51,480 bases of DNA from an uncultured Bacteroidales bacterium (GTDB lineage: Bacteria > Bacteroidota > Bacteroidia > Bacteroidales > CHK158-818), in assembly GCA_949300615.1 (NCBI GenBank), contig CASGEW010000008.1:1-51480 (forward strand), given 5' to 3'. The position numbers and the translations under genes were made by a program. Below the pieces are notes generated by a model. It ran no database searches and was not told the origin of the DNA. It worked only from the letters and a program-made list of their open reading frames with translations. Shown here in pieces: positions 1 to 51,480 of this stretch; position 1 is the stretch's first letter, and every line of letters begins with the position of its first letter.

Positions 1-20
1 CCCAAACGAACTTACTATAA

Positions 21-58
21 GAGAAGGACGGGCCGGCAATAACCGGCCCGTCCTTCTC
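21..58. terminator. Strong hairpin downstream of the HIT gene
   Basis: A perfect 16-bp stem (21-36 with 43-58, GC-rich core GGACGGGCCGG) closes a 6-nt loop. It lies 21 nt beyond the stop codon of the leftward HIT gene and probably ends its transcript. Neither side has a long T-run, so it may act as a 3'-end stabiliser or bidirectional barrier rather than as a classical intrinsic terminator. Confidence 0.7.
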
Positions 59-79
59 TATATGAGTTGAAAATATGAA

Positions 80-475
80 TTACTCAAATGCTTCTGCCGC
101 CTTGGCAGCAACAGCAGCCATCTCTTCGGGGGTAAGCTGTACCCTCGGTTTGGAGAAAATCATGTCGCTCTCTGCCTGAATAGGAATCAAATGGATATGG
201 GCATGAGGAACCTCCAATCCGATAACGGCCATACCGATGCGTTTGCAATCGACGGTTTTCTGCAAAGCAGCCGCCACACGCTTGGCAAACAACATCATAT
301 CGGCCAAGTCGGTTTCCGGTAAATCGAAAATGTAATCGACCTCTTGTTTGGGAACCACTAACGTATGGCCTTTGGCCAAAGGACTGATGTCCAGAAAAGC
401 AAAAAAACGGTCGTCTTCTGCCACCTTGTAGCAGGGTATCTCGCCGGCAATAATTTTACTGAATATCGTTTTCAT
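80..475 (-). CDS. HIT (histidine triad) family nucleotide-binding protein
   Basis: This 131-residue protein is the usual length for an HIT/HINT hydrolase. HIT proteins are small cytoplasmic dimers that hydrolyse nucleotide phosphoramidates or related mononucleotide conjugates. The histidine triad is near the C-terminus (PHAHIHLIPI, about residues 90-99), and the N-terminal part (FSKIIAGEIPCYKV) is typical of the family. ATG start at 475. It follows greA on the same strand, 101 nt downstream, but a terminator-like hairpin lies between them and I see no clear promoter of its own. It may depend on readthrough from greA. The physiological substrate cannot be told from sequence. Confidence 0.93.
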   Translation of the reverse strand: MKTIFSKIIAGEIPCYKVAEDDRFFAFLDISPLAKGHTLVVPKQEVDYIFDLPETDLADMMLFAKRVAAALQKTVDCKRIGMAVIGLEVPHAHIHLIPIQAESDMIFSKPRVQLTPEEMAAVAAKAAEAFE

Positions 476-535
476 CGTATGTTGTGTTTATTATGGTTAA
501 TATGGTAAGGAGGAGAAGGTGGGCTGCATCGAGAA

Positions 536-572
536 CAAAAAACCACAACCCCGGTAACTGCGGTTGTGGTTT
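536..572 (-). terminator. Intrinsic terminator after greA
   Basis: Read on the - strand, an 11-bp stem (AAACCACAACC at 562-572 with GGTTGTGGTTT at 540-550) encloses an 11-nt loop and runs into TTTTTTG. It sits just past the greA stop codon and separates greA from the HIT gene. Confidence 0.8.
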
Positions 573-576
573 CTCT

Positions 577-1047
577 CTATATGGAAATCTCGATAAGTTC
601 AAATTTCATGGTACCGGAGGGAACCTTGATCTCTACGATATCCCCCACTTTTTTCCCCAACAAACCTTTGGCAATGGGAGTATTCACCGAAATCTTCCCC
701 TCTTTCAGGTTGGCTTCCGATTCTGACACGATGGTATATTGCATCACCGCCTTGTTGGCGGTATTCCGAATTTTCACCTTGTTCAGAATCTGCACGGTTT
801 CGGTATTCAATTTTGTTTCATCTATCAGACGCGCCTTGGCAATAATCTCTTTCAACTGGGAAATTTTCATTTCCAGCAAACCTTGTGCCTCTTTGGCAGC
901 ATCGTATTCGGCATTTTCCGACAAATCCCCTTTATCGCGGGCTTCGGCAATTTGCCTTGAAATTTCAGGGCGTTTTACGCTTTCGAGATAGTTGATCTCT
1001 TCCATCATCTTGCGATAGCCCTCTTCTGTCATGTAACTGATAGCCAT
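577..1047 (-). CDS. greA: Transcription elongation factor GreA
   Basis: The protein is 156 residues, the standard GreA length. GreA binds the secondary channel of RNA polymerase and stimulates cleavage of backtracked transcripts. The N-terminal half is the antiparallel coiled coil (about residues 1-75, with DKGDLSENAEYDAAKEAQ at the tip, including the acidic D and E residues). The C-terminal half is the FKBP-like globular domain (about 80-156). The ATG at 1047 is preceded by a purine-rich GAGGAGAAG, better than the usual Bacteroidales leader. The promoter lies about 110 nt upstream, with a terminator-like hairpin in between, so greA may be controlled by premature termination. Confidence 0.97.
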   Translation of the reverse strand: MAISYMTEEGYRKMMEEINYLESVKRPEISRQIAEARDKGDLSENAEYDAAKEAQGLLEMKISQLKEIIAKARLIDETKLNTETVQILNKVKIRNTANKAVMQYTIVSESEANLKEGKISVNTPIAKGLLGKKVGDIVEIKVPSGTMKFELIEISI

Positions 1048-1102
1048 GATTACTTCTCCTCAATATGTTTTATGTAAATAATTTTTTATTCGATTTGATA
1101 AC

Positions 1103-1135
1103 AAAAAAAGAATCCCGGCTGGATAGCCGGAACTC
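1103..1135 (-). terminator. Terminator-like hairpin in the greA leader
   Basis: On the - strand, an 11-bp stem (1125-1135 with 1110-1120, core CCGGCT/AGCCGG, two G-T pairs in the outer part) closes the 4-nt loop ATCC and is followed at once by seven T (1109-1103). It has all the marks of an intrinsic terminator. It lies downstream of the greA promoter and upstream of the greA ATG. It may also end transcripts coming from the heptosyltransferase gene at 1236. Confidence 0.75.
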
Positions 1136-1155
1136 TCCTCTCTTCATCAACGCGA

Positions 1156-1187
1156 CAAAGGTAAGTATTTATTTTCAACTTGTCAAA
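1156..1187 (-). promoter_or_regulatory. greA promoter (Bacteroidetes type)
   Basis: On the - strand, TTTG (1184-1187) is followed by a 20-nt spacer and TACCTTTG (1163-1156). This matches the Bacteroidota consensus (TTTG at -33, TAnnTTTG at -7) with near-ideal spacing. Predicted transcription start is about 1149. Confidence 0.75.
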
Positions 1188-1235
1188 TAAAAACGAGAAT
1201 CTTTCAACTTTCTAAATATAAATAACTTATTTATA

Positions 1236-2297
1236 TTATTCCATACTGCTTTTGGCGGTCAGGACTTGTTCTACTCGCTGGACAATCGCCTCGGGTGGCA
1301 ACTGGTTCATACAGGCATAATCGCCTCTAAAACAGGGTTTATTCCCAAAAACGGAACAGGGACGGCACGAAAGCTCCACACCCAAAGCATCGGAGGGGGA
1401 CTGGTTCCATCCCAGAAATCCGGCATAGGGATGTGTCGCTCCCCAAACGGAAACCACACGTACTCCTACCAACGAAGCCAGGTGCATATTGGCCGAGTCC
1501 ATCGTTATCATTACGTCCAAATGGCTGATCAACGCCAACTCTTTTTCAAACCCGTGTTTCCCGCCCATCGAAATGATATTCGGATAACGGCTCTTCCAGC
1601 GATTGAATACTTGAACTTCATCGTCTCCCCCCCCGAAAAGGAAGAGCCGACAGCTTTTCTTACCGGCAAGGCGGGCGACAACCTGCTCCATCTGACCGAC
1701 CGGATATATCTTACCCTTGTGTTTGGCAAAGGGGGCTACCCCTATCCAAACTTCGTTCTCTGCCTTATCGGGAACAATCTCCGAAAACAACGTTGTAGCT
1801 CCTTTTTCATCTCCATACAACGAGGTAAAATGGGGGACAAACGTCAATCCCAACCGGATAAACACCTCCTCGTAACGGGTAATGGAACTCTTCAACGGGC
1901 GAAACTGCTTGTGCGTGCGGGAGGTCAGCCGACGCTTTTCTGCCCGGCCCTTGTCGATGACTACACACCTGGTCCCGCTGACGGAAAACCAGAATCGGAG
2001 CCATTTGGAACGCAATACATCGTGCAGATCGGCTACTGCATCGAGACGAAGCCTTCGCAACTCCTGAAACAGGCGCCACAACCCTCGTATCCCGGCATGC
2101 TTGCCTTTTACATCGGCTACCACCACTGAAATGTTTTCCGGTGCCTGAATAAAGAGTTTGGAAGCAACAGCCTGCGTCAATACGGTAAACGTTATGTCGG
2201 GATAGGTACGGGCAACCGAATAGATGACCGGAATGGTCATGGCCACATCGCCCAACGCGGAGAGGCGAATAACCAGGATGTGTTTCATGGGTTTCAT
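1236..2297 (-). CDS. Glycosyltransferase family 9 (heptosyltransferase-like)
   Basis: This 353-residue protein is a GT9 enzyme, the family of the LPS heptosyltransferases (RfaF/WaaF type), which act at the cytoplasmic face of the inner membrane. Visible motifs are the N-terminal ILVIRLSALGDVAMTIP, typical of the sugar-acceptor domain, and the C-terminal MITMDSANMHLASLVGV and SVWGATHP, which form the nucleotide-sugar site. Whether the donor is ADP-heptose is not shown by the sequence. The start at 2297 leaves a 4-nt gap from the upstream DUF4254 gene; a second ATG at 2288 gives the more canonical N-terminus MKHILVIRL and is equally possible. The two genes form one leftward unit driven from about 2940, consistent with a role in the lipid A core or a surface glycan. 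Confidence 0.9.
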   Translation of the reverse strand: MKPMKHILVIRLSALGDVAMTIPVIYSVARTYPDITFTVLTQAVASKLFIQAPENISVVVADVKGKHAGIRGLWRLFQELRRLRLDAVADLHDVLRSKWLRFWFSVSGTRCVVIDKGRAEKRRLTSRTHKQFRPLKSSITRYEEVFIRLGLTFVPHFTSLYGDEKGATTLFSEIVPDKAENEVWIGVAPFAKHKGKIYPVGQMEQVVARLAGKKSCRLFLFGGGDDEVQVFNRWKSRYPNIISMGGKHGFEKELALISHLDVMITMDSANMHLASLVGVRVVSVWGATHPYAGFLGWNQSPSDALGVELSCRPCSVFGNKPCFRGDYACMNQLPPEAIVQRVEQVLTAKSSME

Positions 2298-2301
2298 GGC
2301 T

Positions 2302-2910
2302 CTACGCTTTTTGGGCGTACAAAATCGGATTCAGGTTCGGATCGTTATACATTTTCATCTGCTTATAGACCTTCATGTATTTACGTCCACCCGCTATATC
2401 GTCGAGCAGTTGGTCTATGGCGGTAGAGAGGTCTTTGCGTTGTTCCAGCAGCACATTCAGTTTCTGGGTGCACTGCGCCAGGTGATCGGCCGAAGCGTCG
2501 GTACGCAACGTCTCCTGCTTCATGTGGTAGATTTTCAAAGCCAGAATCGAAAGACGGTCTATGGCCCATGCCGGACTTTCGGTATTGATTGTGGCCGAAG
2601 CAAGAGGACGAACTCCTTGGTATTTTTCAAGGAAATAACTGTCGATCAATTCTACCAGATCGGTCCGGTCTTGGTTGGATTTATCAATACGGCGTTTCAA
2701 TTTCAGGGCTTCTTCCGGATCGATGCCGGGATTGCGGATAATATCTTCCAAGTGCCACTGCACGGCATCTATCCAGTTTTTTAGAAAAAGGTAATACTCT
2801 ATACTCTTTTCCGGATATTCGTTGGGCATGGGTGCATCCACATGATCTGTAACATGATAAGCCTGGGTGGAAGCATCAAAAATCCGGTTACATTTCTCAC
2901 TAAAATTCAT
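2302..2910 (-). CDS. DUF4254 family protein
   Basis: The protein has 202 residues, is predicted soluble and is largely alpha-helical, with no signal peptide. It matches DUF4254, a family of unknown function. The conserved-looking stretch SPAWAIDRLSILALKIYHM is near the middle. It is the first gene of a two-gene leftward unit with the GT9 glycosyltransferase (4-nt gap), so a link to LPS or glycan assembly is inferred from position only. ATG start at 2910, about 25 nt after the predicted transcription start. Confidence 0.85.
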   Translation of the reverse strand: MNFSEKCNRIFDASTQAYHVTDHVDAPMPNEYPEKSIEYYLFLKNWIDAVQWHLEDIIRNPGIDPEEALKLKRRIDKSNQDRTDLVELIDSYFLEKYQGVRPLASATINTESPAWAIDRLSILALKIYHMKQETLRTDASADHLAQCTQKLNVLLEQRKDLSTAIDQLLDDIAGGRKYMKVYKQMKMYNDPNLNPILYAQKA

Positions 2911-2940
2911 AATTGGATCAGTTAGTTTACAAGTATCTTA

Positions 2941-2971
2941 CAAACATAAGCATAGTTTTTAAATCGGCAAA
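2941..2971 (-). promoter_or_regulatory. Promoter for the DUF4254-GT9 unit
   Basis: On the - strand, TTTG (2968-2971) is followed by a 19-nt spacer and TATGTTTG (2948-2941), a full match to TAnnTTTG. Predicted start of transcription is about 2935, giving a 25-nt leader. Confidence 0.7.
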
Positions 2972-3048
2972 AAGTATGACCCACAAAAACGGACAACTTC
3001 CGTTTTTATCGTTTTCAAGAACTTTTGTGTTGAATTTGTACGGCAAGA

Positions 3049-3081
3049 TTGGGAACGATTCACCACAAATGGTTATCTTCG
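3049..3081 (+). promoter_or_regulatory. Probable promoter of the lipoprotein gene
   Basis: TTG at 3049-3051, a 22-nt spacer and TATCTTCG at 3074-3081 (one mismatch to TAnnTTTG). The predicted transcript starts near 3088, about 24 nt before the ATG at 3112. This argues against any start upstream of 3112. Confidence 0.5.
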
Positions 3082-3111
3082 ATTCGGAAATATATCAAAC
3101 CTATAAATCGA

Positions 3112-4365
3112 ATGAGACTACATCGCCTCGCCATCTGCCTATCCATATCTATATGGGGAGTGATAACGGCTTGCCACGAACAGACATCCCAAAAGTACAC
3201 GTTCGACCGATCCGGTATCAGCCGGGAGGTACTGGAAAACTACCTCTCGCGGGCCGTTACCTTAACGGAATTTTTGATCGAAAACCCTTTCTATAACGAC
3301 GCACCGCTGTCTGACAAGGAGGACGACATCCGGATGTTGAAAGCATTGAAAGCCAAATTCATCGGACGGGCCATCTACCGTTGGGGCAGGGAACACCTGA
3401 TAGCCGACACGGCTTTCTGGAATCCGGCCCGACGTTTGATGGAGCGGATGCACCGGTACGACCCGGAGATGATTTTCCAGGCAGCTGTTTTTGAAATCGT
3501 TACTACCCGTGTGGATAGCATCGAAATTCCGGAATGGAGTTTTTCGGCTCTGGGCATACCGTACGAAAAGAGACATTTCTGCTACGAAAAGATGCTGAAC
3601 AGGGAAGGGAAATTCGTCAACCACTGGGGCGAGGGGGCGAGTGTCCCCGACATCACGCAACAGGAGACGCAATTGTGGCTGATGTTCCTGGCAGGGAGTT
3701 ACATCCGAATCGGGTGCGAGGCGATTCATTGGGGGCAGGTAAGCCTGATCGGCATGAATGACCCGGATTTCCATACATGGAGGGATTTCCTCGAAAAAGC
3801 CCGCACGTTTGCCCGACAAAATTCCCGCCGCGGATGGGTGCTGTTCGACGCGCACACCCCTACGGGAGGCATGATCGTGGAGGGGAAAAGCCTGCTGGAC
3901 TTCAACTCCTTCCCTCTCCGCATCAAAGAGATCCCCGAAAAACCGCTGCACGGTATCTTGCAAAAGCCCTACCTGGATGCGCTTTACGGGCGGAGCAAGG
4001 GGGGAACGACGCCCTCGGGATGGAGCTGCGAATCGCTTCCCTATCTGGTAGAGTTCGACAACTTCGGTATATCCGCCCATCCCGGCGTGGCGGACACGGC
4101 CTCTCATTTTATCTGGGGATACGATGAAATTTCCTGGTTCTGCAAACTGGACGAGGAATACCGCGACTACTGGCTACACTACGCCTACGAGTGGTTGCGG
4201 GAGAACGATCCCAACGCATTCCTGCAAATGCCCCTTTCGCGCGTGGTCACCTGGGGAAAGGGACATCCGAATTTCCTTTTCAAGGGAAATAACCGGAGCG
4301 AAGCCTGTCCCGAGGGAATGAACATAGAGAAAAGCGTGGCCGATATATGGACGAACCAACCCTAA
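3112..4365 (+). CDS. Unrecognised lipoprotein, possible TIM-barrel-like enzyme
   Basis: I do not recognise this 417-residue protein. The ATG at 3112 gives a lipoprotein signal peptide (MRLHRLAICLSISIWGVITAC, lipobox ITAC, Cys about residue 21), so it is exported and lipid-anchored. The rest is rich in Trp, His, Asp and Glu, with blocks such as EAIHWGQ, GWVLFDAHTP, SHFIWGYDEISWF and LQMPLSRVVTWGKGHPN. Alternating strand and helix blocks with charged residues at strand ends suggest a (beta/alpha)8 glycoside-hydrolase-like fold, but that is only an impression. A frame beginning at TTG 3049 is open but overlaps the promoter. The gene stands alone between divergent and convergent neighbours. Confidence 0.8.
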   Translation: MRLHRLAICLSISIWGVITACHEQTSQKYTFDRSGISREVLENYLSRAVTLTEFLIENPFYNDAPLSDKEDDIRMLKALKAKFIGRAIYRWGREHLIADTAFWNPARRLMERMHRYDPEMIFQAAVFEIVTTRVDSIEIPEWSFSALGIPYEKRHFCYEKMLNREGKFVNHWGEGASVPDITQQETQLWLMFLAGSYIRIGCEAIHWGQVSLIGMNDPDFHTWRDFLEKARTFARQNSRRGWVLFDAHTPTGGMIVEGKSLLDFNSFPLRIKEIPEKPLHGILQKPYLDALYGRSKGGTTPSGWSCESLPYLVEFDNFGISAHPGVADTASHFIWGYDEISWFCKLDEEYRDYWLHYAYEWLRENDPNAFLQMPLSRVVTWGKGHPNFLFKGNNRSEACPEGMNIEKSVADIWTNQP

Positions 4366-4398
4366 CTTCTTCCCTCACGCAAACAGGCGTTTTTTTAT

Positions 4399-5097
4399 TT
4401 ATTCTTTGCCCGAGAGCATTTCCGTCAAGGTTTTCACCCCTTCGGTAGCACCTTGCCGAATCACGGTTATCTCCCGGTCGGCAGGGACTCGCACCTCTTT
4501 GGGATCGATCAAATAGACCGGAACACGGTTCGGTACATAATTCAGTAATCCTGCGGCGGGATAAACGTTCAGGGAGGTCCCTACGATAACAAAAATATCG
4601 GCTTGGGAGACCTGCTCGATGGCAGGCTCGATCATGGGCACGGCCTCGTTGAACCAAACGATAAAGGGCCGCAACTGACTTCCGTCAGCGGCCAAATCGC
4701 CCAGATGAATATCACAATCGGGAGGGGTCAATTCGGTAATCAGGTTCGGATTCTTGGAAGAACGGGCCTTCATCAACTCACCGTGCAGGTGCAAGACATT
4801 TGTACTACCGGCACGTTCATGCAGGTTATCGACATTTTGGGTGATGATCCGTACATCGAAATCTCTCTCCAACCGGGCCAACCCGATATGTCCTCCGTTG
4901 GGAGAGGCCGACAACAGCTCTCTTCGACGGGCATTGTAAAAGTCCAATACCAATTGCGGATTACGGTACCATCCCTCGGGTGTAGCGACATCTTCTATCC
5001 GGTGTTGTTCCCACAACCCGCCGGAATCCCGAAAGGTGGAGATACCGCTTTCGGCACTCATACCGGCCCCCGATAATACAACCAATCTTTTTTTCAT
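4399..5097 (-). CDS. cobB: Sirtuin, NAD-dependent protein deacylase (CobB-like)
   Basis: This protein of about 232 residues removes acyl groups from lysine using NAD+. Motifs in order: GAGMSAESGISTFRD (NAD site), FYNARR (Tyr and Arg spaced as in CobB/SIRT5 enzymes that prefer succinyl-lysine), TQNVDNLHERAGS, LHLHGEL (catalytic His), PFIVWFNEAVP and VGTSLNVYPAA. The region between HGEL and LRPFIVWF has no C-x2-C pairs, so the usual structural zinc site of sirtuins appears to be missing. The start at 5097 gives the normal N-terminus MKKRLVVLSGAG; an ATG at 5103 adds two residues. The gene stands alone and converges on the lipoprotein gene. Confidence 0.93.
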   Translation of the reverse strand: MKKRLVVLSGAGMSAESGISTFRDSGGLWEQHRIEDVATPEGWYRNPQLVLDFYNARRRELLSASPNGGHIGLARLERDFDVRIITQNVDNLHERAGSTNVLHLHGELMKARSSKNPNLITELTPPDCDIHLGDLAADGSQLRPFIVWFNEAVPMIEPAIEQVSQADIFVIVGTSLNVYPAAGLLNYVPNRVPVYLIDPKEVRVPADREITVIRQGATEGVKTLTEMLSGKE

Positions 5098-5220
5098 AAT
5101 CATTTATAATAAAAGTTGCTTTTACGAACAAATGAACCGTTTATACCGTTTTTCAGGCAGTGTTCTTACAAAAATATTAAATTTTTTAATGAAAAACGAA
5201 GCGGAATGAGATAAATCGCT

Positions 5221-5228
5221 TATCTTCG
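5221..5228 (+). promoter_or_regulatory. Probable -7 box for the FKBP gene pair
   Basis: TATCTTCG, one mismatch to TAnnTTTG, lies 60 nt before the ATG at 5289. No convincing -33 TTTG is seen upstream. Confidence 0.4.
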
Positions 5229-5288
5229 CCGAGGATTTTGAATTTCAAGTGTGTAAGAACAAATAATTCATTTCTAAAAAGAACAATT

Positions 5289-5873
5289 ATGGACAAAATA
5301 AGTTATGCTCTGGGATTGAGCATGGGCAATAATTTCCTGCATACGGGCATCAAAACGCTGAATGTCGAAGATTTTGCCGCTGCCATAAAAGCTGTTTTTG
5401 AAGGGGAAAAACCGGCCATGAGCTACGAAGAGGCCAAACAGGTCATCAACGAATATTTTGCCTCTATACAAGCTCAAATGTTGCAAAAAAACAAGGAAGA
5501 AGGAGAAGCATTCCTGGCCGAAAACAAGAAGAACCCGAAAGTAGTAACACTCCCCAGCGGCTTGCAATATGAAATATTGACCCAAGGGAACGGGCCGAAA
5601 CCCAAAGCAACCGACCGCGTACGGTGCCACTACCACGGGACATTGATCAACGGACAGGTATTCGACAGCTCGGTAGAACGCGGACAACCCGCCGTATTCG
5701 GTGTCAGCCAGGTAATCCCCGGGTGGGTTGAAGCGTTGCAGCTGATGCCGGTAGGTTCGCGCTGGAAACTTTTCATCCCCTCTAATCTGGCATACGGAGA
5801 ACAGGGCGCGGGAGATTCGATTGCCCCCAACTCCGCCTTGATCTTTGAAGTAGAATTAATCGGAATCGTATAA
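5289..5873 (+). CDS. FKBP-type peptidyl-prolyl isomerase, cytoplasmic (FklB-like)
   Basis: The protein has 194 residues and catalyses cis-trans isomerisation of prolyl bonds. An N-terminal helical dimerisation domain (about 1-90, FKBP_N type) is followed by an FKBP catalytic domain (about 95-194) with VRCHYHGTLINGQVFDSS, VIPGWVEALQLMPVGS and NLAYGEQGAG. No signal peptide is present, so it is cytoplasmic, unlike its neighbour. The ATG at 5289 begins MDKISYALGLSMG, the standard start of this subfamily. A TTG at 5238 in the same frame is rejected because it would add an unrelated tail. It is followed 23 nt later by a paralogue. Confidence 0.93.
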   Translation: MDKISYALGLSMGNNFLHTGIKTLNVEDFAAAIKAVFEGEKPAMSYEEAKQVINEYFASIQAQMLQKNKEEGEAFLAENKKNPKVVTLPSGLQYEILTQGNGPKPKATDRVRCHYHGTLINGQVFDSSVERGQPAVFGVSQVIPGWVEALQLMPVGSRWKLFIPSNLAYGEQGAGDSIAPNSALIFEVELIGIV

Positions 5874-5896
5874 CAAACATATATTTGAAAACAAAA

Positions 5897-6610
5897 ATGA
5901 AAAAAACAGTTTTAGTTTCAGCAGCTTTATCTATTTTAGTCGCTGTTGGTTTAAGTTCTTGCAGCAGCACGCCTTCTGCATCTCTGAAATCGGATGTGGA
6001 CAGTGTCAGCTATGCCATCGGTGTAACAAACGGTGCCAGCATCAAACAGATGATTGATGGGGCCAAAAAAGAGTCTAACATTGAACTGAATGTCAATGAC
6101 CTGTTGGCTGGTTTCGTAGCTGCCGCCAAAGGAGATTCTACCAAAATCAGTATGCAAGATGCCTACACAGTCATCCAAACGTACCTGATGAAAGTAGATC
6201 AAAAAATGAAAGAAGAAAACTTGGCCGCCAGCCAAAAGTTCTTGGCTGAAAAAGAAAAAGAAGAAGGGGTAAAGAAAACAGAATCCGGCTTGCTCTATAA
6301 AGTGGTTACCGAAGGAAACGGTATAAAACCGAAACATGACAGCAACATCAAGGTTCATTACAAAGGTACCAAAATCGACGGAACCGAGTTCGACAGCTCT
6401 TACAGCCGCAACGAACCGGCAGAATTCCCGTTAGGCCAAACCATCCCGGGCTGGATAGAAGGTATCCAATTGATGAACGTAGGTTCTAAATATATCTTCT
6501 ACGTACCGGCAGAACTGGCTTATGGCGAAATAGGACACGGCATTATCAAACCCAACGAAGCGCTGGTATTTGAAGTAGAGTTGCTGGACATCCTGCCGGA
6601 TGACAAGTAA
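5897..6610 (+). CDS. FKBP-type peptidyl-prolyl isomerase, lipoprotein (FkpA/Mip-like)
   Basis: This 237-residue paralogue of the preceding gene has a lipoprotein signal (MKKTVLVSAALSILVAVGLSSC, lipobox LSSC), so it is exported and lipid-anchored and probably assists folding of envelope proteins. The N-terminal helical domain contains SVSYAIGVTNGASIKQM. The catalytic domain begins near residue 125, with IKVHYKGTKIDGTEFDSS, TIPGWIEGIQLMNVGS and AELAYGEIGHG. ATG at 5897; an in-frame TTG at 5885 is an unlikely alternative. It shares a transcript with the cytoplasmic FKBP (23-nt gap) and is followed by a clear terminator. Confidence 0.94.
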   Translation: MKKTVLVSAALSILVAVGLSSCSSTPSASLKSDVDSVSYAIGVTNGASIKQMIDGAKKESNIELNVNDLLAGFVAAAKGDSTKISMQDAYTVIQTYLMKVDQKMKEENLAASQKFLAEKEKEEGVKKTESGLLYKVVTEGNGIKPKHDSNIKVHYKGTKIDGTEFDSSYSRNEPAEFPLGQTIPGWIEGIQLMNVGSKYIFYVPAELAYGEIGHGIIKPNEALVFEVELLDILPDDK

Positions 6611-6637
6611 TAATCTTATCTTCCATAAATTGAAAAT

Positions 6638-6669
6638 AAAAACTCCCGCAAAACGGGAGTTTTTATTTT
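6638..6669 (+). terminator. Intrinsic terminator after the FKBP pair
   Basis: An 11-bp stem (AAAAACTCCCG 6638-6648 with CGGGAGTTTTT 6654-6664) encloses the loop CAAAA and continues as TTTTTATTTTTT. Confidence 0.9.
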
Positions 6670-6783
6670 TTATGACCGGATGGCATCAGCCAAATAAAAA
6701 CCTAAAAAATAACGAATCGCGATATTTTTTCAGGAAAACACATTTTTTCTCGCTCAAAAATTTTACTTTCCAAACTATATGAT

Positions 6784-6791
6784 TACATTTG
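6784..6791 (+). promoter_or_regulatory. -7 box for tRNA-Pro
   Basis: TACATTTG matches TAnnTTTG exactly and ends 11 nt before the first base of the tRNA, the right distance for transcription to start just ahead of it. The -33 position shows TTTT rather than TTTG. Confidence 0.6.
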
Positions 6792-6802
6792 CACCGCATT
6801 TA

Positions 6803-6878
6803 CGGGGTGTAGCGCAGTTGGCAGCGCGCCACGTTCGGGACGTGGAGGCCGGAAGTTCGAGTCTTCTCACCCCGACCA
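6803..6878 (+). tRNA. tRNA-Pro (anticodon CGG)
   Basis: The 76-nt sequence folds as a complete cloverleaf. The acceptor is CGGGGTG (6803-6809) with CACCCCG (6868-6874), followed by discriminator A and an encoded CCA (6876-6878). The D arm stem is GCGC/GCGC. The anticodon stem is CCACG/CGTGG with loop TTCGGGA, giving anticodon CGG for the proline codon CCG. The T arm contains GTTCGAGTC. It is a single tRNA with its own -7 box and terminator. Confidence 0.95.
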
Positions 6879-6880
6879 AA

Positions 6881-6908
6881 GCGAACAACTTTTGTTGTTC
6901 GCTTTTTT
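6881..6908 (+). terminator. Intrinsic terminator after tRNA-Pro
   Basis: A 9-bp perfect stem (GCGAACAAC 6881-6889 with GTTGTTCGC 6894-6902), loop TTTT, then TTTTTTA. It starts two bases after the encoded CCA. Confidence 0.9.
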
Positions 6909-7004
6909 ATTTCCGTTCCATTCCCTGCCTCCCCGCCGGACTTTATACTTCCTAAAAACGCTGTACTCCCAAAACTCTCCCGTCGGAATTTTGAACATTT
7001 TTTG

Positions 7005-7012
7005 TATCTTTG
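7005..7012 (+). promoter_or_regulatory. -7 box for mutS
   Basis: TATCTTTG matches TAnnTTTG exactly. Transcription would start near 7018, which excludes an in-frame start at 7002 and supports the GTG at 7038 or the ATG at 7050. No well-spaced -33 element is seen. Confidence 0.6.
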
Positions 7013-7037
7013 TGTGAATCAAAAAAAGCATACAACC

Positions 7038-9653
7038 GTGGCAAAGGAAATGGTAGAAACGCCGCTGATGAAGCAGTACCTCGAAATCAAGAAGAAGCAT
7101 CCCGATGCAATATTGCTCTTCCGGGTAGGCGACTTTTATGAAACGTTTTCGGACGATGCCATCACGGCCTCCGAAATATTGGGAATCACCCTTACGCGGC
7201 GAGCCAACGGAGCAGCTCAATACGTGGAGCTGGCCGGATTCCCCCACCACGCCCTGGACACCTACCTGCCCAAACTGGTACGCGCCGGCAAACGGGTGGC
7301 CATTTGCGACCAGCTGGAAGACCCCAAACTAACCAAAAAGCTGGTAAAACGGGGCATTACCGAGTTGGTTACCCCGGGCGTTTCCATCAACGACAACATC
7401 CTGAATCACAAGGAGAACAACTTCCTGGCCGGCATTCACTTCGACAAGGGTATTTGCGGGGTGGCGTTTCTGGACATCTCTACCGGAGAGTTCCTGACGG
7501 CACAGGGATCGTTCGACTACGTGGATAAACTGCTGAACAACTTCTCACCCAAAGAGGTTCTCTTTGAACGCAACAAACGGAAACTGTTTGAAGAGCATTT
7601 CGGTACACACTATTTCACCTTTGAACTGGACGACTGGATCTTTACCGAAGATGCCGCCAACGATCGGCTGCTGAAACATTTCGAGACCAAAAACCTGAAA
7701 GGGTTCGGCGTGCACAACCTCAAAAGCGGCATTGTCGCCGCAGGTGCGCTGTTGTATTACCTGGACATCACCCAACATACGCACATCGGCCACATATCGG
7801 CCCTCTCGCGAATAGAGGAGGAGCGTTACGTACGCATCGACAAATTCACGGCCCACAGCTTGGAGTTGTTGGAAACAATCAACGAAGGGGGGAAAAGCCT
7901 GCTCGACGTGATAGACCGTACCACCAGCCCGATGGGAGCCCGGCTGTTGCGCCGCTGGATCATCTTCCCCCTCAAAGAGGTAAAACCCATCAACGACCGG
8001 TTGGCTGCGGTAGAATACTTTTTCAAGGCCCCGGAGGTGAAGGAACAAATCGAACAGCAGATTGCACGGATCGGCGACGTAGAACGCATCATCTCGAAGG
8101 TGGCCGTAGGCAGAATCTCCCCCCGCGAAGTGGTACAGCTGAAAGTGGCCCTGACAGCCATGGAACCGATCAAGCAACTTTGCACTGAAAGTACCGAACC
8201 GGTACTGCAAACCATCGGCGACAGACTGGACCTGTGCACTGTCATCCGCGACCGGATAGAGCGGGAGATCAACAACGATGCTCCGGCCCTGCTCAACCGG
8301 GGAGGAGAAATCATCCGGCAGGGTGTCAACGAAGAACTGGACCAGCTGCGGGAGATGGCTTACTCCGGCAAGGATTACCTGCTGCACATCCAACAGCGAG
8401 AAAGCGAACGTACCGGTATCCCAAGCCTGAAAATCAGCTACAACAACGTTTTCGGATACTACATCGAGGTACGCAATACGCACAAGGACAAGGTTCCTCC
8501 TGAATGGATACGGAAACAGACCCTGGTAAGCGCCGAGCGCTACATCACACAAGAGCTGAAAGAGTACGAAGAAAAAATTTTAGGGGCGGAAGACAAGATA
8601 CAATCGCTCGAAACGCAACTGTTCAACGAGCTGGTTCTATCGCTGGCAGACTATATACAGGCCATCCAGAACGACGCCTCGTTGATCGCGCGGCTGGACT
8701 GCCTGCTCTCGTTCGCCACCGTGGCCAAAGAGAACCGCTACATCCGGCCCGAGGTAAACGACGGTACGGAAATCTGTATTACCGAAGGACGCCATCCGGT
8801 GATAGAGAAACAGTTACCTCCGGGCGAAGCCTATATCTCCAACAGCGTAACGCTGGACAACGAACGCCAACAGATTATGATGATAACCGGGCCGAACATG
8901 GCCGGGAAATCGGCCTTGCTACGGCAAACGGCCCTGATCGTGCTACTGGCACAAACGGGAAGTTTCGTCCCGGCAGAGGCTGCCCGCATCGGAATGGTGG
9001 ACAAGATTTTTACCCGCGTGGGGGCATCGGACAACATCTCGGTAGGAGAGTCCACCTTCATGGTAGAGATGAACGAGGCGGCCAACATCCTCAACAACAT
9101 ATCCGACCGCAGTCTGGTCCTGTTCGACGAACTGGGACGCGGTACCAGTACCTACGACGGTATATCCATTGCATGGGCCATCGTCGAGTACATACACGAA
9201 CACCCCAAGGCCCGGGCCAAAACGCTCTTTGCCACCCACTACCACGAGCTCAACGAGATGGAACGGAGCTTCAAACGCATCGCCAACTACAACGTCTCGG
9301 TAAAGGAGGTGGGCAACAAGGTGATTTTCCTGCGTAAACTGGTCCGCGGAGGCAGCGAGCACAGCTTCGGTATCCACGTGGCCAAAATGGCGGGGATGCC
9401 GCAAAGCATCGTCAAACGGGCAAACAACATCTTGAAACAGCTTGAATCGGACAACCGGAAAAGCGGTATCGCCAAACCTACCCAACAGATCGCCACGCAA
9501 CGCGAGGGAATGCAGTTGAGCTTTTTCCAGCTGGATGACCCCGTCCTGAGCCAGATACGCGACGAAATCAAGAACCTCGACATCAACTCCCTCACCCCGA
9601 TCGAGGCGTTGAACAAGCTGAACGAGATCCGTAAAATCATAACGGGGAAATAG
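7038..9653 (+). CDS. mutS: DNA mismatch repair protein MutS
   Basis: The protein has about 871 residues, full length for MutS, which recognises base mismatches and small loops and starts mismatch repair with MutL. The N-terminal domain carries the mismatch-contacting F-x-E (GDFYETF). The connector, lever and clamp domains fill the middle. The C-terminal ATPase has Walker [16 protein letters not shown], the [14 protein letters not shown] block, Walker [17 protein letters not shown] and the THYHEL switch. The start is the GTG at 7038 ([14 protein letters not shown]), which gives the family's usual spacing before the LMKQY block; ATG 7050 is the alternative. The gene is alone; no mutL is in the window. 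Confidence 0.97.
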
Positions 9654-9674
9654 CCGCCAGGCTACCTCCCCGTT
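9641..9674. terminator. Hairpin between mutS and rubrerythrin
   Basis: AACGGGG (9641-9647) pairs with CCCCGTT (9668-9674), and inside it TAGCC (9651-9655) pairs with GGCTA (9660-9664). It covers the mutS stop codon and lies between two convergent genes. There is no T-run, so the terminator call is tentative. Confidence 0.4.
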
Positions 9675-9698
9675 ACATATTTCAAAAGTCAACCGTTA

Positions 9699-10277
9699 TC
9701 AATAATTATTCCGCATCGGCTCAAAAAAGGCTTTGGGATGCAAACAGGCCGGGCAGGTTCCAGGCGCGGTAAGCCCCGTATGGATAAACCCGCAATTGCG
9801 GCACTGCCACTGGATGGGTTCCGTACGTTTAAAAACGGAACTCTCCTCTACGTGTTTAAGCAAAGTGCGGTAACGCGACTCGTGAAAGTCTTCTACCTTC
9901 ATAATCATTTTAAAGGCCGTTGCTACATCTTTGAACCCTTCGACTTCGGCTACCCGGGCAAATTCGGGGTAGAGCGACGACCACTCCATCTTTTCGCCTT
10001 CGGCAGCTTCCAACAGGTTTTCGGCCGTCGTCCCTATCGTTCCGGCGGGATAATCGGCCGTAATGCAGACCATCCCTCCTTCCAGGAATTTAAAAAACCG
10101 TTCGCCATGAGCCCGTTCCTGGTCGGCCGTTTCCAGAAAAACGGCGGCAATCTGCTCGTATCCCTCGTCCCGGGCCACGTGGGCAAACATCGTATAACGG
10201 TTTCGTGCCTGCGACTCGCCGGCAAACGCTTTCAACAGGTTTTGTTCGGTCAATGTTCCTTGGATACTCTTTTTCAT
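9699..10277 (-). CDS. rbr: Rubrerythrin
   Basis: This 192-residue protein is a non-heme diiron peroxidase that protects anaerobes against hydrogen peroxide. The ferritin-like four-helix domain (about 1-145) has the diiron ligands in AFAGESQARNRY, ETADQERAHGERFF and the later EVEGF and EDFHESRY blocks. The C-terminal rubredoxin-like domain (about 153-192) has the C-x2-C pairs CRNCG and CPACL that hold the Fe(SCys)4 site. ATG at 10277. A perfect 12-bp inverted repeat begins 7 nt upstream of the start and is a candidate regulatory site. Monocistronic, convergent with mutS. Confidence 0.96.
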   Translation of the reverse strand: MKKSIQGTLTEQNLLKAFAGESQARNRYTMFAHVARDEGYEQIAAVFLETADQERAHGERFFKFLEGGMVCITADYPAGTIGTTAENLLEAAEGEKMEWSSLYPEFARVAEVEGFKDVATAFKMIMKVEDFHESRYRTLLKHVEESSVFKRTEPIQWQCRNCGFIHTGLTAPGTCPACLHPKAFFEPMRNNY

Positions 10278-10284
10278 ATCGGTT

Positions 10285-10314
10285 GTTTTAATGGTAATAA
10301 CATACCATTAAAAC
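10285..10314 (-). promoter_or_regulatory. Perfect inverted repeat upstream of rubrerythrin
   Basis: GTTTTAATGGTA (10285-10296) and TACCATTAAAAC (10303-10314) are exact reverse complements around the 6-nt spacer ATAACA. The repeat lies between a -7-like TAACTTTT (10336-10329 on the - strand) and the rubrerythrin ATG. It could be an operator for an oxidative-stress repressor or an mRNA leader hairpin. The sequence is not one I can assign to a known regulator. Confidence 0.55.
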
Positions 10315-10411
10315 AGTTCCTCCCGGGAAAAAGTTAGCTTCGGGAAAGAGATTCTGTTCAAGGGAAACATTTTTTAGCCTGAATCCGATCCTGAGAGAGG
10401 TAAACAGAGAA

Positions 10412-10828
10412 TTATTCAGCTTCGATGGCTGGCGGGATACGAAGCAGTTCAAAAGAACCGCCCTGATCGAAGGCTCCCTCGATGGCTTTGAAATAGGCTT
10501 TGAGGTGCTCGGTCTGGGAATGTTTCTGATGTGCCTGTTTATGCTGCCATTTCTCTAACAAGAAAAACAGGGTGGTGTCGTTGTACGATTGGTATATTTC
10601 GTATTTTAAACATCCCGGCTCTTTGAGGGTCTCTACGGCACACCGATCGAAGGCCCGTTTGAAATCGGCCACACGGTCGGGTTTTATCTTATAGGTAATG
10701 TGCATGACCAGTGCCGTATCCACGGCCGTTTGTTTCTCTTGACCGGCTTTCTTTACCCCTTCCTGACAACCGGTTACAACTCCCCACGCAAAGAGGGCGG
10801 AGAGCACTCCATAAAAAATTTTTCTCAT
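10412..10828 (-). CDS. Lipoprotein with antibiotic biosynthesis monooxygenase (ABM) domain
   Basis: The 138-residue protein starts at ATG 10828 with a lipoprotein signal (MRKIFYGVLSALFAWGVVTGC; VTGC lipobox). The mature part is a single ABM/YgiN-like ferredoxin fold: MHITYKIKPDRVADFKRAF, then EPGCLKYEIYQSYNDTT, FFLLEKWQHKQAHQKHSQ and HLKAYFKAIEGAF. ABM proteins often act on quinones or small aromatics, but many have no known substrate, and an exported lipid-anchored form is less usual. Its start overlaps the nadB stop by 4 nt, so it is translationally coupled to nadB. An in-frame extension to 10951 lies inside nadB and is rejected. Confidence 0.85.
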   Translation of the reverse strand: MRKIFYGVLSALFAWGVVTGCQEGVKKAGQEKQTAVDTALVMHITYKIKPDRVADFKRAFDRCAVETLKEPGCLKYEIYQSYNDTTLFFLLEKWQHKQAHQKHSQTEHLKAYFKAIEGAFDQGGSFELLRIPPAIEAE

Positions 10829-12408
10829 CGGGTTTCTATTTCGTTTTTTTGCGGATAGTCGATCGTATAATGCAATCCCCGGCTCTCTTTGCGCTCCATC
10901 GCCTGACGGGTAATCAGGTAACCGACGTTGATCATGTTGCGCAATTCGCAAATCTCTTTCGAGGCCTTGCTGCGTTTAAAAAGGTTTTCAGTCTCTTCGT
11001 ACAAAATATCGAGACGCACCCAGGCCCGTTTCAACCGCAAATCGCTGCGGACAATCCCTACATAGGAGCCCATGATCTGGTTGACCTCTTTCATGCTCTG
11101 GGTAATGAGCACCATCTCTTCGTTGATTACCGTCCCCTGGTCGTTCCATTCGGGAATCTCGGTATTGAAATCGTACCGATCCAGGACGCTGACTGCGTGT
11201 TTGGCTGCGGCATCGGCATAGACGACAGCCTCTATCAGGGAGTTGGAGGCCAGGCGGTTCCCGCCGTGCAATCCCGTGCAGGCACATTCGCCTACGGCAT
11301 AGAGCCGGCCGATGCTCGACTGGGCATTCAAATCGACCTTGATGCCGCCGCACAGGTAATGGGCCGCGGGAGCTACCGGTATATAGTCTTTGGTAATATC
11401 GATGCCCAGGCTCAGGCACTTTTCGTAAATGTTCGGGAAGTGTCTCCGGGTCTCATCGGGGTCTTTGTGCGTTACATCCAGATAGACGTGGTCGTCGCCG
11501 CGCACCTTCATCTCGCTGTCGATGGCGCGTGCCACGATATCGCGCGGGGCCAACGACAGCCGGGGGTCGTACTTCTGCATGAACTCCTCCCCGCCCATGT
11601 TGCGCAAAACGGCTCCATAACCGCGCATCGCCTCGGTAATGAGGAAACAGGGTCGATCGCCCGGATGGTACAACGCCGTGGGATGAAACTGGATAAACTC
11701 CATATCCTTGACAACTCCCTTGGCCCGATACACCATGGCGATGCCGTCGCCGGTAGCTACCAACGGATTGGTTGTATTGCGGTAAACGGCACCTACGCCT
11801 CCGGTAGCCATCAACGTAACTTTGGAGAGGAAGGTATCCACCTCTCCCGTCTTTTCATTCATAATATAGGCCCCGTAGCATTTTATGCCGGGGGTATAGC
11901 GGGTTACGATAATGCCCAAATGATGCTGGGTGATGATTTCTACTGCAAAGTGATCGCTGAATATGGTTATGTTGGGATGTCTCTTGACGGCCCGTATCAG
12001 GCTCTCCTGAATTTCGGCACCGGTATTGTCCTTGTGGTGGAGGATACGGAACTCGGAGTGTCCGCCCTCCTTGTGCAGGTCAAACTCTCCCGCCTCGTTC
12101 CGGTCGAACTCCACCCCCCACTTTATCAGTTCCTGAATCTGTCCGGGGGCTTCGCGGACCACCTTCTCGACCGCCGCGCGGTCGCTTATCCAGTCGCCTG
12201 CAATCATGGTATCTTCAATATGTTTCTCAAAGTTATCAACCGACAAATTCGTTACCGAAGCCACCCCTCCCTGCGCAAAAAAAGTGTTGGCCTCTTCCAG
12301 ACCCGTCTTGCATATCATGGCTACTGTGCCTTTATCGGCCACTTTCAGGGCGAAGCTCATGCCGGCAATGCCCGAACCGATAACTAAAAAATCATATTTA
12401 CGTACCAT
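10825..12408 (-). CDS. nadB: L-aspartate oxidase
   Basis: NadB (527 residues) is a flavoprotein that oxidises L-aspartate to iminoaspartate, the first step of NAD synthesis; in anaerobes fumarate can serve as electron acceptor. The FAD site is at the N-terminus (FLVIGSGIAGMSFALKVADK). The substrate region includes FIQFHPTALYHPGD, a TEAMRGYGAVLRN block, and the family signature YLCGGIKVDLNAQSSIGRLYA with ACTGLHGGNRLASNSL. A helical domain of succinate dehydrogenase flavoprotein type closes the C-terminus. ATG at 12408; an in-frame TTG at 12420 is rejected. nadA and nadC are not in the window. Confidence 0.96.
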   Translation of the reverse strand: MVRKYDFLVIGSGIAGMSFALKVADKGTVAMICKTGLEEANTFFAQGGVASVTNLSVDNFEKHIEDTMIAGDWISDRAAVEKVVREAPGQIQELIKWGVEFDRNEAGEFDLHKEGGHSEFRILHHKDNTGAEIQESLIRAVKRHPNITIFSDHFAVEIITQHHLGIIVTRYTPGIKCYGAYIMNEKTGEVDTFLSKVTLMATGGVGAVYRNTTNPLVATGDGIAMVYRAKGVVKDMEFIQFHPTALYHPGDRPCFLITEAMRGYGAVLRNMGGEEFMQKYDPRLSLAPRDIVARAIDSEMKVRGDDHVYLDVTHKDPDETRRHFPNIYEKCLSLGIDITKDYIPVAPAAHYLCGGIKVDLNAQSSIGRLYAVGECACTGLHGGNRLASNSLIEAVVYADAAAKHAVSVLDRYDFNTEIPEWNDQGTVINEEMVLITQSMKEVNQIMGSYVGIVRSDLRLKRAWVRLDILYEETENLFKRSKASKEICELRNMINVGYLITRQAMERKESRGLHYTIDYPQKNEIETR

Positions 12409-12447
12409 ATTTTCCGTCAATCTATAAAAATGAATATTTTATACCAA

Positions 12448-12455
12448 CAAAGGTA
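12448..12455 (-). promoter_or_regulatory. -7 box for nadB
   Basis: TACCTTTG on the - strand is an exact TAnnTTTG match, 40 nt before the nadB ATG. It lies in the 92-nt divergent gap with the PH-domain gene, whose own -7 candidate is TATCTTGC at 12476-12483 (weak). Confidence 0.55.
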
Positions 12456-12500
12456 CATATAAACTATCAATTTTGTATCTTGCACCAAAATCAATTTTAC

Positions 12501-12911
12501 ATGCAGCGGACATTTAAATCGAAAATCGGCTGGTGGTACTACCTCATCCTGACATACTGCTCCGGATGCCTCCTGTTAGCCATCTGGTACAAAGAGGGAA
12601 TGGGGATGGCAGCCCTGTTTTTGGCCGATCTGGCCCTGATCCAGTTCATGCTGAAAACCGAATATGTCATCACCGACGGTACGTTGTTGCTGAAATGCTG
12701 GATCATGCCCGTGTGCCGTATCCCGGTGGCCGAGATAACGAAAGTAGAAGATTCCCATAATCCACTGTCTTCTTATGCCCTGTCGTTGGATCGGCTCAAA
12801 ATAACATACGGAAAAAGATACTCGTTGGTCTCTCCCGACAACAAAAAAGATTTTATAGCAGAACTCCAAAAATACAATTCCGATATCATATACGTTTCCC
12901 GAAAAAAATAA
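12501..12911 (+). CDS. Small membrane protein with bacterial PH-like domain
   Basis: The protein has 136 residues. Two membrane segments lie near the N-terminus (about 13-31, YYLILTYCSGCLLLAIWY, and about 36-54). The remaining 80 residues look like a bacterial pleckstrin-homology domain (EYVITDGTLLLKCWIMPVC, IPVAEITKVEDSHNPLSSY, YSLVSPDNKKDFIAELQKY). Its function is unknown. ATG at 12501; an in-frame TTG at 12480 is rejected. The next gene, lpdA, begins 4 nt after the stop, so they are co-transcribed. Confidence 0.85.
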   Translation: MQRTFKSKIGWWYYLILTYCSGCLLLAIWYKEGMGMAALFLADLALIQFMLKTEYVITDGTLLLKCWIMPVCRIPVAEITKVEDSHNPLSSYALSLDRLKITYGKRYSLVSPDNKKDFIAELQKYNSDIIYVSRKK

Positions 12912-12915
12912 CCCT

Positions 12916-14367
12916 ATGAAAACACTCGACACGACACGATTCGGTGGAGAAATTGCCGGACACAAGGCAACAGAACGCACTGCCACGGTAGAAATAACAG
13001 CCGATATGTTCAAAAAAAATAAAAATTTCGACGTAGCCATTTTAGGCGGAGGCCCCGCCGGATATACCGCTGCCGAGCGGGCGGCACAAGGAGGGCTGTC
13101 GGTGGTTCTGTTTGAAAAAAACGCGTTGGGCGGGGTTTGCCTGAACGAAGGGTGCATCCCCACCAAAACACTCCTCTATTCGGCCAAGCTCTACCAACAG
13201 GCCTTGAACGGAGCCAAATACGGCATCAACAACGGCAACACGACGTTCGATTACGCCAAAATAGCTGCCCGCAAAACCAAGGTGGTGCGCAAACTGGTAG
13301 CCGGCATCAAGGCACGGATGAGCGAACAGGGGGTTACGGTAATCAACCAGGAGGCAAAACTGAACAAGACAGATGCGGCCTATTTTGAATTAAACGCCGG
13401 AGAAGAGAGTTTCCACGCCCGCAACCTGATCATCTGTACCGGATCGGAAACGACCATTCCGCCCATCCCGGGAATCGAACAGCTGTCGTACTGGACCAGC
13501 CGCGAAGCGCTGGCCGCCAAAGAGATTCCCGAATCGATACTCATCATCGGAGGCGGTGTCATCGGTATGGAGTTTGCCGCGCTGTACAACAGCTTCGGGA
13601 GCGAAGTTACGGTGGTAGAGGCCCTTCCCGAAATTTTGGGTAATACCGACAACGAAGCCGCCGCTTTCCTGCGCGAGGAGTATGCCAAACGGGGTGTCAA
13701 ATTCCATCTAAACAGCCTCGTTACGGCCTTTACCGACCAAGGAGTAGAGATAAAAACCGGCGAGGAAACGCAAACGCTGACCTCCGAGAAAATCTTGCTG
13801 AGCATCGGAAGAAGGCCCCGCTGGGAAGGGATGGGGCTGGAACAACTGGGCCTGGAAAGCTCCGGAAGAGGAATCCGTGTCAACGAATATATGCAAACTT
13901 CCTTCCCCCACGTATATGCCTGCGGCGATGTAACGGGATACTCCCTGCTGGCCCACACGGCGGTACGGGAAGCCGAGACGGCCGTACACCACCTGCTGGG
14001 CGAGAACGACGCCATGTCGTACGAAGCCGTCCCCTCGATTGTATATACCCAACCGGAAATCGCCTCGGTAGGTGCCACCGAAGCCGCCCTGACCGCAGAG
14101 GGGAGGGAATATAAGGTACTCAAACGCTCGATGAACTATTCGGGCCGTTTCGTAGCCGAGAACGAAGGAGGCAACGGATTCTGCAAGCTGCTGGCAAGCC
14201 CCGACGGACTGCTGTTGGGAGCCCACATCGTAGGGTCGCCGGCATCGGAATTCATCGTAGCTGCCGGCATGGCCATAGACCGGAAGATTCCCATACGGGA
14301 ATGGAGAAAAACCATTTTCCCCCATCCGACGGTAGCCGAAATTCTGAAAGAGTGCATATCCATCTAA
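12916..14367 (+). CDS. lpdA: Dihydrolipoyl dehydrogenase (E3)
   Basis: This 483-residue FAD-dependent pyridine nucleotide-disulfide oxidoreductase reoxidises dihydrolipoamide in 2-oxoacid dehydrogenase or glycine cleavage complexes. The FAD site is VAILGGGPAGYTAAERAAQ. The redox disulfide is GGVCLNEGCIPTKT. The NAD site is SILIIGGGVIGMEFAALYN, and the C-terminal dimerisation domain contains the catalytic HPTVAE. The first 35 or so residues precede the Rossmann fold and are unusual; an ATG at 13006 (MFKKNKNFDVAILGG) would give the standard length. The partner E1 and E2 genes are not nearby. Confidence 0.93.
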   Translation: MKTLDTTRFGGEIAGHKATERTATVEITADMFKKNKNFDVAILGGGPAGYTAAERAAQGGLSVVLFEKNALGGVCLNEGCIPTKTLLYSAKLYQQALNGAKYGINNGNTTFDYAKIAARKTKVVRKLVAGIKARMSEQGVTVINQEAKLNKTDAAYFELNAGEESFHARNLIICTGSETTIPPIPGIEQLSYWTSREALAAKEIPESILIIGGGVIGMEFAALYNSFGSEVTVVEALPEILGNTDNEAAAFLREEYAKRGVKFHLNSLVTAFTDQGVEIKTGEETQTLTSEKILLSIGRRPRWEGMGLEQLGLESSGRGIRVNEYMQTSFPHVYACGDVTGYSLLAHTAVREAETAVHHLLGENDAMSYEAVPSIVYTQPEIASVGATEAALTAEGREYKVLKRSMNYSGRFVAENEGGNGFCKLLASPDGLLLGAHIVGSPASEFIVAAGMAIDRKIPIREWRKTIFPHPTVAEILKECISI

Positions 14368-14383
14368 AAACGAAAAACGCCGT

Positions 14384-15037
14384 ATGCGTATCCTGAACAT
14401 GATCGCCCTGCTGGCCATGGTTATCGGGTTTTCCTGGTGGGTGCTATACGAAGAGCTCCAAAAGAATACCGTATGCGTAGATTTTCAAAACGGGATGTTG
14501 GAATGGAGCGCGGAAGGGGACGACGTGGAGGGCATCGCCACCTCCTATAAGGAGGATACGTTGCATATCCGCTCCGCCCAACCGGCCCTGTTATGGTACG
14601 ACCGGGTAATGCCGCAAAGATCCGTTATCCGGTTTACGGCAAAAGAGAGCGATAACAACACCGGAGGAATATAGGGGTGTATCTGGGCGGTCGGCGACAA
14701 CCTGCAACCGCCGTTCTCCCGAAACCGGCATTTTCCTTTCCTATACAGCCAGAGTTACATCCTCTCCTTCTCGCCGAAGAGCCAAAAGGCCTATCTTTTC
14801 AGCCCTGCGGCCAACCGGACAGACTCCTGCGCCCTGCAACCGGATTCGGCCAACCGCTACGCCGTGGAGCTCCGGCACGAAGAGAACCGGTTAACGGTAT
14901 CGGTAAACGGACAACACATCTTTACAGACGACGGTATCGACACGCCACCTGCGGGGAGATTCGGGGTATTTCTGCAAAACGGACACCTGCAACTCTCCGG
15001 GCTTACCTTTTTGCGGTTGCCGCGCAAGCCTCAATAA
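14384..15037 (+). pseudogene. Membrane-anchored jelly-roll protein interrupted by an in-frame TAG
   Basis: From ATG 14384 one frame runs to TAA 15035-15037 (217 codons) with a single interruption, TAG at 14672-14674 (codon 97). The first part has an N-terminal membrane anchor (MIALLAMVIGFSWWVLY) and beta-rich sequence with VCVDFQNGMLEWSAEG and SVIRFTAKESD. The part after the stop continues as GCIWAVGDN, then ANRYAVELRHEENRLTVSV and AGRFGVFLQNGHLQLSGL, in the style of concanavalin-A-like or DUF6250/YesU-type proteins. Codon use on both sides is like the neighbours, and no in-frame ATG follows the stop. It is a recent nonsense allele, a sequencing error or a readthrough case. It starts 16 nt after lpdA and its end overlaps the convergent methyltransferase gene by 7 nt. 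Confidence 0.75.
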
Positions 15038-15561
15038 TAAAGCTGTTTGAAAAAGTCCCAGATGACAAGCCCCGCCGTTACCGAAACATTCAACGAATGT
15101 TTGGTGCCGAACTGGGGTATCTCGACACTCTGGTGGCACAAATCCACCACCGACTGCTGTACTCCCTTTACTTCGTTTCCCAGCACGACGGCATATTTTT
15201 GATGTTTGTCCAATCGCAACTCCGGAAGAGAGAGGCTGTCCTCCACCTGTTCGATGGCATACACCGTATAACCCGCCTCTTTCAACTCGGTTACCGCCTG
15301 GCACGTATCCTCCCGGTATTGCCACGCCACCGTATCTTCGGCACCCAAGGCGGTTTTGTGAATCTCCGGATGCGGCGGGACGGCTGTAATACCACACAAA
15401 AAAACGGATTCGACCAAAAAGGCGTCGGAGGTCCGGAACACCGACCCTACATTGTGTAAACTCCTGACATGATCGAGCACTACCACCAACGGAATCTTCT
15501 TGGCCTGCTTGAACTCCTGCTGCGTTATCCTCCCCAATTCGAGAATCGTCCTTTTTTTCAT
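15031..15561 (-). CDS. TrmH/SpoU family RNA methyltransferase
   Basis: The 176-residue protein is a minimal SPOUT-class 2'-O-methyltransferase that uses S-adenosylmethionine. Motif 1 is [20 protein letters not shown]. Motif 2 is [11 protein letters not shown]. Motif 3 is [20 protein letters not shown], which forms the trefoil knot and cofactor site. It lacks the N-terminal substrate-binding domain of RlmB and is closest to the short tRNA (Gm18-type) methyltransferases; the exact target base is not decided by sequence. ATG at 15561, 22 nt after the -7 box; an in-frame TTG at 15585 lies within that box. Confidence 0.93.
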
Positions 15562-15582
15562 CTTTTTTGCATTTTCACAAGT

Positions 15583-15590
15583 CAAAGATA
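15583..15590 (-). promoter_or_regulatory. -7 box for the RNA methyltransferase
   Basis: TATCTTTG on the - strand is an exact TAnnTTTG match, 22 nt before the ATG at 15561. It fixes that ATG as the start. Divergent from the gpmI promoter. Confidence 0.6.
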
Positions 15591-15625
15591 TACAAAATTA
15601 TAATATACCGAAAACAGAAAATTTA

Positions 15626-15633
15626 TACCTTTG
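15626..15633 (+). promoter_or_regulatory. -7 box for gpmI
   Basis: TACCTTTG is an exact TAnnTTTG match, 37 nt before the gpmI ATG. The -33 position is A/T-rich without a clear TTTG. Confidence 0.6.
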
Positions 15634-15670
15634 CCTCCGGAAAAATATAGAGAACAAACAAACTACGAAT

Positions 15671-17194
15671 ATGAAAAAGAAAGCATTCTTATTGATCCTC
15701 GACGGATGGGGAATCGGCAACCATTCCAAAGCCGACGTTATCAGCAATACCCCTACCCCGTATTGGGATTATCTGTTGGCCAACTATCCCCATTCTCAAT
15801 TACAGGCATCCGGCGAAAACGTCGGATTACCTGACGGACAAATGGGAAACTCGGAAGTGGGACACCTGAACATCGGTGCCGGACGCGTCGTTTATCAGGA
15901 CCTGGTAAAAATCAACCGGGCCTGCAAAGACAACTCCATCCTGCAAAACCCCGAAATAAAAGCGGCTTTTGAATACGCCAAGAAAAACAACGTACAGGTT
16001 CACTTCATGGGTCTGGTTTCGGACGGAGGCGTACACAGCTCTCTCAATCACCTGGAAAAACTGTGCGACATAGCCAAAGAGTACAACATCGAAAAGACAT
16101 TCGTCCACTGCTTTATGGACGGCCGCGATACCGACCCGCGCAGCGGCTTGGGCTTCATCAAACAACTGGAAGAGCACATGGCCAAATCAACCGGAAAAAT
16201 CGCATCCATCATCGGACGTTACTATGCCATGGACCGCGACAAACGGTGGGAACGCATAAAAGAGGCTTACGACCTGATCGTGAACGGGAAAGGTGCTCCC
16301 TTTACCGATATGCAGACGGCAATGAAGGCCTCTTACGATGCCGACGTTACGGACGAATTCATCAAACCGATCGTGCACGTGGATGAAAACGGCCAACCGG
16401 TAGGCGTTATCAAGCCTAACGACCTGGTTATCTTCTTCAACTACCGCAACGACCGCGCCAAAGAGCTGACCATCGTACTGACCCAACAGGATATGCCCGA
16501 AGCCGGGATGCATACCCTGCCGCTCTACTACTGCTGCATGACGCCGTACGATGCCAAATTCATCGGGGTACACATCCTTTTCGACAAAGAAAATGTGGCC
16601 AATACCCTCGGCGAGGTGGTAAGCAAAGCCGGATTGCGGCAACTGCGTATTGCCGAAACGGAAAAATATGCGCACGTTACCTTCTTCTTCTCGGGCGGAC
16701 GTGAAAAAGAGTTCGACCTGGAAGAACGTATCCTGATCCCGTCGCCCAAAGTAGCCACCTACGACCTGAAACCGGAAATGAGTATCTACGAAGTCAAAGA
16801 CGCTTTGGTTGAGGCGCTCAACAGCAACCGTTTCGACTTGGTTGTCTGCAACTTCGCCAACGGCGACATGGTAGGGCATACCGGTGTGCTGGAAGCCATC
16901 CAGAAAGCGGTAGTGGCCGTAGATGCCTGCGTAAAAGACGTTATAGAAGCTGCCAAGGCAAACGGATACGAATCGATTGTCATTGCCGACCACGGTAATG
17001 CCGATAATGCAATCAACGCCGACGGTACGCCCAATACGGCACACTCGCTCAACCCCGTTCCCTTTATCTACATCTCCGACAACAAGTCGGCCCAGGTAGA
17101 AAACGGTATCTTGGCGGATGTGGCTCCCTCGATCTGCCAGATCCTGGGCATCACGCCTCCTGCGGAAATGACCGGACACGGATTAATCAAATAA
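15671..17194 (+). CDS. gpmI: 2,3-bisphosphoglycerate-independent phosphoglycerate mutase
   Basis: GpmI (507 residues) interconverts 3- and 2-phosphoglycerate in glycolysis without a cofactor, using two Mn2+ ions. It belongs to the alkaline phosphatase superfamily: [10 protein letters not shown] holds the first metal ligand, [15 protein letters not shown] the phosphorylated Ser, [14 protein letters not shown] and [11 protein letters not shown] the substrate site, and NGDMVGHTG with [10 protein letters not shown] the remaining metal ligands. The ATG at 15671 follows the -7 box. Longer in-frame starts upstream overlap the divergent methyltransferase and are rejected. A strong terminator follows. 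Confidence 0.97.
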
Positions 17195-17217
17195 CCCGTT
17201 TCTCATAACCTGACAAG

Positions 17218-17251
17218 GAGTGGATTCCGTAAAGCGGAATCCACTCTTTTT
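17218..17251 (+). terminator. Intrinsic terminator after gpmI
   Basis: A 12-bp perfect stem (GAGTGGATTCCG 17218-17229 with CGGAATCCACTC 17235-17246), loop TAAAG, then TTTTTAT. Confidence 0.92.
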
Positions 17252-17271
17252 ATCCCGAACCATTCAGAGCC

Positions 17272-17847
17272 ATGCTACAAATAGAGAATACGGTCATCAG
17301 TTTCGACGTCCTAGAAAAATATTTTATCTGCGATTTGGAGAAATGTTTGGGGGCCTGCTGCATCGAAGGCGATGCCGGAGCTCCGATCGAAGCAGAAGAA
17401 AAAAACATCCTGGAAGAGTTGTTGCCGATTGTGTGGGACGACCTCACCCCGGCCGCCCAGGAAAAGATCAAAGAGCAGGGAGTCAGCTACATCGACGAGG
17501 AGGGCGACCTGGTAACCTCCATCGTCAACGGAAAAGATTGCGTCTTTACCTGTTACGACAAAGGCGGGATGTGCCAATGCGCCATCGAAAAAGCCTTCCG
17601 ACAAGGGAAAACCTCCTTTTACAAACCCATCTCCTGCCACCTCTACCCCATACGGATAAAACAGTTCGGAGAATATACGGCCGTCAACCTGCATAAATGG
17701 AAGATATGCAAAGCGGCTGCCGTTCTCGGCCGGAAGGAGGGGGTCAAGGCCTACCAATTCCTGAAAGAGCCGCTCATCCGAAGATTCGGAAAAGCGTGGT
17801 ACGAACAGTTGGAGATTGCCGCCCAAGAGCTACCGCAGCTGAAATAA
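17272..17847 (+). CDS. DUF3109 family Cys-rich protein
   Basis: The 191-residue protein matches DUF3109, common in Bacteroidota and of unknown function. It is rich in cysteine: CDLEKCLGACC near residues 20-30, CVFTCYDKGGMCQCAI near 85-101, ISCHLYP near 122-129 and WKICKAA near 144-150. This arrangement resembles the YkgJ-type metal-binding clusters and suggests an iron-sulfur or zinc site. There is no signal peptide. It begins 21 nt after the gpmI terminator and ends at a second terminator. I see no clear promoter of its own, so transcription by readthrough from gpmI is possible. Confidence 0.88.
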   Translation: MLQIENTVISFDVLEKYFICDLEKCLGACCIEGDAGAPIEAEEKNILEELLPIVWDDLTPAAQEKIKEQGVSYIDEEGDLVTSIVNGKDCVFTCYDKGGMCQCAIEKAFRQGKTSFYKPISCHLYPIRIKQFGEYTAVNLHKWKICKAAAVLGRKEGVKAYQFLKEPLIRRFGKAWYEQLEIAAQELPQLK

Positions 17848-17854
17848 CGAAACA

Positions 17855-17890
17855 AAAAGTCCCGGGAGGCTTAGCTTCCGGGACTTTTTT
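17855..17890. terminator. Bidirectional terminator
   Basis: AAAAAGTCCCGGGAG pairs with CTTCCGGGACTTTTTT (about 17855-17868 with 17875-17889) around a short loop. A-tract and T-tract on the two sides allow it to serve both convergent transcripts, the DUF3109 gene and glsB. Confidence 0.85.
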
Positions 17891-17901
17891 ATGATTCTAT
17901 T

Positions 17902-18849
17902 TTATGCTAACTTGATGGTCGCAAACTTATCGTACGTCTCGATATGGCGCGAACGCTTCTCTTCGAGAATCTCCTTGACGGCAACCAGAATACCCGACTC
18001 TTCGACATCGCCGAACTCGTCGTTTATAGCAGTTCCGAACATCCGCATGGTGGGAGACAGGCTCATATAGGCATTCACCAACGGCGGGATGTTAAACCCT
18101 AATTTCCGAATCTCGCTGTTCAGCACTTTGTAGTCGTCCTTAAAGCTGTCATAACGGAACAACTTTTCCATCTTGGCTACATCGGTATGGGTTTGCAACG
18201 GATGAATAGGAAAAACCAACCTATCGGGATCGGGAAAATGCTTGTTGAGGAAATATAAAATCATGTTTCTCCCTTCCGAAGGATAACTGGGATACATGGT
18301 TACCTTCCCGAAGAAATACTGTACCTGCGGATAATCGACCGTAAGCGCACCCAATCCGTCCCACAGGTTATCGAGGGCAAAAAGACTTTTCGATCCGGCC
18401 TTGGACGACTGGTACTCCAACGTAACGAACGAACGCCCCAGCTCCAACGTATTGGGCATATAATCTTTCAGGAAACGTTCTGAAAAATGGAACATATGCG
18501 AGGTCGCCAACATCGGTTGGCCATTCTCGAAATAGGATACATCGCTGCCTACCAGGAAACGATACCCCCCCAGAATTTTCTCCTCTTCGGGACTCCAGAC
18601 GATAAGTTGTTTGTATGGGTTCGGCATGACATCGTACTCGTCGATATCCACCGGAAGGCCTGTTCCTCCGCCGGCCTGACGGAACGCTATTTCCCTGAGG
18701 CGACCCACTTCCTTCATGGTATTGGGCGCTTCGTTATGGGAAAATATATATATTTCGTTGTTCCCTTTGCGCGTGGTACGCATAAATTTATCGGGTGTCA
18801 GCTCTGACTTGATAATCTCTTTGTCAACGGGTGCAATTATATTTTCCAT
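17902..18849 (-). CDS. glsB: GNAT-type N-acyltransferase (glycine lipid synthesis, GlsB-like)
   Basis: The 315-residue protein resembles the OlsB/GlsB acyltransferases that attach a 3-hydroxy fatty acid to the amino group of an amino acid. In Bacteroides the GlsB/GlsA pair makes glycine lipids of the envelope. Visible are VGRLREIAFRQAGGGTG and DEYDVMPNPYKQLIVW with ILGGYRFLVG (the acyl-thioester binding fold), and LELGRSFVTLEYQ. It lies 13 nt after the second acyltransferase gene on the same strand, as in the known pair. The amino acid used cannot be told from sequence; glycine is inferred from known Bacteroides enzymes. Confidence 0.82.
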   Translation of the reverse strand: MENIIAPVDKEIIKSELTPDKFMRTTRKGNNEIYIFSHNEAPNTMKEVGRLREIAFRQAGGGTGLPVDIDEYDVMPNPYKQLIVWSPEEEKILGGYRFLVGSDVSYFENGQPMLATSHMFHFSERFLKDYMPNTLELGRSFVTLEYQSSKAGSKSLFALDNLWDGLGALTVDYPQVQYFFGKVTMYPSYPSEGRNMILYFLNKHFPDPDRLVFPIHPLQTHTDVAKMEKLFRYDSFKDDYKVLNSEIRKLGFNIPPLVNAYMSLSPTMRMFGTAINDEFGDVEESGILVAVKEILEEKRSRHIETYDKFATIKLA

Positions 18850-18862
18850 AATTTGATGAATG

Positions 18863-19687
18863 TCATTTTTTCAACTTATATACAACCTCTTTTACATAAG
18901 CTGCCCATGCCGACTGGCTCTTGCTGTTGTCGAATGTCTGCCAGGGAATAGGTTTGCCAATATGTATGGTAAATGTTTTGTTTCTACTCTTGAACATTTC
19001 GCTGGGCAAATAAATCATCTCTATGTTCACCTTAATGCCCATCTTCTTGCGCAACCATGCCAGCCGGTAAAAGAACTTGCTATTCAGCCCTTCAAAATAT
19101 ACCGGGATAACATCCCGCTGATATTGAACCGTTTTGGCGATGAAAGATTTTTTCCAATCCAGGTCTGCAATCCCCCCTTTTTGTATACGAGAAACCAATC
19201 CGGCAGGGAATACGAATATTTGCTGATCCGACTCGTATGCCCGAGCCAACTCCTCTGCTGCACCTTTTGCCTGTGCCCCGTGTTTGTTGATGGGTAAAAA
19301 TACCGGGGCAAGCGGCTTGACATTCATCAACAAATCGTTTACAACGAATTTGATGCTTGACGGGTACTTTTCGCCAAAGATAGAGACGAAACTCACACCG
19401 TCCAGCCCACCCAGAGGATGATTCGAGGCAAAGGTAAAACGACCTTTTTCAGGAATGTTTTCAAGACCTTCCACACGAGTGGTTACATTTAACTCTGATA
19501 ACAACGCTTTGGCAAAATCGACTCCTTCACATCCGGCATACTTGCGCAGAATGGCATTCATCTGTTCTTGACAAATCGTCTTTTCCAAAAAGCGAAACAA
19601 AAAAGCCGGTAATTTTTTCCCCAATTCCGGGGCTTTCTTCTTAACGACCTTTTCAATGTCTATTTGCATTGGAAAGTTTGCTTCCAT
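18863..19687 (-). CDS. glsA: PlsC-like O-acyltransferase (glycine lipid synthesis, GlsA-like)
   Basis: This 274-residue protein of the lysophospholipid acyltransferase family carries the catalytic HX4D box in NHPLGGLDGVSFVS and the later VFPAGLVSR block. Paired with a GNAT N-acyltransferase it matches GlsA, which adds the second, ester-linked fatty acid to N-acyl glycine. It probably acts at the inner face of the cytoplasmic membrane. ATG at 19687 (MEANFPMQID) lies 32 nt after a -7 box; a TTG at 19705 in frame and a later ATG at 19669 are less likely. It is the first gene of the pair and drives glsB. Confidence 0.83.
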   Translation of the reverse strand: MEANFPMQIDIEKVVKKKAPELGKKLPAFLFRFLEKTICQEQMNAILRKYAGCEGVDFAKALLSELNVTTRVEGLENIPEKGRFTFASNHPLGGLDGVSFVSIFGEKYPSSIKFVVNDLLMNVKPLAPVFLPINKHGAQAKGAAEELARAYESDQQIFVFPAGLVSRIQKGGIADLDWKKSFIAKTVQYQRDVIPVYFEGLNSKFFYRLAWLRKKMGIKVNIEMIYLPSEMFKSRNKTFTIHIGKPIPWQTFDNSKSQSAWAAYVKEVVYKLKK

Positions 19688-19718
19688 TAAATTTTCTATT
19701 CTCAAAAAATATCCTCGC

Positions 19719-19726
19719 CAAAAGTA
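19719..19726 (-). promoter_or_regulatory. -7 box for glsA-glsB
   Basis: TACTTTTG on the - strand is an exact TAnnTTTG match, 32 nt before the glsA ATG. Confidence 0.5.
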
Positions 19727-19762
19727 CGCAAAAACTCTATATTTTTATCTAAATGAATCTCT

Positions 19763-19770
19763 TATTTTTG
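19763..19770 (+). promoter_or_regulatory. Possible -7 box pointing to the dcw cluster
   Basis: TATTTTTG matches TAnnTTTG and is 27 nt before the ATG of a 45-codon open frame and 312 nt before rsmH. The surroundings are very A/T-rich, so a chance match is possible. Confidence 0.35.
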
Positions 19771-19796
19771 TTTTCCTGCCATTTTTACCTGAACTT

Positions 19797-19934
19797 ATGC
19801 CCAAATATGACTTTTCAAACTACTTTTTAGACGATAATCTGAGGCAAAAGATTACTGAGCAAGAAAAAAAATTTCTATTTTTTATCCGATGCTTTTTATC
19901 TCCCTTTCAAAAGAACGGGTGTTTTCTTAAATAA
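19797..19934 (+). CDS. Possible small protein, 45 residues, unrecognised
   Basis: Open frame MPKYDFSNYFLDDNLRQKIT... ending NGCFLK, rich in Phe and Lys, preceded at a suitable distance by a TATTTTTG box. It lies in the 394-nt gap (19688-20081) between glsA and rsmH, where mraZ would be expected in many bacteria, but it does not resemble MraZ. The region is much more A/T-rich than the neighbouring genes, so this may be leader sequence with a chance frame. Apart from this frame and the promoter candidates, I see nothing in the gap. Confidence 0.25.
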   Translation: MPKYDFSNYFLDDNLRQKITEQEKKFLFFIRCFLSPFQKNGCFLK

Positions 19935-20032
19935 AATATTACAATTTGACAATTTAAACCGTTGGATATGTGTTGAAAACTTTTGATCCAAAAAAAATAG
20001 ATCGATATAAAAATTGTATGCAAAAATATTAA

Positions 20033-20040
20033 TACCTTTA
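20033..20040 (+). promoter_or_regulatory. Candidate -7 box for rsmH and the dcw cluster
   Basis: TACCTTTA, one mismatch to TAnnTTTG, 42 nt before the rsmH ATG; a TTG lies 16 nt upstream (20014-20016). Confidence 0.45.
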
Positions 20041-20081
20041 TCGGTTGAAAATTATACCCGAACGAATAGAGCCTTACAATA

Positions 20082-20990
20082 ATGCAAAGTCCTGTTTATC
20101 ACATACCTGCATTGCTACCAGAATGTATGGAGGGGCTGCGTATTCTCCCGGACGGCACCTATGTGGACGTTACATTCGGAGGGGGAGGCCATTCCCGGGA
20201 AATTATCCGGCACTTAGGCCCCGAAGGACGGTTGCTGGCATTCGACCAAGATCTGGATGCCCAGCAAAATAGCTTAGACGATGACCGGTTTACTTTCATC
20301 CACAGTAATTTCAGGTTCCTGAAAAATTTCCTGCGTTATTATCAGGCTGAACGTATCGACGGCTTATTAGCCGATTTGGGAGTATCGTTCCACCATTTCG
20401 ATGAGGCCGAAAGGGGATTCTCTTTCCGCTTTGACGGAGCGTTGGATATGCGGATGAACCAACAATCTCCCCAAACGGCGGCAACGGTTCTGAACAGTTA
20501 CGACGAAGAGCGGTTGTCCGATATTTTCTACCTCTACGGCGAATTGCCGCAGGCTCGTAAACTGGCAAATGCCATCATCAAAAGCCGACAGACGAATCCG
20601 TTACAGACCATCAACAACCTGTTGGAAGTGGTACGTCCGTATATCAACCGCAAACAGGAGAAGAAAGAGTTGGCGCAACTGTTCCAAGCCTTACGCATAG
20701 AGGTAAACGCCGAAATGGAAAGTCTGCGCAAGATGCTGCGACAGGCTCTGGATATACTCAACCCCGGAGGACGGTTAGTGGTGCTCACCTACCACTCGCT
20801 CGAAGACCGGTTGGTAAAGAACTTCTTTAAAACCGGAAACTTTGAGGGAAAGGCAGACAAGGACTTTTTCGGGAAAACAACCACCCCGTTCAAACTCATC
20901 AACCGCAAAGTGATCGTACCTACGGAGGAAGAGATAGAACGGAATCCCCGTTCCAGAAGTGCGAAACTGAGGATTGCCGAGAAACTGTAA
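20082..20990 (+). CDS. rsmH: 16S rRNA (cytosine-1402-N4)-methyltransferase
   Basis: RsmH/MraW (302 residues) methylates N4 of C1402 in the ribosomal P site, using S-adenosylmethionine. Key blocks are PVYHIPALLPE, the cofactor site YVDVTFGGGGHSREI, LLADLGVSFHHFDEAERGFSF and VLTYHSLEDRLVKNFF, all full-length family features. ATG at 20082. It opens the dcw cluster; ftsL follows after 21 nt. Confidence 0.97.
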   Translation: MQSPVYHIPALLPECMEGLRILPDGTYVDVTFGGGGHSREIIRHLGPEGRLLAFDQDLDAQQNSLDDDRFTFIHSNFRFLKNFLRYYQAERIDGLLADLGVSFHHFDEAERGFSFRFDGALDMRMNQQSPQTAATVLNSYDEERLSDIFYLYGELPQARKLANAIIKSRQTNPLQTINNLLEVVRPYINRKQEKKELAQLFQALRIEVNAEMESLRKMLRQALDILNPGGRLVVLTYHSLEDRLVKNFFKTGNFEGKADKDFFGKTTTPFKLINRKVIVPTEEEIERNPRSRSAKLRIAEKL

Positions 20991-21011
20991 CAAACGAGAG
21001 AGCAAAAACAG

Positions 21012-21359
21012 ATGAAAAAGATAAACAACAGATTATCCAAAATATTGAGCGACCTCGACCTGAAAGGGATCCTGCAAGGCCATATCATCTCTACCGAATG
21101 GATGTTCCGGTATTGGAAACGGATTCTGGTAGTCGCCATTTTACTTATCATATACATCAGCAACCGTTATACCTGCCAGATGAAAATCAGCGAAATCGGC
21201 TCATTGCAACGGGAACTGGTCAATATCCGTTACGAAGCATTGACCATCTCCTCCGAACTGCTGGGGAGCAGCCGGCAGTCGCAAATAAAAGAGATGGTTA
21301 AAGAGAAAGGCCTCGATCTGGAAGAGTCCCAACAACCCCCTTACAAGTTATCCAAATAA
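21012..21359 (+). CDS. ftsL: FtsL-like cell division protein
   Basis: This 115-residue bitopic membrane protein has a cytoplasmic N-terminus (about 1-37), one membrane segment (about 38-54, RILVVAILLIIYISNRY) and a predicted coiled coil outside (about 58-95, KISEIGSLQRELVNIRYEA). Size, topology and position between rsmH and ftsI match FtsL, which recruits FtsW-FtsI to the division site with FtsQ and a FtsB-like partner. Sequence identity in FtsL is always low, so the call rests mainly on context and topology. The gap to ftsI is 4 nt. Confidence 0.88.
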   Translation: MKKINNRLSKILSDLDLKGILQGHIISTEWMFRYWKRILVVAILLIIYISNRYTCQMKISEIGSLQRELVNIRYEALTISSELLGSSRQSQIKEMVKEKGLDLEESQQPPYKLSK

Positions 21360-21363
21360 TGCA

Positions 21364-23478
21364 ATGATTGATCCCAAACAAAATATTCTTCTCCGTTACC
21401 TCTCTGTTGCAGCGTTTATCCTGGTCATCTGCTTCGCCATCCAACGCAAGGCGGGAAAAACAATCTTCGTAGAGGGCCGTTACTGGAAAGAGAAGGCCGC
21501 TGCCACCAAAATAGAGGATATTATCGTCGAACCCAACCGAGGGAACATCCTGGCCCAAGACGGACGACTGATGGCCAGCAGTATCCCCCAATACTATCTG
21601 TACCTCGATTTCAAAGCCGACGGATTTAAAATCGACACATTCAGGCATTACTTGCCGCAACTGTCGAAAGCGCTATCGGCAAAACTGAAAAACAAGTCGG
21701 CCGCCGACTATGCCGCGCACCTGATGAAAGGGTATAAATCGGGCAGCCGGCACTTCTTAATCTCCCCGATCAAGGTCTCCTACACCGACCTGAAAGAGAT
21801 CAAGACATATCCTTTCCTGCGCATGAACCCCAACAAAAGCGGATTTCACACCAGGGCCATGATGCAACGCAAGAAACCGTTCGGGTCGCTGGCTTCGCGC
21901 ACCATCGGAGACATTTACGGCGAAGCGGACAAAGGGGGCAAAAACGGCATAGAGCTGGCTTACGACTCGCTGCTGCGGGGAACTCCGGGTACCAGTACCC
22001 GACAACGGGTACGCGGCCGTTGGGAAAAAATCATCAACGAAAAGCCGATAGACGGGATGGATATTAGAACCACTATCGATATTGAAATACAAGACATTAC
22101 AGAGAATGCCCTGACCGAAAAACTCAAAGAGATAGATGCCGAATCGGGAACAGCCGTTGTCATGGAGGTAAAAACCGGTGAGGTAAAGGCCATTACCAAC
22201 ATCGCCCGCATACAGCCGGGCGTATATGCCGAAACCAAAAACCATGCCGTGGCCGACGAAATAGAACCGGGCTCGACCTTCAAGGTGGCATCCATGATGG
22301 CAGCTATCGACGATGGTGTGGTGAAACCCGACGACGAGGTGGATACCGGAAACGGCATTTACTTCTATGCCGGGGCCCGTATGACAGACCACAACTGGAA
22401 CCACGGAGGATATCACGTGATTACGGCCAAAGAGGCCATTTGGAACTCCTCCAACATCGGTGTGGCCAAACTCATCTTGAAGGCTTATGAAAAAGAGCCC
22501 CAGAAATACGTGGATAAACTGTACGAAATGGGGTTGAACGAAGCGGTCGATTTAGGTATCCCGGGGGCAGGACGTCCCAAAATAAAACACCCCATCCAAA
22601 ACAAAAACGCCTGGTCGCGTACCTCGCTGCCGTGGATGTCGTTCGGTTACGAAACCCAGATTCCCCCCATCTATACGTTGATGTTTTTCAACGCCATCGC
22701 CAACGACGGGAAGATGATAAAACCGATTTTCGTAAAAGAGATTTGCCAAAACGGAAATACCGTAAATACGTTCAAAACCGAAACCGTCCGCTCCTCCATC
22801 TGCTCTGGCAAAACGCTGGACATCATCCGAGAAATGCTGGTAGGCGTGGTTGAATACGGAACCGGGAAAGCCGTGAAATCAGATCATATAAAAATAGCCG
22901 GAAAAACCGGAACGGCACAAATCGCCTCGGGCGGAGTGTATCGCGGCAGCGGACACCAGGTATCGTTTTGCGGATACTTCCCCGCTGATGACCCGAAATA
23001 TTCCTGTATCGTAGTGATACGGCGCCCCAGCTCCAAATTCTACCCTTCGGGAGGTACCATGTCGGGAGGTGTATTCAAAAACATCGCCGAGCAGATTTAT
23101 GCCCACAGCCTCACCCTGCCCATCTCGGACCTGGCCCCTGACAGCGTCCATATACACACGCCGATCGTCCTGAACGGGAATTACAAAGAGACTGAACGGG
23201 TATTGGATGAACTGGACATCGCCTTCGACGACAACCAGGAGAAATCCGATTGGGTACGGACCGATATAGAACCGGACAAGGTGGAGCTAAAAGATTTGAA
23301 TTGCATCGAAAACCTCGTTCCCCAAGTCGTAGGAATGGGGGCACGAGACGCTACCTACCTGTTGGAATCGGCCGGACTGAAAGTCCAGATCAACGGAAAA
23401 GGACGGGTATCGAGCCAATCCATTAAAGGAGGAACAAAGGTAACCAAAGGAAGAACGGTTGTTTTGACATTAAAATAA
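21364..23478 (+). CDS. ftsI: Division-specific penicillin-binding protein (FtsI/PBP3) with PASTA domain
   Basis: The 704-residue class B transpeptidase cross-links septal peptidoglycan. An N-terminal membrane anchor (about 10-25) is followed by the pedestal domain (EPNRGNILAQDGRLMASSIP) and the transpeptidase domain. That domain has the active-site Ser in GSTFKVASM (SxxK), SSN in IWNSSNIGVAK and the KTG triad in IAGKTGTAQIA. The C-terminal 65 residues (LVPQVVGMGARDATYLLESA to the end) form a PASTA domain. It works in complex with FtsW, encoded five genes downstream. Confidence 0.96.
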   Translation: MIDPKQNILLRYLSVAAFILVICFAIQRKAGKTIFVEGRYWKEKAAATKIEDIIVEPNRGNILAQDGRLMASSIPQYYLYLDFKADGFKIDTFRHYLPQLSKALSAKLKNKSAADYAAHLMKGYKSGSRHFLISPIKVSYTDLKEIKTYPFLRMNPNKSGFHTRAMMQRKKPFGSLASRTIGDIYGEADKGGKNGIELAYDSLLRGTPGTSTRQRVRGRWEKIINEKPIDGMDIRTTIDIEIQDITENALTEKLKEIDAESGTAVVMEVKTGEVKAITNIARIQPGVYAETKNHAVADEIEPGSTFKVASMMAAIDDGVVKPDDEVDTGNGIYFYAGARMTDHNWNHGGYHVITAKEAIWNSSNIGVAKLILKAYEKEPQKYVDKLYEMGLNEAVDLGIPGAGRPKIKHPIQNKNAWSRTSLPWMSFGYETQIPPIYTLMFFNAIANDGKMIKPIFVKEICQNGNTVNTFKTETVRSSICSGKTLDIIREMLVGVVEYGTGKAVKSDHIKIAGKTGTAQIASGGVYRGSGHQVSFCGYFPADDPKYSCIVVIRRPSSKFYPSGGTMSGGVFKNIAEQIYAHSLTLPISDLAPDSVHIHTPIVLNGNYKETERVLDELDIAFDDNQEKSDWVRTDIEPDKVELKDLNCIENLVPQVVGMGARDATYLLESAGLKVQINGKGRVSSQSIKGGTKVTKGRTVVLTLK

Positions 23479-23484
23479 TAACGG

Positions 23485-24942
23485 ATGAAACTAACAGACC
23501 TGTTATCCCGCATCGGCATCTTACGCCAACAGGGAGATATGCAACAAAATATCTCGGGAATCACCGCAGATTCCCGAAAAGTGGAACCGGGAAGCCTGTT
23601 CGTGGCCATATCCGGAACCGTATCGGACGGACACGATTACATCGAGAAAGCCCTTGCACAAGGGGCCTCGGCCGTAGTATGCCAAAAATGGCCCCAAGCC
23701 ACATCCCCCCACGTAACCTATATACAGGTAAAAGAGAGTGCTCAGGCATGGGGGATGATTACCTCGGCCTGGTTCGGGTACCCGTCGGAAAAGCTAATCC
23801 TGACGGGTGTTACCGGCACCAACGGGAAAACGACCATCGCCACCCTGCTGTATGAATTATTCTCTATGGAAGGAGAAACCGTAGGGCTGCTCTCGACGGT
23901 TTGCAACTACATCGGGAAAGAGGCCATCGCCGCTACGCATACCACCCCCGACCCATTCGAGCTGAACTACCTGCTCGGCAGGATGGTCGAAGCCGGATGC
24001 CGGCACGCCTTCATGGAGGTCAGCTCCCATTCGGTAGATCAGAAACGCATCGCAGGGCTCCGGTTCAAAGGGGGAATCTTTACCAACCTGACCCGCGATC
24101 ACCTCGACTACCACAAAACGGTCGAAGCATATCTGAAAGCCAAAAAGGGATTTTTCGACGCCCTCCCTGCCGATGCGTTCGCCCTGACCAACGGCGACGA
24201 CAAAAACGGCAAGGTGATGTTACAAAATACGGCTGCGGCCCAATACACCTACTCATTGCGAGGGATGGCCGACTTTAAGGGCCGCATCTTGGAAAGCCAT
24301 TTCGACGGTACGGAGTTGGAAATAAACAATCGCCAACTGTTTGTCCGGTTCGTAGGACGTTTCAACGCCTACAACCTGTTAGCCGTTTACGGGGCGGCTA
24401 CCCTGTTGGGGATGGACGAAGAAACCCTGCTGGTAAACATGAGCCGGTTAATCCCGGTATCAGGCAGATTCCAGACCCTGCGTTCGCCCAACGGATTCAC
24501 GGCAATCGTCGATTACGCACACACGCCCGACGCCATCAAAAACATCCTGACGGCTGTTCACGAGGTACTCAACGCAAAAGGAAAGGTCATTTCGGTGGTA
24601 GGAGCCGGAGGTAACCGCGACAAAGGGAAACGTCCGTTGATGGCACAGGAAACGGTGGCCCAAAGCGACCGGGTCATCCTGACGTCGGACAACCCGCGTT
24701 TTGAACAACCCGAAGCCATCATCGACGATATGCTGCAAGGCCTAACGCCCGAACAACAACAAAAGGTCTTGACCATCACCGACCGCCGGCAGGCCATCAA
24801 GACGGCCATCATGCTGGCGCAACCGGGCGACGTGGTAGTGGTAGCAGGTAAAGGGCACGAAGACTACCAAGAGATACAAGGAGTAAAACACCATTTTAAC
24901 GACAAGGAAGAAATCGAGGCGTTGTTCGCCCAAATGCAGTAG
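23485..24942 (+). CDS. murE: UDP-MurNAc-tripeptide synthetase (meso-DAP adding)
   Basis: MurE (485 residues) adds the third amino acid to UDP-MurNAc-L-Ala-D-Glu in the cytoplasm. It has the Mur ligase layout: N-terminal UDP-binding domain ([18 protein letters not shown]), central ATP domain with [15 protein letters not shown], and C-terminal domain. The DNPR motif ([14 protein letters not shown]) marks meso-diaminopimelate-adding enzymes rather than lysine-adding ones, which indicates DAP-type peptidoglycan. ATG at 23485, 6 nt after the ftsI stop. Confidence 0.97.
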
Positions 24943-24947
24943 AGATC

Positions 24948-26210
24948 ATGCTATACCATCTTTTTCAATACTTAGACCAGTTAGACTTGCCGGGAGCCGG
25001 GATGTTCAAATACATCAGCTTCCGCTCTGCCATGGCGCTCATCACATCGTTGTTCCTATCGACCATCATCGGACGGCGGATTATAGACAAGCTGCAATAC
25101 AAACAGATCGGAGAAATCATCCGTAACTTAGGGTTGGAGGGACAGATGAGCAAAAAGGGTACCCCCACCATGGGAGGCGTCATCATCATCATATCGGTCA
25201 TCATACCCTGCCTGCTGTTTGCCAAATTGACCAACATCTACATCCTCCTGATGCTCATCACCACCTTGTGGTTAGGGGCTATCGGTTTTGCCGACGACTA
25301 CATCAAGGTTTTCAAAAAAGACAAGGAGGGATTGCACGGACGGTTCAAGATAATCGGACAGGTGGGATTGGGGCTGATCGTAGGGTTAACCCTCTACCTG
25401 AGCCCGGATGTGGTCATCCGGGAAAACGTACAGGTCATCGACGAAAAGGATAATACGACCGAGGTGCTCTATATGCCCGAAAACATCAAATCGACCCAAA
25501 CCACCATCCCGTTCCTGAAAAACAACAACTTCGACTACGCCGACCTGGTATCGTTCATGGGCGACCACGCACAAGCGGCCGGCTGGATCATCTTCGTGCT
25601 GATTACCATCTTCATCGTTACCGCCGTATCCAACGGAGCCAACCTGACCGACGGGCTGGACGGACTGGCAACCGGAAGCTCGGCTATCATCGGCGTAACG
25701 CTGGGTATCCTGGCCTACCTGTCGGGACACATCAACTACGCCTCTTACCTCAACATCATGTATATACCCGGGACGGAAGAGCTGGTGGTATTTGCCAGCG
25801 CATTTATCGGCGCCACCATCGGGTTCTTATGGTACAACGCTTATCCCGCACAGGTATTCATGGGCGATACGGGAAGCTTGACGTTGGGTGGTATCATCGC
25901 CGTATTCGCCATCATCATACACAAAGAGCTGTTGATTCCTATCCTGTGCGGCGTATTCCTGGTTGAAAACCTCTCTGTCGTATTGCAGGTTGCCTATTTT
26001 AAATACACCAAAAAGAAATACGGCGAAGGGAAGCGCATTTTTAAAATGACCCCCCTCCACCACCATTTCCAGAAAGAGGGAAATGCCGGGATAGATGCAC
26101 TTATACAACGGCCGTTGCGGGCCATCCCCGAATCGAAAATCGTCGTACGGTTCTGGATTGTCAGCATCATTCTGGCCGTTATCACCATAGTTACCTTAAA
26201 AATCAGATAA
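24948..26210 (+). CDS. mraY: Phospho-MurNAc-pentapeptide translocase
   Basis: MraY (420 residues) transfers phospho-MurNAc-pentapeptide to undecaprenyl phosphate to make lipid I. It is a polytopic membrane protein with about ten segments. Signature blocks are [45 protein letters not shown] and [12 protein letters not shown]. It is about 60 residues longer than the E. coli enzyme; the extra length is a polar loop around residues 155-200 (from [13 protein letters not shown] to NNNFDY). Gap of 5 nt from murE and 4 nt to murD. Confidence 0.97.
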
Positions 26211-26214
26211 AGAA

Positions 26215-27552
26215 ATGAGCAAACGCATTGTTGTATTGGGAGCCGGAGAAAGCGGTAGCGGAGCAGCCGTGTTGGCCAAGACAAAAGGGCTGGACGTCTT
26301 TGTTTCGGATATGTCCGCCATCAAAGACAAATATAAAAAGCTACTCGACTCGTATCAGATAGCATGGGAAGAATCGACCCATACGTTCGACAAGATATTG
26401 ACGGCCGACGAAGTGATAAAAAGCCCCGGAATCCCCGATAAAGCTCCTATCATCCAAGCAATCAAAGAGAAGAAGATACCGATTATCTCCGAAATAGAGT
26501 TTGCCGGACGATATACCTCGGCCAAAATGGTCTGTATTACCGGTAGCAATGGCAAAACCACAACAACGCTGCTGACCTACCACATCCTCAAAAATGCCGG
26601 ATTAAACGTCGGGCTGGCCGGAAACGTGGGAAGAAGCCTGGCGTTGCAGGTGGCCACAGAAAATTTCGACTATTACGTAATCGAGCTCAGCAGCTTCCAG
26701 TTAGACAATATGTACCGCTTCAAGGCCAACATCGCCATCCTGCTGAACATCACCCCCGACCATTTGGACCGTTACGAATACAATATGCAGAATTACATCA
26801 ACGCCAAATTCCGCATCGTACAGAACCAGACGAAAGAGGATGCCTTTATTTTCTGGAACGACGACCCCATCATCTCGCGGGAGCTGGAACTGGTGCATCC
26901 CCAGGCTCGCCTATATCCTTTCGCCGAGACAAAGGAGGAGGGGGCCAAGGCCTACACGAAGAACCACCAAATATTCATCGAAACCTCGGATACGCCCTTT
27001 GTAATGCCCGAAGAAGAACTGGCTTTGCGTGGCACACACAATCTGTTCAACTCGTTGGCAGCCGGTATCTCGGCCCGCCTGCTGGATATACGCAACGAAG
27101 ACATCCGGGCCGCATTGAGCAACTTCAAAGGCGTAGAGCACCGGTTGGAACCCGTGGCGTGCGTACGGGGCGTAGCCTATATAAACGACTCGAAAGCCAC
27201 CAACGTAAACTCCTGCTGGTATGCCCTGCAAAGCATGAACACACCCGTAGTACTGATATTAGGCGGGAAAGACAAAGGAAACGATTATACCGAAATAGAA
27301 CAACTGGTACACGACAAGGTAAAAGCCATTGTCTGCATGGGGGTGGACAACTCCAAACTGCATCAATTTTTCGACGGTAAGGTCGGTCGGATAACCGATG
27401 CATCGTCCATGCAAGAAGCCGTAAACCAGGCATACGAAATGGCCGAAAAAGGCGATACGGTGCTGCTCTCGCCCTGCTGCGCCAGTTTCGACCTGTTTAA
27501 AAGCTACGAAGACCGCGGAGAGCAGTTCAAAGCGTGCGTCCGCAACCTGTAA
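26215..27552 (+). CDS. murD: UDP-MurNAc-L-alanine:D-glutamate ligase
   Basis: MurD (445 residues) adds D-glutamate to UDP-MurNAc-L-Ala. The N-terminal Rossmann-like domain starts KRIVVLGAGESGSGAAVLA. The ATP domain has ITGSNGKTTTTLLTYHIL, ELSSFQLDNM and NITPDHLDRY. The C-terminal domain has EHRLEPV and YINDSKATN. All are standard. ATG at 26215. Its 3' end is 23 nt before the ftsW start. Confidence 0.97.
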   Translation: MSKRIVVLGAGESGSGAAVLAKTKGLDVFVSDMSAIKDKYKKLLDSYQIAWEESTHTFDKILTADEVIKSPGIPDKAPIIQAIKEKKIPIISEIEFAGRYTSAKMVCITGSNGKTTTTLLTYHILKNAGLNVGLAGNVGRSLALQVATENFDYYVIELSSFQLDNMYRFKANIAILLNITPDHLDRYEYNMQNYINAKFRIVQNQTKEDAFIFWNDDPIISRELELVHPQARLYPFAETKEEGAKAYTKNHQIFIETSDTPFVMPEEELALRGTHNLFNSLAAGISARLLDIRNEDIRAALSNFKGVEHRLEPVACVRGVAYINDSKATNVNSCWYALQSMNTPVVLILGGKDKGNDYTEIEQLVHDKVKAIVCMGVDNSKLHQFFDGKVGRITDASSMQEAVNQAYEMAEKGDTVLLSPCCASFDLFKSYEDRGEQFKACVRNL

Positions 27553-27575
27553 CCCGAATAATACATTTCATATAT

Positions 27576-28880
27576 ATGGACACGGAAAGACCACCTGTTG
27601 CAGAAGAAGAAAAGAAAGAAGGTATTTTAAAAGGAGACAAATACATCTGGGGAATCTATTTTATCCTCTGTTTTATCTCCATCATCGAGATATACAGTGC
27701 TACCAGTACCTTGACGTTCAAGGAACAGGATTACTTTGCCCCTACCATCCGGCACAGCATCTTCTTGTTGCTGGGAACCACACTGGTAGTGGCCATCCAC
27801 AACATCCCGATCAAATACTTCAAACTGATACCGATCTTTTTGATTCCGGTATCGGGATTGCTACTGGTCTATACGATGTTTTTCGGGAAGACGATTAACG
27901 GGGCGCAACGGGTGATACAACTGTTCGGATTTACGGTACAACCCTCCGAACTGGCCAAACTGGGGGTTATCACGGCCGTAGCCTTTATCCTGGCCCGCAG
28001 CCAACGCCCGGATGGGGTCAGCAAAGATACCTTCAAAAATATCCTCTGGGTGGTAACTCCCGCCTGCCTGTTGATTCTGCCCGAGAACTTCTCGACGGCC
28101 TTTCTGCTGGGTGTCGTCTGCTTCTGCATGATGATCATCGGACGCATAGAGTGGAAAAAGATTGCTCTCCTGGTAGGTATAGCGATTGTATTCCTGTCCA
28201 TCATATTCCTGGTAATACCGCGTATGCCCGAAGGGATTCCGGGAATGGACCGCGCCCAGACATGGATCAACCGTATGGCCCATTTCACCGGAGAAGATGG
28301 CGTACCCGCCTACGAAGAGCCCACCGTGGATGAAAACTACCAGGTACACCATGCCCGGATGGCGGTGGCCAACGGGGGTGTTTTCGGACTCTTCCCGGGA
28401 AACAGCATCGAACGCGACTTCCTGCCCCAGGCCTTCTCCGATTTCATATACGCCATCATCATCGAAGAGATGGGATACATCGGCGGAATTGTGGTGATGC
28501 TGCTCTACCTCTGGCTGTTAGTCAGGGCGGGGATTATCGCCAACCGGTGCACAAGGGCCTCTCCCGCGTTCCTGATTATGGGATGTACGTTGATCATCGT
28601 CTTTCAGGCCATCATGCACATGGCCGTTTCGGTGGGGTTGATGCCCGTTACCGGACAACCGCTGCCCCTGATCAGCCGGGGGGGAACCTCTACGCTGATT
28701 ACCTGTGTATATTTCGGTATCATACTGAGTGTCAGCCATTACGGAGTGATGCCCGTAACAGAGACAAAAGAGGCCGAAGAGCCGGAGGAGGCGGAAAGCC
28801 AAGAAATCGAGGAGAATACCTACTACGAAGGAGAGACTCCGGCAGCAGAGGATATTCGTACAAGAGATGTGTTTTATTAA
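27576..28880 (+). CDS. ftsW: Septal peptidoglycan glycosyltransferase FtsW
   Basis: FtsW (434 residues) is the SEDS-family polymerase that makes septal glycan strands from lipid II together with FtsI. About ten membrane segments start after a 30-residue charged N-terminal tail. The SEDS blocks include FGKTINGAQRVIQLFGFTVQ PSELAKLG (split here), the long extracytoplasmic loop with AVANGGVFGLFPGN, and TGQPLPLISRGGTSTL. The C-terminal tail (about 45 residues) is highly acidic and Glu-rich. ATG at 27576; an upstream in-frame start at 27534 overlaps murD and is rejected. Confidence 0.96.
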   Translation: MDTERPPVAEEEKKEGILKGDKYIWGIYFILCFISIIEIYSATSTLTFKEQDYFAPTIRHSIFLLLGTTLVVAIHNIPIKYFKLIPIFLIPVSGLLLVYTMFFGKTINGAQRVIQLFGFTVQPSELAKLGVITAVAFILARSQRPDGVSKDTFKNILWVVTPACLLILPENFSTAFLLGVVCFCMMIIGRIEWKKIALLVGIAIVFLSIIFLVIPRMPEGIPGMDRAQTWINRMAHFTGEDGVPAYEEPTVDENYQVHHARMAVANGGVFGLFPGNSIERDFLPQAFSDFIYAIIIEEMGYIGGIVVMLLYLWLLVRAGIIANRCTRASPAFLIMGCTLIIVFQAIMHMAVSVGLMPVTGQPLPLISRGGTSTLITCVYFGIILSVSHYGVMPVTETKEAEEPEEAESQEIEENTYYEGETPAAEDIRTRDVFY

Positions 28881-28892
28881 CAACGTTTGATT

Positions 28893-30005
28893 ATGAAACC
28901 TGTCAGAATCATCATAAGCGGAGGCGGTACGGGAGGACATATCTTTCCGGCCATCTCCATCGCAAACGCTATCAAAGAAAAGAATCCCGAAGCGGATATT
29001 CTCTTTGTAGGTGCCGAATCACGGATGGAAATGGAAAAAGTACCCGCCGCCGGTTATCCGATCGTGGGATTGCCCGTCTCCGGATTCGACCGCAAGAACC
29101 CGCTTCGCAACATACAGGTGCTGTTTCGGCTCTGCAAAAGTTTGATAAAGGCCCGCAAGACCATCCGGGATTTTCGCCCCGATGTCGTCGTGGGGGTAGG
29201 CGGCTACGCCAGCGGCCCGACCTTGTGGATGGCTTCGCATCTGGGCATACCCACCCTCATCCAGGAGCAAAACTCCTACGCCGGAGTAACCAACAAACTG
29301 CTGGCCTCGAAAGCCTCGGCCATTTGCGTCGCATACGAGGGGATGGAGCGCTTCTTCCCCAAGGATAAAATCATCCTGACCGGTAACCCGGTACGGCAAG
29401 AGTTGCTCAATACCCCGATGACCCCCCAGGAGGCACGGAGTTTCTTCGGGTTGGACCCGGACAAAAAAACATTGCTGGTAATCGGCGGAAGCCTCGGTGC
29501 TCGTACCATCAACGAAAGCATCGCAACACAGCTGGATGCCATCGCGGCACAATCGGTACAGCTGATCTGGCAAACCGGTAAATGGTACGACCCACAGGCA
29601 CAAAAGCTGCTTGCCGGAGGTAAATACCCGAACGTGGCACAGATGCCTTTCATTGCCCAAATGGCAATCGCCTACCGGGCGGCCGACCTGATCATCTCGC
29701 GGGCCGGGGCCAGCTCCATCTCCGAACTTTGCCTGCTGGGCAAACCGTCTATCCTGGTTCCCTCCCCCAACGTGGCGGAAGACCATCAGACCAAAAACGC
29801 GTTGGCCCTGCAAGAAAAAGAGGCAGCCTTCATGGTTCCGGACAACCAGGCCCGGGAACAGCTTGTACCCTTGGCATTGAGTACCCTCAAAAACGATACC
29901 CACTTGCAGGCATTGAGCCAACAGGTATCGCAGTTGGCGCAACCCCGTTCTGCCGAACGAATTGCAGAGATCATTTTCGGACTAATAAAAAAGAACCATG
30001 ATTAA
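28893..30005 (+). CDS. murG: Lipid II synthase MurG (GT28)
   Basis: MurG (370 residues) transfers GlcNAc from UDP-GlcNAc to lipid I at the inner membrane surface. The N-terminal glycine loop is ISGGGTGGHIFPAISIA, the second domain starts near LLVIGGSLGARTINES, and the donor site is RAGASSISELCLLGKPSILVP (quoted in part). ATG at 28893; a TTG at 28887 would add two residues. The 3' end overlaps murC by 8 nt, so the two are translationally coupled. Confidence 0.97.
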   Translation: MKPVRIIISGGGTGGHIFPAISIANAIKEKNPEADILFVGAESRMEMEKVPAAGYPIVGLPVSGFDRKNPLRNIQVLFRLCKSLIKARKTIRDFRPDVVVGVGGYASGPTLWMASHLGIPTLIQEQNSYAGVTNKLLASKASAICVAYEGMERFFPKDKIILTGNPVRQELLNTPMTPQEARSFFGLDPDKKTLLVIGGSLGARTINESIATQLDAIAAQSVQLIWQTGKWYDPQAQKLLAGGKYPNVAQMPFIAQMAIAYRAADLIISRAGASSISELCLLGKPSILVPSPNVAEDHQTKNALALQEKEAAFMVPDNQAREQLVPLALSTLKNDTHLQALSQQVSQLAQPRSAERIAEIIFGLIKKNHD

Positions 30006-31368
30006 TTATACTTCGCTATATTTTGTAGGAGCCGGAGGAATCGGAATGAGCGCGTTGGTACGCTACTTCCTGGCCAAAGGATATCCGGTAGCCGGCTACG
30101 ACAAAACCCCCTCGGAGCTGACAGAAAAACTTCTGGCCGAAGGTGCTGAAATCGTGTACGACGAATCGGCCTCGTTGATCCCGTCCTATTGCAGAGACGC
30201 CCGTAGTACACTGGTTGTCCGTACCCCGGCCGTCCCCGACACGCACGCCGGGCTCTCCTATTTCCGGGAAAACGGATTTACCATCATCAAACGGGCCGAA
30301 CTGCTGGGAGAGATTACCCGCTCCTCCAAAGGGTTGTGCTTTGCCGGCACACACGGAAAAACAACTACATCGAGCATGGCGGCGCACATCTTCCACCAGT
30401 CGGGCATCGGATGCAACGCCTTCCTGGGAGGTATCCTGAAAAACTACGACAGCAACCTGATACTCGACAACAAGAGCCCCTACTCGATTATCGAAGCCGA
30501 CGAGTACGACCGATCGTTCCACCACCTGTCGCCCTATATGGCCGTCATTACGGCTACCGACCCCGATCATCTGGACGTTTACGGAACGCGCGAAGCCTAC
30601 CTGGAAAGTTTCAGTCACTTCACCTCCCTGATCCGTTCGGGCGGATGCCTGGTCATGCACAAAGGCATCGCCGCAACACCCCGTACCCAAGAGGGAGTTC
30701 AGGTGTATGAATACGCCGGAAGCGAAGAAAGCGACTTTTATGCCCGCAACATCCGCATCGGAAACGGAGAGATCGTATTCGATTTTGTCACCCCGCGTGA
30801 GGTCATCCCGGACATTTCGTTAGGCGTCCCCGTACAGATAAACATCGAAAACGGCGTTGCAGCCATGGCTATTGCCTGGCTGAACGGTATCCCCGCCGAG
30901 GCGATACGTCAAGCCATGTCCTCGTTCAAAGGGGCCAAACGCCGCTTCGACTATTGGTTGAAAACGGACAAATGCGTGTTGATAGACGACTATGCACACC
31001 ATCCGGACGAAATCCGCGCCAGTATCCAATCGGTACGAGCCCTCTATCCGGACAAGAAAATCAGTGCGATTTTCCAACCGCACCTGTACAGCCGCACGCG
31101 CGATTTCGCCGGCGACTTTGCCAAGGCTCTCTCCCTGCTCGACGAGCTGATCCTTACCGAAATCTATCCGGCACGCGAACAGCCGATACCGGGAGTTACC
31201 TCCCAAATCATCCTGGACCAGGTAACCTGCAAAGAGAAAGAGCTTTGTGAGAAAAAAATGTTGTTAGAAAAAATAAAAGAGCGTAACTTTGAGGTGTTAA
31301 TCACATTGGGTGCCGGAGACATCGACCGCCTATTGCCCGATATAAAAGCTATTTTGGAGACGAAATGA
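29998..31368 (+). CDS. murC: UDP-MurNAc:L-alanine ligase
   Basis: MurC (456 residues) adds the first amino acid, L-alanine, to UDP-MurNAc. Blocks in order are YFVGAGGIGMSALVRYFLAK, the ATP site FAGTHGKTTTSSMAAHIF, EADEYDRSFHHLSP, TDPDHLDVYG and DDYAHHPDEIRASI. It starts inside the murG end and its stop overlaps the ftsQ ATG by 4 nt. Confidence 0.97.
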   Translation: MINYTSLYFVGAGGIGMSALVRYFLAKGYPVAGYDKTPSELTEKLLAEGAEIVYDESASLIPSYCRDARSTLVVRTPAVPDTHAGLSYFRENGFTIIKRAELLGEITRSSKGLCFAGTHGKTTTSSMAAHIFHQSGIGCNAFLGGILKNYDSNLILDNKSPYSIIEADEYDRSFHHLSPYMAVITATDPDHLDVYGTREAYLESFSHFTSLIRSGGCLVMHKGIAATPRTQEGVQVYEYAGSEESDFYARNIRIGNGEIVFDFVTPREVIPDISLGVPVQINIENGVAAMAIAWLNGIPAEAIRQAMSSFKGAKRRFDYWLKTDKCVLIDDYAHHPDEIRASIQSVRALYPDKKISAIFQPHLYSRTRDFAGDFAKALSLLDELILTEIYPAREQPIPGVTSQIILDQVTCKEKELCEKKMLLEKIKERNFEVLITLGAGDIDRLLPDIKAILETK

Positions 31369-32141
31369 AACGGATCTTTCAGTTGATACTCATGGGTATA
31401 TTGGCCTGCTACCTGCTGGCCACATTCATCGTGTACAACAACGAGGAGGGTCGGAAAGTATGTAATGAATTGAAAATCAACATTACAAATGAAGACGAAT
31501 ACCAGTTTATCCAAAAGGAAGAGATAGAACGTATCATCCGACAGGCCTCCCTGAACCCCATCGGGAAGGAGATGAAAGAGATCAACACGGACGAAATCGA
31601 AGCTGCTTTGTTGAAAAATCAACTTATTGCAGAGGCGCAGTGTTATAAAACTCCGGGAGGGATGGTAACCTTACAGGGCGACTCCACCCAAACACTGGCA
31701 GGCGCCATCCGGATAGACATCACCCAACGGGTACCTATCCTGCGGGTAATCGGCACGGAAGGGAACTTCTATATCGACAACAAGGGCAACTATATGCCTA
31801 CCTCGCGCCACTTTACGCTGTACCTACCGGTGGTTACGGGATATGCCGATAAAGAATTCGTACAGAAAGAGTTATTCCCGTTTGCCCGCTTCCTGCAAGA
31901 GGACAAATTCTGGAATGCCCAGATAGAACAGATACACGTGCGCGCAGACAAGGAGATTGAATTGATACCTCGGGTAGGCTCACACTTGATTTTGTTGGGA
32001 AAATTAGATAACTTTGAACAGAAATTGGACAACCTCATGCTCATGTACCAACAGGTCTTTCCCAAAGTGGGATGGAACAAGTACGAGGCGATCAATTTAA
32101 AATACAAAAATCAGGTTATCGCCACCCGAAAAGGCGAATAA
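31365..32141 (+). CDS. ftsQ: Cell division protein FtsQ
   Basis: The 258-residue bitopic protein has a short cytoplasmic start, one membrane segment (about 3-22, IFQLILMGILACYLLATFIV) and an extracytoplasmic domain of about 230 residues. This contains RIDITQRVPILRVI and the EGNFYIDNKGNYMPTS block typical of FtsQ beta domains, though the POTRA part is hard to see. FtsQ links early and late division proteins. ATGA overlap with murC; ftsA follows after 29 nt. Confidence 0.92.
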   Translation: MKRIFQLILMGILACYLLATFIVYNNEEGRKVCNELKINITNEDEYQFIQKEEIERIIRQASLNPIGKEMKEINTDEIEAALLKNQLIAEAQCYKTPGGMVTLQGDSTQTLAGAIRIDITQRVPILRVIGTEGNFYIDNKGNYMPTSRHFTLYLPVVTGYADKEFVQKELFPFARFLQEDKFWNAQIEQIHVRADKEIELIPRVGSHLILLGKLDNFEQKLDNLMLMYQQVFPKVGWNKYEAINLKYKNQVIATRKGE

Positions 32142-32170
32142 CCCATACATAAGCAAATTTCTATCACGAT

Positions 32171-33517
32171 ATGGAAACAAGATACATAGCAGCGATTGAC
32201 CTGGGAACCTCCAAGATAGCAGGTATCATCGGGAAAAAATCGGCCGAAGGCAGATTGACGGTCGAAGCCATAGAGAGAGAAGATTCCGGCACGTGCATCA
32301 AACGCGGATGTATTCTGAACGTAGAAGATGCTGCCAGCCGGATCAAAAAGATCATCACCAAACTGGAAAACCGCATAGCGGGCAAAATAGAGAAAATATA
32401 TGTGGGCATAGGCGGACAATCGGTACACACAATCGATTACAGCATCAGCCGGCAACTCAACGAAGATACGCAAGTAACCGAAGAGCTGATCGCCTCGATG
32501 CTTGCCGAAAGCAAGAACTTCCCGGTATATAACTCCGAAATCATCGGGATCGTCCCTACCGAATTTCTGGTCGATAACCGGATGGAGTCCCATCCCAAAG
32601 GTATCTTCTGCTCAGATATCCAGGCCAACCTGAAACTGATTATCGGCAGGCCCTCGCTGAAAAAGAACATATTCCGCTGCCTGACCGAAAAAATAAAGAT
32701 TCCGGTAGCCGGATACATCCCCTCGGCACAGGCAACCGCCGCCGTGGCGTTGTCCGACAACGAAAAGAGTTTGGGTTGCGTATTGATTGATTTCGGGGCC
32801 GGTACCACCACCGTATCCATCTACAAGGACGATTTCCTGCGTTACATCGCCACCATCCCCTTCGGAGGACGGAACCTGACCCGCGACATCTGCTCGCTGA
32901 ACGTACTCGAACCCGAAGCGGAAAAGCTGAAAATCGCTTATGGAACGGCCATTGTCCCGTCGGCAAAAGAGATGAAAAACACCCCCAGCCTCAACATCGA
33001 AGGGGTAGATGCCACCAAAATAAAATACCAGACCCTCTGCCGCGTAACGGAGGCCAGGATTGAAGAGATCGTGCAAAATATCATCGCCCAGATAGAAGAG
33101 TCGGGATATGCCAAACAGCTCTCCGCCGGCATCGTCATCACCGGAGGGGCTTCGCAATTACGCCAACTCCCCGAACTGTTGAAACAAAAGACAGGCATGG
33201 AGGTACGGAAAGCGACCCTACCGAAAGAGATTACATTTGCCAACCGCTCCGAAGCGGTCCTCAACCCGGCCTATATACAGGCTATCGGGTTGGTATCGAT
33301 GGCAGAAGAACACTGTCTGAAAGAGATCGAAACAGAACCGATAGAAACCCCGACGACAGGGACAACTGGCCCCTCTACCCCTACCAACCCCAAACAGACC
33401 AAGACGCCCAAACCGCCTACACCACCCAAGAAAGGGCTGTTTGACGACATCTTGGGCATATTCTCGGAAAAAGTAGGCAAGATTCTCGAAGAGGACGATA
33501 ACACCTTTAAGAAATAA
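32171..33517 (+). CDS. ftsA: Cell division protein FtsA
   Basis: FtsA (448 residues) is an actin-like ATPase that tethers FtsZ to the membrane. The phosphate-1 block is AAIDLGTSKIAGIIGKK, the phosphate-2 block is CVLIDFGAGTTTVSIY and the adenosine block is GIVITGGASQLRQLPELL. After a Pro/Thr-rich linker (about 395-420) the C-terminus KKGLFDDILGIFSEKVGKIL forms an amphipathic helix, the membrane-targeting sequence. ATG at 32171; ftsZ follows after 27 nt. Confidence 0.96.
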   Translation: METRYIAAIDLGTSKIAGIIGKKSAEGRLTVEAIEREDSGTCIKRGCILNVEDAASRIKKIITKLENRIAGKIEKIYVGIGGQSVHTIDYSISRQLNEDTQVTEELIASMLAESKNFPVYNSEIIGIVPTEFLVDNRMESHPKGIFCSDIQANLKLIIGRPSLKKNIFRCLTEKIKIPVAGYIPSAQATAAVALSDNEKSLGCVLIDFGAGTTTVSIYKDDFLRYIATIPFGGRNLTRDICSLNVLEPEAEKLKIAYGTAIVPSAKEMKNTPSLNIEGVDATKIKYQTLCRVTEARIEEIVQNIIAQIEESGYAKQLSAGIVITGGASQLRQLPELLKQKTGMEVRKATLPKEITFANRSEAVLNPAYIQAIGLVSMAEEHCLKEIETEPIETPTTGTTGPSTPTNPKQTKTPKPPTPPKKGLFDDILGIFSEKVGKILEEDDNTFKK

Positions 33518-33544
33518 CAACAGAATAACATAGATCAACACTAT

Positions 33545-34819
33545 ATGGAAATGAATGAACCATTAGACCTTCAATATCCCAAAAGCAACCCGACGATTAT
33601 CAAAGTCGTAGGAGTGGGCGGTGGCGGAGGAAACGCCGTAAACCACATGTATAAAGAAGGGATTCAGGATGTTTCGTTTGCCCTCTGCAACACCGATAAC
33701 CAAGCGTTGCTGCGTTCGCCCATCCCCCGGAAAATTCAGCTGGGCCGCACCGTAACCGAAGGGTTGGGTGCAGGAAACCGCCCCATGCGGGCCCGGGAGG
33801 CTGCCGAAGAGAGCATCGACGAAATCAGCGCCCTGTTTGACGACGGAACAAAAATGGTATTTATCACCGCCGGAATGGGTGGGGGAACCGGAACAGGAGC
33901 CGCCCCGGTAATTGCCCGGGTGGCCAAGGAGAAAGATATCCTGACGGTAGGAATCGTTACCATCCCGTTCCTGTTTGAAGGCGAGAAAAAAATCCTGCAA
34001 GCGCTCGACGGCGTAGAAGAGATGAGCCAATACGTGGACGCTTTGCTGGTAATCAACAACGAACGTTTACGCCAGATCTATCCCGACCTGCATTTCCTCA
34101 ACGCATTCGGAAAAGCGGACGACACCCTGACGACGGCAGCCAAGAGCATTGCCGAAATCATTACCGTAAGCGGATACATCAACCTGGACTTCGCCGATGT
34201 GAACTCCATCCTGAAAGACGGCGGGGTTGCCATCATGAGTTCCGGATTCGGACAAGGCGAAAGACGCGTGGCCAAGGCCATCGAAGACGCCCTTAACTCA
34301 CCCCTGTTGAACAACAACGACGTGTTCGGTGCCAAAAAGGTATTGTTCAACCTCTATTTCAACAGCAAGAGCCAGCTCAAAATGGAAGAGATGAGCGAAG
34401 TGCACGATTTCATGTTGAAATTCGGCAAAGATGTAGAGGTTATCTGGGGAGCAGCCGTGGATGAAACCTTGGACGACAACATCAAAATCATCATCCTGGC
34501 CACCGGATTCGGTATCTCCAACCTGACACAAGCCTCTGCGGACAAAACCAAAAACGAGACCAAAACGGTAGAATCGAAGAAAATCGAGACGATGTACGGC
34601 GACGACTCGGTAAAAGACCTCGAACGGGCCAAAGCCCGCGCCTCGTTCGTGATATTGACCCCCGAACAGATGGACGACGACCTGTTGCTGGACTTGATAG
34701 ACAAATCGCCCACCTACAACCGGGAACCGCAATTCCTTTCCAAAATACAGCACGCTTCGGTCGCCCCGGTCGAACCACCGGCAGAAACCCCGTCGGCCGA
34801 CGGCATTATCCGATTCTAA
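33545..34819 (+). CDS. ftsZ: Cell division protein FtsZ
   Basis: FtsZ (424 residues) is the tubulin-like GTPase that forms the division ring. GTP-binding blocks are IKVVGVGGGGGNAVNHM, the tubulin signature AGMGGGTGTGAAPVIA and the NNERLRQIYPD region; the catalytic T7 loop is NLDFADVNSIL. The C-terminal linker (about 325-424) ends PSADGIIRF. I do not see a DIPAFLR-like conserved tail peptide; the extreme end may be a diverged version. ATG at 33545, with an alternative at 33551 two codons in. Confidence 0.96.
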   Translation: MEMNEPLDLQYPKSNPTIIKVVGVGGGGGNAVNHMYKEGIQDVSFALCNTDNQALLRSPIPRKIQLGRTVTEGLGAGNRPMRAREAAEESIDEISALFDDGTKMVFITAGMGGGTGTGAAPVIARVAKEKDILTVGIVTIPFLFEGEKKILQALDGVEEMSQYVDALLVINNERLRQIYPDLHFLNAFGKADDTLTTAAKSIAEIITVSGYINLDFADVNSILKDGGVAIMSSGFGQGERRVAKAIEDALNSPLLNNNDVFGAKKVLFNLYFNSKSQLKMEEMSEVHDFMLKFGKDVEVIWGAAVDETLDDNIKIIILATGFGISNLTQASADKTKNETKTVESKKIETMYGDDSVKDLERAKARASFVILTPEQMDDDLLLDLIDKSPTYNREPQFLSKIQHASVAPVEPPAETPSADGIIRF

Positions 34820-34857
34820 CAAAAAAACGATTCACCCATTAAACAAACGACATAACA

Positions 34858-35307
34858 ATGAACTTGTACGATCAAATCAGCGACGACATAAAAAAAGCCA
34901 TGCTGGCAAAAGATAAAGTCCGGCTGGGCGCCCTGCGCGGCATCAAAAAAGAGTTTATCGAAGCCAAAACAGCCAAAGGCTCCGAAGGAGAACTGAGCGA
35001 CGAAGCAGCCATAAAGATTCTGCAAAAGATGGTAAAACAGCGTAAAGACAGCGCCGCCATTTACCAACAACAAAACCGCCCGGAATTGGGAGAAGGCGAA
35101 CTGGCCGAAGTCGCCGTCATCGCCGAATACCTGCCCAAGCAGATGAGCGAAGAGGAGTTGGAAACAGCCCTGAAAGCCATCATTGCCGAAGTAGGCGCCA
35201 CCTCGGCCAAAGATATGGGAAAAGTGATGGGAGTGGCCGGAAAACAACTGGCCGGAAAAGCCGAAGGCCGCGCCATCTCAGCCAAAGTAAAAGAATTGCT
35301 CGCTTAA
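34858..35307 (+). CDS. GatB/YqeY domain protein
   Basis: The 149-residue protein is a stand-alone YqeY-like relative of the tRNA-binding tail domain of GatB. Blocks include ISDDIKKAMLAKDKVRLGAL, EIKILQKMVKQRKDSA-like IKILQKMVKQRKDSAAIY and VAVIAEYLPKQMSEEEL. The family may bind tRNA or act near amidotransferases, but its role is not established. It lies between ftsZ (38-nt gap) and serS (10-nt gap) in the same + strand run. Confidence 0.92.
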   Translation: MNLYDQISDDIKKAMLAKDKVRLGALRGIKKEFIEAKTAKGSEGELSDEAAIKILQKMVKQRKDSAAIYQQQNRPELGEGELAEVAVIAEYLPKQMSEEELETALKAIIAEVGATSAKDMGKVMGVAGKQLAGKAEGRAISAKVKELLA

Positions 35308-35317
35308 ACACAAAACT

Positions 35318-36589
35318 ATGCTCACACTAAACACCATAAAAGAAAATCCCGAAGAGGTGATCCGTCGGTTGGCCATCAAAAATTTCGATGCCACCCAAGT
35401 CATCGCACGGGTACTCGAATTAGACAAAACCCGTCGTAACACGCAGGCATCGTTGGACAGTAGCCTGGCAGAACTGAAAACCCTGTCGGCCACCATCGGG
35501 CAACTGATGAAAGAGGGGAAAAAAGAGGAGGCAGAAGCCATCAAAGCCAAGACAGGAGAGATCAAAGAGGCCAACAAATACCTGGAAGCTGCCATGAAGG
35601 CCGCCGAAACAGAGATAACGGACATCCTGCTGACCGTACCCAATATGCCCTGTAACGCCGTACCTCCCGGGAAAGGGGCCGAAGACAACGTGGTAGAACG
35701 GATGGGCGGTATCGTTCCCGAACTGCCGGAAGATGCCCTGCCCCACTGGGAACTGGCCAAGAAATACAACCTGATAGACTTTGAACTGGGAGTAAAAATC
35801 ACCGGAGCGGGATTCCCGGTATATCGCGGGAAAGGCGCCCGGTTGCAACGGGCCCTGATCAATTTCTTCCTCGAAAAAGCCCGCAACGCCGGTTACGAAG
35901 AGATACAACCCCCGTACGTGGTAAACGCCGCTTCGGGTTACGGAACGGGACAGCTGCCCGACAAAGAAGGACAGATGTACCACTGCAACGAAGACGACCT
36001 CTACCTCATCCCCACGGCTGAGGTACCGGTAACCAACATCTACCGCGACACGATCCTGAACGAAGCCGACCTACCGATCAAGAACACGGCCTACTCGGCC
36101 TGTTTCCGGCGCGAGGCAGGTTCCTACGGAAAAGATGTACGCGGACTGAACCGGTTGCACCAATTCGACAAAGTAGAGATTGTCCGCATCGACACGCCCG
36201 AACACTCCTACCAATCGCTGGACGAAATGATTGCGCACGTAGAGAGCCTGGTACAAGCACTGGAACTGCCCTACCGGATTCTTCGCCTGTGCGGAGGGGA
36301 CATGAGCTTTACATCGGCCATTACGTTCGACTTTGAAGTATTCTCGGCCGCCCAGAAACGCTGGCTCGAAGTAAGTTCGGTTTCTAATTTTGAAAGCTAC
36401 CAGGCCAACCGGCTCAAATGCCGCTACAAGAGCGGAGACAAAAAGCCGCAACTGGCGCATACCCTGAACGGAAGTGCCCTGGCATTGCCCCGTATCGTGG
36501 CAGCCTTGTTAGAAAACAACCAAACCCCGGAAGGAATCCGGATACCGAAAGCGCTGGTTCCCTATACCGGATTCGACATCATCGACTAA
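35318..36589 (+). CDS. serS: Seryl-tRNA synthetase
   Basis: SerRS (423 residues) charges tRNA-Ser. The N-terminal antiparallel coiled coil (about 30-100) grips the long variable arm of the tRNA. The class II catalytic core shows motif 2 in ACFRREAGSYGKDVRGLNR with LHQFDKVEIV, and motif 3 in LNGSALALPRIVAALLENNQ; EVSSVSNFESYQANRL is also typical. ATG at 35318. It ends the long + strand run that begins at rsmH; a hairpin terminator follows. Confidence 0.97.
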   Translation: MLTLNTIKENPEEVIRRLAIKNFDATQVIARVLELDKTRRNTQASLDSSLAELKTLSATIGQLMKEGKKEEAEAIKAKTGEIKEANKYLEAAMKAAETEITDILLTVPNMPCNAVPPGKGAEDNVVERMGGIVPELPEDALPHWELAKKYNLIDFELGVKITGAGFPVYRGKGARLQRALINFFLEKARNAGYEEIQPPYVVNAASGYGTGQLPDKEGQMYHCNEDDLYLIPTAEVPVTNIYRDTILNEADLPIKNTAYSACFRREAGSYGKDVRGLNRLHQFDKVEIVRIDTPEHSYQSLDEMIAHVESLVQALELPYRILRLCGGDMSFTSAITFDFEVFSAAQKRWLEVSSVSNFESYQANRLKCRYKSGDKKPQLAHTLNGSALALPRIVAALLENNQTPEGIRIPKALVPYTGFDIID

Positions 36590-36624
36590 ACAAAGGGAGC
36601 GATGCCCTTTCATAACCCATAAAA

Positions 36625-36670
36625 AAGAGAGAGATGTTTCCCCCCGTGCCGGGAGCGTCCCTCTCTTTAT
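36625..36670 (+). terminator. Terminator after serS
   Basis: AAAGAGAG near 36625 pairs with CTCTCTTT near 36661-36668 around a GC-containing interior loop region, and the right arm runs into TTTATT. A smaller hairpin (AAAGGG 36592-36597 with CCCTTT 36605-36610) precedes it directly after the stop codon. Confidence 0.6.
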
Positions 36671-36697
36671 TCGTGAACACCGTTTGCAAAGGAGAAG

Positions 36698-36729
36698 TTG
36701 CTGAAAATAAAAATTATCGACTACCTTTG
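36698..36729 (+). promoter_or_regulatory. ahcY promoter (Bacteroidetes type)
   Basis: TTG (36698-36700), a 21-nt spacer and TACCTTTG (36722-36729), a close match in sequence and spacing to the Bacteroidota consensus. Transcription would start near 36736, 16 nt before the ATG. It excludes the longer in-frame start at 36698. Confidence 0.7.
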
Positions 36730-36751
36730 CAGGCAAAATATCAATAGAACT

Positions 36752-38170
36752 ATGACACAAGAACTATTTGCCAACCTGCCTTACAAGGTGGCCGACATAA
36801 CATTGGCCGATTTCGGCCGGAAAGAGATAGAACTGGCCGAAAAAGAGATGCCCGGATTGATGGCCCTGCGCGAAAAGTACGGGGCACAGAAACCCCTGAA
36901 AGGCGCCCGCATCATGGGATCGCTGCACATGACCATCCAAACGGCCGTATTAATCGAGACATTGGTTGAACTGGGAGCCCAGGTACGCTGGGCCAGCTGC
37001 AACATCTACTCTACGCAGGACCACGCAGCCGCCGCAATCGCCGCCGCAGGCGTCCCCGTATTTGCCTGGAAAGGCGAAACGCTGGCCGATTACTGGTGGT
37101 GTACCCTGCAAGCCCTCTGTTTCGGCGAAGGAAAAGGGCCGAACCTGATTGTTGACGACGGCGGCGACGCCACCTTGATGGTACATACCGGCTACCGTGC
37201 CGAACAAGGAGAAGATGTATTAAACCCGAATGCCGAATCCGAAGACGAAATAGAGCTGGTAAAGATACTCTCGCAAACGCTGAAAGCCGACAACCGGTTG
37301 TGGAGCCGGATGTTGCCCGATATAAAAGGCGTTTCGGAAGAGACCACCACCGGCGTACACCGCCTGTACCAGATGATGGAGAACAAGAAGCTGCTGTTCC
37401 CCGCCTTCAACGTAAACGACTCGGTTACCAAATCGAAATTCGACAACCTGTACGGCTGCCGCGAATCGCTGGCCGACGGCATCAAAAGAGCTACCGACAT
37501 CATGATTGCCGGCAAGGTGGTGGTAGTATGCGGATACGGCGACGTGGGAAAAGGGTGTGCCCACTCCATGCGCAGTTACGGGGCCCGCGTGCTCGTTACC
37601 GAGATAGACCCGATATGCGCCCTGCAAGCCGCCATGGAGGGATTTGAAGTAACCACCGTCGAAGATGCCCTCCCGCAAGGAGACATCTATGTTACTACGA
37701 CCGGCAACTGCGACATCATCCGCATCGAACACCTCGAAAACATGAAGAACGGGGCCATCGTATGCAACATCGGGCACTTCGACAACGAGATACAGGTAGA
37801 AAAATTAAAGCAATACCCGGGCATCCGCTGCCGGAACATCAAACCGCAGGTAGATCAATATTTCTTCCCCCAGGGGCACTCCATCCTGTTGCTGGCCGAC
37901 GGCCGGCTGGTAAACCTGGGTTGCGCCACCGGACACCCCTCGTTCGTAATGAGCAACTCCTTTACCAACCAAACGCTGGCACAAATGGAACTGTACAAGA
38001 CAGCCTACCCGATAGGGGTCTATCGCCTGCCCAAAAAGCTGGACGAAGAGGTTGCCCGCCTGCACCTCGAAAAAATCGGCGTGAAGCTGACTCGCCTTAC
38101 CGACAAACAGGCCGCATACATCGGGGTTTCTCCCGACGGGCCCTATAAACCGGAACACTATCGTTATTAA
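36752..38170 (+). CDS. ahcY: Adenosylhomocysteinase (S-adenosylhomocysteine hydrolase)
   Basis: AhcY (472 residues) splits S-adenosylhomocysteine into adenosine and homocysteine, removing a product inhibitor of methyltransferases. The substrate domain has [33 protein letters not shown] and [15 protein letters not shown]. The NAD site is [21 protein letters not shown], and the C-terminal tail [11 protein letters not shown] completes the partner subunit's site. The ATG at 36752 follows the promoter. I see no clear SAH or SAM riboswitch in the short leader. Confidence 0.97.
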
Positions 38171-38182
38171 CCGTTGCATACC

Positions 38183-38206
38183 GCCGGGGAGGCTCTTCTC
38201 CCCGGC
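38183..38206 (+). terminator. GC-rich hairpin after ahcY
   Basis: GCCGGGGAG (38183-38191) and CTCCCCGGC (38198-38206) form a perfect 9-bp stem with loop GCTCTT, 13 nt after the ahcY stop and 18 nt before the next ATG. There is no T-run, so it may only partly stop transcription or may mark an mRNA processing point. Confidence 0.45.
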
Positions 38207-38224
38207 TTCAAACCCATTACATAC

Positions 38225-40678
38225 ATGATACCACAGGTAAAAAAATCGCTTCCCTATCTGATTTCAATTCTCCTTTTCGTCGTTATCTCGGTCGTATTTT
38301 TCATGCCGGACATTGCCGAAGGAAAGGTACTCTTACAGACCGACACGATGCAGGGAATCGGCGTCGGGCAGGAAGGAGTAGCATTTCGCGAACAAACCGG
38401 GGAGGTTACCCGGTGGACCAACTCCCTCTTCTCGGGTATGCCCAATTACCAGATTACCCCCAGCTACGCCCCCTCGGCAGTAGTGCGGTTTCTGGAAAAC
38501 GCCTACCGGTTGTGGCTGCCGGCCCCCGTCTCGTTAGTATTCATCATGCTGGTGGGATTCTTTATCCTGTTAATTACGCTCAGGATGAGGTGGTATCTGG
38601 CCGTTATCGGCGCGATTGCCTACGCCTTTTCCTCCTATTTCTTTATCCTGATCGAGGCAGGACACCTGTGGAAATTCATCACACTGGCCTACATCCCCCC
38701 CACGATTGCCGGTATCCTGCTGGTTTATCGCGGTAAATACCTGACAGGAGCCTTTCTGGCGGCGCTCTTCGCTACATTCCAGATTGCCGCCAACCACGTA
38801 CAGATGACCTACTACTCGCTGTTCATCATCTTAGCGCTGGTGGTTTGCGAATGTATAGCCTATGTCAAGGAGAAGCGCATTGCCGAATTTTTCAAGGCAT
38901 CGGGCGTACTGGTTATCGCCGCGTTGCTGGCGGTAGCCGCCAACTGGCCCAACCTGTACAATACATACGAATACAGCAAAGAATCTACCCGGGGACTCTC
39001 CGAACTGGCCCATCCCGAAAATGTGGCCAAAAGCGGATTGGCCGGGCTCGAAAAAGATTACATCACCCGTTGGAGCTACGGATTGGGAGAAACCTGGTCG
39101 TTGTTAGTGCCGGATGTAAAAGGGGGAAGTTCGGTATTTATCGGACAGGAACCGGATCTGGTAAAAGAGGTTCCCCAACAATACCGACAGGTAATCGCCC
39201 AACAGATGAGGTACTGGGGAGATCAACCCTTTACCTCGGGACCGGTATATGTGGGAGCCTTCGTCCTGACGCTCTTCATATTGGGATGTTTTATCGTAAA
39301 AGGCCCGTTGAAATGGGCGCTTTTGTCGGCAACGGTACTCTCCATCGTATTGGCCTGGGGAAAGAATTTCATGCCCCTGACCGACCTGTTTATCGACTAC
39401 TTCCCGATGTACAACAAGTTCAGGGCGGTATCGAGTATGCTGGTCATTGCCGAGTTCTGTATCCCGGTACTGGCTATTTTGGCGTTGAAAGAGATTTTGG
39501 AGAATCCGGCCATCCTGAAAGAGAAGAAACACGCTACGCTGTTCTCTCTTGAAATTACCGCCGGTGTAGCCCTGATCTTCGCTCTCTTCCCGAACCTCTT
39601 CTTTTCATTCCTGAGCCAACAGGAACAGATGGCTTTCCTGCCGCAGGCAAAAGCAAACCCGCAGGTACAACAGATACTGGCCTACCTGGAATCGGTCCGT
39701 CGGTCTATCTTTACCGCCGATGCCTGGCGCAGCCTGATAATTATCCTGCTGGGAGCCGGACTGACCTACCTGTACGCTACCCAACGGATAAAGAAATACG
39801 CCTACATCGCAGCTATCGGAGCCCTGATCCTGTGCGACCTCTATACGGTTGACAAACGGTACCTGAACAGCAGCAACTTCGTACCCAAAAGACAACTGTC
39901 CAATCCGTTCCCGATGACAGAAGCCGACAAGGAGATCCTGCAAGACAAAGACCCGAATTACCGTGTCTTCAACCTGACGGTACAGAACCCGTTCAGCGAC
40001 CCCACCACCTCCTATTACCACAAATCGATAGGGGGGTACCACGCTGCCAAGCTCAGACGCTACCAAGACCTGATAGAGCACCAGCTCTCCAAAGAGAACC
40101 AGCAGGTACTCAATATGCTCAATACGAAATACATCATCCGGAACGATGAAAACGGGGAACCCTATGTACAACGCAACACCGGGGCGCTGGGCAACGGATG
40201 GTTCGTATCGTCTATCCAATGGGTGAACAGCGCCGACGAAGAGATGAAGGCGTTGGATCACCTTAATCCGCTGGATACCGCGGTAATCGATGTGCGGTTC
40301 AAAGAGGCTTTGGGCAACATCGTCTTGAACAAAACTCCGGGCGACACCATCCAGCTCACCTCGTACAAACCCAACGAGCTGGCCTATACCGCCAATTCCG
40401 TAAATGGCGGATTGGCCGTATTCTCGGAAATCTACTACCCCGACGGCTGGAAGGTAACCATCGACGGAAAACCCGCCAAAGAGGTACGTGCCGACTATGT
40501 GTTGCGCGCCCTGCACATCCCGGAGGGAAAACACGAGATACTGTTCCGGTTTGATCCCGATTCGGTCAAGAACTCCGAAACCATCGCTTTCATCGCCCTC
40601 GCTCTGATCGGATTACTGTTTGCGGCAACCATCGCCGTCCCGCTCATCCGGCAGAGGAGAGAAAAAGAGACAAAATAA
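38225..40678 (+). CDS. YfhO family polytopic membrane protein
   Basis: The 817-residue protein has an N-terminal membrane segment (about 10-26), about a dozen further segments up to residue 555 and one near the C-terminus (about 790-812). Between them is a soluble C-terminal region of about 230 residues outside the membrane. It matches YfhO, a family related to GT-C glycosyltransferases and linked in some Gram-positives to lipoteichoic acid glycosylation; the Bacteroidota members are uncharacterised. EIYYPDGWKVTIDGKPAKEV near the end is a typical YfhO block. ATG at 38225; an in-frame start at 38174 lies before the hairpin and is rejected. Confidence 0.88.
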   Translation: MIPQVKKSLPYLISILLFVVISVVFFMPDIAEGKVLLQTDTMQGIGVGQEGVAFREQTGEVTRWTNSLFSGMPNYQITPSYAPSAVVRFLENAYRLWLPAPVSLVFIMLVGFFILLITLRMRWYLAVIGAIAYAFSSYFFILIEAGHLWKFITLAYIPPTIAGILLVYRGKYLTGAFLAALFATFQIAANHVQMTYYSLFIILALVVCECIAYVKEKRIAEFFKASGVLVIAALLAVAANWPNLYNTYEYSKESTRGLSELAHPENVAKSGLAGLEKDYITRWSYGLGETWSLLVPDVKGGSSVFIGQEPDLVKEVPQQYRQVIAQQMRYWGDQPFTSGPVYVGAFVLTLFILGCFIVKGPLKWALLSATVLSIVLAWGKNFMPLTDLFIDYFPMYNKFRAVSSMLVIAEFCIPVLAILALKEILENPAILKEKKHATLFSLEITAGVALIFALFPNLFFSFLSQQEQMAFLPQAKANPQVQQILAYLESVRRSIFTADAWRSLIIILLGAGLTYLYATQRIKKYAYIAAIGALILCDLYTVDKRYLNSSNFVPKRQLSNPFPMTEADKEILQDKDPNYRVFNLTVQNPFSDPTTSYYHKSIGGYHAAKLRRYQDLIEHQLSKENQQVLNMLNTKYIIRNDENGEPYVQRNTGALGNGWFVSSIQWVNSADEEMKALDHLNPLDTAVIDVRFKEALGNIVLNKTPGDTIQLTSYKPNELAYTANSVNGGLAVFSEIYYPDGWKVTIDGKPAKEVRADYVLRALHIPEGKHEILFRFDPDSVKNSETIAFIALALIGLLFAATIAVPLIRQRREKETK

Positions 40679-40683
40679 CCTGA

Positions 40684-40726
40684 TAAAAAATACCCCTGAT
40701 ACATAAAATATCAGGGGTATTTTTTC
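40684..40726. terminator. Bidirectional terminator
   Basis: AAAAAATACCCCTGATA (about 40685-40701) pairs perfectly with TATCAGGGGTATTTTTT (about 40709-40725). It lies between the convergent yfhO-like gene and the GT2 gene and has A- and T-tracts to serve both. Confidence 0.92.
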
Positions 40727-40744
40727 GATGAAAAGGGGAATATA

Positions 40745-41500
40745 CTATACCCTGCCTACAATCCATTTGGCATAATAGTACCGAACGGCAAACCACAGGT
40801 GCAGCAACGATACGGGAATACGACCGTAATAACGGCACATAATCCGGTAACGCTCTTTCAGCGAGGCCTTGTGGTTGCGGGTGGTCAACCCTTCGGAAAG
40901 GTAACGGATGAGTACCCGGTGGCTGTTATGGATGGTTTGGGCCTGTTTCATGCAGCGGATACACCAATCGAAATCGGCAGAGAAACGGTAAGTCAAATCA
41001 TAGGGAGGGGCTATCTCCCGTTTGGCAATAAAAGCCTGATGACAAACCAACATACCGTTCCGAAAACTTTCCCACGTCAGTTTCTCGGGAGCTTTCAGCC
41101 GGCGCATCCCAATCAGGTTCCCGGCATCGTCGCACAAGGCAGTCTCCCCATAGATGATATCCGGCGACGAAGCCTCCTCTATCTGCTGTTTGAGCGCCTG
41201 CAACGTCTGCGGGTCGAAAAAGAAGTCGCCGGCATTCAAAAAGATGAGATACTGCCCGCAAGCGGCGGCCATCCCCTTGTTCATGGCATCGTACAACCCC
41301 TTGTCCGGTTCGCAAATAATGCGCAACCGGGATGAATCGAACTCCTTTACCACGGCAAGGGTACGGTCGGTAGAAGCCCCGTCGATTACCAGATGCTCAT
41401 AATCGGTACAAGTTTGCGACGATAGGCTCTTCAACGTCGGCAATACAACCTGTTCGGCATTGTATGTAACGGTAATAACGGAGAAAAGAGGTTTATTCAT
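40745..41500 (-). CDS. Glycosyltransferase family 2
   Basis: The 251-residue enzyme has a GT-A fold: FSVITVTYNAEQVVLPTLKS at the N-terminus, YEHLVIDGASTDRTLAVV, the DKGLYDAMNKGMAAACGQYL block and the metal-binding FLNAGDFFFD, then SADFDWCIRC near the base residue. This matches the WcaA/WcaE-like group that builds surface polysaccharides. ATG at 41500, overlapping the upstream glycosyltransferase gene by 8 nt. An in-frame extension upstream is rejected. Donor and acceptor are not predictable. Confidence 0.93.
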   Translation of the reverse strand: MNKPLFSVITVTYNAEQVVLPTLKSLSSQTCTDYEHLVIDGASTDRTLAVVKEFDSSRLRIICEPDKGLYDAMNKGMAAACGQYLIFLNAGDFFFDPQTLQALKQQIEEASSPDIIYGETALCDDAGNLIGMRRLKAPEKLTWESFRNGMLVCHQAFIAKREIAPPYDLTYRFSADFDWCIRCMKQAQTIHNSHRVLIRYLSEGLTTRNHKASLKERYRIMCRYYGRIPVSLLHLWFAVRYYYAKWIVGRV

Positions 41501-42770
41501 ATTTCTTATCCAATAAATTCTGATACAGATCCATATATTGCCGGGCGATGTAGGGCTCTGCATAGGACTGTTCTACCTTTAAACGGGCCTGGGTGCTATA
41601 ATAAAAATAGTTTTCTGAAAACAATATCTCTTCTATCCCCTTGGCCAGGTCAGCGGAAGAACGGCTCTCGGCCACGTAACCGTTTTGGAGATGGTCTATC
41701 ATTTCGGGAATCCCCCCAATACGAAATCCCACCACCGGACAGCCACAGGCCATGGCCTCCATAACGGTATTGGGCAGGTTGTCTTCGAGCGAAGGCGTTA
41801 CAAACAGATCGACGGCCGAATACAAGCGGCAAATCTGTTTGGCATCGGAGAGATAATCCATCGGTATGGTATGAAAGGGCGACTGCAACGATACGTCGCA
41901 GCTCCTCTTACCCAATATGACCAACGACATTTTTTCGATTAAATCGGCCTTTTTCAACTCTAACATTTTCAGTGCCTCATACAGATAGGCAATTCCTTTG
42001 CGCGTATCGGAGACGTTGTCGGCGACAAACAACAGTAATTTCCGCTTCTCGGGGAAACGGAACATCTTGCGTACCTCCTGCTTGTTCTGGGGTTTCCAGA
42101 AATTGGTATCGATGGGATTGGGGATATTCGAGACATCGCTGTTTTGCAAGAGGGTAGCCTTTCGGGCATTGTCGCACAGCCACCGGCTGCAAGCAATGAA
42201 GGAGATATCGGAAAAATTCCATTTTCGTTTCCGTTCCAATACCCGGGCAGACAAATCGTTTTCACCGGGAGAGACAAGAAACGGACAACTGCCGCACCGC
42301 TCTTCAAAACGGCGACACTGCCAAGCATAATGACAAATGCCGGTAAACGGCCACATATCGTGCATCGTCCAAACAACGGGTTTCCCCAACTCCGTCAACC
42401 GCTGAATATCCTTGATTGATAAAAAACCCTGATTTACCCAATGCAGGTGGATCACATCGGCCTCCTGTACCTCCTTACGCCGGGAGATATCCTCCCCCGT
42501 ATTGGCAATAGAGACCGCAAAAAGATTGCGACGCGAAAAACGGTTGTACAGAAAAATGGTAAACCGCTCCCAGGCAAACCGGAAAAAATTCAACATCCGG
42601 GACATCCGCGAAGAGGAGACGGAAGAGATGTTTTTCTCCACCCCTGAAAAGGGGACGCGTACCAACAGATGCACATCGGCGCCGGCTTTCGACACCGCCT
42701 GGACAAGCCGTCGGCAAGCAATGGCGGCCCCTCCACGGGCCTCGTATGTATTGATAAATAGTATCTTCAT
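41493..42770 (-). CDS. Glycosyltransferase family 4 (GT-B)
   Basis: The 425-residue retaining glycosyltransferase begins MKILFINTYEARGGAAIACR, typical of GT4 acceptor domains with the GGA loop. The donor site is near the C-terminus: DLFVTPSLEDNLPNTVMEAM followed by CGCPVVGFRIGGIPEMI, with the E-x7-E pair. A conserved block HWVNQGFLSIKDIQRL and TMHDMWPFTGICHYAWQC, rich in Cys and His, is often seen in Bacteroidota members. It is first in a leftward pair with the GT2 gene (8-nt overlap). Confidence 0.94.
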   Translation of the reverse strand: MKILFINTYEARGGAAIACRRLVQAVSKAGADVHLLVRVPFSGVEKNISSVSSSRMSRMLNFFRFAWERFTIFLYNRFSRRNLFAVSIANTGEDISRRKEVQEADVIHLHWVNQGFLSIKDIQRLTELGKPVVWTMHDMWPFTGICHYAWQCRRFEERCGSCPFLVSPGENDLSARVLERKRKWNFSDISFIACSRWLCDNARKATLLQNSDVSNIPNPIDTNFWKPQNKQEVRKMFRFPEKRKLLLFVADNVSDTRKGIAYLYEALKMLELKKADLIEKMSLVILGKRSCDVSLQSPFHTIPMDYLSDAKQICRLYSAVDLFVTPSLEDNLPNTVMEAMACGCPVVGFRIGGIPEMIDHLQNGYVAESRSSADLAKGIEEILFSENYFYYSTQARLKVEQSYAEPYIARQYMDLYQNLLDKKYE

Positions 42771-42811
42771 CTCTTTATATATCTCTCAAACGGCAAGCGA
42801 CCTGCCTTAGA

Positions 42812-42819
42812 CAAAGATA
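42812..42819 (-). promoter_or_regulatory. -7 box for the leftward glycosyltransferase pair
   Basis: TATCTTTG on the - strand, an exact TAnnTTTG match, 42 nt before the GT4 start. Confidence 0.55.
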
Positions 42820-42825
42820 ATATTT

Positions 42826-42842
42826 TTTTCGTTTCACGAAAA
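42826..42842. repeat. Small inverted repeat in the divergent promoter region
   Basis: TTTTCG (42826-42831) and CGAAAA (42837-42842) flank TTTCA. It lies between the two divergent -7 boxes and could be an operator, but it is short and A/T-rich. Confidence 0.3.
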
Positions 42843-42849
42843 GTTTATG

Positions 42850-42857
42850 TACATTTG
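42850..42857 (+). promoter_or_regulatory. -7 box for the legionaminate-type operon
   Basis: TACATTTG, an exact TAnnTTTG match, 21 nt before the ATG at 42878. It is the only evident promoter for the nine genes that follow. Confidence 0.6.
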
Positions 42858-42877
42858 TAAAAAATAGGCCGTAAATT

Positions 42878-43747
42878 ATGACTCCGTTTTTAGACAAGAT
42901 GCAATATTTTACCGCCGATTGCGTACAAACGGCTCTCAGTTTTGTAAAAATTCTCCTTTTTACAAAATTCCACACGGACGTGCCCCTGTCTGTCAGACAC
43001 CCCAAAGAGTTGGTGGTGATGGGCAACGGCCCCTCGTTGAACGGACTCATTGAGAAATCGCCCTCCTTTTGGCAGGACAAAAGCTGCCTGATGGTAAACT
43101 TCTCGGCCTGTTCCAAACAATTTACCGTCGTAAAACCGGAACTGTACGTGGTAGCCGACCCCTATTTCTGGCTTCAACCCGAATCGACCGAACGGCTCTT
43201 CGGGACTATCTCGCAAACGGTAACCTGGCCGATGCACCTGTTCATGCCCGTCCGATCCCGTTCGCACAAAACCTGGCAGGAGCTGGTGGCGAAGAACCCG
43301 AACATCTTTCTGCATTTCTACAATACCACCCCGGTAGAGGGATTTAAATGCATAACCTATCCTATTTACAAAAAAGGCTGGGGAGTGCCCCGTCCACACA
43401 ATGTCCTGATTCCGGCCATCATGTTGGGGCTGCGAATGCCCTTCGAGCGACTCTACCTGGCCGGGGCCGAACACTCCTGGCTATCGGAGGTGATGGTGGA
43501 CGACGACAACACCGTATATTACGGCGCCAAACACTTCTATACCCAACAGGCCGTACAGATAAAGGCACGCGACCACAACGACCAGTCGTCGAAACTTTAC
43601 GAAATACTTTACCACATGTACGTCGTGTTCAAAGGCTATTTCCAGATAAAAGCGTATGCACGCTATCTGCATAAAGAGATTTTCAACATCACGCCCAACT
43701 CGTACATCGATGCGTTTGAGCGTATAAAAATAGAACCAGAACTTTAA
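42878..43747 (+). CDS. Putative nonulosonic-acid transferase (GT42/DUF115-Maf-like)
   Basis: The 289-residue protein has no signal peptide. A Rossmann-like start carries LVVMGNGPSLNGLIEKSP (about 47-64), which resembles the CMP-sugar-binding AGNGPSL region of GT42 sialyltransferases (CstII type) and the GPSL loop of DUF115/Maf proteins. Further on, IPAIMLGLRMPFERLYLAGAE HSW (split; about 186-208) parallels the conserved ALGYKEIYLSGID region of GT42. It is the first gene of the operon that makes a CMP-nonulosonate, 10 nt before legB. I infer that it transfers the nonulosonic acid onto a glycan. An MptE-like or other DUF115 role is the alternative. Confidence 0.55.
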   Translation: MTPFLDKMQYFTADCVQTALSFVKILLFTKFHTDVPLSVRHPKELVVMGNGPSLNGLIEKSPSFWQDKSCLMVNFSACSKQFTVVKPELYVVADPYFWLQPESTERLFGTISQTVTWPMHLFMPVRSRSHKTWQELVAKNPNIFLHFYNTTPVEGFKCITYPIYKKGWGVPRPHNVLIPAIMLGLRMPFERLYLAGAEHSWLSEVMVDDDNTVYYGAKHFYTQQAVQIKARDHNDQSSKLYEILYHMYVVFKGYFQIKAYARYLHKEIFNITPNSYIDAFERIKIEPEL

Positions 43748-43757
43748 CAGATTGACT

Positions 43758-44738
43758 ATGCAGCATATATTGGTTACAGGAGCAGACGGCTTTATCGGTT
43801 CGCATTTGACCGAAATGCTTTTAGCACAAGGATACCGGGTACGGGCCCTGTCCTACTACAACTCGTTCGGATACCGGGGATGGCTCGAAGGGTTGGAACA
43901 CCCTGCTTTGGAGGTGGTAGCGGGCGATGTACGCGACCCCCATCTCTGCCGGCATATCATGCAGGGCATCGACACGGTATTCCACCTGGCCGCACTGATC
44001 GCGATACCCTACTCGTACATCGCCCCCGACAGCTACATAGATACCAACGTAAAGGGTACGCTCAACATCTGCCAGGCCGCATGGGAAGAAAAGGTGGAAC
44101 GGGTGGTGGTAACCTCCACCTCCGAGGTATATGGGACGGCCCGTTACGTACCTATCGACGAAAACCATCCCAAACAGCCGCAATCGCCCTACTCCGCCTC
44201 CAAAATCGGGGCAGACGCCCTGGCAAAGAGTTTTTACAGTGCATTCGATCTGCCGGTAATCATTGCCCGTCCGTTCAACACATACGGGCCCCGTCAATCG
44301 GCCAGAGCCATTATCCCCACCATCATCACGCAAATCGCCAACGGTGCCGAAGAGATTAAACTGGGATCGCTCTCTCCCACCCGCGATTTCAACTACGTGG
44401 AGGATACCTGCGCCGGTTTTATTGCCTTGGCCCAGTGCCCCGAAGCCATCGGACAGGAGATAAACATCGCCTCCAACTACGAAATATCAATGCGCGACAC
44501 TCTCTCGCTGATTGCCCGGATCATGGGGAAAGAGGAGGTGCGCTTCATCGAAGATAAAGCCCGGATTCGTCCGGTGAAATCGGAAGTTTTCCGGTTGTGG
44601 GGAGACAACTCGCTGCTACACAAATTAACCGGTTTCACCCCCAAACATACCATAGAAGAGGGGTTGTCGAAAACCGTACAATGGTTTACCCAACCCGAAC
44701 ATTTAAAGAACTACAAATGGCAGATATACAATGTATAA
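43758..44738 (+). CDS. legB: NDP-N-acetylglucosamine 4,6-dehydratase (LegB-like)
   Basis: The 326-residue extended short-chain dehydrogenase has the NAD site ILVTGADGFIGSHLTEML, a Thr/Ser block VVVTSTSEVYG and the catalytic YSASK. The block IIARPFNTYGPRQSARA is characteristic of LegB-type enzymes, which convert GDP-GlcNAc to its 4-keto-6-deoxy form as the first committed step of legionaminic acid synthesis. Context (LegC, NeuC, NeuB homologues) supports this over a general epimerase. ATG at 43758; an in-frame TTG at 43752 is rejected. Its end overlaps legC by 8 nt. Confidence 0.85.
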   Translation: MQHILVTGADGFIGSHLTEMLLAQGYRVRALSYYNSFGYRGWLEGLEHPALEVVAGDVRDPHLCRHIMQGIDTVFHLAALIAIPYSYIAPDSYIDTNVKGTLNICQAAWEEKVERVVVTSTSEVYGTARYVPIDENHPKQPQSPYSASKIGADALAKSFYSAFDLPVIIARPFNTYGPRQSARAIIPTIITQIANGAEEIKLGSLSPTRDFNYVEDTCAGFIALAQCPEAIGQEINIASNYEISMRDTLSLIARIMGKEEVRFIEDKARIRPVKSEVFRLWGDNSLLHKLTGFTPKHTIEEGLSKTVQWFTQPEHLKNYKWQIYNV

Positions 44739-45873
44739 CCAGATCGTATCATTCATAAAAACGCTCTATGCGGGGACAGAGGGAACAATTCCGCTGCACG
44801 CTCCCTGTTTTGCAGGGAACGAGAAGCGCTATCTGGAAGCGTGTATCGACTCTACATTCGTATCGAGTGTAGGGAAATTTGTAGATCGTTTTGAAGAGAT
44901 GGTGGCCGACTATACCGGAGCGGCCCGGGCCGTTGTCTGCGTAAACGGCACCAACGCCCTGCATATAGCCCTGCTGTTGGCCGGCGTAAAGCAATACGAC
45001 GAAGTGATTACCCAACCCCTCACTTTCATCGCCACGGCAAATGCCATCAGCTACATCGGCGCCCGTCCGGTATTTCTGGATGTGGACCGCGACACATTGG
45101 GGCTATCCCCCGCCGCCGTAGAGCAATGGTTGAAAGAGAATGCCCAGATGCGGGGCGATGGTTGTTACAACCGGACAACCGGAAACCGGATTGCAGCCTG
45201 CGTACCGATGCACACATTCGGGCATCCGGTACACCTGGATGAATTGTTGGAGGTTTGCAACCGGTACCACCTCTCCGTGGTGGAAGATGCTGCCGAAAGT
45301 TTGGGTAGCTTCTACAAGGGGAAACATACCGGAACGTTCGGTAAAATCGGCGTTTTAAGTTTCAACGGAAACAAAACCGTTACTACGGGAGGGGGCGGGA
45401 TGTTGCTTTTCCAAGATGCCGCCTTAGGAGACCGGGCCAAACACCTGACCACCCAGGCCAAACTGCCCCACCGGTGGGAATTTGTACACGATGCGATAGG
45501 ATACAACTACCGGATGCCCAACATCAACGCAGCCTTAGGGTGTGCACAAATGGAGAATCTGCCCCTTTTCATCGAAAAGAAACGGGAGATTGCCCACCGC
45601 TACAACGCATTTTTCGAGGCGTTGCCGGTTTCATTTTTTACGGAACCGGAGGGATGTCAGTCGAACTATTGGTTGAATACACTGATTATGCCCGACAAGG
45701 AATCGCGAGATGAATTTCTGGCATACAGCAATGATAACGGCGTCATGACCCGTCCGGCATGGCGACTGATGACCCAGTTGCCCATGTTCGAACAGTGCCA
45801 ACACGACCACTTGACAAACGCTCACTGGTTAGAAGAGCGAATTATTAACATTCCAAGCAGCGTGGTATTATGA
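44731..45873 (+). CDS. legC: PLP-dependent aminotransferase (LegC-like)
   Basis: The 380-residue enzyme belongs to the DegT/DnrJ/EryC1 sugar aminotransferases. It shows IPLHAPCFAGNEKRYLEAC, FVSSVGKFVDRFE, CVNGTNALHIALLLAGV, VVEDAAESLGSFYKGKHTG and the PLP-binding Lys in LSFNGNKTVTTGGGGML. LegC puts the amino group on C4 of the keto sugar made by LegB. The N-terminal FVSSVGKFVD block separates it from the PseC type. It overlaps legB by 8 nt and the next gene by 4 nt (ATGA). Confidence 0.87.
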   Translation: MYNQIVSFIKTLYAGTEGTIPLHAPCFAGNEKRYLEACIDSTFVSSVGKFVDRFEEMVADYTGAARAVVCVNGTNALHIALLLAGVKQYDEVITQPLTFIATANAISYIGARPVFLDVDRDTLGLSPAAVEQWLKENAQMRGDGCYNRTTGNRIAACVPMHTFGHPVHLDELLEVCNRYHLSVVEDAAESLGSFYKGKHTGTFGKIGVLSFNGNKTVTTGGGGMLLFQDAALGDRAKHLTTQAKLPHRWEFVHDAIGYNYRMPNINAALGCAQMENLPLFIEKKREIAHRYNAFFEALPVSFFTEPEGCQSNYWLNTLIMPDKESRDEFLAYSNDNGVMTRPAWRLMTQLPMFEQCQHDHLTNAHWLEERIINIPSSVVL

Positions 45874-46508
45874 AAAAACTAATCTTAATTGGAGGCGGAG
45901 GCCACTGCAAATCGTGCATCAACGCGATTGAACTCATGGACAACGTAATGATAGAAGGAATTCTGGACGTACCCGAACGGGTAGGAGAAACGGTTTTAGG
46001 TTACCCCATCGTGGGAACGGACGACGAGTTTGCCCAATGGGTAGAGACCGACCACGAATTTCTGATTACGTTGGGACAGATCAAGTCGGCCGCCCGGCGC
46101 GTTGCCATATTCGACCAGATAAAAATCATGGGAGGACAATTTGCCACCCTCATCTCCCCCTACGCCGTCGTTTCGCGGCACGCCCAAATCGGGGAGGGTA
46201 CCATCATCCTGAACCGGGCCGTAGTCAATGCCGGGGCTAAAATAGGAGAAAACTGCATTATCAACACCGGAGCCATCGTCGAACACGACACCATCGTCCA
46301 TTCGCACACGCACCTTTCTACCGGAGCCATCCTCAACGGAGAGGTAGAGATAGGCAAAGAGTGCTTTATCGGGAGTAACTGTACCGTGTTCCACAGCATA
46401 TCCGTCACACAACGGGTTATTTTAGGCGCAGGGAGTTTGGTAAGCCGCGACATCATCACACCGGGAACCTACATCGGGCAACCGGCCCATCGGACACAAT
46501 CGCTATGA
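45870..46508 (+). CDS. NeuD/LegH-type sugar O/N-acetyltransferase
   Basis: The 212-residue protein has a Rossmann-like N-terminal part (LILIGGGGHCKSCINAIEL) and a left-handed beta-helix with hexapeptide repeats (about 100-200, IGEGTIILNRAVVNAGAKIG, IGENCIINTGAIVEHD, IGKECFIGSNC). The conserved EHD His is in the acetyl-CoA site. In this operon it most likely acetylates the C4 amino group left by LegC (LegH step). NeuD-type O-acetylation is the alternative. ATGA overlaps at both ends. Confidence 0.85.
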   Translation: MKKLILIGGGGHCKSCINAIELMDNVMIEGILDVPERVGETVLGYPIVGTDDEFAQWVETDHEFLITLGQIKSAARRVAIFDQIKIMGGQFATLISPYAVVSRHAQIGEGTIILNRAVVNAGAKIGENCIINTGAIVEHDTIVHSHTHLSTGAILNGEVEIGKECFIGSNCTVFHSISVTQRVILGAGSLVSRDIITPGTYIGQPAHRTQSL

Positions 46509-47512
46509 AGACCATCGTTATTGCAGAGATCGGGGTAAACCACAACGGCGACATCGCCATAGCCCGGCGGCTGATAGATGCCGCGGCTGAGGCAAAGGCC
46601 GATTATGTGAAATTCCAAACCTTCGTCCCCGAAAAACTGGCTTCGGCAGCTGCCCCCCAGGCAGCATACCAACGCCAGAACCAACCGGAGACGACCGACG
46701 AAAACCAACTGGATATGTTGCGACGGCTCGCCCTGTCGGAGACGGACTTCTACCTGCTGGCCGACTATTGCGCCAGCCGGGGAATCAGTTTTCTCTCATC
46801 GCCGTTCGACCAGGAGAGCATCGACCTGCTGTTGCGGCTCGACATCGACACCTGGAAAATCCCCTCCGGCGAAATTACCAACTACCCCTACCTGGTTCAA
46901 ATTGCCCGGAGCGGGAAACCGGTTATCCTCTCTACCGGCATGTCGTCGCTCGAAGAGATCGGAGAGGCCCTGTCGGTATTGACAGCCAACGGACTGACCA
47001 AAGAGAAAATCACCCTGCTGCACTGCACCACCGAATACCCCGCCCCGTACGAAGATGTCCACCTGTATGCGATGCGACGGTTAGGAGAGATATTCGGGGT
47101 CAAAACAGGCTATTCCGACCACACCGAGGGAACGGCCATTGCCGTGGCCGCCGCAGCGTTGGGAGCTTGCGTGATTGAAAAGCATTTCACCCTCGATCGC
47201 CAGATGCCGGGGCCGGACCACAAAGCCTCCATCGAACCCGAAGAGCTGAAACAGCTGGTAGCCTCTATCCGGGCCGTAGAAAAAGCCTTAGAGGGAGAGA
47301 CCAAGCAACCCCTCGCCGGAGAAGCGGAGAACCGGGCCGTAGCCCGCAAAAGCATTGTGGCGGCCACCGAGATCCGTCAAGGAGAACTGTTCACCGAAAA
47401 CAACCTGACGACCAAACGGCCGGGAACCGGTATTTCTCCGATGAAATGGAACGAAATCATCGGAACCCCGGCAAACAGAGACTATAAACCCGACGAACTG
47501 ATTACCCTATGA
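46505..47512 (+). CDS. legI: Nonulosonic acid synthase (NeuB/LegI-like)
   Basis: The 335-residue enzyme condenses phosphoenolpyruvate with an N-acetylated mannosamine-type sugar. The TIM barrel opens with VIAEIGVNHNGDIAIARRLI and contains YVKFQTFVPEKL, WKIPSGEITNYPYL, ILSTGMSSLEEI, HCTTEYPAP and GYSDHTEGT. The C-terminal 60 residues are the antifreeze-like SAF domain (RSIVAATEIRQGELFTENNL). In this context the product is probably legionaminic acid, although NeuB, LegI and PseI are hard to tell apart by eye. ATGA overlaps with both neighbours. Confidence 0.9.
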   Translation: MKTIVIAEIGVNHNGDIAIARRLIDAAAEAKADYVKFQTFVPEKLASAAAPQAAYQRQNQPETTDENQLDMLRRLALSETDFYLLADYCASRGISFLSSPFDQESIDLLLRLDIDTWKIPSGEITNYPYLVQIARSGKPVILSTGMSSLEEIGEALSVLTANGLTKEKITLLHCTTEYPAPYEDVHLYAMRRLGEIFGVKTGYSDHTEGTAIAVAAAALGACVIEKHFTLDRQMPGPDHKASIEPEELKQLVASIRAVEKALEGETKQPLAGEAENRAVARKSIVAATEIRQGELFTENNLTTKRPGTGISPMKWNEIIGTPANRDYKPDELITL

Positions 47513-48675
47513 AAAAGATTTGCGTGGTAACCGGCAGCCGTGCCGAATATGGATTAATGAGCCGATTGATGCACCTCATCGATGCGGAAGCGTCGTGGCA
47601 ACTGCAAATCGTCGCTACCAACACGCACCTCTCCCCGGAGTTCGGCTTGACCTACCGGGAGATCGAGGCAGACGGATTTACGATAGACCGGAAGGTAGAG
47701 ATGCTGCTATCCTCCGACACGGCCAACGGCACGGCCAAATCAACGGGATTAGGCATAATCGGGCTGGCCGATGCCTACGAATCGCTGCAACCCGATTTGA
47801 TCGTACTCTTAGGCGACCGTTATGAAATGCTGGCTGCCGCCTCGGCCGCACTGCTCTACAAAATACCGGTGGCACACATCTCGGGAGGGGATGTTACCGA
47901 GGGCGCCTTCGACGACGCCATACGCCACTCCATCACCAAGATGAGCCACCTGCACTTCCCCTCGACCGAGGTCTATCGGAACCGAATCATCCAGCTGGGC
48001 GAAAACCCCTCAACCGTATTCAATGTGGGGGCCCTGGGGGTGGACAACATCCGCCACCTGCCCCTGTTGGGAAAAGAGGAGTTGGAAAACGCCCTCGCCT
48101 TTTCGTTGGATTGCCCGACCCTGCTCGTTACATTCCATCCCGAAACACTCGAATCGCACCCGGCTACCGAACAGATGCAAGAGCTGTTACGGGCGCTCGA
48201 TGCCTTTCCCCAAACCAAGATACTCTTTACGCATCCCAACTCCGATACACAGGGACGGGAGATTATCTCGCTGATAACGGAATATGTATCTGCACATCCC
48301 CAACGGTGTGCGGCCTACCCTTCGTTGGGACACCTGCGTTACCTCTCCTGCTTGCAATACGTATCGGCCGTAGTCGGGAACTCGTCGAGCGGAGTATTGG
48401 AGGTCCCCTCGTTCGGCATCCCTACCGTCAACATCGGAAACCGGCAGAAGGGTCGGTTAAAAGCCTCGTCCATTATTGATTGCGAGTGCTCGAAAGAAGC
48501 TATTGAAGCGGCTATCAAAACAGCCTTTTCCGATGAAATGGCGCAAACAGCCGCCTCGACGACCAATCCGTACGACCAATCCGACACGGCCCGGAGAATT
48601 GTGGAGATACTGAAACAACAGGGCGATTTCCGTCGCCTAATACCCAAATCCTTTTACGACCTGAAACAACTATGA
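47509..48675 (+). CDS. legG: Hydrolysing NDP-sugar 2-epimerase (NeuC/LegG-like)
   Basis: The 388-residue GT-B-like enzyme epimerises C2 and releases the nucleotide to give a free mannosamine-type sugar. Blocks include ICVVTGSRAEYGLMSRLMHL, LIVLLGDRYEMLAAASAAL, VAHISGGDVTEGAFDDAIRH, the LVTFHPET region and VVGNSSSGVLEVPSFGIPTV with NIGNRQKGR. All are hallmarks of the NeuC branch. In the legionaminate route it supplies 2,4-diacetamido-2,4,6-trideoxymannose to LegI. ATGA overlaps on both sides. Confidence 0.9.
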   Translation: MKKICVVTGSRAEYGLMSRLMHLIDAEASWQLQIVATNTHLSPEFGLTYREIEADGFTIDRKVEMLLSSDTANGTAKSTGLGIIGLADAYESLQPDLIVLLGDRYEMLAAASAALLYKIPVAHISGGDVTEGAFDDAIRHSITKMSHLHFPSTEVYRNRIIQLGENPSTVFNVGALGVDNIRHLPLLGKEELENALAFSLDCPTLLVTFHPETLESHPATEQMQELLRALDAFPQTKILFTHPNSDTQGREIISLITEYVSAHPQRCAAYPSLGHLRYLSCLQYVSAVVGNSSSGVLEVPSFGIPTVNIGNRQKGRLKASSIIDCECSKEAIEAAIKTAFSDEMAQTAASTTNPYDQSDTARRIVEILKQQGDFRRLIPKSFYDLKQL

Positions 48676-49718
48676 CGCTCGAACGCTCTTCTTACCTGAT
48701 CCCCCATTCGGCCACCATCCGCGATGCCATGCAGAAAATAAGCGGAACCATCCTGACGCTTTTAGTAACAGACGAACGGGAGGTACTGGTGGGAACCCTG
48801 ACCGACGGCGACATACGGCGGGGATTGCTCTCCGGCAGTACGTTAGACGACCCCGTCGAAACGATCATGCACACCCGCTTCCACGCTCTGTCGGAGGCCA
48901 ACCTATCGGTAGAAAGAATCCGCCAATACAAACAGATGCGGTTATCGCTGGTTCCCTTCCTGCGGGCAGACGGAACGATTGAAAAGGTATATGATTTCAG
49001 CAAACAAAAATCGCTCCTGCCCATAGATGCCGTCATCATGGCAGGCGGACGGGGAGAACGGCTGCGACCCCTGACCGATACCACCCCCAAACCGTTGCTG
49101 AACGTGGGAGGACGGGCCATCATCGACCACAACATCGCCCGGCTGAAAGATTACGGCGTGGAGCACTTTTACGTTACGGTCAACTATTTGGGCGAGCAGA
49201 TTGTCCGTCATTTCGAGGAGTCGGCACTATCGGCCGATTGCCAGATAACCTGCCTCACCGAACCGGCGTTTCTGGGAACCGTCGGGGCGGTAGGGCTCAT
49301 CACTGAGTTCAACCACGACACCGTCCTGATCATGAACTCCGACCTCTTTACCAACATCGATTACGAGGCTTTTTATGCCGAGTTCATCGCTTCAAAAGCC
49401 GATATGGCCATTGCCACCGTCCCGTACAGTGTCAATGTCCCCTACGCCATCGTCGAAACCGAGGGCAACTGCATCACCGGCCTGGAAGAGAAACCCAACT
49501 ACACCTACTATGCCAATGCCGGCATATACCTGATAAAACGGGAATGGCTCTCGCTCATCCCGCAAGGGGAGAAATTCCAGGCTACCGACCTGATTACGGA
49601 ACTGATTTGCCGCAACAAACGGGTAATCAAATACCCGATTATCGGATACTGGATAGACATCGGCAAGCCGGACGACTACAAAAAAGTACAAGAATTGGCC
49701 AAACACATAAACTACTGA
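48672..49718 (+). CDS. ptmE: Nucleotidyltransferase with N-terminal CBS pair (PtmE-like)
   Basis: The 348-residue protein has two CBS motifs (about 1-115; VGTLTDGDIRRGLLSG is typical) fused to a sugar-1-phosphate nucleotidyltransferase (about 118-348) with VIMAGGRGERLRPLTDTTPK, the MNSDLF metal-binding block and GLEEKPNYTYYANAGIY. PtmE of Campylobacter jejuni has the same layout and makes GDP-glucosamine for legionaminate synthesis. This suggests that the operon uses GDP-linked precursors. ATGA overlap with legG; 5-nt gap to the CMP transferase gene. Confidence 0.85.
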   Translation: MTLERSSYLIPHSATIRDAMQKISGTILTLLVTDEREVLVGTLTDGDIRRGLLSGSTLDDPVETIMHTRFHALSEANLSVERIRQYKQMRLSLVPFLRADGTIEKVYDFSKQKSLLPIDAVIMAGGRGERLRPLTDTTPKPLLNVGGRAIIDHNIARLKDYGVEHFYVTVNYLGEQIVRHFEESALSADCQITCLTEPAFLGTVGAVGLITEFNHDTVLIMNSDLFTNIDYEAFYAEFIASKADMAIATVPYSVNVPYAIVETEGNCITGLEEKPNYTYYANAGIYLIKREWLSLIPQGEKFQATDLITELICRNKRVIKYPIIGYWIDIGKPDDYKKVQELAKHINY

Positions 49719-49723
49719 TACCC

Positions 49724-50413
49724 ATGAACGGACTCTACCTGATTCCCGCCCGCAAAGGGAGCAAGGGGATTCCCCATAAAAACCGGAAACCGCTGGCAGG
49801 TATCCCGCTGATAGGTTACTCCATCGAAACGGCTCTGCAACTGACCGATGCGGAAAACATCTGCGTATCGACCGACGACGAAGAGATTATCCGGATTGCC
49901 GAAGGATACGGAGTGCAGGTGCCGTTTGTCCGTCCGGAGGCCCTCTCAACCGACACCTCGGGCAGCCGAGAGGTAATCCTGCACGCCCTGGATCATTACC
50001 AACAGGCCGGGCGTCAGTTCGATGCCGTCATCTTGTTACAACCTACCTCGCCTTTCCGACGGATAGAAGATGTAGCAGGCGCCACTGCGTTATACGACGA
50101 CGATACCGATATGGTGGTGTCGGTCAAACAGGCCTCGGCCAACCCCTATTACAACCTGTTCGAGACGGACGAAGCGGGATTTCTACGCATCTCGAAAGGG
50201 GAAGGATGCTACACCCGCCGACAGGAAGCCCCTCCGGTGTGGGAATACAACGGAGCGGTTTACGTGATACGTCCGCAAACGTTGCGGGAGAAACCGATCG
50301 CGCAGTTCGAGCGTATCCGCAAATGGGAGATGGACGAGCTCCACTCGCTCGACCTGGACTCGCCGCTGGATTGGGCTTTTGCCGAATTTATCCTAAAAGA
50401 AAAATTGCTATAA
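49724..50413 (+). CDS. legF: CMP-nonulosonate cytidylyltransferase (NeuA/LegF-like)
   Basis: The 229-residue enzyme activates the nonulosonic acid with CTP. Motifs are LYLIPARKGSKGIPHKNRKP (CTP site), ICVSTDDEEI, ILLQPTSPFRRIEDV and the C-terminal EMDELHSLDLDSPLDWAFAE. NeuA, LegF and PseF share this pattern; legionaminate is assigned from the operon. ATG at 49724; longer in-frame starts lie inside ptmE and are rejected. Gap of 2 nt to the phosphatase gene. Confidence 0.9.
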   Translation: MNGLYLIPARKGSKGIPHKNRKPLAGIPLIGYSIETALQLTDAENICVSTDDEEIIRIAEGYGVQVPFVRPEALSTDTSGSREVILHALDHYQQAGRQFDAVILLQPTSPFRRIEDVAGATALYDDDTDMVVSVKQASANPYYNLFETDEAGFLRISKGEGCYTRRQEAPPVWEYNGAVYVIRPQTLREKPIAQFERIRKWEMDELHSLDLDSPLDWAFAEFILKEKLL

Positions 50414-50415
50414 CC

Positions 50416-50919
50416 ATGTTACCGAAACTGATAATTACCGACATAGATGGCGTATGGACCGACGGGGGAATGTACTATACCCGCGAAGGCGATGTAATGA
50501 AACGCTTCCACGTAGCCGACGGCTGGGGGGTGATTTTCTGCCGCGACCTGGGTATTCCGGTAGCCATTATGACGGGAGAGAATACCGAGATTGTCCGGAA
50601 AAGGGGCGAGAAACTTCACATCGAACACATCTTCCTGGGAGTAAAAGACAAGCTCTCGCTGGCCCGTGAGCTATGCCAGCAAATGGGCATCACGCTGCAA
50701 GAGGTGGCCTTTATGGGAGATGACATCAACGACCTGCCGCTGTTGCTGCACGCAGGGCTGAGCGCATCGCCGGCAAATGCCGTCGATTACGTCAAGGAAC
50801 GGGTACAGGTGGTTACCTCACGCTGTGGAGGGAACGGTGCTTTCCGGGAATTTATCGAATGGATTCTGAAACGGGAAAAGCTCTTCGACGACATCATGAA
50901 GCGTTACGAAAGCCTTTGA
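50416..50919 (+). CDS. KdsC-like HAD phosphatase
   Basis: The 167-residue protein is a type C0 HAD phosphatase without a cap domain. The nucleophile motif is IITDIDGVWTDG (D9 and D11), motif II is MTGEN, the Lys is in GVKDKLSLA and motif IV is FMGDDINDLPLL. It resembles both KdsC (Kdo-8-phosphate phosphatase) and the KDN-9-phosphate phosphatase known from Bacteroides thetaiotaomicron. Residues E55 and K66 align with what I recall as its specificity residues E56 and K67. Last gene of the operon. A 6-deoxy product such as legionaminate has no 9-phosphate step, so its role here is unclear. Confidence 0.85.
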   Translation: MLPKLIITDIDGVWTDGGMYYTREGDVMKRFHVADGWGVIFCRDLGIPVAIMTGENTEIVRKRGEKLHIEHIFLGVKDKLSLARELCQQMGITLQEVAFMGDDINDLPLLLHAGLSASPANAVDYVKERVQVVTSRCGGNGAFREFIEWILKREKLFDDIMKRYESL

Positions 50920-50923
50920 TACC

Positions 50924-51480
50924 CTATATCCGCCTGCCGGGAAGCGGCAACCATTTTGAAAGCTGACGCCGGGCCGAAGACAAAAACGCCCGGAAAGGGG
51001 AGCCTCCCGAAGGGAGGGCGTCGCCTACCTCGTTCGCCGTAAAACCGGGGAAATAGTGCTGTACCTCACGCAAAACCGAGTCGAACCCGTCTCGGTTTTT
51101 CTGTGCCCGGTAATGACGCAACAACGCTTTGGCATTATCCAGGTATTTCTCGCGCAAGATGGCGGCTACCTCGGGGTGCGTATCGGCCAGGTGCAGCATG
51201 ACACATTCACGCACCTTCATGGCAATCTGATAACGCTTTTCGGCACCCGACTCGCTCCATACGCTGCGGCCGTGTATCCGGTAAACGGCCATCACCTGCG
51301 GAAGGAAGACGATTTTGCCGTAACAGGCGTTGAGCAGGTGCATGGCATAGTCGTAGGTGCGTACCTGCGACATCCATGCGGGCAACTCAAACGGCTGCTT
51401 GCGGTAGAGGCACGAGACATTCGAGATATAGTTTTTCCGGGCCAAATCGTACAAGGTGGTAACAGCGGGACGTTCACGGG
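50924..51480 (-). CDS. Glycosyltransferase family 2, C-terminal part (cut by window edge)
   Basis: The frame is open to the right edge of the window, so the 5' end, with the GT-A catalytic core, is missing. About 185 residues are visible. The block TTLYDLARKNYISNVSCLYR, then VRTYDYAMHLLNACYGKIVF and VMAVYRIHGRSVWS, is typical of the second half of Bacteroidota GT2 enzymes of surface glycan loci. It converges on the phosphatase gene with a 4-nt gap and no visible terminator. An in-frame TTG at 51454 is inside the conserved region and is not a start. Confidence 0.85.
   Translation of the reverse strand, partial: RERPAVTTLYDLARKNYISNVSCLYRKQPFELPAWMSQVRTYDYAMHLLNACYGKIVFLPQVMAVYRIHGRSVWSESGAEKRYQIAMKVRECVMLHLADTHPEVAAILREKYLDNAKALLRHYRAQKNRDGFDSVLREVQHYFPGFTANEVGDALPSGGSPFRAFLSSARRQLSKWLPLPGRRI

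Follow-up and report, generated by a model that had tools for sequence, protein, structure and literature searches.

An in-frame amber stop as a probable recent nonsense allele of a DUF6250-like gene in an uncultured Bacteroidales bacterium

Overall, in the window of 51,480 nucleotides that we analyzed, a DUF6250-like gene is interrupted by an in-frame amber codon, and this is very probably a recent, ordinary single-base nonsense allele of an apparently dispensable gene. The observations behind this reading are the stop itself, the intact frame in a sister species, a homologous domain that extends across the stop, and the absence of the gene from the same site in the third of the genus genomes. 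The relevant features of the window are as follows.

12480 to 12911, plus strand: gene for a bPH_4 protein, the upstream neighbor that precedes lpdA.
12916 to 14367, plus strand: lpdA-like gene for a pyridine nucleotide-disulfide oxidoreductase, with 16 bases between it and the interrupted gene.
14384 to 15037, plus strand: interrupted DUF6250-like gene of 217 codons, open but for codon 97, with an intact orthologue at L001:2765-3418 and a full-length DUF6250 alignment.
14384 to 14671, plus strand: part encoding the remaining 96-residue product, a hydrophobic N-terminal helix plus the beginning of the beta domain.
14672 to 14674, plus strand: in-frame TAG at codon 97, TGG in the sister, from translation and orthologue comparison.
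14675 to 15034, plus strand: second half of the domain, untranslated; the only possible restarts are GTG at 14864 and TTG at 15011 and 15017.
15031 to 15585, minus strand: convergent SpoU-family RNA methylase gene, overlapping the 3′ end of the interrupted gene.

Translation of the frame at 14384 to 15037 yielded 96 residues, TAG, another 120 residues and a final TAA, which confirmed the description in an earlier note of a 217-codon frame whose sole interruption lies at codon 97. No in-frame ATG occurs in 14675 to 15034. The same note had warned that an automatic annotation would report only a 96-residue fragment, and the mechanical ORF list indeed contains, from this frame, just the 96-aa piece at 14384 to 14674.

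The genus belongs to the Bacteroidales (Bacteroidaceae incertae sedis), and among its three genomes the gene is present in that of the window (G000) and in that of the sister, Candidatus Gallibacteroides avistercoris (G001), and absent from G002; the family search covered the same three genomes as the genus search. The sister locus L001 and the G001 match are one orthologue, not two, as G001 contig C34 and the contig that carries L001 are both 8480 bases long. It encodes the full 217-residue protein with tryptophan (TGG) at codon 97 and differs from the interrupted gene at 4 of 654 bases: codons 63 and 115 differ silently, codon 87 by a missense change (K/E) and codon 97 by the nonsense change (TAG/TGG), so that past the stop a single base differs, silently. 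The single-base change in an otherwise intact gene that had been proposed is upheld, since this sole orthologue runs on through codon 97 and the part downstream of the stop shows both conservation and homology to DUF6250. Neither orthologues ending at codon 97 nor a loss of downstream conservation, which would have spoken against the proposal, was seen in this one comparison. Judging from the one orthologue and from full-length homologues, tryptophan was probably the earlier state. The gene resembles a young nonsense-mutation pseudogene with one lesion: one base creates one in-frame stop, the orthologue has the frame intact, part of a conserved domain is removed, no further decay is visible and a third relative lacks the gene. 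It differs from such pseudogenes in nothing notable.

We consider the frame to be real coding sequence, with one beta-rich domain cut in two, because the alignment with DUF6250 proteins covers sequence before as well as after the stop. This alignment, which spans codon 97, also bears out the earlier reading of the protein text before and after the stop as one domain. When compared with a three-member DUF6250 alignment (hhalign), the intact protein matched over residues 1-212 (probability 90.7, E 1.3e-6), and a single BLASTP comparison with the protein of locus L005 (genome G167) gave 24% identity over residues 34-208 (E 9e-9). The L005 protein is a clear member of DUF6250 (PF19763), with 201.8 bits against a cut-off of 26.9, and also has a sub-cut-off Laminin_G_3 match. 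The focal protein shares with such proteins of Bacteroidales a near full-length alignment and an N-terminal membrane or export segment, but it is shorter and stays below the Pfam gathering score (15.6 bits against the cut-off of 26.9, E 0.015, residues 155-205). A lipoprotein cysteine was recognized by eye in L005, whereas none was seen in the focal protein. DUF6250 is scarce in the order, with matches in 7 of 80 genomes, 5 of them above the cut-off. NCBIfam gave no match up to E 1, the PDB sequence search returned two matches that we took as chance (E 0.91 and 1.6), and a literature search on DUF6250 found nothing.

A structure model built from the one sequence contains a single N-terminal helix (residues 2-27) followed by strands only. 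The pLDDT is 85-94 for residues 1-20 and averages 48 over the model. The helix fits the suggestion that the product is membrane-anchored. The jelly-roll fold suggested alongside is plausible, though only weakly supported: the part after the helix is modeled as strands only, but at low confidence.

In a search of the order, 6 of 393 genomes matched at E 0.01 or less, namely G000, G001 and four weak ones. Among the weak matches, L005 is the DUF6250 protein described above, L006 lies in a 993-aa frame that extends past the locus, and L007 lies in a frame with a TAA; L004 and L008 were rejected as glycosyl hydrolase family 16 proteins. In G002, a 246-base spacer separates the lpdA gene (protein 78% identical) from the SpoU gene, compared with 663 bases here, and the longest ORF listed in that spacer has 54 aa. 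Therefore, with a mere spacer at its place in the third genome, the gene looks dispensable. We also considered a gene remnant in the G002 spacer, whose first codons by eye resemble those at the start of the gene, and do not claim one, as the local alignment was no better than shuffles (score reached by 218 of 500 shuffles for the gene against the spacer, and by 54 of 1000 for the first 70 bases). Regarding a mobile origin, the DNA had no match in 72,556 plasmid records and the protein none in 50,697 phage records.

At the L005 locus (L005:962-2118), a bPH_4 gene immediately precedes the DUF6250 gene, and the two overlap by 4 bases. The window likewise has a bPH_4 gene upstream; unlike in L005, lpdA stands between it and the DUF6250-like gene, giving the order bPH_4, lpdA, DUF6250-like. 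A partnership of bPH_4 and DUF6250 genes is possible. Further upstream, an open frame of 558 codons (10711-12387) runs antisense to the minus-strand gene of a FAD_binding_2 oxidoreductase (10825-12420). It has no Pfam match, is interrupted by TGA in the sister and is probably not a gene.

The window matches L001 at 99.14% over 12001-17000. In comparisons per 500 bases, its identity to G001 was 98.6-100% over 11001-16000 and 86.6-97.6% in the rest of 1-20000, except for one bin at 99.0%. The high-identity tract looks like recent recombination between the sister species, and the pattern of identity suggests that the stop arose within this young, presumably exchanged tract. The stop is probably young because the tract around it is nearly identical to the sister. 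One stop among four differences is not remarkable, because, of the 1953 single changes that the intact frame allows, 76 create a stop, and the chance is about 0.15 if changes are random. We propose that a recent substitution would have turned the tryptophan codon into an amber stop, so that translation would end at codon 97 and leave an anchored product of 96 residues that holds half of the beta domain and presumably has no function. The absence of decay past the stop, where one base differs silently, fits a young stop; it would also fit an error or readthrough.

Four origins for the stop had been listed in the earlier note. The fresh nonsense mutation is the favored one, phase variation shows no visible device, readthrough lacks support, and a sequencing error remains a rival. 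Under this last reading, a base-call, assembly or strain-mixture error would hide cells that carry tryptophan at codon 97, or both alleles; we regard it as rather unlikely, though it deserves some weight. G000 is a draft of 130 contigs that is 94.57% complete, its prfA gene holds an implausible out-of-frame deletion, and the frame past the stop is undamaged. The prfA deletion is a point against the nonsense allele, since the assembly may hold local errors. However, the sisters truly differ in this tract at about 1 base in 200. Usual consensus error rates are far below 1 in 200 bases. Additionally, none of the 57 matched ORFs in each direction was flagged for a frameshift, and no other interruption was upheld in the G000 sample, which speaks for decent assembly quality. 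The base is probably real in the sequenced cells. Programmed on/off switching of a surface protein at codon 97 is scarcely credible: the product looks surface-exposed or membrane-bound, which is in favor of this reading, but the lesion is a substitution and neither a change in repeat length nor an inversion. The gene contains no tandem repeat, and within 13900-15700 we found only short, imperfect repeat pairs.

A further alternative is functional readthrough or recoding, in which the UAG at codon 97 would be read via a suppressor tRNA or through missing release factor 1 to give a full-length protein. We consider this very unlikely. The frame past the stop is kept, and prfA is frameshifted in G000 and was not found in G001, yet TAG is a normal terminator in all three genomes. 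Among ORFs of 150 aa or more, it ends 46 of the 324 sampled in G000 (14.2%; the sample, of which the window is a part, comprises 451,480 bases), 26 of 160 in G001 (65 of 388 with a larger sample) and 19 of 124 in G002. Plain tryptophan at codon 97 in the sister also argues against readthrough. Rfam detected 48 tRNAs in G000, 47 of which were typed by ARAGORN; the suppressor tRNA suggested in the earlier note was searched for among these, and no CUA anticodon was present in this incomplete set, which is without tRNA-Trp, Ile-GAU and Ala-UGC. The missing tRNA-Trp leaves room for a Trp-derived suppressor. The 48th tRNA, cut by a contig end, is Thr GGU by eye. We also observed that one tRNA (L044:55-128 on G000 contig C114; Asn att according to ARAGORN) has AUU as its anticodon, which is unusual and differs from that of the Asn-GUU genes of this genome.

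If UAG were recoded, other genes split by TAG could be expected, and none was upheld in a partial sample. A first count of inner stops relied on gene calls by longest ORF. The focal gene was missing from it, presumably displaced by a longer overlapping frame, and the stops that it did list were rejected because they were close to the beginning of the query ORF or fell in antisense-looking frames. A second count took every ORF of at least 100 aa, in about a fifth of the genome, and treated a stop as inner when it lay 10% to 95% of the way along the ORF. In the direction from G001 to G000, 141 ORFs had a match of at least 70%. Of these, 48 did not look coding by third-position bias and were removed, which left 73 coding-like ORFs and 20 with few differences, a total of 93 that includes overlapping frames. 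From G000 to G001, 148 matched, 49 were dropped, and 79 coding-like and 20 few-difference ORFs were kept. Inner stops occurred in 3 ORFs in the first direction (the focal TAG and two TGA) and in 6 in the other (five TGA and one TAG). The 8 ORFs other than the focal one each overlap a longer ORF on the opposite strand and were discounted as antisense, a judgment based on ORF length rather than on homology in each case. One of these frames is also third-position biased, so the coding-like numbers contain more ORFs than genes. No second gene with an inner stop was upheld among the 93 G001 ORFs besides the focal TAG. Overall, the case resembles known UAG recoding or release-factor-1 loss in that the frame stays open beyond an in-frame TAG and the assembly has a damaged prfA. 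It is unlike such systems in that TAG is still a normal terminator, no CUA tRNA was found in the incomplete tRNA set, and one gene is affected.

The state of prfA bears on both the error and the recoding readings. In G000, the match is split between two frames on contig C25, at 397-744 and 678-1448 (L045:397-1448), and 43 nt that are present in the G002 prfA are missing, an out-of-frame deletion. No direct repeat was detected around it at the settings used. No second prfA was found in G000, where a full-length release-factor match on contig C23 is probably prfB, given its lower score. Among 10 other genomes searched, prfA was above the cut-off in 9 and not found in G001. Its absence there says little, because G001 is 88% complete and its contig C152 begins within the stretch concerned. 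On that contig (L083:1-1420), two ORFs directly precede pyrF at the place where G000 and G002 have prfA; we take them by eye to be phage-like, one resembling a phage adenine methylase. The 43-nt gap is most likely an assembly or strain artefact, because 14% of the sampled ORFs end in TAG. It is highly improbable that the lineage truly lost release factor 1, so that UAG would be leaky, an in-gene TAG newly tolerated and a change of code just starting. If true, such a loss would be remarkable in a genome where about one in seven sampled ORFs still has TAG as its terminator.

As a nonsense allele, the interrupted DUF6250-like gene would be a case of gene decay by one substitution, which is of little importance alone. 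Its main use is as a warning that an automatic annotation of this locus likely shows a 96-residue fragment.
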